DNA of 64,000 nt. Origin: an uncultured Tateyamaria sp. Lineage in GTDB: Bacteria > Pseudomonadota > Alphaproteobacteria > Rhodobacterales > Rhodobacteraceae. The translations under genes were made by a program, and so were the position numbers. Positions 1 through 64,000 of this stretch are shown piece after piece; position 1 is the stretch's first letter; every line of letters begins with the position of its first letter. The DNA lies in the NCBI RefSeq assembly GCF_947497045.1, contig NZ_CANMEU010000003.1, positions 1 to 64,000 on the forward strand. Direction: 5' to 3'. The notes beneath the pieces were generated by a model. It saw nothing but the letters and a program-made list of their open reading frames with translations, was not told the DNA's origin and made no database searches.

Positions 1-114
1 ACACCCGCCGACGTCTACACGGGACGCGGCAAAACGATACTGTTCGAACGAGAAAGGACGAAAAGAAAAACCATGAAGTTAAGGCGCTTGCAGCACGCCA
101 AATCCGCTGCTTAA
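1..114 (+). CDS. IS3-family transposase OrfB, C-terminal end (partial)
   Basis: Frame 1 reads 37 codons from the window edge to TAA at 112-114. The peptide begins TPADVYTGRGKTILFERE and ends RRLQHAKSAA. This is the characteristic tail of DDE transposases (rve domain) of IS3-family elements, where TPADVYFGRG...RRLQHR is common. The catalytic DDE core lies to the left, outside the window. The element inserted into the neighbouring integrase gene in the opposite orientation. Confidence 0.75.
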   Translation, partial: TPADVYTGRGKTILFERERTKRKTMKLRRLQHAKSAA

Positions 115-184
115 CTAAGCCCAGATGAGCGACGACTCCTCAAAGTCAAACCGCCATCTGTCTCAAACCATTTGATGACGGACA
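1..184 (+). mobile_element. Right end of an IS3-family insertion sequence (partial)
   Basis: The window opens inside an IS3-type element. It contains the end of the transposase OrfB and about 70 bp of non-coding right end. I place the boundary near 184, where the element's end (read inward TGTCCGTCATC) abuts sequence that continues the integrase gene on the other side. The left end and the matching terminal repeat lie outside the window, so the exact boundary and target duplication are inferred. Confidence 0.6.
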
Positions 185-1640
185 GTAAGCTATGAGTTCG
201 TAATTTCAGAGTGTTCAGTTGGGTCTCAGGGTGTTGCTCCCCATGTTCACGGAAGGCTTCCATGAACGTCCTTGATGTATACCCAGCCCGCTTTTTCCCA
301 CTTTTGTGGGGTAGATTGGGAAACAAGTGAACGTGGCCGCCAGCTTTGATCGCTTCGGCATAGTCCAAAATTCCCAAGCTCAGTAATTCGTCAGGTATTG
401 GGATCGTTCGATGAGAAGTTTCGTTCTTCAGGAGTTTTGCAAGTGCGGGGTCTTCATCTTCCAAGTTTTCGACGAGGAGATGTGGAACTGGAGAGTTTCT
501 GACATCAGAGGCATAGAGTTGGGAGATTTCGTCCAGCCGTGCCCCAGTGTAAAACAAGACAACGGGAATCCAGAAACGTTCCGCTGTCTTTGGTTGAAAC
601 ACTTCACGTGAAAACACGATCCTAACCTGCTCGTCTGTGAACCCCTTCTTGCGATCAGTCTTCGACCGCTTAACCTTCTTGATGAAGCCGTCAAATGGGT
701 TACGCCAAGTGCGGTCTTTGATGAGTGCAGTGCCGTCATATGCGTAGTCTAACGTCAGCTTCACGCCCTGAAGGTTTTTGTTAATTGCACCGCGTTGAAG
801 AGTATTTGTCTCATTTGTGTCAGCCCAGTCGAGTTGCTTGGGCATGGTAAGTTTGCGGATTTTATTGGGCGGTCGGGAAGGAAGGCGGATCAGACCATCG
901 CGAAATTTCTCAGCATGTGTTCGATCTATCTCTTCAACGTCGAGATCACCGCAGAACTCGATGAAACGACGGGCACCAGTCCCAAAGTCTGACACCGCGC
1001 TGTCACTAAGGTCTGGATTACCCTCCAAATACTTCTTGAAAGCCAAAGAAAGCTTGCGATTTGGATCAACTTTCTTTGCTCTCTTCAATGTACCGAAAGT
1101 TGATGGGACGGGTCCTCCCAGTTCAGCTATCATGTCCTTCCACTGGCTTGATATCTCAGGGTTGGACACGAGGTACTCCTCCAAACAAGCCTCAAGTAGC
1201 GCCTCGAAGTCTGGCGTACCAGTTGTGATCGCAGTGATATCTCTCCTGTTCATCCAGTCCTTCACATACTGTGTCAGGTCGGTTTTCTTCCGAATGATGG
1301 GGCGGGGCGCTTCGTCTCCGATGGGTTCCAGTTCGCCCCAGACATCTGGATAGGCTTCACGTGCAATGTTCTCACGATTGATGAGTTGAAAATCGACTCC
1401 CCATTGAATAGCCAGGTCTTCGATTTCTGTTTGATCAAGACGGCGGTATGTGCCGCTTCTGGCCTGCTTTAGCTGTTCGTCTGTTTCTACAGTTCTGCGC
1501 CTACAGCGGGCTTCAGCTTCAACTTTGCTGTCGGTATCAAGGGTATGCCGCCATTCCTTTTGATCAATGAGATGTCGAACATCAGCGGGAACCACTCGTT
1601 CAAAATGGTACCAACCGCCTCGTGGTTTGAGATACTTCAT
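111..1640 (-). pseudogene. Tyrosine recombinase/integrase truncated by IS insertion
   Basis: Phage-type integrase with a DUF6538-like N-terminus (MKYLKPRGGWYHFERVVPAD), a SAM-like core-binding region and the start of the catalytic domain. The first catalytic arginine is present in YTGARLDEI and the beta-hairpin in TSHRTIPIP. The next conserved box should be HxxR (usually HSFRH). Here it reads THSLLSV, because the frame runs into IS3 sequence near position 184. The histidine/arginine pair, the last box and the nucleophilic tyrosine are lost, so the protein should be inactive. I prefer the start at 1640: AAGG lies upstream, and the longer frame to 1712 is largely a translation of 12-bp repeats. 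It sits next to the left att copy and probably belonged to a separate older element. Confidence 0.75.
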
Positions 1641-1657
1641 CGCCTGACCTTGATCAC

Positions 1658-1700
1658 TTCGCACATAATTTCGCACACGGTTTCGCACAAATGTTCGCAC
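1658..1700. repeat. Four 12-bp iterons upstream of the dead integrase
   Basis: TTCGCAC occurs at 1658, 1670, 1682 and 1694, an exact 12-bp period with differing 5-bp spacers. The array sits 18-60 bp upstream of the preferred integrase start, between the gene and the att copy. It is a plausible operator or recombinase arm-site array. Read through, the repeats give a VRxx periodic peptide, which argues that they are regulatory rather than coding. Confidence 0.65.
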
Positions 1701-1774
1701 ACGCAACATCATAACACCCTGTAAAACATGGTGTTAATTGAAATCATTAGTGATTTGGGGTCAAGGAAAATAAA

Positions 1775-1821
1775 TGGAGGCGAGTACCGGAATCGAACCG
1801 GTGTACACGGATTTGCAATCC
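1775..1821. repeat. attL of element A (47-bp tRNA-Cys 3' fragment)
   Basis: Identical to 13065-13111 and to the 3' part of the tRNA gene at 59714-59760 (begins TGGAGGCGAGTACCGG, ends TTTGCAATCC). Identity stops at the 5' side of the anticodon stem, so this copy cannot make a tRNA. To its left lies the IS-broken integrase. Confidence 0.9.
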
Positions 1822-1861
1822 AATGTTTTATCGTTATTTGACAGGCTATTAGGTGGAAATA

Positions 1862-1902
1862 GGTATCACGACAAATCCAGAACTATCGGCGAACATGATA
1901 CC
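1862..1902. repeat. Inverted repeat GGTATCA...TGATACC
   Basis: Seven-base perfect arms at 1862-1868 and 1896-1902 are separated by 27 bp, in the leader between attL and the first gene of element A. It may be an operator or part of an origin of transfer. No recognisable nick-site consensus is visible. Confidence 0.35.
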
Positions 1903-1952
1903 GGTAAAATCGGGGGCATTCCTGCGGTTCTGACGCCGGTTTGGGGCGCTCA

Positions 1953-2798
1953 ATGAGCCGCCATAGCTTTGATCCTGACATCGCCGCACTGGTAGGGCTG
2001 AACGCAGCGGTGATTTTCCAGAATATCACCTTCTGGATCGAGAAGAACCAAGCCAACCGGCGCAATTTGCGGGATGGGCGCTATTGGACCTACAACTCAA
2101 TCTCCGCCTTCGCCGAGTTGTTCCCGTATTTGACAGAAAAACAGATCCGCACGGCGTTGGATAAGCTGATCAAATCAGAGCTGATCCTGAAGGGGAGCTT
2201 CAGCGATGATCGTTATGATCGAACATGCTGGTACGCGTTGGGCGATTGCATTTGCCCAAATGGGCAGATCGAGTGGGCCAAAGGGGAAAATGATACATTT
2301 GCCCCTGAGGGCAAGCCGTCTGCCCCTGAGGGCAAATCCTATAAGAACAGATATAAACCAAATATAAATCCATATCCTTCGCGCGGGGTGGTGGATGATG
2401 AAGCTGAGAAAATCTTGGCGGCATATCCCGAGGATCGCATCCGCCGGAGAGCGGATTGCTTGTTGGCGATCCGGGAGATCCTGACGAGTGGTATCACTGC
2501 TGCCGATCTGATCGAGGCTGTTCAATCCTATGCCAGTGAAAGCGCGGGTTTCACCCGTTCCAAGGTTTGCTTTTCGGACAATTGGTTCAGCTCTGAGCGT
2601 TGGCAGCGGTATGTCTGCGATGCCCAGATACAGCGTGAGGCCGCGAAAGCCAAAGAGGCCGAGGCGCTGAAAGGGCTGGCGGTTTGGATCGCAGATCGCA
2701 GCCCGCTTTGTCGGCATATTTCGCCCAGCCAAATCACGGCGCTTTTGGCGGCTGAACTGGTGACGCCGTTGCAAATTCAGGCGGCAGGGCTTGGCTGA
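1953..2798 (+). CDS. Replication-initiator-like protein of element A
   Basis: 281 aa from the ATG at 1953 (a TTG at 1941 is also in frame). The N-terminus looks like a winged-helix of phage/plasmid initiator type (YWTYNSISAFAELFPYLTEKQIRTALDKL). A low-complexity linker follows (about residues 105-145). The C-terminal region starts at EAEKILAAYPEDR and contains SKVCFSDNWF and PLCRHI. The same C-terminal region occurs in the first gene of element B (13362-14225). The linker DNA holds three inverted repeats (2253-2334), as in initiators whose origin lies inside the gene. The stop overlaps the mobC start by one base. Function is inferred from architecture. Confidence 0.6.
   Translation: MSRHSFDPDIAALVGLNAAVIFQNITFWIEKNQANRRNLRDGRYWTYNSISAFAELFPYLTEKQIRTALDKLIKSELILKGSFSDDRYDRTCWYALGDCICPNGQIEWAKGENDTFAPEGKPSAPEGKSYKNRYKPNINPYPSRGVVDDEAEKILAAYPEDRIRRRADCLLAIREILTSGITAADLIEAVQSYASESAGFTRSKVCFSDNWFSSERWQRYVCDAQIQREAAKAKEAEALKGLAVWIADRSPLCRHISPSQITALLAAELVTPLQIQAAGLG
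2253..2334. repeat. Three inverted-repeat iterons inside the initiator gene (candidate origin)
   Basis: TGCCCA-AA-TGGGCA at 2253-2266, TTGCCC-CTGA-GGGCAA at 2299-2314 and TGCCC-CTGA-GGGCA at 2321-2334. The last two share 15 identical bases and are offset by 21 bp. They fall in the linker between the two protein domains. This is the layout of lambda-O-like initiators that bind iterons in their own gene. Confidence 0.55.
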
Positions 2799-3271
2799 TG
2801 GGGAAAACAGAACCGTCTTCAGTGCAAAGAGCAAGGCGACCCATGTCATACGCTGGCGCATCTGACACGGGACCTTGCGAGGGGTGGCAAGCCTCCCCTT
2901 CGAACCCCACCGGCGGGGGCAAGCCCCACGCCAAAGCAGCCCTGACCGAGACATTTGTCTTTCGGTGCAACGCGGCTGAAAAGGCAGAACTACGCGCCAA
3001 GGCTGAGGCGGCTGGCGTTCCCGCTGCGACCCTCTTGCGTGAGGCGCTTGGCCTGACGGAGGCGCGCCGCCGCAAGCCAATGCCACGCGTCGATCCGGCC
3101 TTGAGGCTGGCGGTCGGGCGCATCGGCGGTAACCTTAACCAGATCGCTCGGGCTACGAACCGAGCTTTGCTGGCGGGGCGAATAGAGCTCGACACGCTGG
3201 CCCTCGCGCGTCAGCTCGTGGTGATCGAACGTCAGCTTGCCCAGCTCCTCGATGAGGTGCGGCAATGCTGA
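2798..3271 (+). CDS. mobC: MobC-like relaxosome accessory protein
   Basis: 157 aa. The C-terminal half has the MobC/BfmC signature (VGRIGGNLNQIARATNRAL). The middle contains a ribbon-helix-helix-like segment (ETFVFRCNAAEKAELRAKAEAAG). MobC proteins bind oriT and help the relaxase open the DNA. The start overlaps the stop of the initiator gene (TGATG), and the end overlaps the relaxase start by 7 bases, so these genes are probably translationally coupled. The first 40 residues are Pro/Gly/Ser-rich, and an internal start such as M16 is possible. Confidence 0.75.
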   Translation: MGKTEPSSVQRARRPMSYAGASDTGPCEGWQASPSNPTGGGKPHAKAALTETFVFRCNAAEKAELRAKAEAAGVPAATLLREALGLTEARRRKPMPRVDPALRLAVGRIGGNLNQIARATNRALLAGRIELDTLALARQLVVIERQLAQLLDEVRQC

Positions 3272-4815
3272 TCAAGTTCTTTCCCAATGGCAAAGGCGTG
3301 GGGGCCGGTCCTGTCGGCTATCTGATCGCGGATGAGGTGCTGGCCTATGATGACAACCGCGACCTGATCCGCGATGCCGATGGCCAGCCCCAGACAGTCA
3401 CGCGGCATCCGCTGCCGGAGGTTTTGCGGGGCAATCCTGATCGCACCGAGGCGCTGATTGACGCCAGCAACAATCAATGGACCTATCGCGCGGGTGTCAT
3501 CAGCTTTGCTATTGAGGACGCACCGACTGAGACCCAGCAGCTCGAAGTCATGGACGCCTTCGAAGGGCTGGCCTTTGCGGGAATGGACCCTGAGCAATAT
3601 GATATGCTCTGGGTCCGCCATACCCACGAAGATCGCGTTGAGCTGCATTTTTGTACGCCTCGGCTGGAACTGACCACAGGCAACAGTCTGAACATTGCAC
3701 CACCCGGCTATCAGAATGCCTATGACAGCCTGCGTGACCTGATGAACAAGACTCACGGCTGGGCCGATCCGATGGATTTGGAGCGCACCCAAGAGGTGCA
3801 GGTGGTGGCTGAGGCTCCAACTCGTGCGCAGGGCCGCGATGAGTTGCATGACTGGATTCTTGATCAGATCAGCATTGGCAGCATCACTGACCGTGCCAGC
3901 ATGGTCGATGCTCTGACAGATGCGGGCTTCGATATTCCCCGCGCCAGCAAAAACTACATCACCGCCAAAGACCCGGAAACCGGCGAACGCTGGCGGCTGA
4001 AAGGAGAGATTTTCAATGAAAACTGGCAAGCCACCCCGGCTGAGCGAGAAATTGAACGCGGATCTGGACTTGATCCGACAGGAACATGCCACCTTGATGA
4101 ATTCTCAATTGGAGATCTTCAGGACCGATTTCAGCGACATTGCGACAAGCGCGCTGAATACAATCGAGACCGATATCCGCTATTTTCTGAGCGACAGCAG
4201 GAGCGAATTGCAGAGGCGCAGCGAGACGATCCGGCGTTGGCTGACGATATCGCCTTGGGTGATCGCAGGGCTGATCTTGGTGTGGATCACCTCGACCGTG
4301 GCGGTGAGCTGGCTCTGGATGACCTTTTTGACGCGTTCGGAGCTGACGGAACTGGGCCTGACACGGATCGAACAGGCGGGGCAGATTTGGCTGACGCTGG
4401 ATCCCGATCAGACCGAAATGAAAACCTGCACGATGGCGGGAACACCGATCATCTGCATCGAAATCAGGGGGCAATAAATGACGACACCCCTGACAGCCTT
4501 GGAACGCGATTTGCTCGCCTGCGTCGAGCGGTTGGTGACGGCCTGCGAAACCTCAGCGCAGGAATTGCGCGCCTTGGAAGCACGCTCGACGAACGGGATC
4601 GAGAGCAAAGTGAATGGGTTGGCGCATTGCGTGGCGCTGCTGATGAAATCGCATCTCTTGTCGGTCGCCACATTGGCCGACTTGCTGACAGAGGAGCAGA
4701 CCTACGAGACGCTTCAAGAGGGCTTAGAGGCCAGCTTGAAGTTAGCGAAACGCGCCGAACAACGGCTGAACGAGACCTGAATGAACAAGAGCGCGGCCAT
4801 AGTCATGGCCTTTGA
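3265..4815 (+). CDS. mobA: MobA relaxase of ColE1/MbeA type
   Basis: 516 aa. It would nick oriT and lead the strand in transfer. Residues about 110-150 carry WVRHTHEDRVELHF followed by TPRLELTTGNSLNI, which matches the ColE1-type MOBP relaxases (motif HxxxDRxELNF). Those use an H-E-N triad; here the last residue is His (ELHF). The C-terminal half is hydrophilic, coiled and repetitive in Asp/Arg/Gly, and its DNA also encodes two other proteins in the +1 frame (mobB and mobD). It overlaps mobC by 7 bases. No coupling protein is encoded in this element. Confidence 0.8.
   Translation: MLIKFFPNGKGVGAGPVGYLIADEVLAYDDNRDLIRDADGQPQTVTRHPLPEVLRGNPDRTEALIDASNNQWTYRAGVISFAIEDAPTETQQLEVMDAFEGLAFAGMDPEQYDMLWVRHTHEDRVELHFCTPRLELTTGNSLNIAPPGYQNAYDSLRDLMNKTHGWADPMDLERTQEVQVVAEAPTRAQGRDELHDWILDQISIGSITDRASMVDALTDAGFDIPRASKNYITAKDPETGERWRLKGEIFNENWQATPAEREIERGSGLDPTGTCHLDEFSIGDLQDRFQRHCDKRAEYNRDRYPLFSERQQERIAEAQRDDPALADDIALGDRRADLGVDHLDRGGELALDDLFDAFGADGTGPDTDRTGGADLADAGSRSDRNENLHDGGNTDHLHRNQGAINDDTPDSLGTRFARLRRAVGDGLRNLSAGIARLGSTLDERDREQSEWVGALRGAADEIASLVGRHIGRLADRGADLRDASRGLRGQLEVSETRRTTAERDLNEQERGHSHGL
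4016..4477 (+). CDS. mobB: MobB/MbeB-like membrane protein nested inside mobA
   Basis: 153 aa, read entirely within mobA in the +1 frame. Start ATG 4016 follows AAAGGAGAG. The N-terminal 70 residues are helical and polar. One or two transmembrane segments follow (ISPWVIAGLILVWI and VAVSWLWMTFL). ColE1-family plasmids encode mbeB and mbeD inside mbeA in another frame, with MbeB membrane-associated and MbeD helical. Position, frame, membrane segment and a good ribosome site all agree, so I treat this as a real overlapping gene and not a shadow. Confidence 0.7.
   Translation: MKTGKPPRLSEKLNADLDLIRQEHATLMNSQLEIFRTDFSDIATSALNTIETDIRYFLSDSRSELQRRSETIRRWLTISPWVIAGLILVWITSTVAVSWLWMTFLTRSELTELGLTRIEQAGQIWLTLDPDQTEMKTCTMAGTPIICIEIRGQ
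4478..4780 (+). CDS. mobD: MobD/MbeD-like protein nested inside mobA
   Basis: 100 aa, wholly inside mobA in the same alternative frame as mobB. The ATG immediately follows the mobB stop (TAAATG), with AGGGGG upstream. The protein is helical and Leu/Ala/Glu-rich (ALERDLLACVERLVTACE), as in the MbeD family. Its role in mobilization is poorly understood even in ColE1. The order mobC-mobA with nested mobB-mobD repeats the ColE1 arrangement. Confidence 0.65.
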   Translation: MTTPLTALERDLLACVERLVTACETSAQELRALEARSTNGIESKVNGLAHCVALLMKSHLLSVATLADLLTEEQTYETLQEGLEASLKLAKRAEQRLNET

Positions 4816-4831
4816 AACGAAAGGAAAATAG

Positions 4832-5134
4832 ATGAGTTTACCCTTTGATCACTTTACCATGTCCTACGGGCAGTCCCGCGACTATGGCATCGATTACCGA
4901 ACGTTTGAAAAGGTGGCATGTTTGCCCGAAGGCGTTCCGTTGATGGCCCTTGCAGGGGTTTGGGGTGACTACAGCAACATCCGTTGTCTGTTCATCGACG
5001 AGGAAGGCAACGGGTATTGTCGAAATATCAGTGGCAGAGGTGGTGAATATATCATCCGAGAACTGGGCCTGAACGCCAAGGATCTAAAAGTGGGGCAGAT
5101 GGTCATGTCAGTAGCGCCGCCACCGCAGCTATGA
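4832..5134 (+). CDS. Small hypothetical protein
   Basis: 100 aa, ATG preceded by AAAGGAAAA. No signal peptide or membrane segment. A mixed alpha/beta composition with ISGRGGEYIIRELGL near the end. It begins 16 bp after mobA and may be the last gene of the mobilization operon. I do not recognise the family. Confidence 0.55.
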   Translation: MSLPFDHFTMSYGQSRDYGIDYRTFEKVACLPEGVPLMALAGVWGDYSNIRCLFIDEEGNGYCRNISGRGGEYIIRELGLNAKDLKVGQMVMSVAPPPQL

Positions 5135-5466
5135 TTTGTGTCATATAATGTTGAAATTTTAGCTTTGGAGGGCTATGTGAATGGCAGTAAAGGGATGGTC
5201 TAACCGTCCGAATATTAGGCCAGCTATGGCCTGCCTTTTGATTTCTTGGCTATGTGCAGAGCGTTAAAACTGGGAAGTCGAGCGCGCGGCGTTAATTGAC
5301 AGGTAACGCATTTGAACCTATATTCCTCCCCATAAGGATACCAGATCGACTGTGAGGTTCCTTCCGCAACGCAAGTTGTCCAACTGGAATAGTGGATAAG
5401 GCCTAGGCCGAAGAGAGCGTCGAGATAGCCAAGGAGTTGCCTGCAAAGGTGGCTCCTTCGGTCGTT
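5135..5466. other. Gene-poor spacer of element A
   Basis: 332 bp between the mobilization block and the convergent minus-strand genes. It is AT-richer than its flanks and has only very short open frames. I see no tRNA, clear terminator or repeat. Confidence 0.5.
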
Positions 5467-6042
5467 CTAGCGCCTGAAATATTTGACCTTTTTGCCTTTG
5501 AGCGCCTGACCGATGACGACTGCAATTTTCACTTTCTGACCGTTTTCTGGCTGCGGTCGATGGTGGGCGCTTTCGACAAACAGGCGCAGTTTGTGCCGGA
5601 TGCCGTCGAATCTGCCCTTGTGGGGGCGAAGCGTGAAAAAGGCGGTGTAGGCCGTTCCATCACCCAACATCATCGTGGCGTTATATGTGCCATAATTTCG
5701 GTCTGATGGCGTAAGGTAAAGGCGGTTTTGCGGCAAGGTTCCAAGCAGTTCCGCCAGATCCGTTGAGGCCGCAAACCGATGCGGGCAAAATACGCGAGGG
5801 CGTATGCCGTCCATGATTTGCACCTGGCCCGCGTGTTCTGCGGTTTCAAAGGCTCTGGTCCAGCAATGGCAGGAATATTCGACAAGAATATTAACCCGGT
5901 CGCCCTTGGGCAAATCGACCGTCAATATATGTGGTGTGAGGTGAGCGACATGTAGGCGGGTGCTGTCGATCACCTGCGGCGTTACCGCCACGCCGCTGGT
6001 GTCGGTCAGGGTGCCGTCAGCCGCCACAAGATGCCGCGTCAT
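5467..6042 (-). CDS. Conserved-looking hypothetical protein
   Basis: 191 aa, soluble. Contains LVEYSCHCWTRAFE and RVFCPHRFAAS, a Cys/His pattern (CHC...C-H) that could bind metal. A later segment (YNATMMLGDGTAYTAFFTLRP) looks like beta structure. Its ATG overlaps the stop of a 27-codon frame (6039-6122) as ATGA. It lies downstream of the Hsp70 operon but is separated from it by about 220 bp. I cannot assign a function. Confidence 0.6.
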   Translation of the reverse strand: MTRHLVAADGTLTDTSGVAVTPQVIDSTRLHVAHLTPHILTVDLPKGDRVNILVEYSCHCWTRAFETAEHAGQVQIMDGIRPRVFCPHRFAASTDLAELLGTLPQNRLYLTPSDRNYGTYNATMMLGDGTAYTAFFTLRPHKGRFDGIRHKLRLFVESAHHRPQPENGQKVKIAVVIGQALKGKKVKYFRR

Positions 6043-6122
6043 ATGTTGGCCTCAAGACGCTTGGCTTCAGTGGCTATGCGCGCGCGGAAATAGTAGATGC
6101 GGAATTCGGAAGATTTGTTCAT
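6039..6122 (-). CDS. Tiny open reading frame coupled to the next gene
   Basis: 27 codons starting MNKSSEFRIYYFRARIATEA, ending ATGA over the start of the 191-aa gene. A longer frame to 6245 exists but reads poorly. The overlap suggests a leader peptide or translational coupling. It is low confidence as a functional protein. Confidence 0.35.
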   Translation of the reverse strand: MNKSSEFRIYYFRARIATEAKRLEANI

Positions 6123-6259
6123 GGGGTGCTTGTGCGGTAGGAACCTTATTCTGGATGGGAGCGGGAATATGCGTGGAGAGCCGTTTTGCAATTCAACGGA
6201 AACGCCACCCACATTTTTTTTATAGGAATGTGGAGGCGTTTCCATAAATTGATTTTTGG

Positions 6260-8776
6260 TCAGGTTCCCAACAGATGTGCTAGCTCAACAATCTCTGCGG
6301 CATCTGCGCCAGTGGAAACACGATTGCCGAACATTTGCCCAATGACAGCCCGTAGGCCTTCGACATCGTTAGATTGCACAGCTTCGATTCCAGCTTGAAT
6401 AAGGCGTTCATGAAGCTCGGGATCCACTGCTAGTGTATGCTCCTCAGCTAGTTGTTTGAAGATGGCGATCAGGAAGTCCGGGGTTTCAGAAAGAACCTTC
6501 ATGCGGATGCCCTGCATTTCGTCCAAAGAACGGCGTGCAGCGTCATAATTTTTCTCACGAATCTCACGGCGGGCGGAAACAAGCAATTTGTCATGGCGTT
6601 CTGCATCGACGCCCTGAGCATTATCGCGAAGCTCATCAAAAGAGGTTTCTGCCTTGGATACTTCTTCAGTAAGAACCCTTTCTTCATTCTCAGGGGCCAT
6701 TTTCAGCAGTGCGATATCTTGTCTGATCTTACGCGCTTCTTCTGCTACGGAACGATGTGTGTCAGCATCTACAGAAGTGGAAAGTGCAGAATGTTGGCGC
6801 TCAATACGCTTCCTAATGTTACCACTGGGATCGGCATTTTCATCCAAGGTACCATCCAGATCTTCCAAGTCGCCTTCCGCGCGAGCCAGCATGGTTGCCG
6901 CCAGCTCTGCGCCGCGCTCTCCATCGTACGGGATACCGCCATCGGCTGAACGGTATAGGTTGGTGGCATCGACAACGCGCCCCAGAGAAGGAAGTTCCAC
7001 GGCAAAGCTCAGGGTGCCATTGTCACTCATTTGCCAATCAATGACAAAATCATCACCACGATTAATCCGTTCCCCGCGCTCAAGTTCGTCACGACAGCTC
7101 AGATGAAAGTTTCCTATGTGCAGATTATGTTCCGGCGTGTCTATTTCCTCGACCATGTCGTAAAATTCCACGGCGATAAAATCATCTTCTCCACCGGTCA
7201 GTGTTTTGCCCGCACGGAAAGATTTTTTACCCCGTGCAGGCAAGGCAGTTCCTTTTTTGACAAGTACTTCTAGTTTATTGCGCTCATACCCAACGAGGCC
7301 GTGCTGAACCTTAACAGCCAGCGTATAGGTCATCGGAACACTTGCTGCGCTTGCCTGGGATTTGCTGATTACGATTTCGCGGGATGCATCTGGCACCGTC
7401 TTTCCATGCGGATCAAATACCGTAATCTTGAAACGGTTGTCACCATCTTTCCGGGCGGTAACGTTGATGCTGAGCGGGCCAGAAAGGGGAATGCGTCCAG
7501 TAGAAGAGCCTTCTTCATCCAAAATTTCCACCTCATGCCCCGCCGGCATATCTGGTGCAGGTTTGAGACGGACTTTTGCTGTTTCGCTCGAGACGCGGGA
7601 CTTATAATCGATTGCCAAAGAAACACTGCCTGTCACAGTTTCTTTTTGCTTGCCACTTTTTTGGGAGGAGCTTTCTCCATCCCATTCGCGGCTTTCGGCA
7701 AAAATGGCAGCTCCTGTTGCGACTGCGGTCATAGGGTCAAGGCCTCTTTCAACCCTAATAGCTAATTCGGCCTCTAGCATGTCCCAAATAACAGGCATCT
7801 TAGAGGGGCCGCCAATTGGAACGATTTTTGAAATGTCTTCGTTCCTGTACCCATTGTCAGATATGATCTTTCGGCACAGATCAATTGATTCATCCACTCG
7901 GTCTCTGATTAAATCGTTGATTTGGTTGCGGGTAAGATCAATCGAAACATAGATTTCCTCTCCGTCTTCGTCGGTCATTCTAATTTCATCTTCGGTGGCG
8001 AAAACGGACGTAGTTGGCGAGGCTGAGAGAAGAATTTTCGCTTTTTCAACAGCATGCTTACACATTGTCGAAAGGTGGTTGTATTTTTCATGGCGTTGAA
8101 AGTCTGTCGGAAGGGAAAAGTTTTCCAATAGCCATGGGCGTACAATGCTATCAAAAATTATCCGATCAAAATCACGCCCGCCCAGCATGTTGATCCCTTC
8201 ATGAGCGATAACGTTTACAACACCTGCGGTACTCATCACGAGTGCGAGGTCAAAAGTACCCCCGCCGAGATCATAGACGAGGAAGACGCCATCTTTTTGC
8301 TTACTGTGAGAGATTGCCGCGAGGGCGGCCGCTACGGGTTCTTGTAGCAAACTAACTTGCTCCAGCCCCGCCAATCGTGCAGCAGCAATCGTATCTTCAC
8401 TTTGCATCTGATTGAACGCGGCTGGCGTTGTGATAACAACCCCTTCAATATCTTGGCCACCGGCTTCGGTCATCGCTTGCCCGACCAGTGCTTTGATTAT
8501 TTCCGCGCTACATTCAACCGGTGTCCACGTTTGCCCTGCAAAGGTAACGGGGTTTTTTGTTCCCATTGAACGTTTGAACCCGGCAGCAACATTTTTGGGA
8601 GCTGACAAAAGGCGGTCATACGCAGACTTACCGATGAAACGGTGTCCGCGTTTGTCGAGATATATCACACTGGGCAGTACATCCGTGCCATCCGCTGTTT
8701 TGAATAGGCGCGTCGATCCATCCATATGGCCGACAACTGCTGAGTTTGAGGTTCCAAGATCAATGCCGAGATACAA
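6260..8776 (-). CDS. Enlarged Hsp70 (DnaK-like) chaperone
   Basis: 838 aa; E. coli DnaK is 638. The ATPase domain is intact: phosphate-1 GIDLGTSNS (residues 4-12), phosphate-2 YDLGGGTFD (about 168), adenosine motif IGGPSKMP (about 320). A linker of about 30 residues precedes a beta-rich substrate-domain-like region (about 400-600). A long helical tail lacks the acidic DnaK C-terminus. Start is TTG with AAGGA 8 bases upstream. It is the last gene of a five-gene operon and begins 3 bp after the GrpE-like gene. The extended C-terminus and mobile context make it an accessory Hsp70, not the housekeeping DnaK. Confidence 0.9.
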   Translation of the reverse strand: MYLGIDLGTSNSAVVGHMDGSTRLFKTADGTDVLPSVIYLDKRGHRFIGKSAYDRLLSAPKNVAAGFKRSMGTKNPVTFAGQTWTPVECSAEIIKALVGQAMTEAGGQDIEGVVITTPAAFNQMQSEDTIAAARLAGLEQVSLLQEPVAAALAAISHSKQKDGVFLVYDLGGGTFDLALVMSTAGVVNVIAHEGINMLGGRDFDRIIFDSIVRPWLLENFSLPTDFQRHEKYNHLSTMCKHAVEKAKILLSASPTTSVFATEDEIRMTDEDGEEIYVSIDLTRNQINDLIRDRVDESIDLCRKIISDNGYRNEDISKIVPIGGPSKMPVIWDMLEAELAIRVERGLDPMTAVATGAAIFAESREWDGESSSQKSGKQKETVTGSVSLAIDYKSRVSSETAKVRLKPAPDMPAGHEVEILDEEGSSTGRIPLSGPLSINVTARKDGDNRFKITVFDPHGKTVPDASREIVISKSQASAASVPMTYTLAVKVQHGLVGYERNKLEVLVKKGTALPARGKKSFRAGKTLTGGEDDFIAVEFYDMVEEIDTPEHNLHIGNFHLSCRDELERGERINRGDDFVIDWQMSDNGTLSFAVELPSLGRVVDATNLYRSADGGIPYDGERGAELAATMLARAEGDLEDLDGTLDENADPSGNIRKRIERQHSALSTSVDADTHRSVAEEARKIRQDIALLKMAPENEERVLTEEVSKAETSFDELRDNAQGVDAERHDKLLVSARREIREKNYDAARRSLDEMQGIRMKVLSETPDFLIAIFKQLAEEHTLAVDPELHERLIQAGIEAVQSNDVEGLRAVIGQMFGNRVSTGADAAEIVELAHLLGT

Positions 8777-8779
8777 TTT

Positions 8780-9157
8780 TCATTCCTTTTCATTTTTTAC
8801 GGGCTGGACGAGAATACGACCCAACCTGATTATTTTCATGTCTGCCAAAATCGCGGGTTCGATCGTTTTGGAAACGATCAACTCAACGTCATCAGCGTAG
8901 TCGCCAGCATTGTCAGCAGAAGCGGCGATCCCATCATGAAACGCTTCGCCATCGAAATCGACAACTTTGACCCCGAGCTGGTTACTCAGAAGGGAAAGCT
9001 GCCGGTCGGAAAAGGTCAACTGAGCACGCAGCCTGCGCGCCTCTTTTTCTGGCATTGCTTCAACAGCTTTGAGGGTTGTTTTCGTCAATTTCCAGTAGTC
9101 GACGCAAAGCTGTGATACAGCTTCCATTTTGTGTTCAAAATCCAGTTCATCACTCAT
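8780..9157 (-). CDS. Small protein resembling a GrpE nucleotide exchange factor
   Basis: 125 aa. The N-terminal half is helical (KLTKTTLKAVEAMPEKEARRL). The C-terminal half has FDGEAFHDGI followed by IVSKTIEPAI...IIRLGRILVQP. These resemble the GrpE pattern G-x-F-x-x-x-x-H and the final beta segment VLRPAxV. The resemblance is weak and read by eye. The case is helped by position: it lies directly upstream of an Hsp70 with a 3-bp gap. An unrelated adaptor is the main alternative. Confidence 0.5.
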   Translation of the reverse strand: MSDELDFEHKMEAVSQLCVDYWKLTKTTLKAVEAMPEKEARRLRAQLTFSDRQLSLLSNQLGVKVVDFDGEAFHDGIAASADNAGDYADDVELIVSKTIEPAILADMKIIRLGRILVQPVKNEKE

Positions 9158-9190
9158 GATTTTTCCAATTTGCGTTTTGGAGATTCAAAA

Positions 9191-10732
9191 TTACCCACCA
9201 AAAATTATCAAAAGCAGGATGATGCCGCCAATGACGACCCAATATCCAATTTTCTCATTTTTCTTCTGAGTGATCTTTTCCTTAAGTTGGACCAGCTCCA
9301 GCTTGTCATTACCCCTTGCGTATACAAGCATTTCATCGACGACTCGCGACATCCCAGAAACGTTTCCCCTGTTTCTTTCAAGCTCTTCCATTTTCCAGTT
9401 GCGATGCAAAACAGCGCGTTCTTCGTCAAGCTTTTCCCGAACTTCGGCAGACGGTGCAGCACGTGTGAAATGTATCAGGCCATTGATAATTCCAAATGCT
9501 GTTTCTGGGTCGTTACGTTCGTTGTTTATGAACAGCGCTAAGTCTCTGATAATGAGGAACGCAACAGTGTGATCACCCGGTTGTGATGTAGCTGAAACAA
9601 GCGCGGAATAGATATCAGTAACAGGCCCCCGCCGTGCCGTGGAAAAGCTGCTTTTTGCAAGATCTCGTTTTACTTTAGGCAGTTGACTTTTAGCCGCTTC
9701 ACAGGCCGCGACCAAAGGCTCCAATTGTTCGCTTTGCTGTTTTTGCTCAACCAGTGTTTCCAACTGTGCAACATCGCCTCGCAAAACTTCGGCTACGGAT
9801 TCAAGCTCTGGAAATGTGTGCAGTAGCGCTGCGGATAAGCGCTTTGCGTGATCATACTCGCCACGTTCGTTTGCCAAGGTTAGGCAGAGCTGCCGGAGCT
9901 TTTCATATACTCTCTTCGAGCGCCCTTCTTCATGCCCTTGTTGTTGTTCATAAACTTGGACAGGTTGATTTATTTCATCCCATTTGACCAGAAGTTCAGA
10001 AGCTGCATCGACAATAATGTTTAGATTAGCGCCCTCTTGTTCAGCACTTTTTATGACGTCGTCAATTTGATTGTTGAGCGTTGCCAAATCCGGTTCGCTC
10101 AATAGATCATATTGCCGAACAAACTGCGCTAGAAATGGGCTTGATGGGTCTCGATTGACCTCATACTCAACAATCTGATCCATGGTTTCGCCGGGCTTTT
10201 CTAGGGCCCACACGCCAATAGCAGCGGTTTTGGCCTGCATGGTCATTAACCGCCGCAAGGCCCCTTCAAGTTGGGCTGTGTCTATATTCGGAAAGCCCGC
10301 CTTTGAGCGATTTTCATTGAGGAAATCGAGCGTTTCGGAAATATCAACTTCCTCCCATGTTTTGATCAACTTGTGAAAGACATCATTGCTCCCTCTGGAG
10401 AACTGAGTGAGGTGAGAAAGAATGTTGCTTTTGGCAAGTTCGGGAAGATGTTCTGTCGCGCCAAACAGATTGGAATAATCCCCCGAAACCATCAGGGCGG
10501 TGATACTTGATATCTGCTCATCGCTCAGCTCCGGCAACCAAGAAATCTCCATTTCCAGCCTGGCAAGAGGTGCCAGAAGATTTTGCTGGGCGCGCTGAAT
10601 TTGCGGCAAAGAAAATGTTTCTTCAAACTCGGCATCGTCAGCTAAGTCTGTGACTTCTGGGTGTGATGATGTGTAGTTAGCTTTCAAAATATGAAAGGCA
10701 TTCTCAAGAATACTTTGTGTTTGGTTGTCCAT
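9191..10732 (-). CDS. Tail-anchored helical protein, possible J-like co-chaperone
   Basis: 513 aa, almost all predicted helix. One transmembrane segment lies at the extreme C-terminus (IGYWVVIGGIILLLIIFGG), preceded by Lys-rich residues, so the bulk should face the cytoplasm. The N-terminus (NAFHILKANYTSSHPEVTDL...SLPQIQRAQQNLLAPLARLEMEISWLPEL) recalls degenerate J-domain proteins found beside accessory Hsp70s, with HPE where J-domains have HPD. That reading is tentative. The middle region could hold TPR-like helices. It lies between a two-TM protein and the GrpE-like gene in the Hsp70 operon. Confidence 0.55.
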   Translation of the reverse strand: MDNQTQSILENAFHILKANYTSSHPEVTDLADDAEFEETFSLPQIQRAQQNLLAPLARLEMEISWLPELSDEQISSITALMVSGDYSNLFGATEHLPELAKSNILSHLTQFSRGSNDVFHKLIKTWEEVDISETLDFLNENRSKAGFPNIDTAQLEGALRRLMTMQAKTAAIGVWALEKPGETMDQIVEYEVNRDPSSPFLAQFVRQYDLLSEPDLATLNNQIDDVIKSAEQEGANLNIIVDAASELLVKWDEINQPVQVYEQQQGHEEGRSKRVYEKLRQLCLTLANERGEYDHAKRLSAALLHTFPELESVAEVLRGDVAQLETLVEQKQQSEQLEPLVAACEAAKSQLPKVKRDLAKSSFSTARRGPVTDIYSALVSATSQPGDHTVAFLIIRDLALFINNERNDPETAFGIINGLIHFTRAAPSAEVREKLDEERAVLHRNWKMEELERNRGNVSGMSRVVDEMLVYARGNDKLELVQLKEKITQKKNEKIGYWVVIGGIILLLIIFGG

Positions 10733-10751
10733 TTTGTTTCTTATCGGTTTG

Positions 10752-11024
10752 TCAAAAAATTCTAAGCTCTTTGTGGCGATGCTTCATGAGTGTTCGCACT
10801 AAACGATGCCCGATCAAAATTCCGATCGGACCTGCTGCAACCAAAAGCAAGTAAAGGGAGCGCGAAACATCCCATGTTGTTTGGCCAGAAGTCGCGATTA
10901 AACCCGTTGCGCCAACGATCAATGAGACACCACCGGCAATGGCAAGTCTGCGGGCGAATTGGAAAATCTCCCGATCACATAGGTCGAGTTCCGATTCCTG
11001 GCTGTTATAATTGACGTCTGTCAT
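10752..11024 (-). CDS. Small two-TM membrane protein of the Hsp70 operon
   Basis: 90 aa with two hydrophobic helices (LAIAGGVSLIVGATGLIA and SLYLLLVAAGPIGILIGHRLV) and short charged ends. It starts 15 bp after the XRE regulator and ends 19 bp before the tail-anchored gene. It may be a membrane partner or receptor of the chaperone set. Family not recognised. Confidence 0.65.
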   Translation of the reverse strand: MTDVNYNSQESELDLCDREIFQFARRLAIAGGVSLIVGATGLIATSGQTTWDVSRSLYLLLVAAGPIGILIGHRLVRTLMKHRHKELRIF

Positions 11025-11039
11025 ATTCGTTCTCGCAAT

Positions 11040-11444
11040 TCATAAGGTATCGAAATATTTTTTTGCCAGATCCGTTTCTGGCTCTCCGGTTTGCGCTGCT
11101 TGGTCAGCGACATAACCGATGATCTTGGACAGCTTTTCAATCGGAAGGTTCGTCCCCCTCTCGCTGTCCTCTGCAAGCACGGCATATGACGCTCTTTCAG
11201 CAAGATCCGGGCTGTCGCCTTTTTTGACCTTCCCACGTCCAGCGAGAAGCCATTCCAAGCTTACGTTAAATGAATCACAGATCGTAATGGCTGCGGCTGC
11301 GGGCAGGTCACGCTTTTCCTGCTCATAGTTTTTATAGGTCCTATCTGTCACCTCGATGGCTGCGGCCATGACCTGCTGTGTAAGGTCATTTGCCTTGCGA
11401 ACCTCGCGCAACCGCAGGCCTATTCCTGACAATTCTGTTGACAA
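11040..11444 (-). CDS. XRE-family regulator heading the Hsp70 operon
   Basis: 134 aa from a TTG start. HTH_XRE in residues 8-65 (LREVRKANDLTQQVMAAAIEVTDRTYKNYEQ...LEWLLAGRG), of phage CI-like form. The C-terminal 60 residues are helical with no peptidase motif. It is the first gene of the operon and is divergent from the Xis-like genes. A palindrome at 11467-11482 lies between them. It probably represses one or both promoters. Confidence 0.75.
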   Translation of the reverse strand: MSTELSGIGLRLREVRKANDLTQQVMAAAIEVTDRTYKNYEQEKRDLPAAAAITICDSFNVSLEWLLAGRGKVKKGDSPDLAERASYAVLAEDSERGTNLPIEKLSKIIGYVADQAAQTGEPETDLAKKYFDTL

Positions 11445-11466
11445 CAGGTGATTCCGTTCATTATTG

Positions 11467-11482
11467 GTGAAAATAATTTCAC
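11467..11482. promoter_or_regulatory. Palindromic operator in the divergent Hsp70-operon/xis promoter region
   Basis: GTGAAA-ATAA-TTTCAC, 6-bp perfect arms with a 4-bp spacer. It lies 23 bp upstream of the XRE start and 71 bp upstream of the Xis-like start. TTCACTTTGC recurs on its right side and again at 11507-11516, suggesting a second half-site. It is a likely XRE binding site. Confidence 0.5.
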
Positions 11483-11552
11483 TTTGCTGCGATTTGTTTT
11501 CTTTTGTTCACTTTGCAGAGCTGCTTCCTGAAACACAACAAAAAGGTGAATT

Positions 11553-11759
11553 GTGACCAAAACTCTCGAAACACCCAAAGAACTGGCCGAGCGTGTCGGG
11601 CTGCCTGTCACCAACATTCGGTATCTGATCCGCGAGGATATGCTGGATCATATTTTCACCGCCCCCGGCAAACGTAACCCCAAGATCCCGAACGGTGCGT
11701 GGGAGAGGTATATTGCGCAGTTTACGGTCAAGGCGCAGGTAAAGGGGGCGGGATCATGA
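11553..11759 (+). CDS. HTH/excisionase-like small protein 1
   Basis: 68 aa from GTG 11553. A MerR/HTH_17-type fold is suggested by KELAERVGLPVTNIRYLIREDML. Such proteins beside integrases often act as excisionases or directionality factors. Its TGA overlaps the ATG of the next HTH gene (ATGA). It is divergent from the XRE gene. Confidence 0.65.
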   Translation: MTKTLETPKELAERVGLPVTNIRYLIREDMLDHIFTAPGKRNPKIPNGAWERYIAQFTVKAQVKGAGS

Positions 11760-11965
11760 GGCCGAAGACCCCGCTCATGGCCAGTGAAACCACCGCCGCG
11801 CGCCTGCTGGATCTGGGGGCAAAGCAGTTCAGATATTTGGTGGATGAAGGGTATTTGCCGAAAGGGTATGAAATCGCCCCCGGCGTCGTGCGTTGGGACA
11901 CAGATACGTTGAAGCAGATCTCAAATGGTGAGGTTGGTGAAGTTCAGGGATCAATTGAATGGTGA
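11756..11965 (+). CDS. HTH/excisionase-like small protein 2
   Basis: 69 aa. I chose ATG 11756 because it overlaps the previous stop; a longer frame from 11699 lies inside the previous gene. ETTAARLLDLGAKQFRYLVDEGYLP is an HTH_17-like helix pair followed by a wing (PGVVRWDTDTLKQI). Its end overlaps the integrase start by 7 bp. Two consecutive Xis-like genes before one integrase is a somewhat unusual arrangement. Confidence 0.65.
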   Translation: MRPKTPLMASETTAARLLDLGAKQFRYLVDEGYLPKGYEIAPGVVRWDTDTLKQISNGEVGEVQGSIEW

Positions 11966-12978
11966 TCCGGCGCAAGAAATACCTGTGGCGGCATTCGTCC
12001 GGTCGCTGGTATGTGCGCAAATGCGTCAACGGCAAGATGATCTATCTTGGGCGCATCACGGCGGAGGAAGGCACCGCCGATTTTGACCACCAGTATTGGG
12101 AAATCGTGAGTGGCAAGAGGGCGGAGGTGAAAACCTCATGGACCGCACTGATTGCCGCTATGCGCGAAACCGACAAATGGGCAGGCTTCTCGCCCCGGTA
12201 TCGCAAGGATTTGGAACCTGTTTTTGAATATTTGACCGAGAAAATTGGCAAGGCGGACGTAGCTCGTCTGACACAAGCTGATATTTACGATGCGATGGAA
12301 AAGAACCGGCACCGGGTTCGGTTCGCGAATTACATCCCGACCGCGATCAGCATGTTGTCCAAGCTGGCGATCCGCAAACGGTGGCGCAGGGACAATCCCG
12401 CGATTGATATCGAACCGCTCAAAGTTCCGAAGGCGCGCAAAAAGCCGCATATCCCTTGGGCCGATTGGGCGGTGGAGAAGATGCGGGAGGAAGGGAAGCC
12501 ACTGCCTCTTCTGATTTTCGAGATTGGCGTGGGCAGTGTGCAGCGCCCCGGTGATTGGGTGGATTTCCAGTGGGGCGATTATGATGGCGAAACTCTGAAG
12601 CTGCGCCAGAACAAAACCGGCAAACCTTTGTTGTTGCCGTGCACTGAGGCGTTGAAGAAAGCCTTGGATCAGGCGAAGGCCGAGCTGGGATTCGCCCCGC
12701 ATCCTTCACGGCACATCCTGACGCGCGCAGATGGTTCTGCGATGGATTATCACGCGATGGCGCGGGTAATGGTGCGAGAGCGTAAGCGGCTGGGCCTGAT
12801 GGACTTTGATCAACACGCGTTGCGCTATCGGGGTGTGATGGAACTGGCGTGGGCTGGCTGCACCGACGACGAGATTGCCAGCTTCAGCGGCCATACATCC
12901 AAAGCCATGATCATCAAATATGCAGGCGAAGCGCGGCAAATCATGCGAGCGCGTCAGGCGGCAGCAAAGCGCAAATGA
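11959..12978 (+). CDS. int: Tyrosine integrase of element A
   Basis: 339 aa. N-terminal arm-type domain (KKYLWRHSSGRWYVRKC), SAM-like core-binding domain (about 60-165) and a full catalytic domain: Arg in GVGSVQRPGDW, Lys in NKTGKPLLLP, HxxR in DQHALRYRG, and SGHTSKAMIIKYAG with the histidine and nucleophilic tyrosine. It reads toward the right att copy, 75 bp away. It should catalyse integration and excision at tRNA-Cys. Confidence 0.9.
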   Translation: MVIRRKKYLWRHSSGRWYVRKCVNGKMIYLGRITAEEGTADFDHQYWEIVSGKRAEVKTSWTALIAAMRETDKWAGFSPRYRKDLEPVFEYLTEKIGKADVARLTQADIYDAMEKNRHRVRFANYIPTAISMLSKLAIRKRWRRDNPAIDIEPLKVPKARKKPHIPWADWAVEKMREEGKPLPLLIFEIGVGSVQRPGDWVDFQWGDYDGETLKLRQNKTGKPLLLPCTEALKKALDQAKAELGFAPHPSRHILTRADGSAMDYHAMARVMVRERKRLGLMDFDQHALRYRGVMELAWAGCTDDEIASFSGHTSKAMIIKYAGEARQIMRARQAAAKRK

Positions 12979-13052
12979 CCCCGAACAGAACAGGCACAGA
13001 ACGTGAAACTGATACTAGAGGTGATACCCAATGAGCAGAAAAATCCATAACA

Positions 13053-13111
13053 CATTGATTTTATTGGAGGCGAGTACCGGAATCGAACCGGTGTACACGG
13101 ATTTGCAATCC
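13053..13111. repeat. Shared att site between elements A and B
   Basis: 59 bp identical to 59702-59760. The first 12 (CATTGATTTTAT) lie beyond the tRNA 3' end, and the rest is the 47-bp tRNA-Cys fragment also present at 1775. It serves as the right end of element A and the left end of element B. Sequence diverges after CAATCC. Confidence 0.9.
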
Positions 13112-13221
13112 AGAAAGAGATAAAGCAAAAACAACGGCTTAGGGGTGCAAAATGCCCCCTGACAAAAAGTGAACAAAAAGCGAAAGTTTCAAAGCCAAAT
13201 TCGCCGGTCCAAAACGAAAAA

Positions 13222-13255
13222 GGCCCCGTCACAGCGGCAACTGTGAACCGGGGCC
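13222..13255 (-). terminator. Strong hairpin with a minus-strand T tract
   Basis: GGCCCCG-TCACAG pairs with CTGTGA-(A)-CCGGGGCC around a 7-base loop. On the minus strand it is followed by TTTTTCGTTTT, the form of an intrinsic terminator. It would stop leftward transcription from element B before it reaches the att site. On the plus strand it could act as a leader hairpin for the initiator gene. Confidence 0.6.
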
Positions 13256-13361
13256 AAATAGAAAAAGCCTGTCAGCTTTCGAAGCACATTAGCATGGGCC
13301 AGTGCTGCACCGCAAATGCTCTGTCGGCTTTTTCGTGGCCTCTGACCGGTGAGGCGATCCA

Positions 13362-14225
13362 ATGAGCTGGCGCATCGCAAATGAATGCGCCGAGCGCCGC
13401 TTTGGCAGCGCTGCGCGCAAGCAGATCATCATGTTTCTGGCCGATAAAGCGAGCGATGATGGCTCGGGCATCTGGTGCTCCAAGGGGACGATCCAGCGCC
13501 ACACAGAGCTTAGCGAGAGCACGGTGAAGCGCACCATCATCGACTTCCTGCGCGAAGGCATTCTGATCGAAACAGGGCGACGGCACTGCAAGAACGGCTA
13601 CACCGTCATTTACTGCATCGTTCTGGAGCGGGTCGCCACGCTCGAACCCACAGCTGAGCCCGACATTCAGACGGGGGTCACTGTGGACCCCGTCCAGCCT
13701 GACCCAGGTACGGGGTCCACGGTGAACGGGGTACGGGGTTCACGGTGGACCCCAAACCATCCTAAAACCATCCATAAACCACCTACGCGCAGGCGCGAGG
13801 CGGCGGCGGAGGTTGAAGATCTTGAAGCTGAGAAGATCTTGGCAGCCTATCCCGAAGACAGGGTCCGAGACCGGCGAACCAGTCTGCGCCTAATCGCTGT
13901 GGCTTTGAAGGCCGGGGTAGAGCCCGATGATCTGAAGCAGGTTGTCAAAGCCTACGCGACGGAAAGCGAGGGCTACACGCGCAGCAAGGTTTGTTTCTCA
14001 GACAACTGGTTCAAGATGCGCCGATGGGAGAAGGGGTTTGCCCAGGTGCATGCCGACCGCGAGAAGGCGCGAGAGGCCGAAGCCAAAGGCCGTGCGAGCC
14101 TCGCCGAGTGGATTCAAGAGCGTCATCCCTTGTGCCGCCACATCACCAACCGGCAGATCGAGGATTTGATAGCGTCAAAGCTGGTGACGCCCGAGCAGGT
14201 GCGCGCGGCGGGGCTGCAGGCGTGA
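13362..14225 (+). CDS. Replication-initiator-like protein of element B
   Basis: 287 aa. The N-terminal HTH_36-like winged helix (GIWCSKGTIQRHTELSESTVKRTIIDFLREGIL) differs from that of the element A protein. The C-terminal region, from EAEKILAAYPEDR, is clearly homologous to it (SKVCFSDNWF and PLCRHI identical). The linker (about residues 100-145) is encoded by GC-rich inverted repeats (13674-13753). Start ATG 13362 follows GAGG. I infer initiation of plasmid-like replication of the excised element; direct evidence is lacking. Confidence 0.65.
   Translation: MSWRIANECAERRFGSAARKQIIMFLADKASDDGSGIWCSKGTIQRHTELSESTVKRTIIDFLREGILIETGRRHCKNGYTVIYCIVLERVATLEPTAEPDIQTGVTVDPVQPDPGTGSTVNGVRGSRWTPNHPKTIHKPPTRRREAAAEVEDLEAEKILAAYPEDRVRDRRTSLRLIAVALKAGVEPDDLKQVVKAYATESEGYTRSKVCFSDNWFKMRRWEKGFAQVHADREKAREAEAKGRASLAEWIQERHPLCRHITNRQIEDLIASKLVTPEQVRAAGLQA
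13674..13753. repeat. Inverted-repeat iterons inside the element B initiator gene
   Basis: GGGGTC-N6-GACCCC at 13674-13691, GGGGTCCAC-G-GTGAAC at 13712-13727 and GGGGTTCAC-G-GTGGACCCC at 13735-13753. They occupy the linker-coding part, as the TGCCC/GGGCA repeats do in element A, but with a different sequence. This is a candidate origin recognised by the distinct N-terminal domain. Confidence 0.55.
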
Positions 14226-14298
14226 GAGCATTGGCGAAGTCTGTGGATGCAGCTACCAATGCTGCGGATTCTTATGGTGCTCAGATCATATTGTTGGC

Positions 14299-14344
14299 TT
14301 ATGACTTGGGGATCATATTGACAATTTATGACCTATGGGTCATA
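14299..14344. promoter_or_regulatory. hipBA promoter with two operators
   Basis: Two 19-bp sites 27 bp apart. One is at 14299-14317 (half-sites TATGA/TCATA), the other at 14326-14344 (TATGACC-TATG-GGTCATA, perfect arms at 14327-14344). A consensus -35 (TTGACA, 14318-14323) lies between them, so HipB bound here would block the promoter. The -10 is weak (near CATACG). Confidence 0.65.
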
Positions 14345-14365
14345 CGTAGTGGCAGGAGAACCGCC

Positions 14366-14617
14366 ATGAAGCACCTAGTTCGTACATCAAAAAACTTGGG
14401 CCACGCAATTCGTCAGGCTCGGAAGGCAATGAACCTTACCCAGAAGGAACTCGCCTCGATGAGCGGTGTCTGGCAAGAGACAATTTCCAAGATCGAGAAC
14501 GGCAGCGGCGGAACCAAGCTGGAAACAGTATTCGATTTGATCGCGGCCTTGGAGCTCGAAATTACGGTGACCGAGCGCAGCAAAGGCACATCAGACGGGC
14601 TAGAGGACATCTTCTGA
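14366..14617 (+). CDS. hipB: HipB-like antitoxin
   Basis: 83 aa from ATG 14366 with AGGAG upstream. HTH_XRE domain (LGHAIRQARKAMNLTQKELASMSGVWQETISKIENG). HipB proteins bind and neutralise HipA and repress their own operon. It ends 1 bp before the hipA start, and two palindromic operators precede it. The longer frame beginning at 13991 overlaps the initiator gene and is not credible. Confidence 0.85.
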   Translation: MKHLVRTSKNLGHAIRQARKAMNLTQKELASMSGVWQETISKIENGSGGTKLETVFDLIAALELEITVTERSKGTSDGLEDIF

Positions 14618-14618
14618 C

Positions 14619-15920
14619 ATGGGCCGCAAGCGCAGCTACATACCGCTGAACGTTTTCCTGAACTCGCGGCTCGTCGGTCAGTTGGTACGTGAGTCCTCAG
14701 GCGGAGTCAGTTTCGCCTATGCACGTGACTGGCTCGAATGGGAGCACCGGATGCCAGTCTCTTTGTCGTTGCCATTGCAGGAGAACCGGTACAGCGGCGC
14801 ACCTGTGATGGCCGTCTTTGACAACCTGTTGCCCGACAGTGACCTCATCCGTCGAAGGGTCGCGGAACGCGTCGGGGCCGAAGGCGTCGATGCCTTCAGC
14901 TTGCTGTCGCAAATCGGGCGCGATTGCATTGGTGCGCTGCAGTTTCTTCCTGATGGGCAAGAGCCCCAGCCAATGTCTGTGTTGACTGGAGAACCCGTTG
15001 ACGAGGCGCAGATCGGGTCCATTTTGAGCGACCTCGACCTCGCGCCACTGGGTATCCGCCGCGAGAATGACTTCCGAATTTCTGTCGCTGGTGCGCAGGA
15101 GAAAACGGCGCTGCTTCGTAAAGACGGCCAGTGGATAGAGCCAACCGGTACGACGCCAACTACGCACATCATCAAGCCGCAAATCGGCAGGCTGCCTAAC
15201 GGCATGGACCTGTCCGACAGCGTTGAAAACGAATACTTGTGCCTGAAGTTGATGGAAGCGTTTGGGCTTAGGGCTGCGAATGTCGAAATGGCTCAGTTTG
15301 GCGACAAGAAAGCCTTGGTGGTTGAGCGTTTTGATCGGCGCTGGACGTCTGATGGCCGCTTGATCCGTCTGCCGCAGGAGGATTGCTGTCAAGCATTGTC
15401 CGTTGTGCCTACCCAGAAGTACCAGAACGAGGGCGGCCCAGGAATCTCAGATATCATAGATCTATTGTTGGGAAGTGATGACCCCAACAAAGACCGGTAC
15501 GACTTTTTCAAAGCGAATGTCCTGTTCTGGTTGCTGGGCGCGACAGACGGACATGGTAAGAACTTCAGCGTCAGCCTCTTACCCGGCGGTCGCTTTCGCA
15601 TGACACCGCTATACGACGTTTTGACGGTGCAGCCGACTGTCGATGCGCGACAGATCGAGCGAAAGTACTTCAAACTGGCCATGAATTTCGGCAACTCAAA
15701 CCACTACAAGGTTTCGAATATCGTTGGTCGGCACATCGTGGAGACCGGAGTTCAATCCGGCTTATCCCGCGCTGTCGTACAGGGCCTGTTCGAAGAACTG
15801 CAGGAGACCTCGCACGCGATCGTTGAGGCCACGTTCAACCTGCTTCCAGAGGATTTCCCAGAGTCGTTGCTTGCTTCGATCGATGGCGCGCTGAGGAGTC
15901 GCCTACCTCTTTTGAAGTAA
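14619..15920 (+). CDS. hipA: HipA-like serine/threonine kinase toxin
   Basis: 433 aa. Seen: SVAGAQEKTALL (the HipA ATP loop region), GTTPTTHIIKPQ, catalytic TDGHGKNFSV and metal-binding PLYDVLTV. E. coli HipA phosphorylates glutamyl-tRNA synthetase and halts translation, though other HipA-type targets vary. Here the pair is likely an addiction module that favours ICE retention. Confidence 0.9.
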   Translation: MGRKRSYIPLNVFLNSRLVGQLVRESSGGVSFAYARDWLEWEHRMPVSLSLPLQENRYSGAPVMAVFDNLLPDSDLIRRRVAERVGAEGVDAFSLLSQIGRDCIGALQFLPDGQEPQPMSVLTGEPVDEAQIGSILSDLDLAPLGIRRENDFRISVAGAQEKTALLRKDGQWIEPTGTTPTTHIIKPQIGRLPNGMDLSDSVENEYLCLKLMEAFGLRAANVEMAQFGDKKALVVERFDRRWTSDGRLIRLPQEDCCQALSVVPTQKYQNEGGPGISDIIDLLLGSDDPNKDRYDFFKANVLFWLLGATDGHGKNFSVSLLPGGRFRMTPLYDVLTVQPTVDARQIERKYFKLAMNFGNSNHYKVSNIVGRHIVETGVQSGLSRAVVQGLFEELQETSHAIVEATFNLLPEDFPESLLASIDGALRSRLPLLK

Positions 15921-15988
15921 GGTCGCAATAAAATTGCCCCTTTGAGAGCAATCTTAGAAGGAGCTTAAGTAATTGATTTTTAGGGCGG

Positions 15989-17068
15989 ATGTTCGTGAGT
16001 AAATCCAAATTTGAGCTTAGTCTCGATGCTCTTAGAAAATTGTCGCTTTTTGTTTTGAACAGCTTGGCGGATCAGCCAAAAGAGTGGGTTGCTGTCGGCA
16101 AGGCTTATCAGGAATTGCACGGCTTTGGTGACGATCCGATCTTCAACCAGGTTTTCGTGCGCCTCTTCACTGTGATGAGAGACGAAATGTGGGTCGGGTC
16201 TCCACAGGAAGGGCCGAATTTTACGGTCGGCCTGACCTTCAAGGGGCAAACCGTCATCCGCCACGATGTGGAAATAGACGTAATCTACCAGCGCCACTTT
16301 CAATCATGGGCCAAGACTATTGAAACAGCTGCTAGAAAGCAGCGACATCTCGATCAACAGCGGGCAGCCAAAGAGCAAAAAGCCAAAAAGAGGTTGAAAA
16401 GGCGGAAATCAAAAGAAGCTCGCAGAGATGAAGACGTGAAGCGGCAAGCAAAAGCTCGTCATAAGCGAGAGATGTCATCACTCGTTGAAAGCGGAAAAAG
16501 AATTCGCTCTTCCCTGTCCAAGTCAAACAACGAGCAACTCCTAAACCTCTGGAAGGCAAATACATCCCGTGCAGCCAATTCGACAGGCCAAAAGAAAAAC
16601 GAACACCTTTTGATTGTTTCAGCTGTCGAAAAGGAGTGGAGGCGAAGGGTCCGAGATTTGCCCGAAGTGGAAGCTTTCAAATGGCCAACCACAGATGTTG
16701 GAAGTGGTCATGGTGGTGGCGATTTCGAGAGGGCTGAGGAAAGCTTTCTGAAAGTGCTCGGATATACCGTTGGGAAAACAAATGGCTTGCCAGCATCAAC
16801 ACGGCAGTTGATACTAGATCGCTGCTTCTCGGGGCATCTTCCACCAGTCGAAGGGATTTCGGCGCTTCGAATGTGGGGCGAACCAAAGTCTGCTTTGAGG
16901 CTTAGAAAAATCGCTTATCACATTGCCGGTCTAGCGAAAAACTTCAAGAAAATGCAGTCACGCGGCTACGAGGATGCGATTTCGGATTGGGAAGACGATC
17001 TGAAGTACATGCATGACAAATATTACGTCCGTCATTTCGGCTTCAGTTGGCCAGGCCGTGGTCTCTAG
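15989..17068 (+). CDS. Hypothetical protein with a basic coiled coil
   Basis: 359 aa. The N-terminal 100 residues look globular. Residues about 105-170 are a highly charged Lys/Arg/Glu coiled coil (KEQKAKKRLKRRKSKEARRDE). The C-terminal 120 residues form a second globular part (GYTVGKTNGLPASTRQLIL, ending YYVRHFGFSWPG). No known motif recognised. It lies 68 bp after hipA and may be separate cargo. Confidence 0.6.
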   Translation: MFVSKSKFELSLDALRKLSLFVLNSLADQPKEWVAVGKAYQELHGFGDDPIFNQVFVRLFTVMRDEMWVGSPQEGPNFTVGLTFKGQTVIRHDVEIDVIYQRHFQSWAKTIETAARKQRHLDQQRAAKEQKAKKRLKRRKSKEARRDEDVKRQAKARHKREMSSLVESGKRIRSSLSKSNNEQLLNLWKANTSRAANSTGQKKNEHLLIVSAVEKEWRRRVRDLPEVEAFKWPTTDVGSGHGGGDFERAEESFLKVLGYTVGKTNGLPASTRQLILDRCFSGHLPPVEGISALRMWGEPKSALRLRKIAYHIAGLAKNFKKMQSRGYEDAISDWEDDLKYMHDKYYVRHFGFSWPGRGL

Positions 17069-17163
17069 TTCTGGTTCCTTTGAGGCTTGTGGAAGTTGCG
17101 CAGCAGTATTTTTTGGATGCCAGTTTTCGTTCTCACTGCCGTGTTTCTGATTGCTTAACATAA

Positions 17164-17264
17164 GCGGGCAGCCGTGTCAGACGCGGTGCAAGCCCCGCTT
17201 CAATAAGAAAATTCCCCTGCGCCAGCGCATTCCTCGCGAAGCAAGTTTCTCGCTGACAGCCCCT
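17164..17264. promoter_or_regulatory. Leader hairpin and repeat A, upstream of the 65-aa gene
   Basis: An imperfect hairpin at 17164-17198 (GCGGG/CCCGC outside, CCGTGT/ACGCGG inside) is followed by TTCCCCTG, GCATTCCTCGCGAAGCAAGTT and TGACAGCCCC. The last three occur in the same order before ardC (25966-26064). Shared leaders before leading-region genes could be single-strand promoters or priming sites (Frpo/ssi-like). Confidence 0.45.
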
Positions 17265-17316
17265 TGGTGCCAGCTTTGGTCATGTTCATCGAAACACTCA
17301 AAGTCAGGATCAACGA

Positions 17317-17514
17317 ATGGCTACGCAAACTCTGAAACTGAACGTCAAATCCGGCGAAAAAGACGGAAAGAACTTCTGGGACCGCTGCGGCGTCCTCTTC
17401 GTCAACACCGACGACAGCGGCAACATCACGTCGATCAACGTCAAACACAGCATGTTCCACGACGTCGAAATGGTCGCCTTCCCACGCCGCGATGAAGATC
17501 CGGTCACCGAGTGA
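17317..17514 (+). CDS. Small hypothetical leading-region-type protein
   Basis: 65 aa, soluble, beta-rich (TLKLNVKSGEKDGKNFWDRCGVLF). Preceded by a leader that recurs before ardC. The compact size and ending (MVAFPRRDEDPVTE) suggest a small conserved family in such elements, but I cannot name it. The ATG lacks a strong ribosome site. Confidence 0.6.
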   Translation: MATQTLKLNVKSGEKDGKNFWDRCGVLFVNTDDSGNITSINVKHSMFHDVEMVAFPRRDEDPVTE

Positions 17515-17647
17515 TCGGTGCGCCGGGGCGGGTTGCCCGCCCCGGCCATACCTACGCCCCAAGGCGCTATGCAGGTTTTGCGGGTGCGAATCCCGCAAAT
17601 AACCGCTAGCAATACAGAAAAACAATTTCGAGTAGGGACAACCTGTC

Positions 17648-20380
17648 GTGAATGCCGTTGAAATCGAAGAAGCCATTTCCGCGCTGGCGGAGCAACCGTT
17701 TGATGCGGTTGAATTTCCTTATGCTTTTCTGCTCGCCTTCGGCAACAAAGAAACCACGCTCAAACGCCTTCGCTCGGGCACATCGAACAAATCCGACCTG
17801 GACGGCGTTCTGCAAACGAACAACATTCACCTGAAATCCTGCGCGCCGGGCAGCGTGTCTGAAACGCTGGCGGCGCTTAAGTCCAGCCCTGCCACCTCCA
17901 AGGCCAAAGCGAAATTCCTCCTTGCGACGGATGGCGTCACCCTGGAAGCCGAGGATCTGAACACCGGCGAAACCATCGCCTGCGACTTCAAGGATTTCCC
18001 CGATCACTTCGGCTTCTTCCTTCCTCTTGCAGGCATCTCGACCGTCAAACAGATCCGCGAAAGCTCGTTTGATATCAAAGCCACGGGCCGCCTCAACCGC
18101 CTCTATGTCGAGCTGCTAAAAACCAACCCCGACTGGGGTACGGCAGAGCGCCGCCATGACATGAACCACTTCATGGCGCGGCTGATCTTTCTCTTCTTTG
18201 CCGAAGACACGTCGATCCTGAATGGCGAAGACCTGTTCACGGCGACTGTCACCCAGATGTCGGACAAGGACAGCTCGAACACGCACGAGGTGATCTCCGA
18301 GCTGTTCCGCGCCATGAACACCAAGATCGAGGACCGCGCGAGCGCGAACCTTCCCCGTTGGGCCGACACCTTCCCATACGTGAACGGCGGGCTGTTTTCG
18401 GGCAGCACTGAGGCCCCCAAATTCTCAAAGATCGCGCGCAGCTACTTGCTCCACATCGGCTCCCTCGACTGGACCAAGATCAACCCCGATATCTTCGGCT
18501 CCATGATTCAGGCCGTGGCCGATGACGAAGAACGCGGCGCATTGGGGATGCACTACACCTCTGTGCCCAACATCCTGAAGGTGCTGAACCCGCTCTTCCT
18601 TGATGACCTGAACGCGCAGCTTGAGGCGGCGGGGGACAACAAGCGCAAGCTCGACAACCTGCGCAAACGCATCTCGAAAATCCGCGTCTTTGATCCGGCT
18701 TGCGGGTCGGGCAACTTCCTTGTCATTGCCTACAAGGAAATGCGCGCCATTGAGGCGAAGATCAACGCCTATTGCGGCGAGCCCGATCGGCGCACGGATA
18801 TCCCGCTGACGAACTATCGCGGGATTGAGCTACGCGATTTTCCGGCCGAGATCGCCCGCCTTGCGCTGATCATCGCGGAATACCAATGCGACGTGACCTA
18901 TCGCGGGCACAAGGACGCTCTCGCCGCCTTCCTGCCGCTGGATGCGGAGAACTGGATCACCCAAGGCAATGCCCTGCGCCTGGATTGGCTGACCGTCTGC
19001 CCGCCGACGAGCCAAAAGGTCGATATGCGCGGCGAAGACTTGTTCATGTCCCCGCTGGAAAAGGCCCAAATCGACTTCAAGAATGAGGGCGGAGAGACCT
19101 ACATTTGCGGCAACCCGCAATTCAAAGGAGCTCGAAAGCAAAGTGTTTCGCAGAAAGAAGAATTATCCAATTTGTTCGGCGGCCACAAAGACTTTAAGAA
19201 CTGTGACTATGTGGTCGGTTGGTTTCTTAAGGCAGCCAACTACCTAGATTTTTGTGATGCAAGTTTCGCCTTTGTATCAACTAATTCGATAAGCCAAGGG
19301 GAACAGGTGGCTCACCTTTGGTCTAGAATTTTTGAGAAGGATCTAGAAATTGCCTTCGCACATCAAAGCTTTAAATGGCGCAATAATGCGTCGGACAATG
19401 CTGCTGTGCATTGCGCGATTCTGGGTGTCCGCAAAAAATCGTCCGATAGCAGCGCGCTTTATGGAAATGGAACTGTTCGGATAGTCCCATCTATTTCACC
19501 CTATCTAATAGCGGGAGATGAAACTGTTGTAACAGGGCGTAGTAAGCCAGTTTCTGCAGAAATGTCCTCGATGTCTTCTGGCAGTATGCCCCGTGATGGC
19601 GGGAATCTGATTTTAGCAGCTGAAGAAGCCCGTTCTCTGATAGCGCAGGATTCTAGGATGCGCGCGCTTGTACGGGATTTTGTCGGGTCTCAAGAACTAG
19701 CTAACTATAGAAATAGGAAGTGCCTTTGGATCGAAGACAAAGATCTTGATCTCGCTAACAGCGTTCAATTAGTCAAAGACCGTATTGATGAAGTAAGATC
19801 CTTTCGCGAGAGCTCTTCGGCAAAAACCACTCAGGGCTACGCCGCTATCCCACACAAATTTGCCCAACGGACGGAAGTAGCCGACCGCTTCTTCTCCGTA
19901 GCCAAAACTTCATCAGAAACCCGAGAATATCTGCCTGCTGACCTTTTTGACGCTGGAACGGTTGTGTCTGACGCGGCATTCGTTGTTTCATCTTGCAGCT
20001 TGTGGGAGTTTGGTATTGCAGTCTCCAAGCTGAAGGCTACTTGGGCTGCTACCGTGTGTGGCCGCTTGAAAACAGATATTAGGTATTCCAGTACATTGGG
20101 GTGGCATACTTTCCCGGTTCCTAAGCTCACCGAGAAAAACAAAGCGGATCTGACCCGCTGCGCCGAGGATATCCTATTGGCCCGCGAGGCGCATTTCCCC
20201 GCCACCATCGCCGACCTCTACAAACCCGACGCTATGCCCGAAAACCTCCGCGCCGCCCACGACCGCAACGACGAGGTCCTCGAACGCATCTACATCGGTC
20301 GCCGCTTCCGCAACGACACAGAGCGGCTGGAGAAGCTGTTTGAGCTCTACACCAAGATGACAACGAAGGTGGCGGTATGA
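17648..20380 (+). CDS. Class I SAM-dependent DNA adenine methyltransferase, MmeI/YeeA-like
   Basis: 910 aa, GTG start. An N-terminal domain of about 150 residues precedes a helical region (LIFLFFAEDTSIL, PYVNGGLFSG, ERGALGMHYTS) typical of MmeI/YeeA-type enzymes. SAM motif I is FDPACGSGNF (about 348). Catalytic motif IV is GNPQF (about 488), a variant of NPPF. The C-terminal 300 residues would be the target recognition domain. I see no clear PD-(D/E)xK nuclease, so cutting may fall to the downstream GIY-YIG protein. It heads a four-gene operon with overlapping ends. It likely protects host DNA or modifies targets. Confidence 0.85.
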   Translation: MNAVEIEEAISALAEQPFDAVEFPYAFLLAFGNKETTLKRLRSGTSNKSDLDGVLQTNNIHLKSCAPGSVSETLAALKSSPATSKAKAKFLLATDGVTLEAEDLNTGETIACDFKDFPDHFGFFLPLAGISTVKQIRESSFDIKATGRLNRLYVELLKTNPDWGTAERRHDMNHFMARLIFLFFAEDTSILNGEDLFTATVTQMSDKDSSNTHEVISELFRAMNTKIEDRASANLPRWADTFPYVNGGLFSGSTEAPKFSKIARSYLLHIGSLDWTKINPDIFGSMIQAVADDEERGALGMHYTSVPNILKVLNPLFLDDLNAQLEAAGDNKRKLDNLRKRISKIRVFDPACGSGNFLVIAYKEMRAIEAKINAYCGEPDRRTDIPLTNYRGIELRDFPAEIARLALIIAEYQCDVTYRGHKDALAAFLPLDAENWITQGNALRLDWLTVCPPTSQKVDMRGEDLFMSPLEKAQIDFKNEGGETYICGNPQFKGARKQSVSQKEELSNLFGGHKDFKNCDYVVGWFLKAANYLDFCDASFAFVSTNSISQGEQVAHLWSRIFEKDLEIAFAHQSFKWRNNASDNAAVHCAILGVRKKSSDSSALYGNGTVRIVPSISPYLIAGDETVVTGRSKPVSAEMSSMSSGSMPRDGGNLILAAEEARSLIAQDSRMRALVRDFVGSQELANYRNRKCLWIEDKDLDLANSVQLVKDRIDEVRSFRESSSAKTTQGYAAIPHKFAQRTEVADRFFSVAKTSSETREYLPADLFDAGTVVSDAAFVVSSCSLWEFGIAVSKLKATWAATVCGRLKTDIRYSSTLGWHTFPVPKLTEKNKADLTRCAEDILLAREAHFPATIADLYKPDAMPENLRAAHDRNDEVLERIYIGRRFRNDTERLEKLFELYTKMTTKVAV

Positions 20381-21030
20381 TCGAAGCAGTCTTTGGTTTG
20401 GTTGGCGTTGTCGTCGGGAGTTTTTTGACCATCGCGAAGGATGGGTTTGCATCGTGGAAACAGCGCAGGCGAGAGGGATCATATGCGGCGATCCGCCTGG
20501 TCTGTATCCTTCACGAATACGCCGACAAATGCGTAGATGTGGTGCAAGATGACGGAACCAGTCATGGTCAACCAGCAGGACGGACAGACGATGGGGAGGA
20601 GTACTATGTCGCGCAAGTTCGACAACCTGCACCACCTGAATATCCAGACGACATCGCCTGGCGGAGTTTGCCCGAAGGCCTGATGCATCAAGTTCTGGGC
20701 CTGCCGAACAAAGCACGGACCACTGACCGCTATATTGACGGTCAATCAGAGTATGCAGCCACTCCGCCGGACTATTCGGAGTTTTTTGAAGCCCGCCAAG
20801 AGGGGTATGCAAAGCTCGGCTACGATGCACTATGTCTCGCTGAGCAACTGTCGGAACGGTATCGGATCAAAGCCGTACACAAGGCAAACTTGGGGTCCGA
20901 ATGGGATCCAAAAGCATTTATGGCTGAAAAGATTAAGTTTTTTGAAGAGCAAAGAGCTGAGATGAGGCGGCGGTTTGAGCAGCCTACATGCGATTTGCAG
21001 CCAATTTTAGGAAGCCGCAATGTCGAGTAA
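20377..21030 (+). CDS. Membrane-anchored unknown in the methyltransferase operon
   Basis: 217 aa. One N-terminal hydrophobic helix (AVFGLVGVVVGSFLTIA) is followed by a basic patch and a soluble region with no signal cleavage site. It overlaps the methyltransferase stop by 4 bp and the helicase start by 11 bp, so it belongs to the same unit. A membrane protein inside a restriction-type operon is unusual. Family not recognised. Confidence 0.7.
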   Translation: MIEAVFGLVGVVVGSFLTIAKDGFASWKQRRREGSYAAIRLVCILHEYADKCVDVVQDDGTSHGQPAGRTDDGEEYYVAQVRQPAPPEYPDDIAWRSLPEGLMHQVLGLPNKARTTDRYIDGQSEYAATPPDYSEFFEARQEGYAKLGYDALCLAEQLSERYRIKAVHKANLGSEWDPKAFMAEKIKFFEEQRAEMRRRFEQPTCDLQPILGSRNVE

Positions 21031-23074
21031 AAAATCTGTTCCCTCCGTTTCCGTCACCTACGCGCGGAACCGCAGTTCGACCACCTCGAACGAACTGGGC
21101 ATGCGCAAGATGCAAGAGCGCGCCTATGAGATGCGCGGCGAGCAGTATTTGTTGATCAAATCGCCGCCTGCCTCGGGGAAATCGCGAGCGCTGATGTTCA
21201 TCGCGCTCGATAAGCTGCACAATCAGGGTCTTAAACAGGCCATCGTGGTGGTGCCGGAAAAATCCATCGGGTCGAGCTTCAACGATGAGCCACTGAGCAA
21301 GTTCGGCTTTTGGGCTGACTGGCACGTCGAGCCGCAATGGAACTTGTGCAACGCCCCCGGCGGTGATGACGGCAAGGTTGGTGCTGTTGGGCGTTTTCTG
21401 GAAAGCGATGATCAGGTGCTGGTCTGCACACACGCGACGTTCCGCTTCGCCGTCGACAAGTTTGGGATCGAGGCCTTCGACGATCGTGTGATTGCAGTGG
21501 ATGAATTCCACCACGTCTCGGCCAATCCCGACAACAAGCTTGGCGCGCATCTGGGCGCGTTCATTGCCCGCGACAAGGTGCATCTGGTCGCGATGACCGG
21601 GTCCTATTTCAGGGGCGATGCCGAAGCCGTCTTGTCGCCCGAGGATGAGGCCCGGTTTGAAACGGTCACCTACACTTACTATGAGCAGCTCAATGGCTAT
21701 GAGCATCTGAAGACGCTCGACATCGGTTATTTCTTCTACACTGGGTCTTACGCTGACAGCATTCTGGAGGTTCTGGACCCCGCCGAGAAAACCATTGTCC
21801 ACATCCCGAATGTGAATTCGCGCGAAAGCACCAAAGATAAGCACAAGGAGGTCGAACATATTATCGACAGCTTGGGTGAGTGGAAGGGGCTTGATCCTGA
21901 GACCGGGTTCCAATTGGTCGAGACGCCAGAGGGCCGCGTATTGCGCATTGCCGATCTGGTGGATGATGAGGCTGCGAAGCGTGACAAGGTGGCGAGCGCT
22001 CTGAAAGACCCTGCGCAGAAAAACAATCGCGACCATGTCGATATCATCATCGCGCTTGGCATGGCAAAAGAAGGGTTCGACTGGATCTGGTGTGAACATG
22101 CATTGACCGTTGGCTATCGCGCAAGCTTGACCGAGATCGTGCAAATTATCGGCCGCGCGACCCGCGATGCCGAAGGTAAAACGAAGGCGCGCTTCACCAA
22201 CCTGATCGCGGAACCCGATGCGGGTGAAGAGGCCGTGACGGAGGCGGTCAACGACACGCTCAAGGCCATAGCGGCAAGTTTGCTGATGGAGCAGGTCTTG
22301 ACCCCTCGCTTCAACTTCACGCCCAAGACGCCGACGAGTGGACCCGTCGAAGGGTTTGACTACGGTGAGGGCGGTTATGATCCCAACAAAGAAAACGTGG
22401 GGTTTGATGCGGCCACAGGGCAAATCCAGATGGAAATCAAAGGCCTTGCTGAACCCAAGAGCGAATTCGCACGGCGAATTTGTGATGAGGATCTGAACGA
22501 GGTAATAACGGCATTTGTTCAGGACAAAACGACGATTGAACGCGGGCTCTTTGACGAAGAGATGGTCCCGGAAGAGATCACGCAAGTGCGAATGGGCAAG
22601 ATTGTCGGCACCAAGTTTCCAGAACTTGATGCGGAAGACCAAGAGGCTGTACGCCAGCATGCGATCGCGGCTCTGAACCTCACCCAGAAAGCGAAAGAAA
22701 TCGCACTGTCAGGTGCAGATGCGGATGAAACTGGTGGCAACACGGCTTTGATTGATGGGGTGCGCAAATTTGTGATGGATGTACGTGAGTTGGATATTGA
22801 TTTGATTGATCGGATCAACCCGTTCGGCGAGGCCTATTCCATCCTGGCAAAGACAATGAGCGAAGATAGCCTTAAACAGGTTCAGGCTGTCATATCGGCG
22901 AAAAAGGTAAAGCTATCGCCGGACGAGGCCCGAGACTTGGCCAAACGTGCAGTCAAGTTCAAGCAAGAGCGTGGCCGGTTGCCATCGATCACGTCTGCGG
23001 ATGCCTGGGAAAAGAAAATGGCTGAAGGTGTCGCATTCCTTGCGCGCATGAAGCAGGAGGCTGCAAATGGCTAA
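21020..23074 (+). CDS. DEAD/DEAH-type (SF2) helicase
   Basis: 684 aa. Walker A SPPASGKSRA (about 46-55), DEFHH in the DEAH position (about 157-161), motif III AMTGSYF and motif VI QIIGRATRDAEGK (about 373). It resembles the translocase subunits of type III and related restriction systems. The C-terminal third is unassigned and ends in a helical region. Overlaps genes on both sides, implying coupled expression with the methyltransferase and GIY-YIG nuclease. Confidence 0.85.
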   Translation: MSSKKSVPSVSVTYARNRSSTTSNELGMRKMQERAYEMRGEQYLLIKSPPASGKSRALMFIALDKLHNQGLKQAIVVVPEKSIGSSFNDEPLSKFGFWADWHVEPQWNLCNAPGGDDGKVGAVGRFLESDDQVLVCTHATFRFAVDKFGIEAFDDRVIAVDEFHHVSANPDNKLGAHLGAFIARDKVHLVAMTGSYFRGDAEAVLSPEDEARFETVTYTYYEQLNGYEHLKTLDIGYFFYTGSYADSILEVLDPAEKTIVHIPNVNSRESTKDKHKEVEHIIDSLGEWKGLDPETGFQLVETPEGRVLRIADLVDDEAAKRDKVASALKDPAQKNNRDHVDIIIALGMAKEGFDWIWCEHALTVGYRASLTEIVQIIGRATRDAEGKTKARFTNLIAEPDAGEEAVTEAVNDTLKAIAASLLMEQVLTPRFNFTPKTPTSGPVEGFDYGEGGYDPNKENVGFDAATGQIQMEIKGLAEPKSEFARRICDEDLNEVITAFVQDKTTIERGLFDEEMVPEEITQVRMGKIVGTKFPELDAEDQEAVRQHAIAALNLTQKAKEIALSGADADETGGNTALIDGVRKFVMDVRELDIDLIDRINPFGEAYSILAKTMSEDSLKQVQAVISAKKVKLSPDEARDLAKRAVKFKQERGRLPSITSADAWEKKMAEGVAFLARMKQEAANG

Positions 23075-24260
23075 AGGTTTCACCGACGAGGATGATGCGC
23101 TGCTCGCGGAACTCGGTGTAGAAATCGAGACCAAGAAGGTTGTCGCACGTACACCGCGAGAAGAACGTATCATTGCAGGATTTGAAGAAATCCAGCGGTT
23201 TGTTGACCAGAATGGGCGCGTCCCAGGTCACGGTGAGGACAAAGATATCTTTGAACGCCTATACGCGACTCGACTTGAACGGCTGCGTGAACTTGGCGAG
23301 GATAGAGATCTGATTTCAGATATGGACCATCAAGGGCTATTCGCCGCTAAAAATCCAGTCAAAGATGCCGACCTCGAGGATCTTGATGACGATGCATTGT
23401 TGGCAGAACTTGGCATCGCTGCGGAAGCGCCGTCCATTTCGGAACTGAAGCACGTTCGTTCTACGTCAGAAAAAAAAGCTGCCGAGGAGGTTGCTGGGCG
23501 TGAAAAGTGTGAAGATTTCGACACCTTCAAACCGCTCTTCGAACAGATCCAGAAGGAGCTGGATTCTGGCATAAGGGAAACGCGTAAGTTTGAGCTTAAG
23601 GCCGAGATCGAACCCGGCCGTTTCTTTATTGTCGGAGGACAAAAAGCTTATGTCGCGGAAATGGGCGACATAGAGCTTACGGACCACGGCCGAACAGACG
23701 CACGCCTGCGGGTGGTGTTCGACAACGGCACGCAAAGCAAGATGCTCATGCGGTCGCTCCAACGCGCGCTCAATGCGGATGGGGATGCTGGGCGTAGGAT
23801 AACAGAGCCAAATGCAGGCCCGCTGTTTTCTGACGAAACCGCTGAAGGTGATGAAGCGAGCGGAACCATCTATGTGTTGCGAAGCCGTTCAGATCATCCA
23901 TTGGTCGCCGCAAACCGAGAGCTTGTTCACAAGATTGGCGTGACGAGCAATGACGTTGAGAAGCGCATTGCGGGCGCGCAGCTTCAGACAACCTTCTTGA
24001 TGGCCAAGGTTGATGTCGTGGCCACCTATGAGCTCTACAATATCAATCGCAGCAAGTTGGAAACACTTCTTCACCGGATTTTCGCGCCAGCCCAATTGGA
24101 TATCGAGATTCCCGATCGACTTGGCCGACCGATGAAACCACGGGAATGGTTTTTGGTGCCATTGTTCGCCATCGAAGAGGCTGTTGAGCGGATCAAAGAT
24201 GGCACGATTTCGCACTATGTTTATGATCCTAGCATCGCAGAATTAGTGCAGCGCGAATGA
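23067..24260 (+). CDS. GIY-YIG nuclease-family protein
   Basis: 397 aa. The C-terminal domain (about 265-375) begins GTIYVLRSRS and continues HKIGVTSNDVEKRI, with a later catalytic Glu candidate in SKLETLLHRIF. This is the T5orf172/MUG113 form of GIY-YIG. The N-terminal part holds two copies of DDALLAELG (residues 7-15 and about 109-117), perhaps a docking motif. It is the last gene of the operon and likely the nuclease of the system. Confidence 0.8.
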   Translation: MAKGFTDEDDALLAELGVEIETKKVVARTPREERIIAGFEEIQRFVDQNGRVPGHGEDKDIFERLYATRLERLRELGEDRDLISDMDHQGLFAAKNPVKDADLEDLDDDALLAELGIAAEAPSISELKHVRSTSEKKAAEEVAGREKCEDFDTFKPLFEQIQKELDSGIRETRKFELKAEIEPGRFFIVGGQKAYVAEMGDIELTDHGRTDARLRVVFDNGTQSKMLMRSLQRALNADGDAGRRITEPNAGPLFSDETAEGDEASGTIYVLRSRSDHPLVAANRELVHKIGVTSNDVEKRIAGAQLQTTFLMAKVDVVATYELYNINRSKLETLLHRIFAPAQLDIEIPDRLGRPMKPREWFLVPLFAIEEAVERIKDGTISHYVYDPSIAELVQRE

Positions 24261-24513
24261 TGTTTTTGAGCGGGTTTCGAAAATAAATGTCAAAAGCTGA
24301 GACCACTCCTTATCAACAAGTCGCCACTTCTTAGCTTGCCAGAGCTGTCGTTGGTTTGACCCTGATCCGTAAGTGAAGCCATGTCCCCATCGTTTGATCC
24401 TAGCTTGGCGACTGGCAACTTCCTCGCGGGCTGGTCGACATCTTCAGTTTTTCTTACCTTTCGGCAAGAGATTTGGCATACGCTGCCTTAAGGGGAGAAC
24501 GGATGGAAATTTT

Positions 24514-24690
24514 GTGAACGAACGGTATCTAAAGCAGCTGATGAAAATTATCGCGGAACTAGCCGCGGTAGCCATCGCTGTTGTGCTCCTTCAGCTGTTC
24601 ATCGGATGGGTCGGATTCGAAGCGGCTTGGCCGATACTACTGGGCGTCCTGATCGTTTTGATCGCCATCATCGCCGCTATGCGAAAGTAG
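24514..24690 (+). CDS. Small two-TM membrane protein
   Basis: 58 aa from GTG 24514, or 49 aa from ATG 24541. Two hydrophobic helices (LAAVAIAVVLLQLFIGWV and AAWPILLGVLIVLIAIIAAM) cover nearly all of it. Its 3' end overlaps the convergent 305-aa gene by 54 bp. Upstream extension to 24373 reads as non-protein-like. A small toxin or membrane accessory is possible. Confidence 0.5.
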   Translation: MNERYLKQLMKIIAELAAVAIAVVLLQLFIGWVGFEAAWPILLGVLIVLIAIIAAMRK

Positions 24691-25554
24691 AAACTCGGCC
24701 TGTTCTGGATTTTGTCGCCAAGAATGAACCTCGGAAACTGCGTATGATTTGTTCTGCCAAACTCCGTCTGCATATACCTGCGTCGTTTCAAGAGTGACAT
24801 CTAATAAGACACCGCCTGCAAGCCTAAGTTTGGTAGTGCCGTTCAATAGCTGCTGTTGGAAGTTTTCATCAAGCATTTTGACTGAAATCTGATGGCCGTT
24901 TGAAAAGATGCGCCACTTCGCCTTGCTTTCGATTAAAGGGGCATTTGCCAGAACCACTTCGACACGCTCGGTCAATACACGTGGCTCTGGTTCACCATCC
25001 GGAGCCTGTTCAATTACTGCCCCCGAACGGTGCCCAAACTCTGATCGTGGCACGACAACAGCAGGGCGCTCCTCTTTTTCATTCGGGGCTGCACCGACAC
25101 CCGTTATAGCTTGATCTGGTTCAACGGCGCGGTAGAATTCGCGACGTGGTGCAGTTACTGTTTCAGAACGTTCTACGTTTCGGACCGCGTCGGCGATCCT
25201 TTGAATGTCCTCATCGGAAAGGGTTTCTTCTTCACCGATAATGGCTTCGATGGCTTCATCCATCACCTTTCCTTGAATATGGCTGACAGCATTGGTGACT
25301 AAAACGGTTGCGACTATCAGCGCCAAGTCTCTAAGCCGTTCAGCGGTGACCAACCCCCGAAGCCCTGCAATGATCCTCAAGCTTCCGGGTGCGGAATACT
25401 GATAGACCATCGAAAACTCGACTCCGGGTTCCATCAAAAAGACAGTTTCCCCGGCCATCTTTTCAAATTGGACCATCGCTGCGCCAACTGCGCCGAGAGT
25501 GGGTCGTGCGTCGGGAGAAAGATCAAAGTAAATCGTAAGTGGTTGTTCAATCAT
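24637..25554 (-). CDS. Hypothetical protein with a hydrophobic mid-segment
   Basis: 305 aa. The N-terminal 80 residues look alpha/beta (PLTIYFDLSPDARPTLGAVGAAMVQFEKMAGE). A hydrophobic stretch (LRDLALIVATVLVTNAVSHI) lies at about 92-111. A polar linker follows, then a beta-rich C-terminal domain (about 205-285, KWRIFSNGHQISVKMLDENF). It stands alone on the minus strand between the methyltransferase cassette and the ardC leader. I do not recognise it. Confidence 0.6.
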   Translation of the reverse strand: MIEQPLTIYFDLSPDARPTLGAVGAAMVQFEKMAGETVFLMEPGVEFSMVYQYSAPGSLRIIAGLRGLVTAERLRDLALIVATVLVTNAVSHIQGKVMDEAIEAIIGEEETLSDEDIQRIADAVRNVERSETVTAPRREFYRAVEPDQAITGVGAAPNEKEERPAVVVPRSEFGHRSGAVIEQAPDGEPEPRVLTERVEVVLANAPLIESKAKWRIFSNGHQISVKMLDENFQQQLLNGTTKLRLAGGVLLDVTLETTQVYADGVWQNKSYAVSEVHSWRQNPEQAEFLLSHSGDDGDQNDQDAQ

Positions 25555-26211
25555 GGCTTCTATCGAAAATCCGCTTGTGGGCTATTTCGAAGTCAATAGG
25601 CCCGGTTCAACCAGGCATTGCAATAAAAAAGCACTTCTTCGCCTACAGTGCTCGCGGCACTTTTCGTTGCCTTCCTTGTTTTGAACTGCTGACAAACGGC
25701 AACCGGCTTGAAGGCAGATTCTTTGTTTCCTGCCACACCACCAGATGACATCCAGAGGGCCCCAATCTGTGGGCCGCCTGCAGTAGTCTCTGATATGGAG
25801 CCCGCGCTTTCGCGCGCGGGCAATATTTCCCAAAAGACTGCACCGGGGTTCAACGGGCCGTTGGCCCGCTCACCCCGATCCAGGCATCATGCCTTTTTGT
25901 TCGGTCCGCCCAACATCCCTGACCGTGGCGGTCAACCTTAGTCCATCCCCAAAATCAGCCACCAATTTCCCCTGTCTCGCGGGCGAGCCATTCCTCGCGG
26001 AGCAAATTGGCGTCTGATTTTGGCGCAGACATTTTCTTCGCAAATGTGGCCGATTGACAGCCCCGTTCAGGGCCGTGGGTCGGGCTTTGCCCTCTCCCAC
26101 TCTGTTCCGCCGAATACATGCGTATTCGGTCAGATCAAGTGGCCGAGGCGCAGCCCATCGGCGGAAGGGGGGGAAGCCTCATCCGCGTCACTTTGATCGA
26201 GGAGGCCACAA
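25555..26211. other. 657-bp non-coding region with hairpins, upstream of ardC
   Basis: No credible gene. It contains GCCCGCGC-N6-GCGCGGGC (25800-25821). A nested inverted repeat lies at 25844-25877, with outer CGGGGT/ACCCCG and inner CGGGCC-GTT-GGCCCG. Next comes leader repeat B at 25966-26064 (TTCCCCTG, CCATTCCTCGCGGAGCAAATT, TTGACAGCCCC), matching the leader at 17212-17264. Rich secondary structure before an antirestriction gene fits a leading-region single-strand promoter. Confidence 0.5.
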
Positions 26212-27090
26212 ATGGCACCGAAGTTTGATGTTTATGCCCATGTCACCGACACCATTATTGCAGAAATCGAGGCAGGCACGCCGCCATGGCGCAAGCCGTG
26301 GACTGGGAGCGCGTCCGGCATTGCCTTGCCGACACGGCACAACGGCGAGGAATATCGCGGGATTAACATCCTGATGCTCTGGGTCATGGCAGCGAAGCAT
26401 GGCTATGTTTCGAGCCGCTGGATGACCTACAAACAGGCGCAGGAACTGGGCGGTCAGGTCCGCAAAGGTGAATCGTCATCGACCGTGGTCAAATACGGGA
26501 CGTTCACCCGAGAGAACGAGCTGGGGATTGAGGAAGAGCTGCCCTATGCGCGCGCCTATCGCGTGTTCAATGCGGATCAGATTGAGGGCTTGCCAGAGGA
26601 TTACTACATCCGGCCCGAGGCCCCGCGCGACCTTGGCACGGCGGAAGATCCGGAGCTCGAGGCGTTTTTCAGCCAGACAGGGGCGGAGATCCTCACCAGT
26701 GACGACCCGCGCGCGTATTACAGCCCCGCCAAAGATCACATCCACATGCCGCCGATTGCCACGTTTCACGATGCGGTAGGCTATTATGGGACCTTGGCCC
26801 ATGAGGTGATCCACTGGACTGGTAGCGAAAAGCGGTTGGAGCGGATCAAGAAATTTGCGAACCGCGAAGCCTATGCCTTTGAAGAGCTGGTGGCGGAAAT
26901 CGGCGCTTGCTTCCTTGGGTCTCAGATTGGTGTTGCGCCGGAACTCGACCAAAGCGCCGCCTATGTTGAAGGTTGGTTGAAAGCGCTCAAAGAGGACAAA
27001 AGGGCGATTTTTCGCGCGGCGTCTGAAGCGCAAAAGGCCGCCGACTTTGTTTTGCAAGCAGCAGGTCAGAGCAAGGAGGTGGCAGCATGA
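26212..27090 (+). CDS. ardC: ArdC-like antirestriction protein
   Basis: 292 aa. The N-terminal ArdC domain (YAHVTDTIIAEIEAGTPPWRKPW, then YRGINILML and KGESSSTVVKYG) binds single-stranded DNA in characterised members. The C-terminal zincin-type metallopeptidase domain has LAHEVIHWTG (HExxH, about 197) and a downstream Glu in EELVAEIGACFLG. Such proteins protect incoming single strands from restriction. It begins a run of small genes with overlapping ends and is preceded by a structured leader. Confidence 0.9.
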   Translation: MAPKFDVYAHVTDTIIAEIEAGTPPWRKPWTGSASGIALPTRHNGEEYRGINILMLWVMAAKHGYVSSRWMTYKQAQELGGQVRKGESSSTVVKYGTFTRENELGIEEELPYARAYRVFNADQIEGLPEDYYIRPEAPRDLGTAEDPELEAFFSQTGAEILTSDDPRAYYSPAKDHIHMPPIATFHDAVGYYGTLAHEVIHWTGSEKRLERIKKFANREAYAFEELVAEIGACFLGSQIGVAPELDQSAAYVEGWLKALKEDKRAIFRAASEAQKAADFVLQAAGQSKEVAA

Positions 27091-27290
27091 TCCCGGACTA
27101 TCATAACGATGATTTTTCGACCGCACGCCTCGAAGACACTGTCAGCATAAGAAGCGCCGCGCGTGAAGCGCGCGCCACGCTCTACGCGGTGTTGAACCGA
27201 CTCGAGCTGAACGATCTGGACGGCGAGGAACAGCCCTATATCGACGATTGTCTTGGGGCTCTCGCAATCCTTGAGGAGGCGCTGCGATGA
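27087..27290 (+). CDS. Small hypothetical protein
   Basis: 67 aa, acidic and helical (SAAREARATLYAVLNRLEL). Overlaps the ardC stop by 4 bp (ATGA) and the next start by 4 bp. Function unknown; part of the ardC operon. Confidence 0.6.
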   Translation: MIPDYHNDDFSTARLEDTVSIRSAAREARATLYAVLNRLELNDLDGEEQPYIDDCLGALAILEEALR

Positions 27291-27511
27291 CTTTGGAAGA
27301 GATCAAAGCAGCAATGGACGCGGTTAACCGCGTTCACTGGGTCAACTGCGGGTATGTGGTGACGCGTGATGGCCTTGGGCAATACCTCATCACCTTCACG
27401 CGAAACGGGTCAGCTATCGGTTTGATCAGTCGGGATGGCACCCGCCTGAACGGCAAGTCTGACGAATTCTTCATCGAGGAAAGTGCAGAGGTTTGCCATG
27501 AAGTATTTTGA
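27287..27511 (+). CDS. Small hypothetical protein
   Basis: 74 aa, mixed alpha/beta (MTLEEIKAAMDAVNRVHWVNCGYVV, then GQYLITFTRNG). ATGA overlap with the preceding gene, and overlaps the next one by 14 bp. Function unknown; ardC operon. Confidence 0.6.
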   Translation: MTLEEIKAAMDAVNRVHWVNCGYVVTRDGLGQYLITFTRNGSAIGLISRDGTRLNGKSDEFFIEESAEVCHEVF

Positions 27512-27779
27512 AGTCAGGAAGGCGGCCCGAGAGGGTCGCGCCAGCGTGCATCTTCATGGGTTCTGCAATCTACCCGATGGCGGGCAGGAGTATTGTGACG
27601 ATCTGGCGCTAATCGATGGCTGGGCGATCTATGTCCGAGTTGAGACCCCGGACGACCCGCAACAGCCCTTTGATCTGCACGAGCTGCCGGATCATCAAAC
27701 CTATGCCAGCGCCGAAGGCGCGGCCCGCGCAATAGCGCTGCAATTGCTTGGCGATTCTGAGGCGTGGAACCACGACTAG
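27498..27779 (+). CDS. Small hypothetical protein
   Basis: 93 aa from ATG 27498, which has AGAGG upstream; a longer frame from 27483 is less likely. Soluble and acidic (DLALIDGWAIYVRVETPDDPQQPF). Last gene before the nested inverted-repeat region. Function unknown. Confidence 0.6.
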   Translation: MKYFEVRKAAREGRASVHLHGFCNLPDGGQEYCDDLALIDGWAIYVRVETPDDPQQPFDLHELPDHQTYASAEGAARAIALQLLGDSEAWNHD

Positions 27780-27848
27780 TGGTGCCATGCCTTTCGCATG
27801 TGGCCGGGCTTGGCCCGGCGGTCGCAGCCGATGGCTGCTCCAAACGGA

Positions 27849-27920
27849 ATACAGGCAGTTGATTCAATATTATAATATTGAATCAACTATGGCGAAATGC
27901 CATAACAGGGCTGCCTGTAT
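27849..27920. promoter_or_regulatory. Nested inverted repeats: candidate oriT/operator before the relaxosome genes
   Basis: Outer 10-bp arms ATACAGGCAG (27849-27858) and CTGCCTGTAT (27911-27920) enclose two inner structures. One is a perfect 32-bp palindrome (27857-27888, left arm AGTTGATTCAATATTA). The other is a hairpin TATGGC-GAAAT-GCCATA (27888-27904). The three-way fold lies 34 bp before the HTH-MobC gene, the usual place for oriT. The palindrome centre gives TATAAT on both strands. A related copy sits at 51070. Confidence 0.65.
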
Positions 27921-27953
27921 GATGCCGGCAAGAAATAGGGGTGATTACTTCAC

Positions 27954-28544
27954 ATGGGCCGACCGCGCGCATCACGGCACAAGCGACTGACGCAAAACCA
28001 GCGTTTTGCCATCGTGCGCAAGCGTGCCGAGGGGGTGCCCATCGAGGATCTGGCCCGCGAATTCGGCGTCACCACCCGCAGTATCTTTTACACCTTGAAG
28101 GCCGATCAAAGCCGCAAGCTTGATGCGCGCGTGCGTTCAGAACTGGTGAATGTCCGGCTGACATCCAAGGAGCTGGCGAGCTTTGATGCAGTGCTGACGC
28201 GGCATGATATCACCAGCCGCGCCGAGGGGCTGCGGCGGCTGATCCATGCCTCAAACGATCTTTTCGTTCCCGACGATGAACTGGCCAACCAGATGCAGGG
28301 TCTGTCGGCCTCGCTTAATCGCACCGGAAACAATATCAACCAGATTGCGCAGCGCCTGAACGAGGCAAAACGTCAGGGCAAGACGCCACCTTATGGCAAT
28401 TCCGCCCATGCTCAGGTCCGCGCTTTGGCCGGGCTGATTTTCGACATCGCCGACCAGGTTCAGGACATGGCGCAGCGCCGCCGAAGCGCGCTGTCTGGCG
28501 AGGTTGCCCGCGTTCTGGGAGGCTTTGCCGATGGCCCGGAATAG
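27954..28544 (+). CDS. HTH-MobC fusion, relaxosome accessory protein
   Basis: 196 aa. N-terminal recombinase-like HTH (GVPIEDLAREFGVTTRSIFYTLK, residues about 28-50). A ribbon-helix-helix/MobC part follows (NVRLTSKELASFDAVLTRHDI and LNRTGNNINQIAQRLNEA). It likely binds the adjacent inverted repeats, both organising the relaxosome and repressing its own promoter. It overlaps the relaxase gene by 14 bp. Confidence 0.75.
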   Translation: MGRPRASRHKRLTQNQRFAIVRKRAEGVPIEDLAREFGVTTRSIFYTLKADQSRKLDARVRSELVNVRLTSKELASFDAVLTRHDITSRAEGLRRLIHASNDLFVPDDELANQMQGLSASLNRTGNNINQIAQRLNEAKRQGKTPPYGNSAHAQVRALAGLIFDIADQVQDMAQRRRSALSGEVARVLGGFADGPE

Positions 28545-30339
28545 CGCCGTTGCTGCCGCGCAAGAGGCCTTCTTCGATCGCGACTGGAGCCGCATTCGCG
28601 GAAGCGCACCGCGCGCTCGGGCAAAGCAGATGGCCCGCGCGGCCATGGGCCATTCCCCCGCGATCTTCAAAGCCATTCGCGACGGCGGAACGCACAACAA
28701 AACCCAGCTACGCAACCAGCTGGAATACCTCACAACCAAGTCGAGCTTCATCATCGACAGCCGTGGCACCTATGACGGCCAAAGTGTCCTGTCAGCCAAA
28801 GAGATCGAGCAGGTCACACGCCGGTTTTCAGCGCAGTGGAATGAGGGGTTCCATCCCAAGCTGGGGCACACCTCGCATCTCTTGATGGCTTTCCCAATTG
28901 GCACGCGCGGCGAGGATGTTGCCGAGATCACGCGCGAGATCTGCGAGCGGTTCTTTCAGGGCGGAGGCAGCCACTTCGACTATATCGCGGCCGTGCATGA
29001 GGACCGGGATCACCCGCACGCTCATATCGTTCTTAACCGGCGCAGCAAGGACGGTGAATTCTTCTTTCTGAAAGAAGGGCACCACTTTAACTACGACAGT
29101 TTTCGCGAGGCGATGGTGGAGGTGTCAGACCGCTATGGGCTGCGGCTTGAGGCGACCCGAAAGCTCGAACGGGGGATCACGACGAAGAGGCCAAGCGATG
29201 CAGACCAGCGTCGCGCGGAAGCCACGGGCCAGAGGTTGGCCGCGCGTGAGCGCGTGGGGCCAGAGCTTGACCGTGCCTTGGCTGAGGTGGCGCAGAACGC
29301 GCGGTTTTATCGCGGATTGGCGGCCGAAGCCTCGCGTGAGAACCAGCATGACATTGCAGCAGCCTTGGACAAGGCCGCGACGCTTTTGGCGCAGGGCAAA
29401 CCGATCGAAGCAGATGGAAAGGTATATGGCATGGCCGAAGAACAGCATTCGTTTGATGAGGTCGTGGATGTCTTTCACGACAAGATCAACCAAGCTGAAC
29501 GCATTGTGGCGGACGCGCCTGTAGAGCGGCGCGCGGAGCTGGAGCATGAGCTGAACGACATCTATCGTTCACTGTCGCATCTGAGCCCAATGGGAACGCA
29601 GTCCCACACCTTGCTCGAAGATGCGTCCAAGAGTGGGATCTATTCGGCCGCGAATATACGGGCCGAGGCCCAAGGCGCTTTGCAGGATCCAGCTCTTTCC
29701 GAACGTCTTCAGCAGGCTGTGAAAGGCACCGGCATTGACTCGCAAGAGGTTACCCGCCGCATCGAAATCGGCGCGGGCAATGCCGCGCTGGAGCGGCAAT
29801 GGCTCGGGCAGGATTTGAAGGCGATTGCCGAGAAAGAGGGCTTTGACCTGTCTCGCGCCGATGAGCTGGAGAAGGCGATCGACCGCCTCGACCAAGTGCA
29901 CAGTGATTTGGGGCGCGTGTTGGCCGATGGTGAGGTTCTCAAAGACAGTGGGGCGGTGGAAGCCGACCGGCAGGAAGCCATAGTCGACAGGTTGCCGCCG
30001 ACCACCGCCGACATCCTGAGCCGTATGAGGGACGACCCAACCGCAGATCCATTCCGCAGCGATCTGGAGCGCGAGACCTTGAGGGCCGAACTGGAGGATC
30101 TGGCCGGTGAAGAAAACACCCCGGACTTGGCAATTGGCGATGAGACTGCGCTGGAGGAACATATCGAAGATCGACTGGACCGGCTCTATGCGGTCAAGGC
30201 TTATCTGCAAAGCGACGCCGCGCTGGCGAACAGCGTGGCGATGGAGCATGTCCTCGACGAGATCGCCAATGAGGAAATAGACCTCCAACGCGAGCGGCAT
30301 GTCGATGCCGACGGCGAAAAGGGCGTGACGCATGGGTAA
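28531..30339 (+). CDS. VirD2-like (MOBP) relaxase
   Basis: 602 aa from ATG 28531 (28504 is in frame but lies deeper in the MobC gene). The relaxase domain is in the first 250 residues. Motif III is HEDRDHPHAHIVLNR (HxDxxHxH, about residue 157). The likely catalytic Tyr is in the N-terminal part (NQLEYLTTKSSF or SRGTYDG). The C-terminal 350 residues are helical and acidic, probably binding the coupling protein. It nicks oriT and pilots the strand. It overlaps virD4 by 8 bp. Confidence 0.85.
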   Translation: MARNSAVAAAQEAFFDRDWSRIRGSAPRARAKQMARAAMGHSPAIFKAIRDGGTHNKTQLRNQLEYLTTKSSFIIDSRGTYDGQSVLSAKEIEQVTRRFSAQWNEGFHPKLGHTSHLLMAFPIGTRGEDVAEITREICERFFQGGGSHFDYIAAVHEDRDHPHAHIVLNRRSKDGEFFFLKEGHHFNYDSFREAMVEVSDRYGLRLEATRKLERGITTKRPSDADQRRAEATGQRLAARERVGPELDRALAEVAQNARFYRGLAAEASRENQHDIAAALDKAATLLAQGKPIEADGKVYGMAEEQHSFDEVVDVFHDKINQAERIVADAPVERRAELEHELNDIYRSLSHLSPMGTQSHTLLEDASKSGIYSAANIRAEAQGALQDPALSERLQQAVKGTGIDSQEVTRRIEIGAGNAALERQWLGQDLKAIAEKEGFDLSRADELEKAIDRLDQVHSDLGRVLADGEVLKDSGAVEADRQEAIVDRLPPTTADILSRMRDDPTADPFRSDLERETLRAELEDLAGEENTPDLAIGDETALEEHIEDRLDRLYAVKAYLQSDAALANSVAMEHVLDEIANEEIDLQRERHVDADGEKGVTHG

Positions 30340-32224
30340 GGCGCGGATCGCACTTGGCGTCATGAGCTTTGCTCTTCTGGGCGCAGTGCTCGGGTATGTT
30401 TTGGCGTCAGCCTTTCTGACGTTCCGCTGGATCGGTGTCGGGGCGGATATCGATTTCCTGATGTTGGCACGCAACTATGGGGTTCTCCGAATGACCCATC
30501 CGGCCGATATGCAGATTGTTCACTTGATAGTGGGGATCAGCACTGGTGCCGGTGTTTTGCTTAGTGCGGTCTTGATGAACGACGCTCTGACCAAGTTCGG
30601 TGAAACCCACTGGCAGCAGATGTCGGAGATGAAACGGAACGGCTTTTTCGGAAAGCCCGGCCACGGCTTCGTCCTCGGCAAAATGGGCAAGCCCAAGTGT
30701 CGCAAACCCTTTGTCATGTCCAAGGTTTTTCCCCATGCTTTGATCGTGGCCCCGACCGGACGCGGGAAGACGACGGGTTTCGTCATTCCGAACCTTCTGA
30801 CTTATCAGGGCAGTGCCGTCGTGCTCGACGTGAAGGGCGAAAACTTCGATGCGACGGCGCGCCACAGGGCCGCGCAGGGCGACAAGGTGTTCCGGTTCGC
30901 GCCAACAGATTGGAAGGATGGTCGCTCGCACCGCTACAATCCCTTGCTGCGAATATCGGCGCTGGAAAACGTCGACCGCCAGCAGATGGAGCTGCAGCTC
31001 CTGGCCTCCCTGTTTCTGCAAGCAGATAACGACCGCGTTCAAGGGCTTCTCGACGGCGGTATCGATCTATTCGTGGCGGCAGGGCTTTTAGCGTTCGAGC
31101 GCAAGCGACCGACCCTGGGCGAGATTTACCGCATCACCGCATCAGGCGGGGACAAGCAGAAGGAGTATCGCCGCCGCGCCGATGAAGTGGTCAATCCAGC
31201 TGCCAAGCTGATCTTCATGCGCATGGCCTCAACCAACAACGACACGCTAACGTCTTATCTGTCGCTCTTGATGACGTCCGGCCTCAAGCAGTGGTCAAAC
31301 CCTGCTATCGACCGCGCAACCGCGACCTCAGACTTCGAATTTCGTGACATCCGAAAGGCGCCGTTCTCCGTCTATCTGGTGGTCGAGCCGCTCATGGTGA
31401 AACCGCTCGCACCGCTGATCCGCTTGTTCTTCTCCGATTTGCTGGCGTCTCTGCAGGACCATGAACCCGGCAAGGACGAACCTTGGCCGGTCATGATCAT
31501 GCTCGATGAGTTCAACCGCTTGGGCAAAATGCCGATCGTTCTCGACAGTATCGAAACTCTGCGATCTTACCGCGCCAATCTCGCGATCGTCACCCAGACC
31601 ATCCCGGCGCTCGATGAAATCTATGGTGAAAACGCCCGCCGCGCTTTGCAGGGCAACGCAGGGATAAAGCTCTATCTGACGCCCTCGGATGAGAAGACCA
31701 TCGAAGAGCTTAGCAAAGCCGTCGGCAAAACCACCAAACGGGTTGTGACCCGCTCGCGCTCAGTCGGCCGCAACCCCTTCGCCGGGCGCAGCATGTCTGA
31801 ACGGACGGAAGAAACGGCTTTGTTACCTGAGGATGAGGCGCGGCGCATGGATCTGGATGACATTGTCTTAGTCGTCGACGCGCAAATGCCTGTCCGCGCC
31901 AAGCGGATCAAGTACTATGAGGATCGGTTTTTTAAGCAGATCTTTGACAAGCAGACAGGCGAATTGCCATACCCCTCGGCGGGGGATCAAATGCGCGGCC
32001 TGCAAGGGCAGATCAAGGCACTGGAAGCGAAGATTGGAGCGCTTGAGATGCCGAGGGCGGTTTCAAATGAGGGCTCTGACGGTGGCGGGAAGCGGCGCGA
32101 AGAGATCGACGGTTTGGCCAACGAAGAACGGGGGGTGGCGTCCGGCGACAAGCCTAGTCTGGACGAATTCCAGGTGGGAACGGAAAGGGTGGAGAGATTT
32201 ATGGAGAACGCCTTGGGAAGGTGA
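30332..32224 (+). CDS. virD4: VirD4/TraG type IV coupling protein
   Basis: 630 aa. Two N-terminal membrane helices (about 7-30 and 65-83). Walker A APTGRGKTTG (about 140), the family signature LDVKGENF soon after, Walker B MIMLDEFNRLG (about 390) and IVTQTIPALDEIYG. It hands the relaxase-DNA complex to the secretion channel. Directly downstream of the relaxase. The mating-pair genes are 8 kb away on the opposite strand, split off by cargo. Confidence 0.9.
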   Translation: MGKARIALGVMSFALLGAVLGYVLASAFLTFRWIGVGADIDFLMLARNYGVLRMTHPADMQIVHLIVGISTGAGVLLSAVLMNDALTKFGETHWQQMSEMKRNGFFGKPGHGFVLGKMGKPKCRKPFVMSKVFPHALIVAPTGRGKTTGFVIPNLLTYQGSAVVLDVKGENFDATARHRAAQGDKVFRFAPTDWKDGRSHRYNPLLRISALENVDRQQMELQLLASLFLQADNDRVQGLLDGGIDLFVAAGLLAFERKRPTLGEIYRITASGGDKQKEYRRRADEVVNPAAKLIFMRMASTNNDTLTSYLSLLMTSGLKQWSNPAIDRATATSDFEFRDIRKAPFSVYLVVEPLMVKPLAPLIRLFFSDLLASLQDHEPGKDEPWPVMIMLDEFNRLGKMPIVLDSIETLRSYRANLAIVTQTIPALDEIYGENARRALQGNAGIKLYLTPSDEKTIEELSKAVGKTTKRVVTRSRSVGRNPFAGRSMSERTEETALLPEDEARRMDLDDIVLVVDAQMPVRAKRIKYYEDRFFKQIFDKQTGELPYPSAGDQMRGLQGQIKALEAKIGALEMPRAVSNEGSDGGGKRREEIDGLANEERGVASGDKPSLDEFQVGTERVERFMENALGR

Positions 32225-32345
32225 GGGCCCGTTTCAATTTTCTCTGCAACAATCAGGGGCAGCAAACCCTGAAAGTTGTCGTTCATAAGTTAATGGACCA
32301 GAACCGGTTTGAGGTGGTTCTTTTTGGGAAATGGCACACACCGTT

Positions 32346-33530
32346 CTATGGACGCCAAATTGTAACGCCATCGATGCCAATGTCTTCGTCTAGCAAGAAT
32401 CCGACACTGTACCGAGCTCTAGTCGAAGCTACGTAGAACGCGTTGACGGCCTTGTCTGTAGAGCCACCCGAGAAGGCACGTAAATCCCCTTGCAAGAAAG
32501 CTCTCTGTGGCCCGGTGGGAAGAATTAGCGTTCGATCGAAGGTCATTCCTTTAGACTTGCCAAAGTTGAATACTTCCCGCCCAGAACAAGTTTGCGGGTC
32601 GACGGCTTGGCTATGCCGCAATATCGTCGGGTGATAGCGATCATAGTAGGCTTCAAGGTCGGTTTTCTTCACGGCGAACACACCAAGATGTTCAGCCACA
32701 TCAGCTGGGAGCTCTTTCTCGTCAACGCCTGAAAGAGTCGAAGGAAATTTCAATCCGTCGTGTATTTTATCGGAAAACTCGCATATTGCGGCGACGGATC
32801 GGCGGCTCTTGTTCATGCTGGATTGCGAGAATCCAATTTCCTGGAAATACGATAACTTGTCATCATTGCTCTTGGGCTTCTTCTGAGCATTTGCAGTCTG
32901 GTAAATGGTTTGCCGAAAATCTCCGACGCAAATGACATCCAGCTCTTGGCATACCGAAAGCAGCCTAAGAAGTTCGAAATCCCAACCGACGAGATCTTGG
33001 ACCTCATCGATGAAGATTGCATCATAGATTTCCTCAAGGCGCTCGGTCGCGCATCCGATTTTGTAAGATTTGCGTCCCACCTTTCTTAGGATTTTGGTCT
33101 CTTCTGCAACTCTACAAGCAAACTTCGACAGATAAGCTGAGTGGGCTTTTTTGGTTTCTTTTGTGACGAAGTGCTTATGGTTGATACTTCCGTTTGAAGC
33201 GCGCTCAGCGCGGCCCGTAATAGTGTACCCTTTTCGCTTGTGTGGATCAGTTTCATTGAAATTTAGGCCGCTCACCCGGTATTGTAGAATGCAAGATTGA
33301 TATGGTCGTATCATGTCCTCCAGCAAAAAGGTAAACCACCCTTTGACTTTGATTTCGGGAGGGACGGCCCCCAACTCAGAAGATAGGCGTTGGATAATTT
33401 GACGCTGGTTGCAATCGGTATACGTCAGAATCAAAGAACGCTTCTGCTCCCGGTATCGAGCAATCGCATCGTTGATGATCTTGGCAGACTTACCCGCACC
33501 AGCACACGCGATGATCAACTCTTTAGTCAA
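32346..33530 (-). CDS. UvrD/RecB-like helicase, Gabija GajB-like
   Basis: 394 aa. Walker A ACAGAGKSAK (about 8-17), Walker B IFIDEVQDL (about 172), motif III GDFRQTIYQ and motif VI FYVASTRARYSVG. This is the compact UvrD-like form paired with OLD nucleases in Gabija systems; it is shorter than the roughly 490-aa B. cereus GajB. It overlaps the nuclease gene by 8 bp. The region is visibly AT-richer than the ICE backbone, consistent with separate acquisition. Confidence 0.8.
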   Translation of the reverse strand: MTKELIIACAGAGKSAKIINDAIARYREQKRSLILTYTDCNQRQIIQRLSSELGAVPPEIKVKGWFTFLLEDMIRPYQSCILQYRVSGLNFNETDPHKRKGYTITGRAERASNGSINHKHFVTKETKKAHSAYLSKFACRVAEETKILRKVGRKSYKIGCATERLEEIYDAIFIDEVQDLVGWDFELLRLLSVCQELDVICVGDFRQTIYQTANAQKKPKSNDDKLSYFQEIGFSQSSMNKSRRSVAAICEFSDKIHDGLKFPSTLSGVDEKELPADVAEHLGVFAVKKTDLEAYYDRYHPTILRHSQAVDPQTCSGREVFNFGKSKGMTFDRTLILPTGPQRAFLQGDLRAFSGGSTDKAVNAFYVASTRARYSVGFLLDEDIGIDGVTIWRP

Positions 33531-35169
33531 ATCTTAAAGCCTCAATAAGGTAGTTTGGTGCCACTAATTCATCGTCGGATTCAAAGATGCGCATCGCGGA
33601 ATCTACCTTCCTGCCACCGGTTCCCTCACCAGAGAACCAATCGGTTAGGAAAGCCTGTCTCGCGACCAGATCGCCGTTGTCGTAGTTGCTGTACGTTTGC
33701 GATGATAAAGCCACTTTGGCATAGGCATCTAATTTGGTCTGTGAACCTGAATTGGCGTAAATGAATGCTGGTTCCAAGGAGTTTTCCTGGGCAGACTCCG
33801 GAGAGAACACCTTGATGAAACCATACTCATCGTATGGAGACTTCCAATCAATGATGTTCTTTTGCCAGTCTCCGTCGTTGTCTTTGACTACATGGACGGC
33901 ATTTCCGAGATGTTGAGCAATGTTCAAGAAATTTTTGAAGCCAATCCCGCGCACGACAATAATATCGATGCCGTCTTCTTCAGGAAGTTTGCCGACTTTT
34001 TTATGATAGATTTTCTTGAGGATGAGTTCATCCGAGGGCCCCTCAACCAAGATCACATTCTTGCTGAGCACGACTCGCAAAGTGTCGAATCCTGGTAGTC
34101 GCTTAAGTGTTTTCACGGTTTTGGGATCAATTTCATGCAAACGTTTGTAACCATCTGCCAAGAGACAAATTTTCTCGAAGCTGAGCTTGTTTAGTACATA
34201 GGAGCTGTGGGTCGTCAGAAATATCTGCTGACCCTGATGCCTGTCTTCTATGAACTTCACCAACTTCACCAAATTCATATGTGAAAGATGAATTTCAGGC
34301 TCTTCTATCATTACCACATTGGCCGCCGTTGACTTCTTCCACAGCGCCAACTTCATCTGAACTTGGTGTTGTTCACCCTTTCCAATCTGCGCAAATGGAA
34401 TGCTGTCCAAAGTAAGTTGAAGATTGTTTTCCCAACTGGTCTGAGGGGAACTCTCGATTGAGAATTCAAGGTTTTTACCAGTTATGTCATCTTGCTTATC
34501 AAGTTCGCTATTGATCTTTACGACATCAGGCTCTGCGTCAAACTTCTTTTTTAGTTGCCGGTAGTTTGTGTTCAATAGTGTCTTGTCTTCTCTCTCAAGA
34601 GCGTTTTCTAGGATGTCAGAAATGTATCGCCGTGCCCCCATTGTTGGGTGCAACGCAGTTGGATCAACAAACAGGCAAGAGATCTTCTTATTATATGGCG
34701 TTAACTTATCCCAAGAAAAAGCATACCATTCAACTCGATAGAATTCGATTGGGAGCGAGAGGATGTCCTCAGGTTTCTTCGCGTACTCAAGATAAGCTGA
34801 GGCTAAATCAGGGTCAAAAAAGATGCGAACAAAGATGCCCGGGCAGTTTAATCCCAAGGTGTTATTGTTCCCTTTGATGTCATTGTTGCCCTCAAGGTAA
34901 GCTTCAATCAAAATTTCTGGAAAAGACCCTTGGTCTTTGGGGCCAGCGAGAAAGCGGGAGACAGCGTCTGCATTGAATAGGTCAGCAGACAGACACGTGG
35001 AAAGGGGTTTTCCTCGATGTCGAAGATTCAAGCAAAGCTCAATGGCTTCCAATATTGTACTTTTACCGCTTTCGTTGTCGCCTACAAGAATGTTTATGTC
35101 CTTGTTGAAGTCGAAATACTCTTCTCGTATGCCTTTGAAATTTTTTATAAAAATTTTGTTTACATGCAT
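33523..35169 (-). CDS. OLD-family ATPase/TOPRIM nuclease, Gabija GajA-like
   Basis: 548 aa from ATG 35169; a frame to 35301 adds residues of poor quality. ABC-type ATPase with Walker A LVGDNESGKST (29-38), signature-like region IGKGEQHQVQMKLA and Walker B ANVVMIEEPEIHLS. The C-terminal TOPRIM has VILVEGPSDELIL (about 375) and VKDNDGDW (about 427). Class 2 OLD nucleases with an adjacent UvrD helicase form Gabija, an anti-phage system sensing nucleotide depletion. Confidence 0.8.
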   Translation of the reverse strand: MHVNKIFIKNFKGIREEYFDFNKDINILVGDNESGKSTILEAIELCLNLRHRGKPLSTCLSADLFNADAVSRFLAGPKDQGSFPEILIEAYLEGNNDIKGNNNTLGLNCPGIFVRIFFDPDLASAYLEYAKKPEDILSLPIEFYRVEWYAFSWDKLTPYNKKISCLFVDPTALHPTMGARRYISDILENALEREDKTLLNTNYRQLKKKFDAEPDVVKINSELDKQDDITGKNLEFSIESSPQTSWENNLQLTLDSIPFAQIGKGEQHQVQMKLALWKKSTAANVVMIEEPEIHLSHMNLVKLVKFIEDRHQGQQIFLTTHSSYVLNKLSFEKICLLADGYKRLHEIDPKTVKTLKRLPGFDTLRVVLSKNVILVEGPSDELILKKIYHKKVGKLPEEDGIDIIVVRGIGFKNFLNIAQHLGNAVHVVKDNDGDWQKNIIDWKSPYDEYGFIKVFSPESAQENSLEPAFIYANSGSQTKLDAYAKVALSSQTYSNYDNGDLVARQAFLTDWFSGEGTGGRKVDSAMRIFESDDELVAPNYLIEALRFD

Positions 35170-35516
35170 TCTTGTCGCGCGCCTTACTCTAAGTTTCTTA
35201 AGCCGGTACGTGAAAGAAGTTGACGGACCGAAAGCGTTCATTCTGAGAGCCAAAGTATGAAATTCATCGGCAACCTGCAATTGCAGGTGCTTGTAAATCA
35301 TGGTTAGCTGGGCCCGTAGTCATCTGGATAGCCCTTGTCGTTGATCTGGAACATAAATTCGGTCCGATGTCGGTAGAGCAGCGACGCGATGAACGCTCGA
35401 ATGGCCGCGTTGGACCGGCATCCTCTCTCGATGACCGGCCGTATGAAGGAGCAGACTGATAGCTTGTTGTACCAAAATGGAAGCCGCTTCATTCGCGGAA
35501 AACTGGATGGAAAGTT
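35170..35516. other. Spacer between the Gabija-like pair and the YhaO-like gene
   Basis: Divergent promoter region of 347 bp. A 62-codon minus-strand frame (35304-35492) includes RHRTEFMFQINDKGYPDDYG, which looks partly protein-like. It may be a gene remnant, but I cannot support it as a gene. No terminator or repeat seen. Confidence 0.4.
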
Positions 35517-36695
35517 ATGCGCCTTCTAGTTTCAGCTGACACTCACCTCGGATCACCCATAAGATCTGTAGCACTACGCAATCCCGACCTCGGAGATCGT
35601 TTGAAGCAGGCCAGCCGTGATACCTTTGTCGAGATCGTTGATCTGGCGATATCGGAACAGGTCGATGCGTTTGTGCTAGCGGGTGACATTTTTGACAATG
35701 GTTACCCGGATCTTAAGTCCCGCGCTTTCCTTATAACTCAGCTGGCGCGTGCCTCAGAAGCTGGGGTGCCCACGGTACTGATCCGGGGCAACCACGACGC
35801 GCTTTTGGATCACAATGCTCATGGAGATTTGGGGCCAAATATCCATCTTTTGCACAAAGGCGCTCCCACCGTCGAAATCGGTGATGCTGCGTTCCATGGC
35901 CTGTCTTTCGATACGGCGCATGTGGTAAAGAGCTTCCTACCGGACTACCCAGTTCCAGTTCCGGGAAAACGAAATATTGGTCTTATGCACACCTCGCTAG
36001 ATGGTGCCCCAGGTCATGATCCCTATGCGCCCTGCGCTAAACAGGACCTGATGGGGCACGGTTTCGATCTTTGGTGTCTGGGGCACATTCACGCGCCGTT
36101 TGAGCGAGTGGATGGATCGGTTCTGGCGGTTATGCCAGGTATCCCGCAACCGCGTCATTTTGGCGAGCGTCACGGGGGAACTGTGACCTTGGTTTCGATG
36201 GGGGATGGGGTCCCGGAATTTGAACGCCAAGCGGTTGGGCGACTTGGCTTTTCCGAATGCTCTCTGGACCTAAGCGCCTGTTCCGACCAACAAGAGGTAA
36301 TTCGAAAATTGCGCGACGGATTGGTAACCGCGCAAGTGCCAGGGCGCGATATAGCTGTGCGCCTTAGCACTACTTCGGATCGATACGGTACGGAGCTTGT
36401 TACAGAACTGGCGTCAGAAGTCCTGGACAGTATTCATGGCGTATTCCTTGACAAAGTAAAATCGGCACTGCCGGTCAGCCAAACCAGTGCCGAGACTGAT
36501 GATTTGGTTCGCTTGATGCAGGAGGAATTGACCGAAGATGGTTTTCGACAAGCTGCCCTCCAACAGCTCGAAGAACTGCGCCTAGCTATGCCGTCAGAAA
36601 TCACAGACGAGTTTGCTGAGGACAGATTGGACGCGCTTCTCGAAGAAGCGATTGCGGAAGTCTCTCTAACTCTGCATGCGGGTATCTCCCAATGA
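35517..36695 (+). CDS. YhaO/SbcD-like metallophosphoesterase nuclease
   Basis: 392 aa. Calcineurin-type motifs in order: SADTHLGSP (about 7), GDIFDNG (about 56), RGNHDALL (about 88), MHTSLDG and GHIHAPFE (about 186). The C-terminal 130 residues would contact the ATPase partner. The overlap of 4 bp with the next gene (ATGA) and pairing with an SMC-like ATPase match YhaO-YhaN (SbcDC-like) double-strand-end nucleases. On an ICE it may act against foreign DNA. Confidence 0.8.
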   Translation: MRLLVSADTHLGSPIRSVALRNPDLGDRLKQASRDTFVEIVDLAISEQVDAFVLAGDIFDNGYPDLKSRAFLITQLARASEAGVPTVLIRGNHDALLDHNAHGDLGPNIHLLHKGAPTVEIGDAAFHGLSFDTAHVVKSFLPDYPVPVPGKRNIGLMHTSLDGAPGHDPYAPCAKQDLMGHGFDLWCLGHIHAPFERVDGSVLAVMPGIPQPRHFGERHGGTVTLVSMGDGVPEFERQAVGRLGFSECSLDLSACSDQQEVIRKLRDGLVTAQVPGRDIAVRLSTTSDRYGTELVTELASEVLDSIHGVFLDKVKSALPVSQTSAETDDLVRLMQEELTEDGFRQAALQQLEELRLAMPSEITDEFAEDRLDALLEEAIAEVSLTLHAGISQ

Positions 36696-39600
36696 GATTG
36701 AACCGGTTGGACCTTATCCGTTATGGGCGCTTTAAAGATGCCGATATCTGTTTTCCAAAACCGGCCGATGGGAAGCCTGATGTAACGGTGGTTTTCGGAC
36801 AGAACGAGGCAGGCAAGTCTACCGCTTTCAATGGTTTTCTGGAATTGCTTTTCGGTTTCAAAGGCGGGGCACATCCCTACGCTTTCCGGTTCGATCGAAG
36901 TGATCTTGTAGTGGGTGCAGAGCTTGATCTGCCTGAACGTGAAGCCACAGTATTGCGTCGCAACAGTAAGAGAACCCAATCACTGCTGGACTCGAACGAA
37001 CGCCCAATCAACGAGGCGATTTTATCTGGAGCTCTGCACGGCCTTACGCGAGACAGCTATGAGGAACGGTTTTCACTTGATGAGAAAGGTCTGCGAGAGG
37101 GCGGCGAGCGGATAGCCGGAGCGCAGGGTGACCTTGGCCAACTCCTGCATGCAGGCCTCTCCGGCCTGACAGGGATGGCTCAAACTCTGGATTCCTTGGC
37201 CGAGCGAGCAGACAAATTCTACAAGAAACGTGGTCGGGGTACGGTATTGAAGACCGGCAGTGATCGCCTCAAAGAGATTGGTCGCGAATTGCGTGCTGAT
37301 CACTTGACGACTGAGCGAGAGCGCAAACTTCGCCAAGATCGTGACCGGACAGCAGTCGATTTCGAAACTGCCGATGCTGATCTTCGACAAGTTTATCAAC
37401 GACAAGCAGCGTCGAAGGCTGCGGAGTTATGGTATGATCGGACCGAGAAGATGGGGCAACTGACTGAAGCCTTGGCCGATTTTTCCGGCGGTCCCGACCT
37501 TGCCCCCGATGCGGCAGAGCGTGTCGCTGGCCTGGTCGAAAAAATCGCGGCTCAGTCGATCCGAGTCACTGAAGCGGAAGAAGAAATCGTCAAACTAGAT
37601 CAGACCATCGAAGAACACCCAATCGACAATTTGGCCCAGCCTTTGAAGGCAGAGTTGGAACGGCTTGATCAACTAACTTTTGATGGTGCACCGCTCTTGG
37701 GGCGCGCGAGCACCGCGATGGCTGACCTCGACCGTCGCCGCGAAGACTTGGACAACCTCGGACAGCAAATAGACAAAATTTTGGTTCTCCTCGAGGTGCC
37801 GGATGCGCCGCCATCCACAATCGCCTTGGAGGCAAATGATTTGGAGGACCTCGCCACCGCAGTACAGGAGTGCTTGACGGCCAATCTTTCAGCCGGTGCT
37901 GCAAAGGAGGCCGCAGAAGTCGCTCTCGCCCAACATGGCAAAGCGCCCCGTGAGCCGCAAGATTTGACGGCTCTGAGACTCGCCTTTGAAAAATGGAAAG
38001 CCGTGGCGGATATGTCCGCTTTTGAAGTTGCCCATGGCCAAGCTTCGGCGCGCCTGACTAAGGTCGCAGCTGGTCTGCCGCAGTCATGGATGGACCTTGT
38101 TGCATCAGGCCTACCTGCGCGCGAAACGCTCGACGAAGTCAGTCAGGATTGGGCGACCCTAACTGCCGATCTTGCGTCGGCCCGGAAAGACCTCGAGGCC
38201 CGCGTAGCCGAGTTGGTGGAGGCCCGGGCAGATCTATCTACGCAGGAGGCTGCACCTGACGTCGTCGACATCGTCAAGACAGAAGAGACGCGGCGTCAGC
38301 GTGATATCGAATGGCAGCAGCATCGGGGCGATCTGACGGGTGAGACGGCTAACCAGTTCGAGGCGGCGATGTACGCTGATGACAGCGCCCGAGCACATTA
38401 CCTTACGGGTGCTGAGGCTCGGCAGCGGCTGCTGGCCGCACAGGGACAGGTGCGGAGCGCTGAAGCCCGGCATGAAACTGCAAAGAACCGTAACGACGAC
38501 TTTATTGCGAGACATGACCGCTTGTCAGAAAGCTGTTCCAGATTGGCGTTGGCACTGGGGTTTGAAGCAGGCACGCCCCCTTCGGCCTTCAACGCTCGCC
38601 AACAAGCTTTGACGACGGCGGCCGAAGCCGCCGCCGATGTTTCAAATGCTGAAAAAGCGTTGAAAGACCGTCGTGTGCAACAAGCGGAGGCTTGCGATGC
38701 GTTGACTGGAGCGGCGCGTCCCCTTGGGTATGATCCCGCGCAAGGTGATCTGCCCACGCAAATTCAGAGAGCGCTCACGTTGGAAGCGAGCGATCGCGAG
38801 GCTTGGGCCAAATGGCGGGATGGCGAAAAGACCATTGCTGAGCTAGAAAAAAAGACAGAACAAACGCGCGACGATCTCGACGTCGCTTTGAATAAGCTTG
38901 AACAGTTGACTGTTGCGTTGCCGTTGCCGGATTGTTCATTTGACGGTATGCGAGCCGCTTTACCGAACCTGCGGAGCCTGCAGCAGCTTTATGGAGAGCA
39001 TAGAAAGCTCTCGGTGCGGATTGGGGCCTTGGAGCAAGCGATCGCAGCGCTGGCAGATAGCGCGGAGCGCTTGATCCGAATTTTGGGGGATCCTGAAAAC
39101 GATGCAGATGCAGGTGCAGATCCTGTCCAGATCATCGACCGCGCTCGCTCGCGTCACGCTTTGGCGGTACGGGCAGATGAAAAACGGGAAGAGGCCGCAT
39201 CGCGACGGGATGAACTTGACCGTTTCAAACATCGCGCAGAGACGGAGCTCCAGGATGCGAACGCCGGCCTAGAATCTTGTTTCGAAGGGCAAGGTGGTCA
39301 GGACTTGATGCCTCGCGATCGTGTTGCAAAGTTGGTTGAACGTGATCGTCTGCGAGCGGAAAAGGCAAATGCGGCACGTGATCGCCAAAAAGCCCGTGAA
39401 GGAGTCGATGCCGATCTTTTCACTGAGGAACTAGACCTGATGCCTGACGCAACGCGCTCGACAGAGCTGGAACAGGCTCAGCAAGACGCACAGCTCATCC
39501 GCGACAGTGCCCGCGATGCTCAGCGAGAAGCTGACCGGTTATATCGCGAAGCATTTCAGGCCGCCGACCGAAGCGATCTCGCGACTGAACAAGCGACACT

Positions 39601-40105
39601 GCTGGAAGAGCTACGGAGCGGCGCGCGTCAGGCGGCTGTGGCTAGACTCGGAGTGCTGGCGGCACGAGGGGCGCTGCGTCGCCTTGCGGCAGAGCGGCGC
39701 GGCAGCATGCTGCGCGACGTCGAAGAGGCCTTCGTCACCATGACCTCCCCGGCCTGGACCGGCGTTGATGTCTGGACACAGTCCGAAGGCGAAAAGCTCG
39801 TCGGTATTCAGCCAGATGGAAACACGGTTCCTGTGGAGCAGATGTCGACGGGCACAATGGGTCAGCTTTACTTTGCGTTGCGTCTTGCTGGATATCGCAG
39901 CTTTGCGCGTGACCCTGGCCCACTGCCGATGGTCCTGGACGATATCATGGAGACATTTGACGATGTGCGGGCACGAGCGGCCTTGCAACTCTGTGCCGAG
40001 ATCGGCGCGAACGGACAAGCAATCCTCTTCACACACCACGCGCATCTGGTCGAGTTGGCAAGAGACTGTATCGATGGGGTGGCGATCGTAAACATGCCAG
40101 ACTGA
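36692..40105 (+). CDS. YhaN/SbcC-like AAA ATPase with long coiled coils
   Basis: 1137 aa. Walker A GQNEAGKSTAF (about 35). Long Glu/Ala/Leu/Arg-rich coiled coils fill about 180-1000. The C-terminal ABC signature is MSTGTMGQLYFALRLA and Walker B LPMVLDDIMETFDD (about 1085). No CxxC zinc hook is evident at the middle, unlike Rad50/SbcC; YhaN proteins also lack it. Works with the preceding nuclease in a two-gene operon. Confidence 0.85.
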   Translation: MRLNRLDLIRYGRFKDADICFPKPADGKPDVTVVFGQNEAGKSTAFNGFLELLFGFKGGAHPYAFRFDRSDLVVGAELDLPEREATVLRRNSKRTQSLLDSNERPINEAILSGALHGLTRDSYEERFSLDEKGLREGGERIAGAQGDLGQLLHAGLSGLTGMAQTLDSLAERADKFYKKRGRGTVLKTGSDRLKEIGRELRADHLTTERERKLRQDRDRTAVDFETADADLRQVYQRQAASKAAELWYDRTEKMGQLTEALADFSGGPDLAPDAAERVAGLVEKIAAQSIRVTEAEEEIVKLDQTIEEHPIDNLAQPLKAELERLDQLTFDGAPLLGRASTAMADLDRRREDLDNLGQQIDKILVLLEVPDAPPSTIALEANDLEDLATAVQECLTANLSAGAAKEAAEVALAQHGKAPREPQDLTALRLAFEKWKAVADMSAFEVAHGQASARLTKVAAGLPQSWMDLVASGLPARETLDEVSQDWATLTADLASARKDLEARVAELVEARADLSTQEAAPDVVDIVKTEETRRQRDIEWQQHRGDLTGETANQFEAAMYADDSARAHYLTGAEARQRLLAAQGQVRSAEARHETAKNRNDDFIARHDRLSESCSRLALALGFEAGTPPSAFNARQQALTTAAEAAADVSNAEKALKDRRVQQAEACDALTGAARPLGYDPAQGDLPTQIQRALTLEASDREAWAKWRDGEKTIAELEKKTEQTRDDLDVALNKLEQLTVALPLPDCSFDGMRAALPNLRSLQQLYGEHRKLSVRIGALEQAIAALADSAERLIRILGDPENDADAGADPVQIIDRARSRHALAVRADEKREEAASRRDELDRFKHRAETELQDANAGLESCFEGQGGQDLMPRDRVAKLVERDRLRAEKANAARDRQKAREGVDADLFTEELDLMPDATRSTELEQAQQDAQLIRDSARDAQREADRLYREAFQAADRSDLATEQATLLEELRSGARQAAVARLGVLAARGALRRLAAERRGSMLRDVEEAFVTMTSPAWTGVDVWTQSEGEKLVGIQPDGNTVPVEQMSTGTMGQLYFALRLAGYRSFARDPGPLPMVLDDIMETFDDVRARAALQLCAEIGANGQAILFTHHAHLVELARDCIDGVAIVNMPD

Positions 40106-40193
40106 GCGCTTTAGTCTGCATTGATGACGAGACTGCTGCGCAAAACCCTGGAAGCTGGCTGTAGCGTTCTAAGGCCAACTTGCCCCATGACAA

Positions 40194-41192
40194 TTATTCC
40201 AACCGCTTCGCCCTTTCAGCAACTCTCTGAACCATCGAAACAGTCGCAGTGCTAGCCTGCCGCATCCCAGCCCCTGCGATCTCAGCATTAGACCTACTTC
40301 CAAACCGCGCCCTTGCTCGCGAACCTTTTGTTCCAATCAAGCCCTTTGCGAAGCCGCCGGGTCCAGGAATGCTTGGCGGTCCGGCCATCATGAAATTGCC
40401 TGAGATTGAACGGACTATCAGTGGGGTGGCGATGATCATGCCGCCTGCGAGGAACATCATCATGAAGAAGGGCACCAGCGCGCCGATGTTGCTCGCACCT
40501 GAGGGATCTCCGAGTTCGGCCATGAGCGAGCGCGACATGCCGACGACAGTGGAAAACACGCCCGCGATTACGAGGGGATAGAGCGCATAGGATACCGTGC
40601 TGGACAGCCAGCGATGGAAATAGTCCTTGCTGACATCAAACAGGGAAAGCGCGATCATGATGGGGGCGATGCCGATCATGAAGGCCAGCATGATCTTTGC
40701 GAAGATCAGGGCGAGGCCGCAGAGTGCGCCGATGACGCCCAAGAGGAATGCGCCGATCGCACCAATCAGGGCTCCGGCCATCCAATGCATGTTGTCTCCG
40801 GCGGCGTTTAGGTAGTTGCCGAATTCTTCGATAAGATCGTCGAAGGCCCCGGCAAAGTAGGACGCGCCAGCCCCGCCGCCACCAAGCCCCGCCACCATAC
40901 CGCCTGCAAGTTGGTCTAGCCCATCGATCAGGGCGCTGGCCACGGCGTTGAATTGGATCCAGTTCATCGCAAAGAGGGAGATGAGCATGAGCTTGAGAGC
41001 GAACCAGAAGGCGGTTCGCCCATCCATGGATTTGTACTGAAACACCATGTTGAGGAAGAGGCCGATCACGGCGAGCGTCGAGGCCACGGCGATGACACCG
41101 CCGAGCTGCCCGGCGACGTTGCCAAAGGTGGTTTGGGCTGCGTCGTCCAGAAAGTTGTCGGTTGTCTCAACCATCCAGGTGACGACGCCCAT
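40194..41192 (-). CDS. virB6: VirB6/TrbL inner-membrane channel protein
   Basis: 332 aa with about six hydrophobic helices (VIAVASTLAVIGLFLNMVF, FLLGVIGALCGLALIFAKI and FMMMFLAGGMIIATPLIV among them) and a Gly-rich loop GGGGAGASYFAG. VirB6-type proteins form the inner-membrane path of the substrate. It is the last gene of the virB operon and ends 88 bp from the convergent YhaN gene. Confidence 0.85.
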   Translation of the reverse strand: MGVVTWMVETTDNFLDDAAQTTFGNVAGQLGGVIAVASTLAVIGLFLNMVFQYKSMDGRTAFWFALKLMLISLFAMNWIQFNAVASALIDGLDQLAGGMVAGLGGGGAGASYFAGAFDDLIEEFGNYLNAAGDNMHWMAGALIGAIGAFLLGVIGALCGLALIFAKIMLAFMIGIAPIMIALSLFDVSKDYFHRWLSSTVSYALYPLVIAGVFSTVVGMSRSLMAELGDPSGASNIGALVPFFMMMFLAGGMIIATPLIVRSISGNFMMAGPPSIPGPGGFAKGLIGTKGSRARARFGSRSNAEIAGAGMRQASTATVSMVQRVAERAKRLE

Positions 41193-41213
41193 CGGATCCT
41201 CCTCGGTTTTGCT

Positions 41214-41390
41214 CTAGACGCTCGCGCCCGTGCGCCGCTTCAAGAAGGCCTTCAGGATGTGGTCGCCGTCAAAATCCGGCACGACGGAGACCAACTCCCA
41301 ACCATCCTGACCAAGAGCGGTCAGCTGTGCTTCGATCTTCGGTGGCTTGGTCTTGGCGGTGTTGATCAGTTCAATCTTGTATTCAAACAT
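41214..41390 (-). CDS. DUF4177-like small protein
   Basis: 58 aa from ATG 41390. MFEYKIELINTAKTK and LGQDGWELVSVVP match the DUF4177 pattern. It overlaps the end of virB11 by 8 bp and lies between virB11 and virB6, so it is co-expressed with the secretion genes. The role in transfer is unknown. Confidence 0.7.
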   Translation of the reverse strand: MFEYKIELINTAKTKPPKIEAQLTALGQDGWELVSVVPDFDGDHILKAFLKRRTGASV

Positions 41391-42378
41391 GGGCTGTTTC
41401 CTTTGAATGGGCCGGATCGCCCGGCAGGTAGAATTCGGTGATGCCGCGCGCGCCTTCATGGCGACCGGCCTGGATAATCACATCGATCGAGCGGGTGATG
41501 TAGTCGTTCATGTCCTGGTAGGTCATGGGCACGTCGGTTTTGAGGGCGGCGATGGCGAGACGCTGAACCGCCAGCTGAGGCGTCTCAGCGTGAAGCGTGG
41601 TCAGTGAGCCGCCATGGCCAGTGTTGATGGCCTCGAGAAATGTCATGGCCTCCTTGCCGCGCACTTCGCCCAGGACAATCCGGTCAGGTCGCATACGGAG
41701 GGTGGAGGTCAGTAGGACATCAGCGCTGCGCGTGGCCTCGTCGCGATCAGACATCAGCGTGACGACATTCGGCTGCGCCGGCCGCAGCTCAGCGGCTTCT
41801 TCGATGGTGATAATACGCTCGTCGTTTGGCACGAAGGAGAGGATCTTGCGTGCTGTGACGGTCTTGCCGGTGGAGGTGCCGCCGGAGACGATCATGTTGA
41901 GCTTGTGGGTGACGCAGAATTTGATCGCGGCGTCGATGTCGCCGGTGGCCACGACATCTCGCAGCTCGGCGTTGCGCTTGCGTCTTGCACCCTCGTTGCT
42001 GCGTTCTTTGCCAAAGAGATAGGACAGCTTGATTTGGTCCAATGGCAAATCTGCGAAGAACCGCAGAGAAATCGCATAGCCGCCATCCACGGCGGGGGGC
42101 TGGATGACCTGCGCTCGGATTGGGCGGTCACGGTAGGTGATACTGACCGACACGATGGGCTTGGTCCGGCTGAGCGTGGTGTTCGCGGCGGAAGCAATCT
42201 GATTGCCAAGGTCTTTGATCTCATTGGGCGAGAGCCGACGACTGAGGGACCGCATGAAGTGATCACCCTGAAACTCCGCCCACAGCGTGCCGTCGGGGTT
42301 GATGCAAAGTTCGATCAGCTTCGGATCACGCGCCTCGGGGATCTTGTCCATCGAGCTTTGCAGATAGCTGGCCGCCAT
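41383..42378 (-). CDS. virB11: VirB11 secretion ATPase
   Basis: 331 aa hexameric traffic ATPase. Walker A SGGTSTGKTVTA (about 165), Asp box IITIEEAAELRP, Walker B RPDRIVLGEVRGKEAMTFL and His box NTGHGGSLTTLHAE. It powers pilus assembly and substrate transfer with VirB4 and VirD4. Two bp after virB10. Confidence 0.95.
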   Translation of the reverse strand: MAASYLQSSMDKIPEARDPKLIELCINPDGTLWAEFQGDHFMRSLSRRLSPNEIKDLGNQIASAANTTLSRTKPIVSVSITYRDRPIRAQVIQPPAVDGGYAISLRFFADLPLDQIKLSYLFGKERSNEGARRKRNAELRDVVATGDIDAAIKFCVTHKLNMIVSGGTSTGKTVTARKILSFVPNDERIITIEEAAELRPAQPNVVTLMSDRDEATRSADVLLTSTLRMRPDRIVLGEVRGKEAMTFLEAINTGHGGSLTTLHAETPQLAVQRLAIAALKTDVPMTYQDMNDYITRSIDVIIQAGRHEGARGITEFYLPGDPAHSKETAHV

Positions 42379-42380
42379 AA

Positions 42381-43694
42381 TCAGAAGATCTCCAGATCGC
42401 GGTCGACCATCACTGTGACGCGGGCTCCTTGGTCGACATAGATCACGGGCGAGACGGAGAGGTATTCGCCAATCACGCTTTGCGCGCTGTCTTGCAGGTC
42501 TTCGCCAATGCCCTCAAGGACATCCGAGGCGATCTCATCTTCGGTGTTCTGGGCTGCCACGGCGGGCAAGGCTCCGATCAGCGATATCAGGGTGGCGGAC
42601 CCAAACCGCGTGCCGAAACGGCTGTCGACGAATCCAGTTGTGCCGGACCGCCCCAGTTCGTCGCCACCGAAGGCACTGATTTCAACAGTCTGGTTGCTGG
42701 GCAGAATGATCCGGTCCCAGGCGATGGTTACGCGTTGCTGCGCGATGTCGAGGCCGGATTGATACCGCCCGATGAGGCGTGCGCCGCGCGGGATAAGGAT
42801 CTGCGAGCCGTCATAGGCGTGGACATCTTCGGACACCATCGCGCGGACCTGTCCGGCGAGCGAGCTGTCGATCGCGGTCTCGAGCACGGCCTGGATCATC
42901 GTGCCTTGAACGACCGTGTTTGACGGGTTCACGATCACCTGGGCCTGCGTCACCTCAGCGGGTTCAGCGCCGTTGCGGACAAAGTCTGTGTCGCCATCAA
43001 GCCGTCGCTGCTGTGCGGCGGTTTCGTTGTTGCCGCCTCCAGAGCCGCCAAAGGCGATAATTGGGCTGGCGATACGGGCTTGCAGCTCCTCAAGCTCCGC
43101 TTGCCGTCGCCGCTCGAGTTCCTGAAGGCGCAGCTCTTCGGCCGTTGGGCCGGTTGGTGCAGGTGTGCGAGGGGTTTCCAGGCGTGCAAGCTCAAGATCG
43201 TTCTGCAGGCGCTGGATTTGCCGCGCACGTTCTTCCAACTCTTCGCGCATGGCGGTTTGCGTTGTAGCTGCCTCGCTGCGCAGGGCGTCGATCTCTGCGC
43301 CCAAGGTTTCCAATGTCTCAAGGTCGACAGTTAGGGCTTCAGGTGCAGGTGCGTTGCGCATGGCTTCGAGCTCGCGCCGCATGGCGTCCATTTGCGCACG
43401 CAGCTCCTCTGTTTCGCTGGCCGGTTCCGGCTCAGGCGGTGGCGATGTGTCGATCGGTGCGGGAATGGGATTGAGCGCGCCAAACCCCGGTCCTGCCGCT
43501 TGGAATTCATCCGGTGAGGCTGTTTCCAGGCTTTCGGGTTCAGAGCCGCCAGAGAACAACATTAAGATACCGCCAAGAGCCAAGATTGCCCCGATGCCCA
43601 GGGCGATAGTGACAACAGACGGCCGTGCCCTTGAGTTTTGTCTTTTTCCTTCAAGCGCTTCGAGGCGCTTCTTAAGCTCAGCTGTTTCACTCAC
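42381..43694 (-). CDS. virB10: VirB10/TrbI core-complex protein
   Basis: 437 aa. Cytoplasmic N-terminus, one inner-membrane helix (VVTIALGIGAILALGGILM, about 25-43), a Pro-rich and coiled-coil periplasmic stretch (to about 230) and the conserved TrbI domain (VIQGTMIQAVLET-like, IPRGARLIGRYQSG, GFVDSRFGTRFG). It bridges the two membranes. The coiled coil is rather long. Start overlaps virB9 end by 8 bp. Confidence 0.95.
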   Translation of the reverse strand: MSETAELKKRLEALEGKRQNSRARPSVVTIALGIGAILALGGILMLFSGGSEPESLETASPDEFQAAGPGFGALNPIPAPIDTSPPPEPEPASETEELRAQMDAMRRELEAMRNAPAPEALTVDLETLETLGAEIDALRSEAATTQTAMREELEERARQIQRLQNDLELARLETPRTPAPTGPTAEELRLQELERRRQAELEELQARIASPIIAFGGSGGGNNETAAQQRRLDGDTDFVRNGAEPAEVTQAQVIVNPSNTVVQGTMIQAVLETAIDSSLAGQVRAMVSEDVHAYDGSQILIPRGARLIGRYQSGLDIAQQRVTIAWDRIILPSNQTVEISAFGGDELGRSGTTGFVDSRFGTRFGSATLISLIGALPAVAAQNTEDEIASDVLEGIGEDLQDSAQSVIGEYLSVSPVIYVDQGARVTVMVDRDLEIF

Positions 43695-44382
43695 CTTGAT
43701 TTGCCTCGCTCATCTCTTGCACGCAAATCTCGTCCTCGCCGAGCCTGAGTACCCATCGATCGCTAACACCTGACACGCGGATCACGCCGTCTGGTCGCGC
43801 GAGCGCATTCACACTGCGCTCATTGCCTCCAGACCAGCGAAAGATCGCGGGCAGCGGCGCGTTTGCAGCAAAGCGGAAGTAAGTGAAGGTGCCGTCGTCC
43901 CAGATTTCGCGCGGGGTGATCTCGGACCGTGCGCTGACGCCGTAGGCGTGGTTTGCAGGTTGGCTTGCGGCCAAACGCGATTGCCGTGGTGCCGCTTCGG
44001 GATAGGTGAAGCGAATAACGTAGAAGGTCGGCGAGCTCGCCTCGGTCACGTTGAAATAGTAGCTACGTCGATTGGTGTAGACGGTGATATTTGTATGCGC
44101 GCCGCGCGAGACGGGTTTGATGGCAAAAGCCTGGCCCCCGGGCACGCCGTCCAAAAGGAACCCTTCAGTGTCGCCTGCAATGATCGAGCGAATGGTCTCG
44201 CCTTGGCCAAATTCAATGCTGGTCACATGGGTCAGACTGGTGCGGATGCGGTAGACCTGTCCATCCTGATAGGTGGCCAGCCGGACGCGGGCATCATAGG
44301 GGCCTTGGCGCGGCTGGGTTTCTGCATAGGCGATGCCAGCAAACGGAACGAGGAAGGCGAGGATCAAGAACAGGCGGCGCAT
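43687..44382 (-). CDS. virB9: VirB9 core-complex protein
   Basis: 231 aa with signal peptide MRRLFLILAFLVPFAGIAYA. Outer-ring beta domain features include TSIEFGQGETIRSIIAGD, TNRRSYYFNV and the C-terminal RSEITPREIWDDGTFTYFRF. It forms the outer-membrane core with VirB7 and VirB10. Four bp follow virB8. Confidence 0.92.
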   Translation of the reverse strand: MRRLFLILAFLVPFAGIAYAETQPRQGPYDARVRLATYQDGQVYRIRTSLTHVTSIEFGQGETIRSIIAGDTEGFLLDGVPGGQAFAIKPVSRGAHTNITVYTNRRSYYFNVTEASSPTFYVIRFTYPEAAPRQSRLAASQPANHAYGVSARSEITPREIWDDGTFTYFRFAANAPLPAIFRWSGGNERSVNALARPDGVIRVSGVSDRWVLRLGEDEICVQEMSEANQGE

Positions 44383-44385
44383 TGG

Positions 44386-45036
44386 TTACTCCAAACGATC
44401 CGAGCGGATCGCGTATTCGGTGACGGTGAAGCCAAAGGGGTTTTGCCAGACGTCGTCGATCGACCGGCTATTCTCGGGCCGAAACTCAAACATAAGCGTT
44501 GCGGTGAAGAGCCCGTTTTGACTGCCGCGCGGGGAGTTGAGCCGCTTGCGAAGGCGCACCTGGGCACGGTTGGCGCTGATATGGGTGATCGACAGAATCT
44601 CGACCTCAAGCCGGGCATCTGTGCCATAGCTATCGGGCGGATAGGCCTCATGGCCGCTGGTCCAAAGTGCGCGCAGTCCTGCGGCGGCCGCGCCGTCCGA
44701 CTGGTCCAGGACCCGCCGCACACGCACGTCATTGTCGAGCTGATTGTACGTCTCTCGATCGATGACATAGCGGTAGACCTGAGCCTCGATGATAGCGGGG
44801 CGTTCCGTGAGTGAGACCGCTTCAACCATGGCATTGGGGAGGGCCATGCCGGTTTCGCTATCAAAGGGCACGATCATAGGCGACGGGTCCACGTCGAACA
44901 GGGCAACGAGGGCGGCGGCGAGGCAACCTGCCATGCCAAACGCCATGCCTGTCAGCCCCAATTTCTGCCACATCAGCTCGCGTCGTCGTGCTCCGTAGAC
45001 GAGCTCTTCTTCGATAATTTCTGCCTCGCTGTTCAT
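44386..45036 (-). CDS. virB8: VirB8 inner-membrane assembly factor
   Basis: 216 aa from ATG 45036; a longer frame to 45108 extends into virB5. Cytoplasmic N-terminus (MNSEAEIIEEELVYGARRREL), one membrane helix (GMAFGMAGCLAAALVALF), then the NTF2-like periplasmic domain (RYVIDRETYNQLDNDVRVRR...NPFGFTVTEY). It nucleates the channel. Confidence 0.92.
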   Translation of the reverse strand: MNSEAEIIEEELVYGARRRELMWQKLGLTGMAFGMAGCLAAALVALFDVDPSPMIVPFDSETGMALPNAMVEAVSLTERPAIIEAQVYRYVIDRETYNQLDNDVRVRRVLDQSDGAAAAGLRALWTSGHEAYPPDSYGTDARLEVEILSITHISANRAQVRLRKRLNSPRGSQNGLFTATLMFEFRPENSRSIDDVWQNPFGFTVTEYAIRSDRLE

Positions 45037-45040
45037 GGGA

Positions 45041-45820
45041 TCAGTCCGCACGCAGGTCTGGCAGGGTGAAGTCCATATAGCGGCGTTCTTCGGCCAGCGT
45101 GGCGGCATCCACCACGCCGGATTGGCCCGCGCCTACGGTTTGAACGGCTTCGAGCTCCCACATGCGCGTCATGGCAATTGCCAGCTCGGCCGTGACGCGG
45201 GTGTTGTGATCGACGGCTTCCTTGAGCGTTTCCATGTCTGGGATCAATGAGACCAGCTGTTCGACCCGTTCGAGGGACTGTGCAGCCTCTTCGTAGCTGT
45301 TCTCAGCCGCCGCCGACATCACCGCCCCGGTGCTCGCCTGGCTGGCAATGCGTTCTGCGCCCGGATTGCCGCTGCTGGCCATGTCGGACAGGCTGTCTTG
45401 GTCGAACCCTGCATCCTCCAAGGCTTGCGTCATGCGGCCTTCCATTTGAGGCGCTGCGTTGCCAATCAGGCCGCTGAAATCACCGCTTTGGATCTGCTGG
45501 ATGGTGCCCAGGAGATCGCCGAATTCCTGATCGAGCAGGCCGTCGAGATCGCCGCCCATGGCCATTTCAATGATGTCTGTCGCACCGGTCAGGGCTGCGT
45601 AAGTCTCGTTGAGCGTGTCGAGTTGCTGCTGCACCAGGTCGAGCTGTTCGAGAAGCGTGTCGAGCTGGTCGGTCTGGATCCCGAAATCCTCCAGCATTTG
45701 CTGCAGCTGGCGAATTTCCTGCGCGATGTTGCGCGTGTCGACCGTCGGCACGCCTTGGGCAGACAGGGGTGAAGCAACCAGCAACGCGCAGGTGGCAACG
45801 GCAGAAAGAAAGCGGATCAT
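45041..45820 (-). CDS. virB5: VirB5-like pilus-tip protein
   Basis: 259 aa with signal peptide (ATCALLVASPLSAQG). The mature protein is helical and Gln/Leu-rich (QQMLEDFGIQTDQLDTLLEQ), as in VirB5/TrbJ minor pilins. It shares the mature start AQGVPT with the next upstream gene product, suggesting a related processing site or duplication. The ATG overlaps that gene's stop. Confidence 0.8.
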   Translation of the reverse strand: MIRFLSAVATCALLVASPLSAQGVPTVDTRNIAQEIRQLQQMLEDFGIQTDQLDTLLEQLDLVQQQLDTLNETYAALTGATDIIEMAMGGDLDGLLDQEFGDLLGTIQQIQSGDFSGLIGNAAPQMEGRMTQALEDAGFDQDSLSDMASSGNPGAERIASQASTGAVMSAAAENSYEEAAQSLERVEQLVSLIPDMETLKEAVDHNTRVTAELAIAMTRMWELEAVQTVGAGQSGVVDAATLAEERRYMDFTLPDLRAD

Positions 45821-46965
45821 CGGAATGCCTCCAGATCGAATTGCATGAAGTCTTGTTCGCGTGCCTGTGCGGCCGCCATGGCCAGCTCGGCCGCGCCAAG
45901 CGGACGGGTATGGGCGGCCTTGAGGCGCGTGCGGATCGCGATCAGGCGAGCGAGCTCGGCCCGAGCATAGGTGTTGAGAGATATGGCCGCGTGAATGTCA
46001 TCGGTCTGACCAATACGCCTGATGATGTCCTGCACGCGCAGCGCGGCCGCTTGCACCGACACCAAGGAATAGTCGCCGTAGACCCCTGCGCCGAAAGAGG
46101 TCAGGCTCATAGAAGAATTGGCGAGCAGAACCGGGTCGATGGTGCCGAGTGCGTCCACGCCGCCGACACGGGCAAGGTAGAGATTGTAGCGCTCGGGGAT
46201 CACCTGAACGTAGTGCTGGGTCTCGGCAAAAGGCGGCACGCCGCCGTAGCGCTGCACGTTGCCAGGACCTGCATTGTAGGCGGCCAGCCCGTGAATGATG
46301 TTGCCGTCAAACATGGCCAGCATTTGCGCCAGATAGCGCGCGCCGCCCGTGACCTGGAAGTAGGGGTTTTCATAGTAGGCCGGAAAAATCCCGAGATCCT
46401 GTGCGGTGCCGGGCATAATCTGGGTCAGGCCGAATGCTCCAACAGGGGATCGCGCGCCTATGGTGAAGCGGCTTTCTTGCCAGATCAGCGCCTGCAACAG
46501 ACAGCGCCATTGCTTGGGCGATAGACCCGCTGCGCGCACGCCAGACATGTGGTGCGTTTCTTGCGCGGCACGAATGATCAGCTCTTCGATCGAGCCGGAC
46601 GCATCGCCGAACATCTGTGCCGCGCCGGGGTTTAGATCGACCGGACCGTAAAGCGTCTCTGCAGCGTTCTCAGGCGATGAACCCGCTTCCAAGCTCGCGA
46701 CCAGTTCGCCTGAGTTTCCGCTGGCAAGGGTTGACGCATCGAGGATGTCTTCCAGCGCCTGGAGTTGTTCCTGCTCGATTTCTTCAAGCTCTTCTTCTTT
46801 GGTCAGCCGATCCCGTTGCAGCGCCAGATCTTGTTCGCCCTGCTGCAACACGCGCTCGCGCTGCAAGAACATGCCCGCATCAAATGTGGGCACGCCTTGG
46901 GCATAGGCCAATGGCGCGGCGAACCACACCAAGCCCGCATAGATATGCAGGCGGTGCTTACTCAC
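45817..46965 (-). CDS. Exported lytic transglycosylase with a coiled-coil N-terminus (VirB1-like)
   Basis: 382 aa from GTG 46965, which overlaps the lipoprotein stop. Signal peptide ending PLAYAQGVPT. The mature N-terminus is a charged coiled coil (LQRERVLQQGEQDLALQRDR, EELEEIEQEQ) reminiscent of VirB5. An SLT domain (about 155-280) has catalytic Glu in WQESRF, then GAFGLTQIMPGTAQDLG and AAYNAGPGNVQRYGG. It opens peptidoglycan for the channel. This is one of two transglycosylases in the operon. Confidence 0.8.
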   Translation of the reverse strand: MSKHRLHIYAGLVWFAAPLAYAQGVPTFDAGMFLQRERVLQQGEQDLALQRDRLTKEEELEEIEQEQLQALEDILDASTLASGNSGELVASLEAGSSPENAAETLYGPVDLNPGAAQMFGDASGSIEELIIRAAQETHHMSGVRAAGLSPKQWRCLLQALIWQESRFTIGARSPVGAFGLTQIMPGTAQDLGIFPAYYENPYFQVTGGARYLAQMLAMFDGNIIHGLAAYNAGPGNVQRYGGVPPFAETQHYVQVIPERYNLYLARVGGVDALGTIDPVLLANSSMSLTSFGAGVYGDYSLVSVQAAALRVQDIIRRIGQTDDIHAAISLNTYARAELARLIAIRTRLKAAHTRPLGAAELAMAAAQAREQDFMQFDLEAFR

Positions 46966-47116
46966 CGAGACCACCAATCGGTCCGAGCAGCTCGAAATTA
47001 CAATTGCTGCGGCTGACCTCGGCAAAGGAGTTGAAGCATTCGGCTTCTGACGGCCGGTATTCCGCGCAGGCCGTCAGGGTCAAAAGGGTGAGGGTCAGCA
47101 CGCAAAGTCTACGCAT
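46958..47116 (-). CDS. Small lipoprotein, VirB7-like
   Basis: 52 aa from ATG 47116. Signal peptide with lipobox LTLTACAE, then 36 residues with two further Cys. Size, lipobox and place in the operon suit a VirB7/TrwH-type outer-membrane lipoprotein or an exclusion protein. Overlaps virB4 stop by 8 bp and the next GTG start by 8 bp. Confidence 0.65.
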   Translation of the reverse strand: MRRLCVLTLTLLTLTACAEYRPSEAECFNSFAEVSRSNCNFELLGPIGGLGE

Positions 47117-49475
47117 CAATCTGTCTCCAAAAGTCGGGGTTTTGGCGGTAATCTGCGCCGACCAGCGCCTCGCCTTTTTCCATGCCACCAAGGGTCGTGA
47201 GGTAGGACCCAAGGGCGCTGAGATCAGCGTCGATCACCACCGAACCTTGATCATCGCGCACCAACGCCAAGCGGGAGTTGCTGCCGGTGCCGAGCAAAAC
47301 GCTGAGCTCTTTTTCAGCAAGACCCAGCATGGTGTAATCGTTGGCGGAGGCACGAATGTTGGGAAGCAATAGCTGCGTCGGCACAGCCTCGACAATCGTC
47401 TTGCCGGTGCGGGTTTTCTCAAGTTGGCTTGCGTATTGGGTCATCATTACGACGACAGCATTCTGCTTGCGCGCGGTCACAAGCCAGTTGCTCAGCCGGT
47501 CTGCGAAATATGGGTTGTCCAGCGCCTTCCAGGCCTCATCGATGATGATCAACGTCGGCTGGCGGTCCTCGATCACGCGCTCCACCCGCCGAAACAGGTA
47601 GGACAGGACCGCCATGCGTTCCTTCTCGCTTTCGCTGTCGAGAATCCCGGTCAGGTCGAACCCGACCACATCACCATCGAGCGAGAAGGTATCCTCAGCG
47701 CTTTGCCCAAAGATCCAGCCAAAGCGGCCATTTTCCGTCCATTCCTGGATCCGTTCAAACAGATCCCCTTCATCCGCCCCCGCCACAAAGAGCGAGGCCA
47801 GATCCTGCCAGTTGCGAAGGGCGGCATCGCTCGCCCCGGCGTTCTGGCGTACCACCTCTTGGATGCGGTTGATCTGGACCGGGCTCAGGGGCTTGTCCGC
47901 GCGATGCAAGAGCGTTGCCAGCCAATCAGACAGCCAGGCTTGGCCGCGCCCATCGATTTCGGTGCGGAGCGGGTTGAGGCCGGTTGACTCACCTGCCTTG
48001 ATAGCACTGTAGCGCCCGCCATTGGCCCGCACGGCCATTTCCATGCCAGCGCGATAGTCGAAGACAAAGACGCGCGCGTCGCAGCGCCGGGCTTGTGTCA
48101 TGAGGAAGGCTGACAAGACCGACTTTCCGGAACCAGGGCGGCCGAGGATCAAGGTATGCCCGCCGGTCGGCTCTTTGTCCGGCTGACCTGTCTCATGGTA
48201 GTTGAACAGAAAGCCTGAGCGTTCAGGCGTCGGGAAGAGGGTGATCGGCTTGCCCCAAGGCACTCTGTGTCCGGGTTTGCCCAGTTGACCGCGATGCAGC
48301 GCTGCGAGGTCGGCAAAGTTCGTGTTGGTGATGGCGGCCTTACGGCTGCGCATCTGCCCGTTGCCCGGATGCTGCGAGAAGTAATGTGTTCGGGCGGCGA
48401 AGCTTTCGTTCACCAGATTAACACCTTCACTGGCCGCGATGTTGCGTACCTCGGCAGCGATGGTCTCCAGCTTTTCCTCGGTCTCGGCAAAAACCGTGAC
48501 GGTCATGTGATGATCGCCAAAGCTGAGGCGCTTGGATTCCAGATCGTCGAGCGCGTCGACCAGTTCTTCGGCGAGTGAAATCGCGCCATCATCGCTGGCC
48601 TTCATCAGACGCTGTTGGCGCTTGATCCGATTGGCCATGATATTGCTGTTGATGGGTGTGAAGGAATGCGTGACCACCATGTCGACAGGCAGGTTCAACT
48701 CATCAAACATGGTGCAGTTGGTTTTGGCCGGGTAGGTCTTGATGGCAAAGCTGGTGCCAAACCGCTTGCCCGCCGTCCCATCGTCGAGCGTGAAGCCTCG
48801 CCCCTGAAACGTGACGCGCGTGTTGGCTACATCTTCGGCAATGACGCCAAAGCGCGATTTTGCGAAGAGCGGTCGCTCTTGGCCGATGTTGAGCGCTCCG
48901 AGGAACCCGAGTAGCTCTCCGTTTTTAGCGCCCAGCAGGTGCGGGTTCATCTCGGCAAAGGACGACAGCAGAAAACCGACGACCTCCTCGAGCTTGCGCA
49001 GTTGCTTGGCTGTCTGGTCTTTCAGCTGTGCGATTGAGTCTGAACGCTTCAGGCGAAGCCGCGCGCCGAGGGGCGGACGTTTCAGTACCGTGAGCGTGAG
49101 AGTCTTGTCCCGCAGACCTGCCCGCGCCATGGCCAGCTGCCAGCGGGCATCCAGCGCTTGCGCAAACCCTTCCTCGCGAACCGGTGGCAAGGCCGTCTCG
49201 ATCGCTTTTGAAACCTTGTGCACATAGAAACTGTAGTCCGGTCCAATCTGCGCGATGATCGCAGCGAAGAGCGCGCGGATCTTCTCCAAATGCGCGTCAT
49301 CACTGGTCATGCTGTTGACGCCATCAAGGCGGATACACTGAAACAGGGCATTGCCGCGCGTGCGGATCGTCACGTCATTCACGAGGCTGACATAGGGCAG
49401 CATGCTGGCCATAGGGCGCTCTTTGCGCGCCCATTCCGGTAGCGTCGCAAGATCATCCGAGGGGTTATGGAGCAT
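47109..49475 (-). CDS. virB4: VirB4 secretion ATPase
   Basis: 788 aa. The N-terminal CagE/TrbE domain includes FLSAFAE-like FLLSSFAEMNPHLLG. Walker A LGRPGSGKSVLSAF (about 442), Walker B TLIIIDEAWKALDN (about 645), motif MMTQYASQLEKTRTG. It energises pilus biogenesis. Overlaps virB3 by 11 bp; in this operon virB3 and virB4 remain separate genes. Confidence 0.95.
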   Translation of the reverse strand: MLHNPSDDLATLPEWARKERPMASMLPYVSLVNDVTIRTRGNALFQCIRLDGVNSMTSDDAHLEKIRALFAAIIAQIGPDYSFYVHKVSKAIETALPPVREEGFAQALDARWQLAMARAGLRDKTLTLTVLKRPPLGARLRLKRSDSIAQLKDQTAKQLRKLEEVVGFLLSSFAEMNPHLLGAKNGELLGFLGALNIGQERPLFAKSRFGVIAEDVANTRVTFQGRGFTLDDGTAGKRFGTSFAIKTYPAKTNCTMFDELNLPVDMVVTHSFTPINSNIMANRIKRQQRLMKASDDGAISLAEELVDALDDLESKRLSFGDHHMTVTVFAETEEKLETIAAEVRNIAASEGVNLVNESFAARTHYFSQHPGNGQMRSRKAAITNTNFADLAALHRGQLGKPGHRVPWGKPITLFPTPERSGFLFNYHETGQPDKEPTGGHTLILGRPGSGKSVLSAFLMTQARRCDARVFVFDYRAGMEMAVRANGGRYSAIKAGESTGLNPLRTEIDGRGQAWLSDWLATLLHRADKPLSPVQINRIQEVVRQNAGASDAALRNWQDLASLFVAGADEGDLFERIQEWTENGRFGWIFGQSAEDTFSLDGDVVGFDLTGILDSESEKERMAVLSYLFRRVERVIEDRQPTLIIIDEAWKALDNPYFADRLSNWLVTARKQNAVVVMMTQYASQLEKTRTGKTIVEAVPTQLLLPNIRASANDYTMLGLAEKELSVLLGTGSNSRLALVRDDQGSVVIDADLSALGSYLTTLGGMEKGEALVGADYRQNPDFWRQIDA

Positions 49476-49743
49476 AGCTGTCCCCCGAATGGATCTTGCG
49501 GTTCGGGGTGGGCGGCGTTTCCTGCAGGGTGGTGACCATCACCTCAAGAAAGGCAGGATCCCAATCGGCCGCTTTCCAAAGTGCGGGATAGGCCAGAGCG
49601 GCGATGATGATCACCGGCCAGCTTTGGACCCAAAGAAACAGCAACACAAACCCGAAGAGCCAAACCATTGCATACATGATTGGTAAGCCGATGAGCTTTG
49701 GCGGCCGGATCAGGCCCAGGAAGAGGCGGGTTTGCGTTGCCAT
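49465..49743 (-). CDS. virB3: VirB3 membrane protein
   Basis: 92 aa. Two hydrophobic helices (PIMYAMVWLFGFVLLFLWV, VIIIAALAYPALW) after the typical N-terminus TRLFLGLIRPPKLIGLP. Works with VirB4. Seven bp after virB2. Confidence 0.9.
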   Translation of the reverse strand: MATQTRLFLGLIRPPKLIGLPIMYAMVWLFGFVLLFLWVQSWPVIIIAALAYPALWKAADWDPAFLEVMVTTLQETPPTPNRKIHSGDSYAP

Positions 49744-49750
49744 GCCGGAT

Positions 49751-50041
49751 TTATGCGCCCCAGATGGCGGTCACGATGGTCGGCGCAGCTGCGATGCCTG
49801 CGATAGCGACCAGCACCCAAAGAGCCTGGCGGAAATCCAGAATGCCAAAGAGCCAGGAGAGGAACACGCCAATCAGGGCCAGGGTGCCGATCACAATGCC
49901 CAAGGGGCCGGTGATCGTGTCGACAATGCCTTGAAGAAGGTTCTGCACCGGGGAGAGATCGATGCTCTGTGCAAGGGCCGGGTTGGCAATCATCAAACTG
50001 GCCAGAGCCAGTGACAGGATCGTGCGGAGTTGTGTGTGCAT
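49751..50041 (-). CDS. virB2: VirB2 major pilin
   Basis: 96 aa prepilin. Signal peptide ending ANPALAQ, then two long hydrophobic helices (GPLGIVIGTLALIGVFLSWL, ALWVLVAIAGIAAAPTIV) separated by a short polar loop. This is the VirB2/TrbC layout. The ATG overlaps the stop of the transglycosylase upstream. Confidence 0.9.
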   Translation of the reverse strand: MHTQLRTILSLALASLMIANPALAQSIDLSPVQNLLQGIVDTITGPLGIVIGTLALIGVFLSWLFGILDFRQALWVLVAIAGIAAAPTIVTAIWGA

Positions 50042-50757
50042 CAGGAGGCTCCAGTCAGTCGGTCACGCACGGCCATGACCCGGCGCACGTGATTTTGGGT
50101 TTCTCGGTAGGGAGGGATGCCGCCATAGCGCGTGACCGCGTCTGGTCCCGCGTTATAGGCAGCGAGCGCGAGTTCGGGCGTGCCGAACTGCGCCAGCATC
50201 ATCAGAAGGTAGCGGGCTGAGCCGTTGAGGTTGGCCTGCCAGTCATGCGGATCCACGCCGAGCTGCGCGGCCGTCGCGGGCATCAGCTGTCCAAGGCCAA
50301 TCGCGCCTGCGGAACTGCGCGCATTAGGGCGATAGGCGCTTTCGATCTCGATATTGGCTTGGAACAGCGCCTGCCATTCGGAAACGGAGAGGCCAGCACG
50401 GCGCAGCGCGGGGTGCCCGCCATAACGATGCGCCGTGCTTTCAATGGCTGACAGGACTTCGGGGCGGGGAACTGCGCGGGCCGGTGCAGGAGGGGGAGCT
50501 TCAGGCTCAGGCGCTGCAAAAACGATCAGCTCTGGCGGGTTTGCACCAATCCCGTCGACATAGGTTTGGGCAAAACCTGATTGGGGTGTTTTGGTCTCCA
50601 GCTGGCCATCGGCCCGCATGGAAAGCACGAAGCCTTCAGAATAGGCAGGGGTAGCAAGGAATGCTGCGAGGACGGCAAGTGTCTTAGCCCGCGTCGTCCA
50701 GCTTGTGTGAGGCGATCTTACCTTCGAGCATCGGGATTGAGACGATCGAAACTCCAA
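50041..50757 (-). CDS. virB1: VirB1-like lytic transglycosylase
   Basis: 238 aa if the TTG at 50757 is used. The export segment [17 protein letters not shown] starts near 50690, and no good ATG/GTG precedes it, so the start is uncertain. A Pro-rich linker ([17 protein letters not shown]) leads to an SLT domain with [33 protein letters not shown] and [15 protein letters not shown]. It overlaps the end of the preceding gene. Confidence 0.85.
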
Positions 50758-51010
50758 GACCAGCAAGGAAGCTGGATAAGCCGTTGATTGTCTTGAATTC
50801 CCGAGCTGCCATGTTGTTGCGCGCGGTGACAAGCAGGCGACGCGTCTCGCCATCTGGCGAAACGCAATGCACGGTCCAAACTCCGGACCACTGAGCACCT
50901 GTACGTTTGGGCGTAACCCGGCACACAACATCCGCCGAATGACCCTCGGCAAGCAGCGTGCGCAGCCCGTCTTCACTGACAACATTTGGGGCGTCTTGCA
51001 TCAAATTCAT
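50684..51010 (-). CDS. First gene of the virB operon, hypothetical
   Basis: 108 aa from ATG 51010 ([15 protein letters not shown]). Soluble with a beta-rich middle ([26 protein letters not shown]). It heads the virB operon behind a palindromic promoter site at 51070-51094. A regulatory or accessory role is possible; not recognised. Confidence 0.6.
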
Positions 51011-51069
51011 AGGATCGAGCCTTGCAGAATTGTGCATTAGCCCGGCAGTCCCTCATGGACTACCGAACC

Positions 51070-51094
51070 GATACAATATTATAATCTTGCAATC
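51070..51094. promoter_or_regulatory. Imperfect palindrome and bidirectional -10 between the virB operon and a divergent gene
   Basis: The site starts GATACAATATTATAATCTTG. Its first 16 bases differ from the palindrome core at 27861 by one base, and the whole 25-bp site is a slightly degenerate version of that core. ATTATAAT at the centre gives TATAAT on both strands. It lies 60 bp before the virB operon and 80 bp before the divergent 95-aa gene. A shared regulator is the simplest explanation. Confidence 0.65.
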
Positions 51095-51173
51095 AATAGG
51101 TGCAATTTGCGTTGTTGCGCCTTTTATGCGTTGAAACGAATTTACTGCAACGGAGTGGCTGAGCCAAGATAAT

Positions 51174-51461
51174 ATGGTGTTTTTGAAACAAACGTGGGCG
51201 GCTCTGGCTGTTTTGGGTTGGGGATCGGCTTCGATCGCAGGCAGTTGCCTGCCACCAGTGTCGCCATGGATGCCCACCGATCCCGATGATGTCAGAGCAT
51301 ATGCTGATCTGTTGAGGCGTGATGCTGAGGCGTATTTTGCCGAAGTCGAGCAGTACTTCCGTTGCCTAGATCAAGAGCGACGTGAGGTCTTCGAGCAGGC
51401 GCGCGAGGTCAGCGAAGGTTACACGCGCGTTTTGGAGCTTCATGGGCGCGGAATGGAATAA
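51174..51461 (+). CDS. Small exported protein next to the virB operon
   Basis: 95 aa. Signal peptide (TWAALAVLGWGSASIAGS) and a helical mature part with two Cys (SCLPPVSPWMPTDPDDVRAY ... EQYFRCLDQERR). Divergent from the virB operon across the palindromic site. It could be a periplasmic transfer or exclusion factor. Family not recognised. Confidence 0.65.
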   Translation: MVFLKQTWAALAVLGWGSASIAGSCLPPVSPWMPTDPDDVRAYADLLRRDAEAYFAEVEQYFRCLDQERREVFEQAREVSEGYTRVLELHGRGME

Positions 51462-51664
51462 CGCCCCTCCTCGCGTAGAGAAAGCTGCCGTCCAACATAG
51501 CTCGCACGAAGTGTGAAATCGCTGCGGTCGCACCAATGAGCGCCTTTTTGGGTTTGCATGGATCGGGTTGAGGAAGAACCTCGCCCGCAATGCTCTTGTT
51601 AACCAGTGTATCGTTGCGTATGCGGGTCGCGAACTCCGGACAGACTGCGGTTATTTTCGGGATT

Positions 51665-51946
51665 CTAAAAATCGTCAAATTTGGGAACTTTACCTAGCCT
51701 TACAATGAAGCTCGGGTCGCCAACTTCTCCACTGTTTGGGTCTTCACTTACACTGTAGGCATCGGCACCTGCGCAATCCTCAGATAGAGCCTCTCGTTCG
51801 GCTCTGTTTTGTGCTTCCGAAGCTGTGGAATATTCAAATTGCTTGGCAATTATTAGGCCAGTCTGCCCATTGCGCCCAGCCTTCGTTTCAACATAAGTCT
51901 GGCAGATATAGTGGATTTTTTCTGAGGAACGCTCTGCGTTTGTCAT
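51665..51946 (-). CDS. Small hypothetical protein
   Basis: 93 aa, soluble. Contains YICQTYVETKAGRNGQTGLI and ASEAQNRAEREALSEDCAGA, reminiscent of small proteins with a conserved Cys pair. Standalone on the minus strand. Function unknown. Confidence 0.5.
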   Translation of the reverse strand: MTNAERSSEKIHYICQTYVETKAGRNGQTGLIIAKQFEYSTASEAQNRAEREALSEDCAGADAYSVSEDPNSGEVGDPSFIVRLGKVPKFDDF

Positions 51947-52073
51947 GGATGGGTCCTTGGATTCGGCTGGGATAATTGGGCAATCTGAGAGCGGCTCCGG
52001 TCGATTTAAAACCGATTGAATTGCCTGTCGCCTGGCAGAGTATCTAACGCAAAAAAACGCCGCCGAAGTTCAA

Positions 52074-52310
52074 TTACCGCGTTGAAACGGCTTTCGTGCG
52101 GCGCGATTTGGATGCTGCTGAAGCTTTGGTTTCAGGCGGTGTGTTCGCTTCTCTTTCAAGGCGCGCATTGCGCAGTCGGGAAATCTTGGCTTGTCGTTGT
52201 TCTGCTTCTTCGTCGACCATTTGCCTGACGACGCGCGTCGTCTTGTCCATCGCCGTTTCCGGCTTGGACTCATACACTTTGAACAGATTGTTTTTTGTGA
52301 GTTTTGTCAA
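52074..52310 (-). CDS. Small basic hypothetical protein
   Basis: 78 aa, Lys/Arg/Thr-rich and helical (TTRVVRQMVDEEAEQRQAKI). Lies 46 bp downstream of the racemase gene on the same strand and may end that operon. Function unknown. Confidence 0.45.
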   Translation of the reverse strand: MTKLTKNNLFKVYESKPETAMDKTTRVVRQMVDEEAEQRQAKISRLRNARLEREANTPPETKASAASKSRRTKAVSTR

Positions 52311-52356
52311 TTTTCAGTTTCCTTTATTTAGGGTTGGCCGAACCAAGCGAGGTATT

Positions 52357-53478
52357 TCAAACCAGCGCCACGCGTTCGCCCTTGCTTTGGGCTTGCCGTG
52401 ATGGTCGTGGGAGTGGATCGCCCAGGAGTTTTACTTTGATGTCGGGCGCGGCCATGGCGTGCATCAACGCATTGTAATTCATCTGGACTCTCACCTCGGA
52501 ACCCACCGTCGGGAGGGATCGGGACGTTCCAATGACGAGATGATCGCTGGTTGCACCAATCAATGTGCTTCCAACTGGCATTGTAAGCCCCAGAATGTCG
52601 GTGTCCTGGTGTCCGATTGCTAGGATCATGCGAGCAAAGGCACTGTCGGTTGTCACAATCCGAAGTCGTTCTGCAGTCGGATCAATTTGGCCGAACGGAA
52701 AGGGCGGGGGTTTTGCATCCGTTTCAATAACTTCGGCCACAAGCGTGAAGGCGTCGGTGTGCATCCCGCCGATCTGGTCCCCAGATACTGGCTCAACACC
52801 CAGAAGGATCGCCTCACCCAGTCGTATGTCATTGATGCGACCGGTAGAGTGTTCGCCAAGTGCCCATGGCAAGTTGGCCGAGTTACCGCCGGATACGACG
52901 TTTAAGAATGGGCCGCAAACCTCCTCAATCCTGTTCGACAGGGCACTCAGAGCCGCCATTTGAAAGGCCGTTGGAGCGCCCCCGTTCAAGCACGCAAAGT
53001 TCGCACCAATCCCTTTCAATGCAACTCCGGGTACTTGCATGACCAGCTGCGCAACATCTGCCAAGTTCTCGGGTAATATTCCGTCCCGTTGATCGCCCAT
53101 CTCGACCATCAAGACTATACCATGGACGGAACCCTTACGGATCGCGGCGGCGGCCAGTGCCGAAATGATCAAAGGCTCGGTATTATAACTCGCTTCGCAG
53201 GATTGAACGACTTGATCAACCTGGCTCAACATCGGCGTCCGGATCAGCGTGATGGGACCAGTAAAACCTGCTGCACGTAGCCTTTGCACATTGCGGATAC
53301 GTGCATCTGCAACTCCCACAACCCCACCATCGAGCATGGCCTGTGCGACTGCAGGATGTCCGCAGACAGCCTTGGTCACTCCTGTGACGCCGATCGCACG
53401 CGGGCCCAAGCGCTCGACAAGGGTCTGCGTGTTGCAACGTATCTTGCCCAGATCTACTTCGATGCGCGGGCAACTCAT
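52357..53478 (-). CDS. PLP-dependent alanine/ornithine-racemase-family enzyme
   Basis: 373 aa, fold-type III barrel. The PLP lysine is in GVTKAVCGHPAVAQAML (about residue 36), then GVADARIRNVQRLRAAGF, VEMGDQRDGI and VSGGNSANLPWA. This matches the short racemases related to ornithine racemase rather than biosynthetic Alr. It overlaps the DUF1611 gene (ATGA), so the two are made together. Substrate unknown; a D/L-amino acid or derivative is inferred. Confidence 0.8.
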   Translation of the reverse strand: MSCPRIEVDLGKIRCNTQTLVERLGPRAIGVTGVTKAVCGHPAVAQAMLDGGVVGVADARIRNVQRLRAAGFTGPITLIRTPMLSQVDQVVQSCEASYNTEPLIISALAAAAIRKGSVHGIVLMVEMGDQRDGILPENLADVAQLVMQVPGVALKGIGANFACLNGGAPTAFQMAALSALSNRIEEVCGPFLNVVSGGNSANLPWALGEHSTGRINDIRLGEAILLGVEPVSGDQIGGMHTDAFTLVAEVIETDAKPPPFPFGQIDPTAERLRIVTTDSAFARMILAIGHQDTDILGLTMPVGSTLIGATSDHLVIGTSRSLPTVGSEVRVQMNYNALMHAMAAPDIKVKLLGDPLPRPSRQAQSKGERVALV

Positions 53479-54674
53479 ATCGCGGCCATAGATGACCTTT
53501 GTGCCAGGCCAGGGTAAGCGGCGACCACCATCCCAAGCAAATGTGCAGCCGGTCGGGCCAATGCATCGGTGACGGGCAGCCCAAGTTTATTTGATTGCGA
53601 AGCGATGGTGTCAGTGATTTCGTCCTCAGACATCCCCTCGTGATTGAGTGTGACACCGATGACCTTTGTATCAGAAAAGGCTTCAATCAAAGCAATCTCA
53701 CTTGAAGACGTGGGCATCGGCATATTGGGAAAGTCACAGCGATGCGCGCGTTTGGGCGCGTGCTGAAGGACGACAGCATCCGGCTGGCTACCCCGAAGAA
53801 TAAAGGCAGATGTGCAAAACGCGGGATGGCTGAGCGCGCCCTGGCCTTCGATCAAAATAACATCGGGTTGTTCGGTTTCAGACGCCGCAACAATCGCGCC
53901 TTCAAGCTCGCCACAGCAGAACTGGGGTGGTACGGCATCCATTGCAACACCGTATTTCGCGCCTTGCATCAGGCCGGTCTGGCCCGTGCCGACAAGCACA
54001 GTCTTGATACCTTTCGCGTTCAGGGCGCGCGCCAAAACGGTCGCCGTTGTCCGCTTTCCAATGGCGCAATCGGTGCCAAGAACTGCAATGCGTAGCGCTT
54101 TAACACCAACGACACTGCCATCGAACAGGCGCATGTCCTTGCTGGGCTTCGGCTTGCGGATGTCGCGGATCGTGACATTTCGCTCAGATGCCGCGTTGGC
54201 TATTTCCGCGTCATCGCTCAGATACTCATGCAGCCCGCTCACGATGTTCATGCCAAGCTTGATCGCTTGGAGAACAACGCCCCGGTCTGTCTTCGAAAGA
54301 CGTCCTGTTGAGGGGGCCATCCCATAGATCAGCGTATCCGGAATGATGGCTTCATGGGCAACTGCAGCCTTAAGATTCTCAAAGATCGGTATGTGGTTGA
54401 TGATATCGTCAAGAACGGATCCGCTGTCTTGGCCGCTATAGGTAGTGTCGATAACAGAAAGGATGCGATATGCTTGTGAATGACGAACAAGACCATTTGC
54501 CGTCTTACCATCGATTTGCGCGAAATTCCCCTCGCAATAGACGACTGCCGTTGGTGAGGATGTGATCTGACTGCCTGACGTTATGCCTGCGGGTTTGATC
54601 TGTTTCATTGGAGGTGCTTGTGCTCCCCTGTTAGGGCGGCGGATGGTATCGACAGTTTCAGATTTGGTTTCCAT
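53475..54674 (-). CDS. DUF1611-family P-loop protein
   Basis: 399 aa from ATG 54674. An N-terminal Rossmann-like part (about 30-170) precedes a P-loop domain with GTDCAIGKRTTA (about 210-221) and LIEGQGALSHPA. The DUF1611 member DgcN N-acetylates D-glutamate and works with the racemase DgcA, which belongs to the enolase family. Here the partner is a PLP racemase. Amino-acid N-acylation coupled to racemization is a reasonable inference, not proven. Confidence 0.8.
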   Translation of the reverse strand: METKSETVDTIRRPNRGAQAPPMKQIKPAGITSGSQITSSPTAVVYCEGNFAQIDGKTANGLVRHSQAYRILSVIDTTYSGQDSGSVLDDIINHIPIFENLKAAVAHEAIIPDTLIYGMAPSTGRLSKTDRGVVLQAIKLGMNIVSGLHEYLSDDAEIANAASERNVTIRDIRKPKPSKDMRLFDGSVVGVKALRIAVLGTDCAIGKRTTATVLARALNAKGIKTVLVGTGQTGLMQGAKYGVAMDAVPPQFCCGELEGAIVAASETEQPDVILIEGQGALSHPAFCTSAFILRGSQPDAVVLQHAPKRAHRCDFPNMPMPTSSSEIALIEAFSDTKVIGVTLNHEGMSEDEITDTIASQSNKLGLPVTDALARPAAHLLGMVVAAYPGLAQRSSMAAI

Positions 54675-54759
54675 TGTGGTTCTCTTTAATTGGTTGGCAC
54701 GGAGGGCAGAATTGCCCTCACATGTGCATTTTGAATGGAGATGGTGCCGTGGCTCGCGC

Positions 54760-55599
54760 CTAGTTGTTAAGGACGCACAGCCCCTTTGATTTTTGGAAAT
54801 TTTTGTTGCACTCCCAGCGGTTTCCCTGCCTGTCCAGATGCGCATTTTCGGGAACGTTTATGAATTCGCATGTCTCGGCGGAGGCGGCGTATCCCCGATC
54901 ACACTTCCACCCCGAGCCATAGCTTGCGTCGTCGAAGTATGCATTTGCGGGGATCGCGACGGCTTCGCACAGACCAGCCTGTTCAAAGAAGCCGCGCTCA
55001 CATGTCCAAGGCTGGCCGTATCCTGATCCATTCAGATAGGCGTTGGCCGGAACCGCAATTGCGGTACACAGATCGCCAGTTGCTTCAAATCCACGTTCGC
55101 ACGTCCATGAGGAGCCATACGAGGCATCTGCCAAGTATGCATTTGCGGGCAATACGATCTCCTGACATGTGTCATCGACCTTGATGTAGCCACGCAAACA
55201 GCGCCATCGTTCGCCTGACGGGTCCAAATACCCGCCCTCAGGCACCTCTACTGCAACACATTCAGTTTCGTCGGTTCTGCGAAACCCGTGCAGACATTCC
55301 CATCCGGAACCGTAGGACCGGTTCGTGTCGTATGCGTTTTGCGGCACAATCACAGCGACGCAGGCATTCTCGTTCAACCGGAATCCAATATCGCATTCCC
55401 ATCCATCACCGTAACTTTTGGCACTGGCGTTCTCAGGCATTGGTTGCGAACCGGTTTGGGCAAACGCTGGCGGTAAAAGCAGTATGACCGCCAAAATCGA
55501 ACCAACAAATAGGGCAATGATCGTTGGTGTTTTTGCAGGGGCGCAGGCAGTGATTACATGTGGACCGTGAGGCTCTCTAAGTTGTGATTTACGATCCAT
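54760..55599 (-). CDS. Exported protein with seven two-cysteine repeats
   Basis: 279 aa. Basic N-terminus and a hydrophobic helix (TIIALFVGSILAVILLLPPAFA) as a signal peptide or anchor. Seven repeats of 31-34 residues follow (about 56-279), consensus PxNAYLxxxSYGxGWxCxRGF...C. Each has two Cys that could form one disulfide. It should be periplasmic or on the surface. It overlaps the upstream membrane-protein gene by 11 bp and precedes the DUF1611 gene by 85 bp. Confidence 0.75.
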   Translation of the reverse strand: MDRKSQLREPHGPHVITACAPAKTPTIIALFVGSILAVILLLPPAFAQTGSQPMPENASAKSYGDGWECDIGFRLNENACVAVIVPQNAYDTNRSYGSGWECLHGFRRTDETECVAVEVPEGGYLDPSGERWRCLRGYIKVDDTCQEIVLPANAYLADASYGSSWTCERGFEATGDLCTAIAVPANAYLNGSGYGQPWTCERGFFEQAGLCEAVAIPANAYFDDASYGSGWKCDRGYAASAETCEFINVPENAHLDRQGNRWECNKNFQKSKGLCVLNN

Positions 55600-55942
55600 C
55601 TAGTTCAAGCTCCGCAAGACACGCGCTTGCGAGATCTCGGCTCGGGGCATCAGCGCCCGGCATTGTGGCCCAGCCTGTTTCCATCATCGCAGTGCGCCGC
55701 TGAAAGCTGGAAGCTTCTTGAAGTGTTGCCAGTATCGAGGCGCGTTCTGCATCGGCTTCTGAAAGGCCCAAACAGACCGGCACCATGGCCAAAGTGACTT
55801 GCTCTGCGGCAAAATTATCAGCCATCTCCTGGGCACCGCCAGCAGTTGTCCAACCGCCCCAGCTGAAGCCAATGATTGAGACAGCAACTGCGCCAACAAA
55901 GGCGCCGTAAACACCGGGTTTCGTCCATTCGGGAAATGTCAT
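55589..55942 (-). CDS. Small membrane-anchored periplasmic protein
   Basis: 117 aa. One N-terminal membrane helix (GVYGAFVGAVAVSIIGFSWGGW). A helical C-terminal part has two Cys (VPVCLGLSEADAERASI, LASACLAELE). First gene of the racemase operon and overlapping the cysteine-repeat gene. I have the impression that similar proteins occur in roseobacters, but I cannot name a family. Confidence 0.65.
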   Translation of the reverse strand: MTFPEWTKPGVYGAFVGAVAVSIIGFSWGGWTTAGGAQEMADNFAAEQVTLAMVPVCLGLSEADAERASILATLQEASSFQRRTAMMETGWATMPGADAPSRDLASACLAELELDGS

Positions 55943-56589
55943 TTTCGATCCTCTGGCGGAGAAAGCGCCGCCTCACTATTTTTTTGATTACGTTAGTAGT
56001 CGCGTTGACCTGATCCTGCGCCAGAGCCAACTCTAGGTCTCAGTGATCCACTGCGCGCAGCTCTGGCTTTCCTGCGTGCCAATTGATCAATATAAACGTC
56101 GCTGTCAGTCGGTATGCCGCAAGCTGCGGCTCAGCATGACGTCATCGTCTGCCGACACTTCGTATTAACCTGCGGGCAGTTCATCCGTTTATCCCGCGAC
56201 CACGAACGGATGAAGAAATGTCACAAATGACGTGGTCGTGCGCGATGAAATCGGCAACCTTCCCAAACATCAGATCCCTGCTACAGGACGTGACAGCTGA
56301 ATTTTCATGATGGAGGGTTGTGGTTCGCTCTGGCAGGCTGATGCACCTTTGCCGCAGAGAACCGCAACTTTCGTATCACTCACATAGTCTCTTAGCCTCG
56401 GAATTGCAATGCTTGTGACTCCATCTCCATTTTCCAGAGCGCCCGTGACTTTGAGGTGGTCAAGGTTGGCAAGCCTCCACCTGTGCAATTGAAGATCATT
56501 CCCCAGCCATCTCTTATTGGGTTCGCCAGCCCAGAAGCTGACTTTCTCCGCGTTACAAGAAATTGGTAAAGAGGGCTCTGACCCGGCCG
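55943..56589. other. 647-bp region without a supported gene
   Basis: Contains hairpin GCCGCA-AGC-TGCGGC (56113-56127) and an inverted repeat with 10-bp arms TTCATCCGTT/AACGGATGAA (56180-56214). A 72-codon minus frame (56270-56488) with a TTG start includes DYVSDTKVAVLCGKGASAC; it may be a remnant, but support is weak. Confidence 0.4.
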
Positions 56590-56790
56590 TTAGATGCGGT
56601 TTGCGCCAATGTCCGCTTCAGCGGGATGATCTGAGCAGTTTGATGTTTCAGGATGACCATCATCGTAAAGCGCCGCTTGTGTCTCACCATTGTCCCAATG
56701 ATACAGCAAGCCGATTTCTTCGCCTGTCTTGATACATGTAATGCGGCCGATGGCTTCGGCCGTAATGCGAACACTCTCAAATTCGGGCAA
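56590..56790 (-). CDS. Small hypothetical protein following an XRE regulator
   Basis: 66 aa from a TTG start 2 bp after the regulator's stop. PEFESVRITAEAIGRITCIKTGEEIGLLYHWDNGE looks like a small beta-rich fold. The close spacing suggests co-translation with the regulator. Function unknown; an anti-regulator or antitoxin-like partner is possible. Confidence 0.5.
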   Translation of the reverse strand: MPEFESVRITAEAIGRITCIKTGEEIGLLYHWDNGETQAALYDDGHPETSNCSDHPAEADIGANRI

Positions 56791-56792
56791 AA

Positions 56793-57005
56793 CTAGCCCC
56801 TCTCGTTAAACAATTCTTTTGGATCGACGCCGAGAGCATCCGCGATCCGCTCCAGAACATCGATTGATGCTGAATTTTTGGCGAGTTCGATCTCGCTGAT
56901 ATAGCTGCGATCGACTTCTGCAGCTAAAGCTAATTGTTCTTGGCTCAATCCTCTGGAATTTCTTATATTCCGGACATTTAACCCTACTCGTTCCCGCAAT
57001 TTCAT
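56793..57005 (-). CDS. XRE-family regulator
   Basis: 70 aa, a bare HTH_XRE domain (LNVRNIRNSRGLSQEQLALAAEVDRSYISEIE). It could control the integrase, excision genes or the neighbouring secreted-protein gene, from which it is divergent across 158 bp. Confidence 0.8.
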   Translation of the reverse strand: MKLRERVGLNVRNIRNSRGLSQEQLALAAEVDRSYISEIELAKNSASIDVLERIADALGVDPKELFNERG

Positions 57006-57163
57006 GGCCTGTATTCGGCCAGATCACAAGAACCGCTCTACGGAATATATTCCACAAAACGCGCGCGATCATCACAAATGATGTTCTCGTATATGGTGTG
57101 AAAGGGGGTGTTGGAGTTACGTTCTCAATAATACAGTAATGTAGTCAAAAGGCAGTTATTGAT

Positions 57164-57805
57164 ATGTGGTGCAGATTTGTCAGGAATTGGTTCTTTGGGG
57201 GTGCGATGTCTCTGCTTTTCAGTGTGGCTCCGCAGGCGGCGAAAGCCTATCAGGTCGACTGCGCCATTCTGCTTTGCCTGGCTGGTGGGTGGCCCACGTC
57301 AGCAGAATGTGCCCATGCCCGTGCCGTGTTTATCCGCAGGATCACGCCTTGGCCGATTGAACCGCCTTTGCAAATCTGGCGTTGTCCTATGGGTGCTTCC
57401 GAGCGTGCGCCGTTGCAAAGCACGGCCCCTAAAACCTGGGAGGTCAGCAACCAATCAGGTCAGACACTCGGCCAAGTCATTCTGGCTCAAGTGATTGAAG
57501 GCGGTGCCAATATCGACATCAGTGGTCTGGAATTCGATTTCGTGCGCTCGATCCGCGTCTGGGATGTGCGGTACTACAGTCATCGCGAACGTGGCCGCGA
57601 CGATGATTGTTCCGAGAGTTACAATATGCGCCTCGGGACCTACGGCACGCAGGGCGAATTCGGCTGGCAACGCACGACACCAGCCGCCGCCCCACAATGG
57701 GTTCTGCCGACGCGCCGTTGTTCGTCGTCAAACTGGCGGCGCGGGGTTGGCGTTGAATGGGAAGATCACGAAGGCAACCATGGATACGAGTGGGTGGCCT
57801 ACTAA
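57164..57805 (+). CDS. Exported hypothetical protein
   Basis: 213 aa. Signal peptide (FFGGAMSLLFSVAPQAAKAYQ). The mature protein is rich in Trp, Cys and Arg (CAILLCLAGGWPTSAECAHA, with IRRITPWPIEPPLQIWRCPM further on). It resembles periplasmic proteins carried by roseobacter conjugative elements, but I cannot name a family. Convergent with the Arc-type gene, which ends 2 bp downstream. Confidence 0.65.
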   Translation: MWCRFVRNWFFGGAMSLLFSVAPQAAKAYQVDCAILLCLAGGWPTSAECAHARAVFIRRITPWPIEPPLQIWRCPMGASERAPLQSTAPKTWEVSNQSGQTLGQVILAQVIEGGANIDISGLEFDFVRSIRVWDVRYYSHRERGRDDDCSESYNMRLGTYGTQGEFGWQRTTPAAAPQWVLPTRRCSSSNWRRGVGVEWEDHEGNHGYEWVAY

Positions 57806-57807
57806 GG

Positions 57808-58122
57808 CTATTCCCCGATATCCTTCATGCGTTCCGAAATATCGCCCGCAATACGCTCGTATAGGGCGGCTTGCTTGTCTCTGGGTGAGCCCGGTTGCGG
57901 GCTTCTCCGTCGGATTCGTTTGGCGAGCCAGAATAGCATTCGGGCTGCGGGGTCGCTGATGTTTTCCGGGACTGGCGCGGGGTAGTTTTCTTCAAGGAGG
58001 GCAACGACCTCAGCGTTCATGCTACGGTGGTTGCTCTCGGCCGCGAGCCGTATCCGGTCACGAAGGCCATCCGGCAATCGCACGATGAACTTGTCCTGAT
58101 TTTGAGCACTTTGTTCTGGCAT
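57808..58122 (-). CDS. Arc-type ribbon-helix-helix regulator
   Basis: 104 aa from ATG 58122. RHH fold in KFIVRLPDGLRDRIRLAAESNHRSMNAEVVALLEE. Two inverted repeats lie just upstream (58125-58174) and are probable autoregulatory sites. Divergent from a second RHH gene. Possibly controls the integrase operon. Confidence 0.75.
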   Translation of the reverse strand: MPEQSAQNQDKFIVRLPDGLRDRIRLAAESNHRSMNAEVVALLEENYPAPVPENISDPAARMLFWLAKRIRRRSPQPGSPRDKQAALYERIAGDISERMKDIGE

Positions 58123-58124
58123 AG

Positions 58125-58174
58125 TGGCACTGTGCCATAAAATTCGATTGACGCAATAGTGGCTAAGTGCCACT
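58125..58174. promoter_or_regulatory. Two operators between divergent RHH genes
   Basis: TGGCA-CTG-TGCCA (58125-58137) starts 3 bp upstream of the leftward RHH start. AGTGGC-TAAGT-GCCACT (58158-58174) lies 33 bp before the rightward one. Both contain TGGC/GCCA half-sites, with centres 35 bp apart. Confidence 0.6.
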
Positions 58175-58206
58175 AACGGGGTATGTTTTCAACCTGGAGG
58201 CGTTTC

Positions 58207-58401
58207 ATGAATAGTCGTAAACCAATGCAGCTACGGCTTCCGCAAGAGCTCAAAGAGTGGATCAAGGCGGAGTCCGATCGCAATGGCAACTCCCAAAACT
58301 CTGAAGTTATCCGAGCCATTCGCGCGGCGAAGGACAGGCGTTCCGCACTCGGTTCAATTGGAAATATCAATATGAATCAGTGTGATAATGCGCGTTGTTA
58401 A
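58207..58401 (+). CDS. Arc-type ribbon-helix-helix small regulator
   Basis: 64 aa from ATG 58207, with TGGAGG upstream. RHH in MQLRLPQELKEWIKAESDRNGNSQNSEVIRAIRA. First of three rightward genes leading to the integrase. Probably a regulator of excision. Confidence 0.75.
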   Translation: MNSRKPMQLRLPQELKEWIKAESDRNGNSQNSEVIRAIRAAKDRRSALGSIGNINMNQCDNARC

Positions 58402-58425
58402 CGAGGTGAGAGAGGTGTCGAGACG

Positions 58426-58617
58426 ATGACCAAAGCAAGTGCACAGACAAAAGCGAAACAAGCGGCCTCAGCCTTTATCCGCGAGGCGCGGGAGGCAGGT
58501 TGGCAGCGCGCAAAGTTCGAGATCAAGCCTGATGGCAGTGTCATCGTCGATGCGAATATGGTCGCGCCAGAGGCCGCCGACGACTTTCTCAACAGCGACT
58601 TGAGAATGGGCGAATGA
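58426..58617 (+). CDS. Small protein coupled to the integrase
   Basis: 63 aa, helical then beta (ASAFIREAREAGWQRAKFEIKPDGS). ATGA overlap with the integrase start. Its position matches an excision or directionality factor, but no HTH is visible. It also resembles small acidic proteins of unknown role beside alphaproteobacterial integrases. Confidence 0.6.
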   Translation: MTKASAQTKAKQAASAFIREAREAGWQRAKFEIKPDGSVIVDANMVAPEAADDFLNSDLRMGE

Positions 58618-59645
58618 CCCGCAAGAGCCTGCCAAAATACGTCTATAATGACAGGGGTTACCTACGGTTCATCCGGCGATCGCGCGGCATCTCTGTTATG
58701 ATGCAAGAGGAAGCGGGCACGACGGAATTTTGGGATCATTACAATCGCCTTCTGAAGGGAAAACCAGCGCCAGCGCCGGTGAAACGCAATTTTGAGGCGT
58801 TGATTCTCAGCTACTACGAGAGCGACGCCTACAAGAAGCTGAAGCCCCGGACGAGATCCGACTATCGGCGTTACATCAGCCACATTCGTGAGATATGGGC
58901 GGAGAAAGACCCGGCCAGGATCGAAACCCATCACATTTACGAACTGCATCGGGCGAATGCGGATCATTGGCGGCAAGCCAACTATCTTGTCCAGGTCATG
59001 GTCGTTTTGATGAACCACGCCCGTCTGATTGGTTTTATCAAGAAAGAGCACGGCAATCCGGCGAAGGGCATTCCGCTCTTCAAACAGCAGAGCGACGGGT
59101 GGGAGCCTTGGCCTGATGATGTTCGCGCCGAGTTCGAAGCGCTGGCTTCAAAACGGGCGCGTCTGGTCTACGAGCTTTGCGTTGGCACAGGCCAGCGGAT
59201 TGGCGATGTCGTAAAAATGAAATGGGAGCACTTTTCCGACGAAGGATTCGATTTCACTCAGGGTAAAACCGGCAAGCCGCTGTGGATCCCGCTCACTGAT
59301 CGTCTCAAGGCTCACCTGGACGGGCTCGAGCGAACGGACGGCACGGTCGTGACTGACGCCAAGGGCAGGTCGGTCAGCTATCGCATCGTCGCTGAGGAAA
59401 TGCGCTCCATCAAAAAGAAGATGAAGCACGAGAAGGCGAGTTACTACAAAACGCACGGACTCAGGAAAAACGCGACGATCGAGCTCTATCTGGCCGGATG
59501 TGATGACGAGATGGTCAAGGCTGTCACCGGCCACTCAGGTGTTGAGATGCTAAAAAAGTACGGTGGGCCAATCCGACAAAGGGAGCTCGCCAAGCGCGCT
59601 CAAGAGGCAAGAAATCAAATGGAACGAAGCAAGACCGAAACGTGA
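58614..59645 (+). CDS. int: Tyrosine integrase of element B (ICE)
   Basis: 343 aa. N-terminal arm domain (PKYVYNDRGYLRFIRRSRG), core-binding domain (about 55-155) and an intact catalytic domain: Arg in GTGQRIGDVV, Lys in GKTGKPLWIP, HxxR in THGLRKNA, and TGHSGVEMLKKYGG with nucleophilic Tyr. It faces the tRNA-Cys 68 bp downstream. Related in layout to the element A integrase but clearly divergent, although both use the same site. Confidence 0.92.
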   Translation: MTRKSLPKYVYNDRGYLRFIRRSRGISVMMQEEAGTTEFWDHYNRLLKGKPAPAPVKRNFEALILSYYESDAYKKLKPRTRSDYRRYISHIREIWAEKDPARIETHHIYELHRANADHWRQANYLVQVMVVLMNHARLIGFIKKEHGNPAKGIPLFKQQSDGWEPWPDDVRAEFEALASKRARLVYELCVGTGQRIGDVVKMKWEHFSDEGFDFTQGKTGKPLWIPLTDRLKAHLDGLERTDGTVVTDAKGRSVSYRIVAEEMRSIKKKMKHEKASYYKTHGLRKNATIELYLAGCDDEMVKAVTGHSGVEMLKKYGGPIRQRELAKRAQEARNQMERSKTET

Positions 59646-59701
59646 AAGTTTCAACGCTTGTTTCAAAAGTGGCAGTGAAGGAGAAGGGAAATGACACAAG
59701 T

Positions 59702-59760
59702 CATTGATTTTATTGGAGGCGAGTACCGGAATCGAACCGGTGTACACGGATTTGCAATCC
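59702..59760. repeat. attR of the array (59 bp, overlapping tRNA-Cys)
   Basis: Identical to 13053-13111. Twelve bases lie outside the tRNA and 47 within its 3' part. Recombination with the copies at 13065 or 1775 would excise element B alone or both elements together, leaving tRNA-Cys intact. Confidence 0.9.
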
Positions 59761-59787
59761 GCTGCGTCACCACTCCGCCAACTCGCC
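59714..59787 (-). tRNA. tRNA-Cys(GCA)
   Basis: 74 nt with CCA encoded. The acceptor stem GGCGAGT pairs with ACTCGCC. Anticodon stem-loop is GGATT-GCA-AATCC, giving anticodon GCA. The T-arm is ACCGG-TTCGAAT-CCGGT. It is the intact integration target, and its 3' part is duplicated at 13065 and 1775. Confidence 0.95.
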
Positions 59788-59938
59788 GCCATGGTGTGGG
59801 GGCGCGATAGACCATTCCATACCCTCGTGCAAGGGCGTGTCCTGCTCAAACCTGCAATTGCGACAGCTACGCGTTGCCCAATGTTGCAGGATGTGGCACA
59901 TCTGGTGGCAGGATCCTGAACGAACGAGTTTAGCAGTA

Positions 59939-60592
59939 ATGACTGATTTCTCTGCCCGCCGTACTTTGATGGTCGACACGCAGGTGCGCCCGTCCGATGT
60001 GACCAAATTCCCCATCATTGATGCGATGCTGTCCGTCAAGCGCGAGGATTTCGTGCCCGCCGCGCTGCGTGAGGCGGCCTATATGGGTGAAAACCTGGCC
60101 CTTGGAGGGGGGCGTGTGGTTCTTGAGCCGCGCACACTTGCCAAGATGCTGGATGCGCTGGATATCGGAAACGATGAGCTCGTGCTCGATATCGGGGCAG
60201 CGATTGGATATTCGGCAGCGGTGATCGCCCATATGGCGCAAGCGGTTGTCGCACTTGAAGAAGACGAGGACATGGCCCACGAAGCGATGGATGCGCTGAT
60301 GTCCGCCGGTATGGACAATGTCATCACCCAAGCCGGACCTCTGCATGCCGGAGCCGCCGAGCACGGACCTTACGATGTCATTGTGATCGAAGGCGGGGTC
60401 AGCCACGTGCCCGTCGCAATACTGGATCAACTCAAGGATGGCGGACGTATGGCCTGCGTCTTCATGGATGGGGCATTGGGCGAAGTGCGTATCGGCTACA
60501 AGCTCGACGGACGGGTGTCATGGCGGCGCGCGTTCAACGCAGGTGCGCCTGTTCTGGCAGGATTTGAGAAACACGACGCATTTACGCTCTGA
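59939..60592 (+). CDS. L-isoaspartyl O-methyltransferase-family protein
   Basis: 217 aa from ATG 59939. SAM motif I VLDIGAAIGYSAAVIAHM, with VALEEDEDMAHEA after it and PYDVIVIEGGVSHVP. This is the divergent Pcm-like form that I associate with a position upstream of a TolC gene in Rhodobacteraceae. Substrate specificity is uncertain. This is the start of the core chromosome; GC content rises here. Confidence 0.85.
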   Translation: MTDFSARRTLMVDTQVRPSDVTKFPIIDAMLSVKREDFVPAALREAAYMGENLALGGGRVVLEPRTLAKMLDALDIGNDELVLDIGAAIGYSAAVIAHMAQAVVALEEDEDMAHEAMDALMSAGMDNVITQAGPLHAGAAEHGPYDVIVIEGGVSHVPVAILDQLKDGGRMACVFMDGALGEVRIGYKLDGRVSWRRAFNAGAPVLAGFEKHDAFTL

Positions 60593-60672
60593 ATCACAGG
60601 CTTCGGGGCCACAATACCCAAGACGAGAACGAAACAATAATAAGACGAACCATAGCAACCAGAAGGCGGCAT

Positions 60673-62100
60673 ATGATGATAACAGGCAAATGGACGCGGG
60701 CATGGCAGCGCGGCAGTACGATCGCTTTGATAACAGTCGCCCTTGGGACGCCCGCCATTGCGGCGGACACGCTGGCGGATGCGCTGGTCGGCTCATATAC
60801 GCACAGCGGCTTGCTGGATCAGAACCGGGCCCTGTTGCGCGCCGCAGACGAAGATGTAGCCATCGCAACCTCCACCCTGCGCCCCATCATCAGCTGGAGC
60901 GCGGATGTCACCCGGCAATTCGGCAACTCCACCTCTTTGGCATCCAACGGCTCGTCGGTCGATATCGGATCAACCTCGGCCAATATCGGGCTGAACGCCA
61001 CGCTGCAATTGTTTGATGGGGGGGCGGATCGCGCCCGGATCGAGGCCAGCAAGGAAACCGTGCTGGCAACCCGCGCATCGCTGCTCAGCATCGAACAAGG
61101 CGTTCTGCTGCGCGCCGCAACCGCGTTTTTCAATGTTGGACGTCAGCAGGAATTCGTGGCCTTGCGCCAGAACAACCTGCGCCTGCTGCAGGAGGAATTG
61201 CGGGCCGCCAATGACCGTTTTGAAGTGGGTGAGGTGACGCGCACGGATGTGGCCCTTGCCCAGGCCGCGGTCGCAGAGGCGCGCAGCAATCTGGCGGATG
61301 CACAACGTGACCTCATTCAGGCGCAGGCGGAATATGTCAACGTCACGGGCCGCCAGCCGGGCAGGCTGTCACAGGTGCCGCGTCTGCCCAATGTCGAAAC
61401 CGACATCGCCAGCGCGCAGGCTGTTGCCGTGCGCACCCACCCCGAAATGGATCAGGCACGGCGTCAGGTGACGGCCAACGAGTTGCTGATTACCGCTGCG
61501 CGGGCCGACACGCGGCCAACGGTCGCTTTGAACGGATCTTTGGGTGTGTCCGAGACCTTCACCAATGACAGCAGTTCCGAAACCGGATCGGTCGGGGTTG
61601 CGGTTACGGGCCCAATCTATCGCGGCGGCGAGTTGTCCGCGCGCGAGCGACAGGCACAGGCGGTGCGTGATGCGTCCCGTGGGAATCTGCACAATGTGCG
61701 CCACGACGTGCAGCAGGATGTGGTCGACGCCATTGCCAATCTTGTGGCCGCGCGCGCCAGTCTCGCCGCCTCGGATCGCCAGATCCGGGCCGCGCGCGTC
61801 GCCTTTCGCGGGGTGCGTGAAGAGGCGACATTGGGTGCACGGACCACGCTTGATGTGCTGGATGCCGAACAGGACTTGCTGGACGCGGAAACCAACCGGA
61901 TTTCGGCGCAGGCAGATCAGTATATCGCCGCATATGCCGTTCTGGAGTCGATGGGATTGCTGACCGCGCAGCGCTTGCAACTGCCTGTACAGCTCTATGA
62001 TCCGGCTGCCTATTACAACCTTGTGAAAAACGCGCCCGCCCGTGTGTCCCGCCAGGGCAAGCAATTGGACAAGGTCTTGCGTGCCTTGCAAATCGATTAA
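60673..62100 (+). CDS. tolC: TolC-family outer-membrane efflux protein
   Basis: 475 aa. Signal peptide (TIALITVALGTPAIAADTL). Two homologous OEP halves with long helices (SIEQGVLLRAATAFFNVGRQ, LRAANDRFEVGEVTRTDVALAQA) and the TolC pattern RTTLDVLDAEQDLLDAE. It forms the outer-membrane duct for type I secretion and efflux. It follows the methyltransferase by 80 bp, probably as one transcription unit. Confidence 0.92.
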   Translation: MMITGKWTRAWQRGSTIALITVALGTPAIAADTLADALVGSYTHSGLLDQNRALLRAADEDVAIATSTLRPIISWSADVTRQFGNSTSLASNGSSVDIGSTSANIGLNATLQLFDGGADRARIEASKETVLATRASLLSIEQGVLLRAATAFFNVGRQQEFVALRQNNLRLLQEELRAANDRFEVGEVTRTDVALAQAAVAEARSNLADAQRDLIQAQAEYVNVTGRQPGRLSQVPRLPNVETDIASAQAVAVRTHPEMDQARRQVTANELLITAARADTRPTVALNGSLGVSETFTNDSSSETGSVGVAVTGPIYRGGELSARERQAQAVRDASRGNLHNVRHDVQQDVVDAIANLVAARASLAASDRQIRAARVAFRGVREEATLGARTTLDVLDAEQDLLDAETNRISAQADQYIAAYAVLESMGLLTAQRLQLPVQLYDPAAYYNLVKNAPARVSRQGKQLDKVLRALQID

Positions 62101-62174
62101 GGTTTTCAGCACAGTGTTGTGCGACTCTTTCAGGGCAGCTAGACTGCACCCCGAGGCTGAGAGTGGTACAAAAA

Positions 62175-63104
62175 ATGTCTGATCCAATGACCAACACCGA
62201 GGTGGAGGACGTTCTGGCGTCTATCCGTCGTCTGGTATCTGACGACAAACGCCCCGAATCTGCGCCGACCGAGAAACCGGTCGCTGACCGGCTGGTGCTG
62301 ACCCCATCGCTGCGCGTGATGGAGGATGACCCGGTTGATGACAACGCTGAGGCTGAGGTTGAAGCGGAGCAGGTCGAAGAGGTGGAGTTTGCCTCTGATG
62401 ACGAGGATCAGGCATCAGATCAAGCGTCACAAGATGTGATTGCAGAAGCAGAGGACGATCTGATTGCCGATGAGGATTGGGCGGAGACGATGCCCAAGCT
62501 TGATGAACTCGAAGATCCCGATCGTAACGAGCCCGACATCGAAACGCCTCACACACATGATGAGGCCCCCTTCGTGCATGTGGAGGCCGAGGACGATGTG
62601 TGGCCGATTGCGGACGGGGCAGCGAACATGCCCGATCCGTCGCCGCAAGAGCATGCAGACGTTGTTGATGTTGAGCTTGAGCCTGAAATACAGGCCACAG
62701 CCCCTGAGGCCGAGCCTGCTACCGACCATGCGCAAAGCCTGAGTGACAAGATTGCCGCCCTTGAGACGTTGATCGGTGGGCGCGATGATGAGTTTGAGCC
62801 GGATGATCCCGGCACAGATGATTATGCAGGCACGCAGGCACCTGCGATGGAATGGGAAGACGCCGAAGAGCCCCCCGTGCACGCCGCATTTGCGGAAGCG
62901 CCCAAGGCACCCGCCAAGGATGATCAGGCCCCGTTGTTTTCCAGCGAAGATGATCTGCTGGACGAGGATGCGCTGCGCGAACTGGTCAGCGATATCGTGC
63001 GCGAGGAATTGCAGGGCGCATTGGGCGAACGGATCACGCGCAACGTGCGCAAACTGGTGCGCCGTGAAATCCATCGCGCGCTCGCCGCGCAAGAGTTGGA
63101 ATGA
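62175..63104 (+). CDS. PopZ/DUF2497-type acidic protein
   Basis: 309 aa from ATG 62175 (GTG 62163 is in frame). The N-terminal motif NTEVEDVLASIRRLVSDD and the C-terminal helical motif ELVSDIVREELQGALGERIT...NVRKLVRREIHRAL flank about 230 acidic, disordered residues. This is the PopZ-like layout (polar organising proteins of alphaproteobacteria). A polar scaffold role is inferred. Confidence 0.75.
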   Translation: MSDPMTNTEVEDVLASIRRLVSDDKRPESAPTEKPVADRLVLTPSLRVMEDDPVDDNAEAEVEAEQVEEVEFASDDEDQASDQASQDVIAEAEDDLIADEDWAETMPKLDELEDPDRNEPDIETPHTHDEAPFVHVEAEDDVWPIADGAANMPDPSPQEHADVVDVELEPEIQATAPEAEPATDHAQSLSDKIAALETLIGGRDDEFEPDDPGTDDYAGTQAPAMEWEDAEEPPVHAAFAEAPKAPAKDDQAPLFSSEDDLLDEDALRELVSDIVREELQGALGERITRNVRKLVRREIHRALAAQELE

Positions 63105-63142
63105 CGCGGCACCCAGTCCCGGCGGGGTAAGGACGTCCCGCC

Positions 63143-63721
63143 ATGAATACGCCTGCCCATTTGCTGATCGGGGCTGCGGCCTTTGGCCGACCCGCGCACA
63201 ACCGCATTCTGCTTGCCGCTTTCGCGGGTGCAGCATTGCCCGATCTGTCTCTTTACCTGATGGCTGGCGTGGCGCTGTTTGCGCTGAATATCCCGCCGTC
63301 GCGGGTCTTTAACGAGCTGTATTTTTCGGACACGTGGCAAACGGTCTTCGCAATCGACAATTCGTTCATCGTGTGGGGGATACTGCTGGGTGTTGCGCTG
63401 TGGCGCGCCTCGCCCTGGGCCATTGCACTGACGGGGGCCGCGATCCTGCACCTGTGTCTTGATCTGCCCCTGCATCACGACGACGGGCGGCCCCATTTCT
63501 GGCCCGCGACCTCGTGGGTGTTTGAAAGCCCGGTCAGCTATTGGGATCGCACGCAGGGGGCAATGTGGATCGCCCCACTTGAGGCGGCGCTGGCGCTCGG
63601 GGCGGCGATCATCCTGTGGCTGCGCAAACCGCCTGTCTGGGCCGTGATCGCCACGACGGGACTGCTATTTGCAGAGTTCTGGGTTGTGCGACAGTGGTTG
63701 TTCTTCTTCGCAAGCATTTGA
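63143..63721 (+). CDS. Membrane protein, metal-dependent-hydrolase-like (YdjM/DUF457 type)
   Basis: 192 aa with about four hydrophobic helices. N-terminal MNTPAHLLIGAAAFGRP and AGAALPDLSLYLMAG, then HLCLDLPLHHDDGRPHFWP, carry His/Asp residues arranged as in inner-membrane YdjM-like hydrolases. Substrate unknown. Followed by an intrinsic terminator. Confidence 0.7.
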   Translation: MNTPAHLLIGAAAFGRPAHNRILLAAFAGAALPDLSLYLMAGVALFALNIPPSRVFNELYFSDTWQTVFAIDNSFIVWGILLGVALWRASPWAIALTGAAILHLCLDLPLHHDDGRPHFWPATSWVFESPVSYWDRTQGAMWIAPLEAALALGAAIILWLRKPPVWAVIATTGLLFAEFWVVRQWLFFFASI

Positions 63722-63729
63722 TAAAAAAA

Positions 63730-63760
63730 GAAAACGCGCCCGGCAGAGGGGCGCGTTTTC
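63730..63760. terminator. Bidirectional intrinsic terminator
   Basis: Arms GAAAACGCGCCC and GGGCGCGTTTTC pair perfectly around a 7-base loop, with TTTTC on the plus strand and CTTTTTTTAT on the minus side. It lies between the convergent membrane-protein gene and the partial gene at the window edge. Confidence 0.85.
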
Positions 63761-63788
63761 CTTAGCAGCGTTTGATAAGGTCTTGGGA

Positions 63789-64000
63789 TCAGGCGGCCTC
63801 TGCCTGTTGTGCGGCGTTGCGACGCTCGGACTCTTCGCGGCTGAGTGCCACCGATGTCCGGACACCTTTGCCCACGAATTCCATCAGCCCCGATACGACC
63901 CGCTCGTTTGGGTCGATGCCTGCGCAGCTCAACACTTCGCGCCCATCGCGCGAGCGTGCCCAACGGGCGATCTGCTCAGGACCATTGCCATATTTCTTGT
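63789..64000 (-). CDS. Partial CDS, C-terminal end of an unidentified protein
   Basis: The last 70 codons before TGA at 63789-63791. The peptide includes YGNGPEQIARWARSRDGREV, then CAGIDPNERVVSGLMEFV, and ends AAQQAEAA. No membrane segment. The start lies beyond the window. Family not recognised. Confidence 0.65.
   Translation of the reverse strand, partial: KKYGNGPEQIARWARSRDGREVLSCAGIDPNERVVSGLMEFVGKGVRTSVALSREESERRNAAQQAEAA

Follow-up and report, generated by a model that had tools for sequence, protein, structure and literature searches.

The window, by which we mean the whole stretch of 64,000 nucleotides analysed here (uncultured Tateyamaria sp., assembly GCF_947497045.1, contig NZ_CANMEU010000003.1, positions 1-64,000), contains an element of 11.3 kb at 1775-13112 bounded by exact 48-bp direct repeats. 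The left repeat (attL, 1775..1822, plus strand) is the 3′ part of tRNA-Cys and the right one (attR, 13065..13112, plus strand) is identical to it. A third copy with one mismatch lies in the intact tRNA-Cys gene (59714..59787, minus strand), which is the attachment site. The 48-bp repeat had no matches in 100 shuffles, and when the genome itself was searched with the 38-bp repeat core, allowing up to two mismatches, attL, attR and tRNA-Cys were the sole three places found.

Two mobilization genes lie on the plus strand of the element. One encodes a NikA-like protein (2798..3271; Pfam NikA-like, E 8.7e-11) and the other an MbeA-like relaxase (3265..4815), which matched NCBIfam MbeA with E 2.4e-38, under the curated cut-off, and Pfam Relaxase with 24.4 bits, just under the cut-off. 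A tyrosine integrase (11959..12978, plus strand; Pfam Phage_integrase) adjoins attR and is preceded by two small open reading frames (11553..11965, plus strand) that are excisionase-like by position only. Integrase, relaxase and att repeats, the features of an integrative mobilizable element, are thus all present; no conjugation apparatus was seen among the open reading frames of 1775-13112.

The sequence-only reading had described five minus-strand genes at 6260..11444, and the list of open reading frames with translations confirmed them, with gaps of 15, 19, 33 and 3 bp. They encode, in order, an XRE regulator (11040..11444, 134 aa; HTH_19, E 8.8e-11), a two-TM protein (10752..11024, 90 aa), a J-like membrane-anchored alpha-solenoid protein (9191..10732, 513 aa), a short GrpE homologue (8780..9157, 125 aa) and an Hsp70 (6260..8776, 838 aa, TTG start; Pfam HSP70, E 3.4e-60). 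Neither the 125-aa nor the 90-aa protein matched any Pfam family, and no Pfam match of the 513-aa protein lay below E 0.087. Downstream of the Hsp70 gene lies a 191-aa protein with a weak YjaZ match (5467..6042, minus strand).

The five genes had been read as one functional operon, and this did not hold. In the sister elements L068 and L069, which carry the last three genes, those for the XRE and two-TM proteins are on the opposite strand, past Hsp70, and in L210 and L211 they are present with those three genes absent. These observations led us to reject the XRE and two-TM proteins as parts of the machine and to assign both to the backbone of the mobile element. The XRE protein is 63-67% identical in all four elements, and the two-TM protein was seen at only two of 54 genome loci with a GrpE-like gene (L068 and L069; fetched flanks of up to 10 kb). 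The conserved unit is three genes, those for the 513-aa solenoid, the 125-aa GrpE and the 838-aa Hsp70, referred to below as the triad.

Relatives of the integrase at 86-88% identity were found in G002, G006, G010, G020, G119 and G170, and the att repeats of the sister element in G010 are 11,021 bp apart. Together with the att repeats and tRNA-Cys of the window, the sister elements bear out that the chaperone genes are cargo of a mobilizable element. We read five elements with integrases 86-88% identical to that of the window and with no triad. Type I restriction subunits occupy the cargo position in two of them, one of which also encodes a weakly TIR-like protein. L209 has satellite-like cargo; L211, which has no triad in the stretch read and whose 191-aa protein is 86% identical to that of the window, has cargo of no recognised type, and the stretch of L212 is too short for its cargo to be judged. 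L212 and L213 lack the two-TM gene and their XRE proteins have only 33% identity to that of the window, which makes them looser relatives of the element.

Proteins of the triad

The Hsp70 had been claimed to have intact ATPase motifs, and it does have an actin-like ATPase domain (aa 1-361) in which GIDLGTSNS, DLGGGTFD and GGPS are all present. Strict regular expressions for these three phosphate motifs matched 45, 46 and 42 of 60 triad Hsp70s, respectively. The domain is followed by a beta-sandwich-like insert at about aa 385-480 with no DnaK match, an SBD-beta-like region (aa 501-614) that hhalign aligned to DnaK with Prob 83.8 and E 7.9e-6, and a long C-terminus that appears helical by eye. 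The score of the DnaK match was 46.4, as against a maximum of 19.3 in 40 permutations. By profile comparison, the substrate-binding domain is recognisable but displaced by the insert.

With the same strict regular expression, the LLLDV interdomain linker was found in none of the 60 triad Hsp70s and in 15 of 26 other Hsp70s (12 of 20 in a set of 20). We therefore speak of an Hsp70-family protein and not of a DnaK, and canonical allostery may not operate in it. The equivalent of DnaK Arg167 is S, A, G or T in 60/60 triad Hsp70s and that of Asn170 is Q in 59/60. Both R and N are kept in all 26 other Hsp70s of relatives, which were chosen without a filter on this stretch. Arg167 is also lost in 24 solitary Hsp70s, and its loss is therefore not tied to a partner lacking HPD.

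Profile comparison and a structure-model fold search confirmed the 125-aa protein as a homologue of GrpE. It matched the GrpE profile with E 4.2e-9, and the 12 best PDB fold matches of its model are all GrpE. The model has the helices and beta-wing of the fold, and its alignment with GrpE chain 1dkg_B spans residues 79-195 of that chain. What is present is the head and beta-wing; the long N-terminal paired helix of GrpE is absent, the first helix of the model being residues 2-33. Pfam GrpE was matched by five of 48 members of the family (best 0.0025) and not by the window copy. On this modelling, the protein is a short GrpE-type putative exchange factor.

The 513-aa protein was modelled by AF2 as all helical (pLDDT 91.4). 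Solenoids and helical repeats were its best fold matches, all of them with E above 0.001, and no J-domain was among those listed for the whole protein. The helix order of its N-terminus fits the four-helix J-fold, and aa 7-69 (10526..10714, minus strand) matched a J-domain profile of 31 rows moderately in hhalign (Prob 74, E 2.7e-5; Prob 2.84 in global mode), a score reached by none of 200 column permutations. DnaJ was not among the 25 listed of 85 families matched by relatives of the protein. The HPD loop is missing from the window protein and from 58/58 solenoid relatives, and for that reason we call the domain J-like only. A C-terminal transmembrane anchor (aa 495-511; 9200..9250, minus strand) was predicted from a hydropathy of 2.7 over 17 aa. 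The J-like character and the membrane anchor of the earlier reading are thus supported, but the protein is not classed as a J-protein because it has no HPD. Many solenoid relatives extend past the anchor, where the window copy stops; an RYC motif is found in the longer ones (38 of 58).

A long-held rule of the Hsp70 field is that HPD and the Arg167 site of DnaK mediate the action of J-proteins. The triad lacks both sides of this contact, and its conserved partners are under purifying selection, as described below, which argues for another mode of coupling or for another job of the J-like domain.

Distribution and neighbourhood of the triad

Both partners were found at 52 of 80 related Hsp70 loci, with the order solenoid-GrpE-Hsp70 in 42 of the 52; Hsp70 is immediately preceded by the GrpE gene in 53 of 54 loci. 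Hsp70 homologues without the partners, which the sequence-only reading had named as counting against it, do exist at 26 of the 80 loci (including two cut by contig ends), but as divergent single genes. Of ten whole genomes, five have both partners together, one of them (G261) only as pieces on separate contigs, and five have neither. The Hsp70 C-terminus is rare, being present in 8/385 genomes of the class, five of which are without partners. By record title, triad loci are mostly proteobacterial.

Pairwise distances of the triad proteins correlate (rho 0.77-0.87, n=43). Among 30 rows listed, eight close pairs gave a finite dS for every gene of the triad, and in these dN/dS was about 0.04-0.06 for Hsp70, 0.09-0.41 for GrpE and 0.15-0.20 for the solenoid.

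Neighbours of the triad matched PADLOC models for GajB (2.3e-237), JetC (4.3e-218), PDC-S28, HEC-05, LmuA/LmuB and a TIR effector, belonging to systems that include Gabija, Wadjet and Lamassu, with several models matching one protein. The control, solitary Hsp70 loci, lies mostly outside islands, so that the contrast is partly one of island versus core genome, and its best match was 4.0e-41 among the first 25 families listed, where the true best may be stronger. The triad proteins themselves had no full-length match in PADLOC 2.0.0, with weak local ones for Hsp70 (1.9e-4) and the solenoid (2.3e-4) and none for GrpE. No domain in the triad was recognised as a nuclease, a toxin or otherwise a means of killing. 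The phage-defence role suggested earlier is supported only by genomic association, which is not function.

Relation to known systems

The closest precedent is the second theme of the GAP1-N2 GTPase-centric systems, predicted conflict systems described in Kaur 2020 (PMC7159879), mainly from Actinobacteria and Firmicutes. As described there, they share with the triad HSP70, GrpE and a DnaJ- or TPR-fused protein, membrane segments, wall-binding domains and a predicted role in conflict. They centre on a GTPase with FNIII-repeat proteins, whereas the mostly proteobacterial triad has an HPD-less J-like domain. No GAP1-N2 GTPase or FNIII domain was found in those proteins of the element that were searched against Pfam, and neither was recognised by eye among 32 listed recurrent neighbour clusters.

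The triad shares the Hsp70 ATPase domain, the SBD-beta-like region and the GrpE fold with the canonical DnaK-DnaJ-GrpE set. It differs by the insert between NBD and SBD, the lack of LLLDV, the replaced Arg167 and Asn170, the shortness of its GrpE and its membrane-anchored J-like protein without HPD.

CnuD of CoCoNuT, as far as described (PMC11090510), is likewise an Hsp70-like protein in a defence setting. It has degenerate Walker-like motifs, is likely RNA-binding and adjoins McrB/McrC homologues, whereas the window Hsp70 keeps its ATPase motifs and no McrBC is among the three genes. A chaperone is also used in phage sensing by bNACHT25, reported to require host DnaJ (PMC12169576); there a NACHT protein relies on the host, whereas the triad would be a dedicated mobile machine. 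An AAA+ ATPase directly follows Hsp70 at 16 of 59 triad loci, and that of L124, the sole one scanned by itself, matched the IetA PADLOC model (E 4.4e-26), a likeness to IetAS in an AAA+ protein that belongs to Hsp70 loci. The versions with AAA+ occur in some other bacteria and, where scanned, also have a separate peptidoglycan-binding protein.

Proposed role

Some sibling elements have anti-virus genes in the position that the triad occupies, and on this ground we propose an antiviral role. We put at about an even chance the reading that it is a mobile membrane-tethered Hsp70 remodelling machine, cargo of the tRNA-Cys element and most likely anti-phage. The solenoid protein would capture a client at the inner membrane and recruit Hsp70 through a contact other than HPD-Arg167, GrpE would reset the Hsp70 cycle, and the machine would remodel or hold phage proteins at the membrane. 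Alternatively, the input may be envelope sensing via the domain past the anchor in longer relatives, and the trigger may be envelope or misfolding signals during infection. The triad may represent an antiviral system of a new type in bacteria. If so, a whole chaperone cycle would have been captured as mobile immunity, linking proteostasis directly to phage defence, and nature would have provided a test of the HPD-Arg167 rule.

We suggest tentatively a stronger form, in which the dedicated membrane-tethered Hsp70-GrpE pair would itself be the immune effector, with no nuclease or toxin, the HPD-less solenoid would drive a new coupling contact, and the cargo would be interchangeable with restriction systems; this would be its founding description.

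A mobile proteostasis module, which would be carried as a fitness trait and not as immunity and would shield host proteins against damage by heat, by oxidation or in the envelope, is rather unlikely. All three recognisable parts belong to a chaperone cycle with no effector domain recognised, the AAA+ gene after Hsp70 resembles disaggregase partnerships, and the post-anchor and peptidoglycan-binding domains of relatives fit envelope stress. However, the host genome encodes a DnaK, GrpE and DnaJ of its own, and the restriction subunits in the cargo position of two of five same-integrase elements and the many defence models matched by triad neighbours also speak against it.

Still less probable is an anti-phage sensor or threshold device, a role put forward for chaperone-based conflict systems, in which the Hsp70 machine would only sense and killing would fall to an effector that is unlinked or unrecognised, for example the anchored protein making a membrane lesion. 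The GAP1-N2 systems with their TM and wall-binding domains (PMC7159879) and the need of bNACHT25 for DnaJ (PMC12169576) are in keeping with it, as is the anchor, which L060, L064 and the window copy retain although they are among the shortest. Yet no effector was found in the triad, and the model of the anchored protein shows a solenoid and not a pore-like fold, with a single membrane segment predicted.

A helper role of the machine for its own element, in mobilization, in the handling of the relaxase or in stability, is improbable: the triad does lie between relaxase and integrase, in varying orientation, in the window, L068 and L069, but relatives of the window relaxase were seen at only three of 54 loci with a GrpE-like gene (L060, L068 and L069; fetched flanks). 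Relatives of the element, with integrases 86-88% identical, move with other cargo and no triad, which counts against the conjugation-assist role raised in the sequence-only reading. The element offers a defined cargo slot for discovering further systems.

The mobilizable element and its cargo

The five minus-strand reading frames of the sequence-only reading are present (XRE regulator, two-TM protein, 513-aa solenoid protein, 125-aa GrpE-like protein and 838-aa Hsp70), separated by 15, 19, 33 and 3 bp. A promoter and terminator scan gave no excess over shuffled sequences. A 48-bp repeat was found at 1775-1822 and 13065-13112 with no mismatches between the copies, and these two exact repeats define an element of about 11.3 kb at 1775-13112. 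A third copy, with one mismatch, lies inside an intact tRNA-Cys gene (59714-59787); no fourth site was found in the genome when the 38-bp core of the repeat was searched with up to two mismatches. The element encodes a NikA-like protein, an MbeA-like relaxase and a tyrosine integrase adjoining the right repeat, attR. In a sister element (G010) the att copies are 11,021 bp apart and the three genes for the solenoid protein, GrpE and Hsp70 (the triad) are in the opposite orientation; its relaxase (65%), integrase (88%), XRE (66%) and two-TM (59%) genes correspond to those of the window. Another sister element, L068, has the same layout as that of G010, with one att copy in the available stretch.

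A second att-bounded segment (13113-59787) extends from attR to the intact tRNA-Cys gene. Its scanned genes include those for a HipBA-type pair at 13991-15920, an MmeI-like restriction enzyme of Type IIG (17648-20380; PADLOC 5.7e-279), a PDC-S67 protein (20377-21030), a helicase-like protein (21020-23074) and a T5orf172 protein (23067-24260). Just left of attL, at 111-1712, there is a gene for a DUF6538 protein, perhaps a second integrase, which suggests that a further element is stacked at this tRNA-Cys gene. The genome has one more integrase gene, partial and lying at the edge of a contig (G000:C24:71-772), with 89% identity to that of the element.

Integrase relatives at 86-88% were found in six other genomes. 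Besides G010, five same-integrase regions were compared, three of them cut by contig ends, and the triad was absent from all five stretches. L210 keeps the XRE (63%), two-TM (44%) and integrase (88%) genes, and between these and a partial relaxase match it carries HsdR-like (3.7e-22) and HsdM-like (1.9e-142) genes of Type I restriction together with a weakly TIR-like protein (3.0e-4). HsdM-like (2.7e-116) and HsdR-like (5.7e-154) genes are also present in L213, where the XRE gene is 33% alike and on the other strand and the two-TM gene is missing; restriction cargo is thus found in two of the five elements. L211 retains the XRE and two-TM genes and the 191-aa gene (86%), which in the window lies 3′ of Hsp70, alongside other cargo; its guessed methyltransferase (L211:7516-8694) gave no PDB match. 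In the short stretch of L212 a gene judged by eye to be ATPase-like stands beside a 33% XRE gene. In L209 (G002:C9:11500-28100) two copies of the att site of the window element bracket a stretch, 5375-16107, with an 88% integrase; the cargo resembles, by eye, a capsid-bearing phage satellite, and none of the other backbone genes are there.

On this sequence comparison, the XRE, two-TM and 191-aa genes belong to the vehicle and the triad is its cargo. The proposal that the Hsp70 system is carried by a mobile element was therefore borne out, both by the att-bounded element and by same-integrase relatives without the triad. Its companion proposal, that the XRE and two-TM proteins are parts of the chaperone machine, was rejected because both, like the 191-aa gene, travel with the vehicle and not with the triad.

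Architecture of the Hsp70 and its partners

The genome carries ordinary DnaK, GrpE and DnaJ elsewhere, so the triad is an additional set. When compared with solved structures by sequence profile, the 125-aa protein, the 513-aa protein and the Hsp70 C-terminus had no match at E ≤ 0.01. The Pfam HSP70 domain occupies the first 361 residues of the Hsp70. Behind the ATPase domain, the region of about 385-480 is an insert without a DnaK match; it is followed by an SBD-beta-like region (501-614) which matches DnaK (Prob 83.8, E 7.9e-6; 40 permutations scored far below) and then by a long tail.

For residue comparisons, 60 triad Hsp70s were picked by the presence of a GrpE-like gene (54 genome and 6 plasmid loci). 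The set excludes L042 and L043, which duplicate L069 and L065; L047, whose match scores are identical to those of L067; and L057 and L058, where the model did not find a GrpE-like gene. None of the 60 has the LLLDV linker, which occurs in 12 of 20 DnaK proteins and in 15 of 26 Hsp70s sampled more broadly. In DnaK, Arg167 is a contact for the HPD motif of J-proteins. The equivalent residue is S, A, G or T in 60/60 triad Hsp70s and that of Asn170 is Q in 59/60; R and N occupy these positions in all 26 other Hsp70s, which were chosen without a filter on that stretch. Solitary relatives, which have no GrpE-like and solenoid genes nearby, carry D, A, E or V at the Arg167 position (24/24; L066 and L084, at contig edges with little upstream sequence, were dropped from the 26). 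As Arg167 is also lost in these relatives, its loss is a trait of the subfamily and is not tied to a partner without HPD.

In its predicted structure the 513-aa protein is helical throughout and forms a solenoid (mean pLDDT 91.4). The sequence-only reading had named a J-like component. The first 70 residues of the 513-aa protein aligned with J-domains (hhalign Prob 74, E 2.7e-5; three controls gave 0.31-0.56), and the score of 28.1 was reached by none of 200 column permutations (maximum 17.2). The relaxed alignment covers the length of the J-domain minus 11 residues, namely the proline and aspartate of HPD and the following loop. The global-mode alignment was weak (Prob 2.84), HPD was absent in all 58 relatives, a fold search with the model returned no match at E ≤ 0.001, VIA-align of the whole model returned no J-domain among the 50 matches listed, and no DnaJ family was among the 25 listed of 85 Pfam families matched by family members. 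We therefore rejected it as a J-protein for want of HPD and call it J-like.

A hydrophobic segment at residues 495-511 is the predicted anchor, at which the window copy, L060 and L064 stop. Many relatives run roughly 115-155 residues past it, and some much longer; the part beyond the anchor would be periplasmic. An RYC motif is present in 38 of the 58 relatives. The Aminobacter relative (L037) bears peptidoglycan-binding domains. Two scanned loci of Shewanella and Vibrio, L039 and L041, encode a separate peptidoglycan-binding protein, and the solenoid proteins there showed no strong C-terminal membrane segment.

Conservation and distribution of the three genes

Screening 84,980 species, each represented by one genome, yielded 298 Hsp70 relatives, the best 80 of which were examined. 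The claim of a self-contained set held in part: both partners were found at 52 of the 80 loci and neither at 26, these absences being local, with several of the 24 solitary loci retained lying near contig ends. A single partner was found at two, L109 (near a contig edge) and L122. The GrpE gene is directly upstream of Hsp70 in 53/54 cases, and the order solenoid-GrpE-Hsp70 occurs at 42 of the 52 loci, the solenoid gene being downstream in nine and split in one. Among 10 whole genomes, the two partners occurred together in five (as pieces only in G261), and neither was found in the remaining five, which have a solitary Hsp70. Across 43 loci, the pairwise distances of each of the three proteins track those of the others (rho 0.77, 0.85 and 0.87). 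Among the 30 pairs listed, eight close ones had finite dS for all three genes, and each of these had dN/dS values below 0.5. An AAA+ ATPase gene lies directly 3′ of Hsp70 at 16 of 59 triad loci (the 60 minus L040); a single-linkage neighbor cluster spans 19/59, including some distant AAA genes.

Plasmid records numbered 13 for the solenoid protein, 13 for GrpE and 15 for Hsp70. The 13 come from Sinorhizobium, Aminobacter, Polaromonas, Shewanella, Vibrio and Aeromonas, and the two extra Hsp70 records from Pseudomonas hygromyciniae and Haliscomenobacter. In Shewanella and Aeromonas the copies are next to Tn7-like transposition genes. One viral contig with the Hsp70 was found (L047), and it carries the whole triad; the 513-aa protein was not found on viral contigs by a search sensitive to close relatives only, nor the Hsp70 C-terminus in phage records. 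The triad is rare: the Hsp70 C-terminus occurs in 8 of 385 genomes of the class, and full-length matches at ≥76% identity were confined, among 293 genomes, to the genome of the window, G010 and G167. Overall, the triad is a real, conserved and mobile three-gene Hsp70 machine of unusual architecture.

Several related loci depart from this pattern. In the Tn7-associated copy on an Aeromonas caviae plasmid (L040, 1282-3779) the Hsp70 is annotated as two reading frames. Pseudomonas hygromyciniae plasmid pSDM007 (L057, 6504-11484) carries a distant three-gene set with matching order (706 aa, 117 aa, Hsp70), in which a TPR protein with a weak terminal DUF6585 match replaces the J-like solenoid. On Haliscomenobacter hydrossis plasmid pHALHY02 (L058) a more distant Hsp70 is immediately followed by an AAA+ ATPase akin to the AAA+ partner of the triads, and then by a TerB-family protein and BREX genes. 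The solitary branch of the same subfamily comprises L085-L086, L088, L090, L092-L093, L095-L100, L103-L104, L108, L110-L115, L119, L121 and L135; its hosts are mostly metagenome-assembled alphaproteobacteria or proteobacteria, with some Micavibrio, Rhodospirillales and Rickettsiales. Some of the solitary loci have neighbors in common, in two clusters of 6/24.

Defence neighborhood and probable role

Up to three genes per side of the 59 triad loci gave 278 neighbors, of which 252 were scanned with PADLOC (E ≤ 1e-10); those outside the scan include short ORFs and known system or backbone genes. The scan matched 118 families in one batch of 130 proteins and 163 in the other 122; these are counts of families rather than systems, since several PADLOC models match one protein. 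The defence-island association raised by the sequence-only reading was supported by matches to GajB (2.3e-237), JetC (4.3e-218), JetD (3.4e-145), LmuA and LmuB, which, like PDC-S28, HEC-05 and a TIR effector, were among the 25 families listed for each neighbor set. The IetA matches probably reflect the AAA+ partner of the triad itself. In the control, all 114 neighbors of solitary Hsp70 loci, which are mostly chromosomal, were scanned and matched 34 families; among the 25 listed, the strongest match was at 4.0e-41.

Judged from gene context, the role of the triad is probably defence. The solenoid protein would capture clients at the membrane and recruit Hsp70 through a contact that bypasses HPD-Arg167; the client would then be remodeled or held by ATP cycling, which the short GrpE would reset. 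The clients would most likely be phage proteins or infection-damaged envelope proteins, given the restriction cargo in two sister elements and the occurrence of triads elsewhere among defence genes. The main rival is a pure stress role. Conjugation assistance, also proposed earlier, was rejected as the leading reading because same-integrase relatives of the element carry other cargo.

No earlier description of the triad was recognised among the open-licence papers searched. Kaur et al. 2020 (PMC7159879) describe predicted conflict systems centered on GTPases; HSP70 and GrpE are present in about 14% of GAP1-N2 neighborhoods, where they usually accompany an FNIII protein with a fused DnaJ or TPR part. 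These GAP1-N2 systems are the closest precedent of the triad, which makes it less novel. CoCoNuTs (PMC11090510) have Hsp70-like parts of a different sort from those of the triad. The bNACHT25 system requires host DnaJ (PMC12169576).
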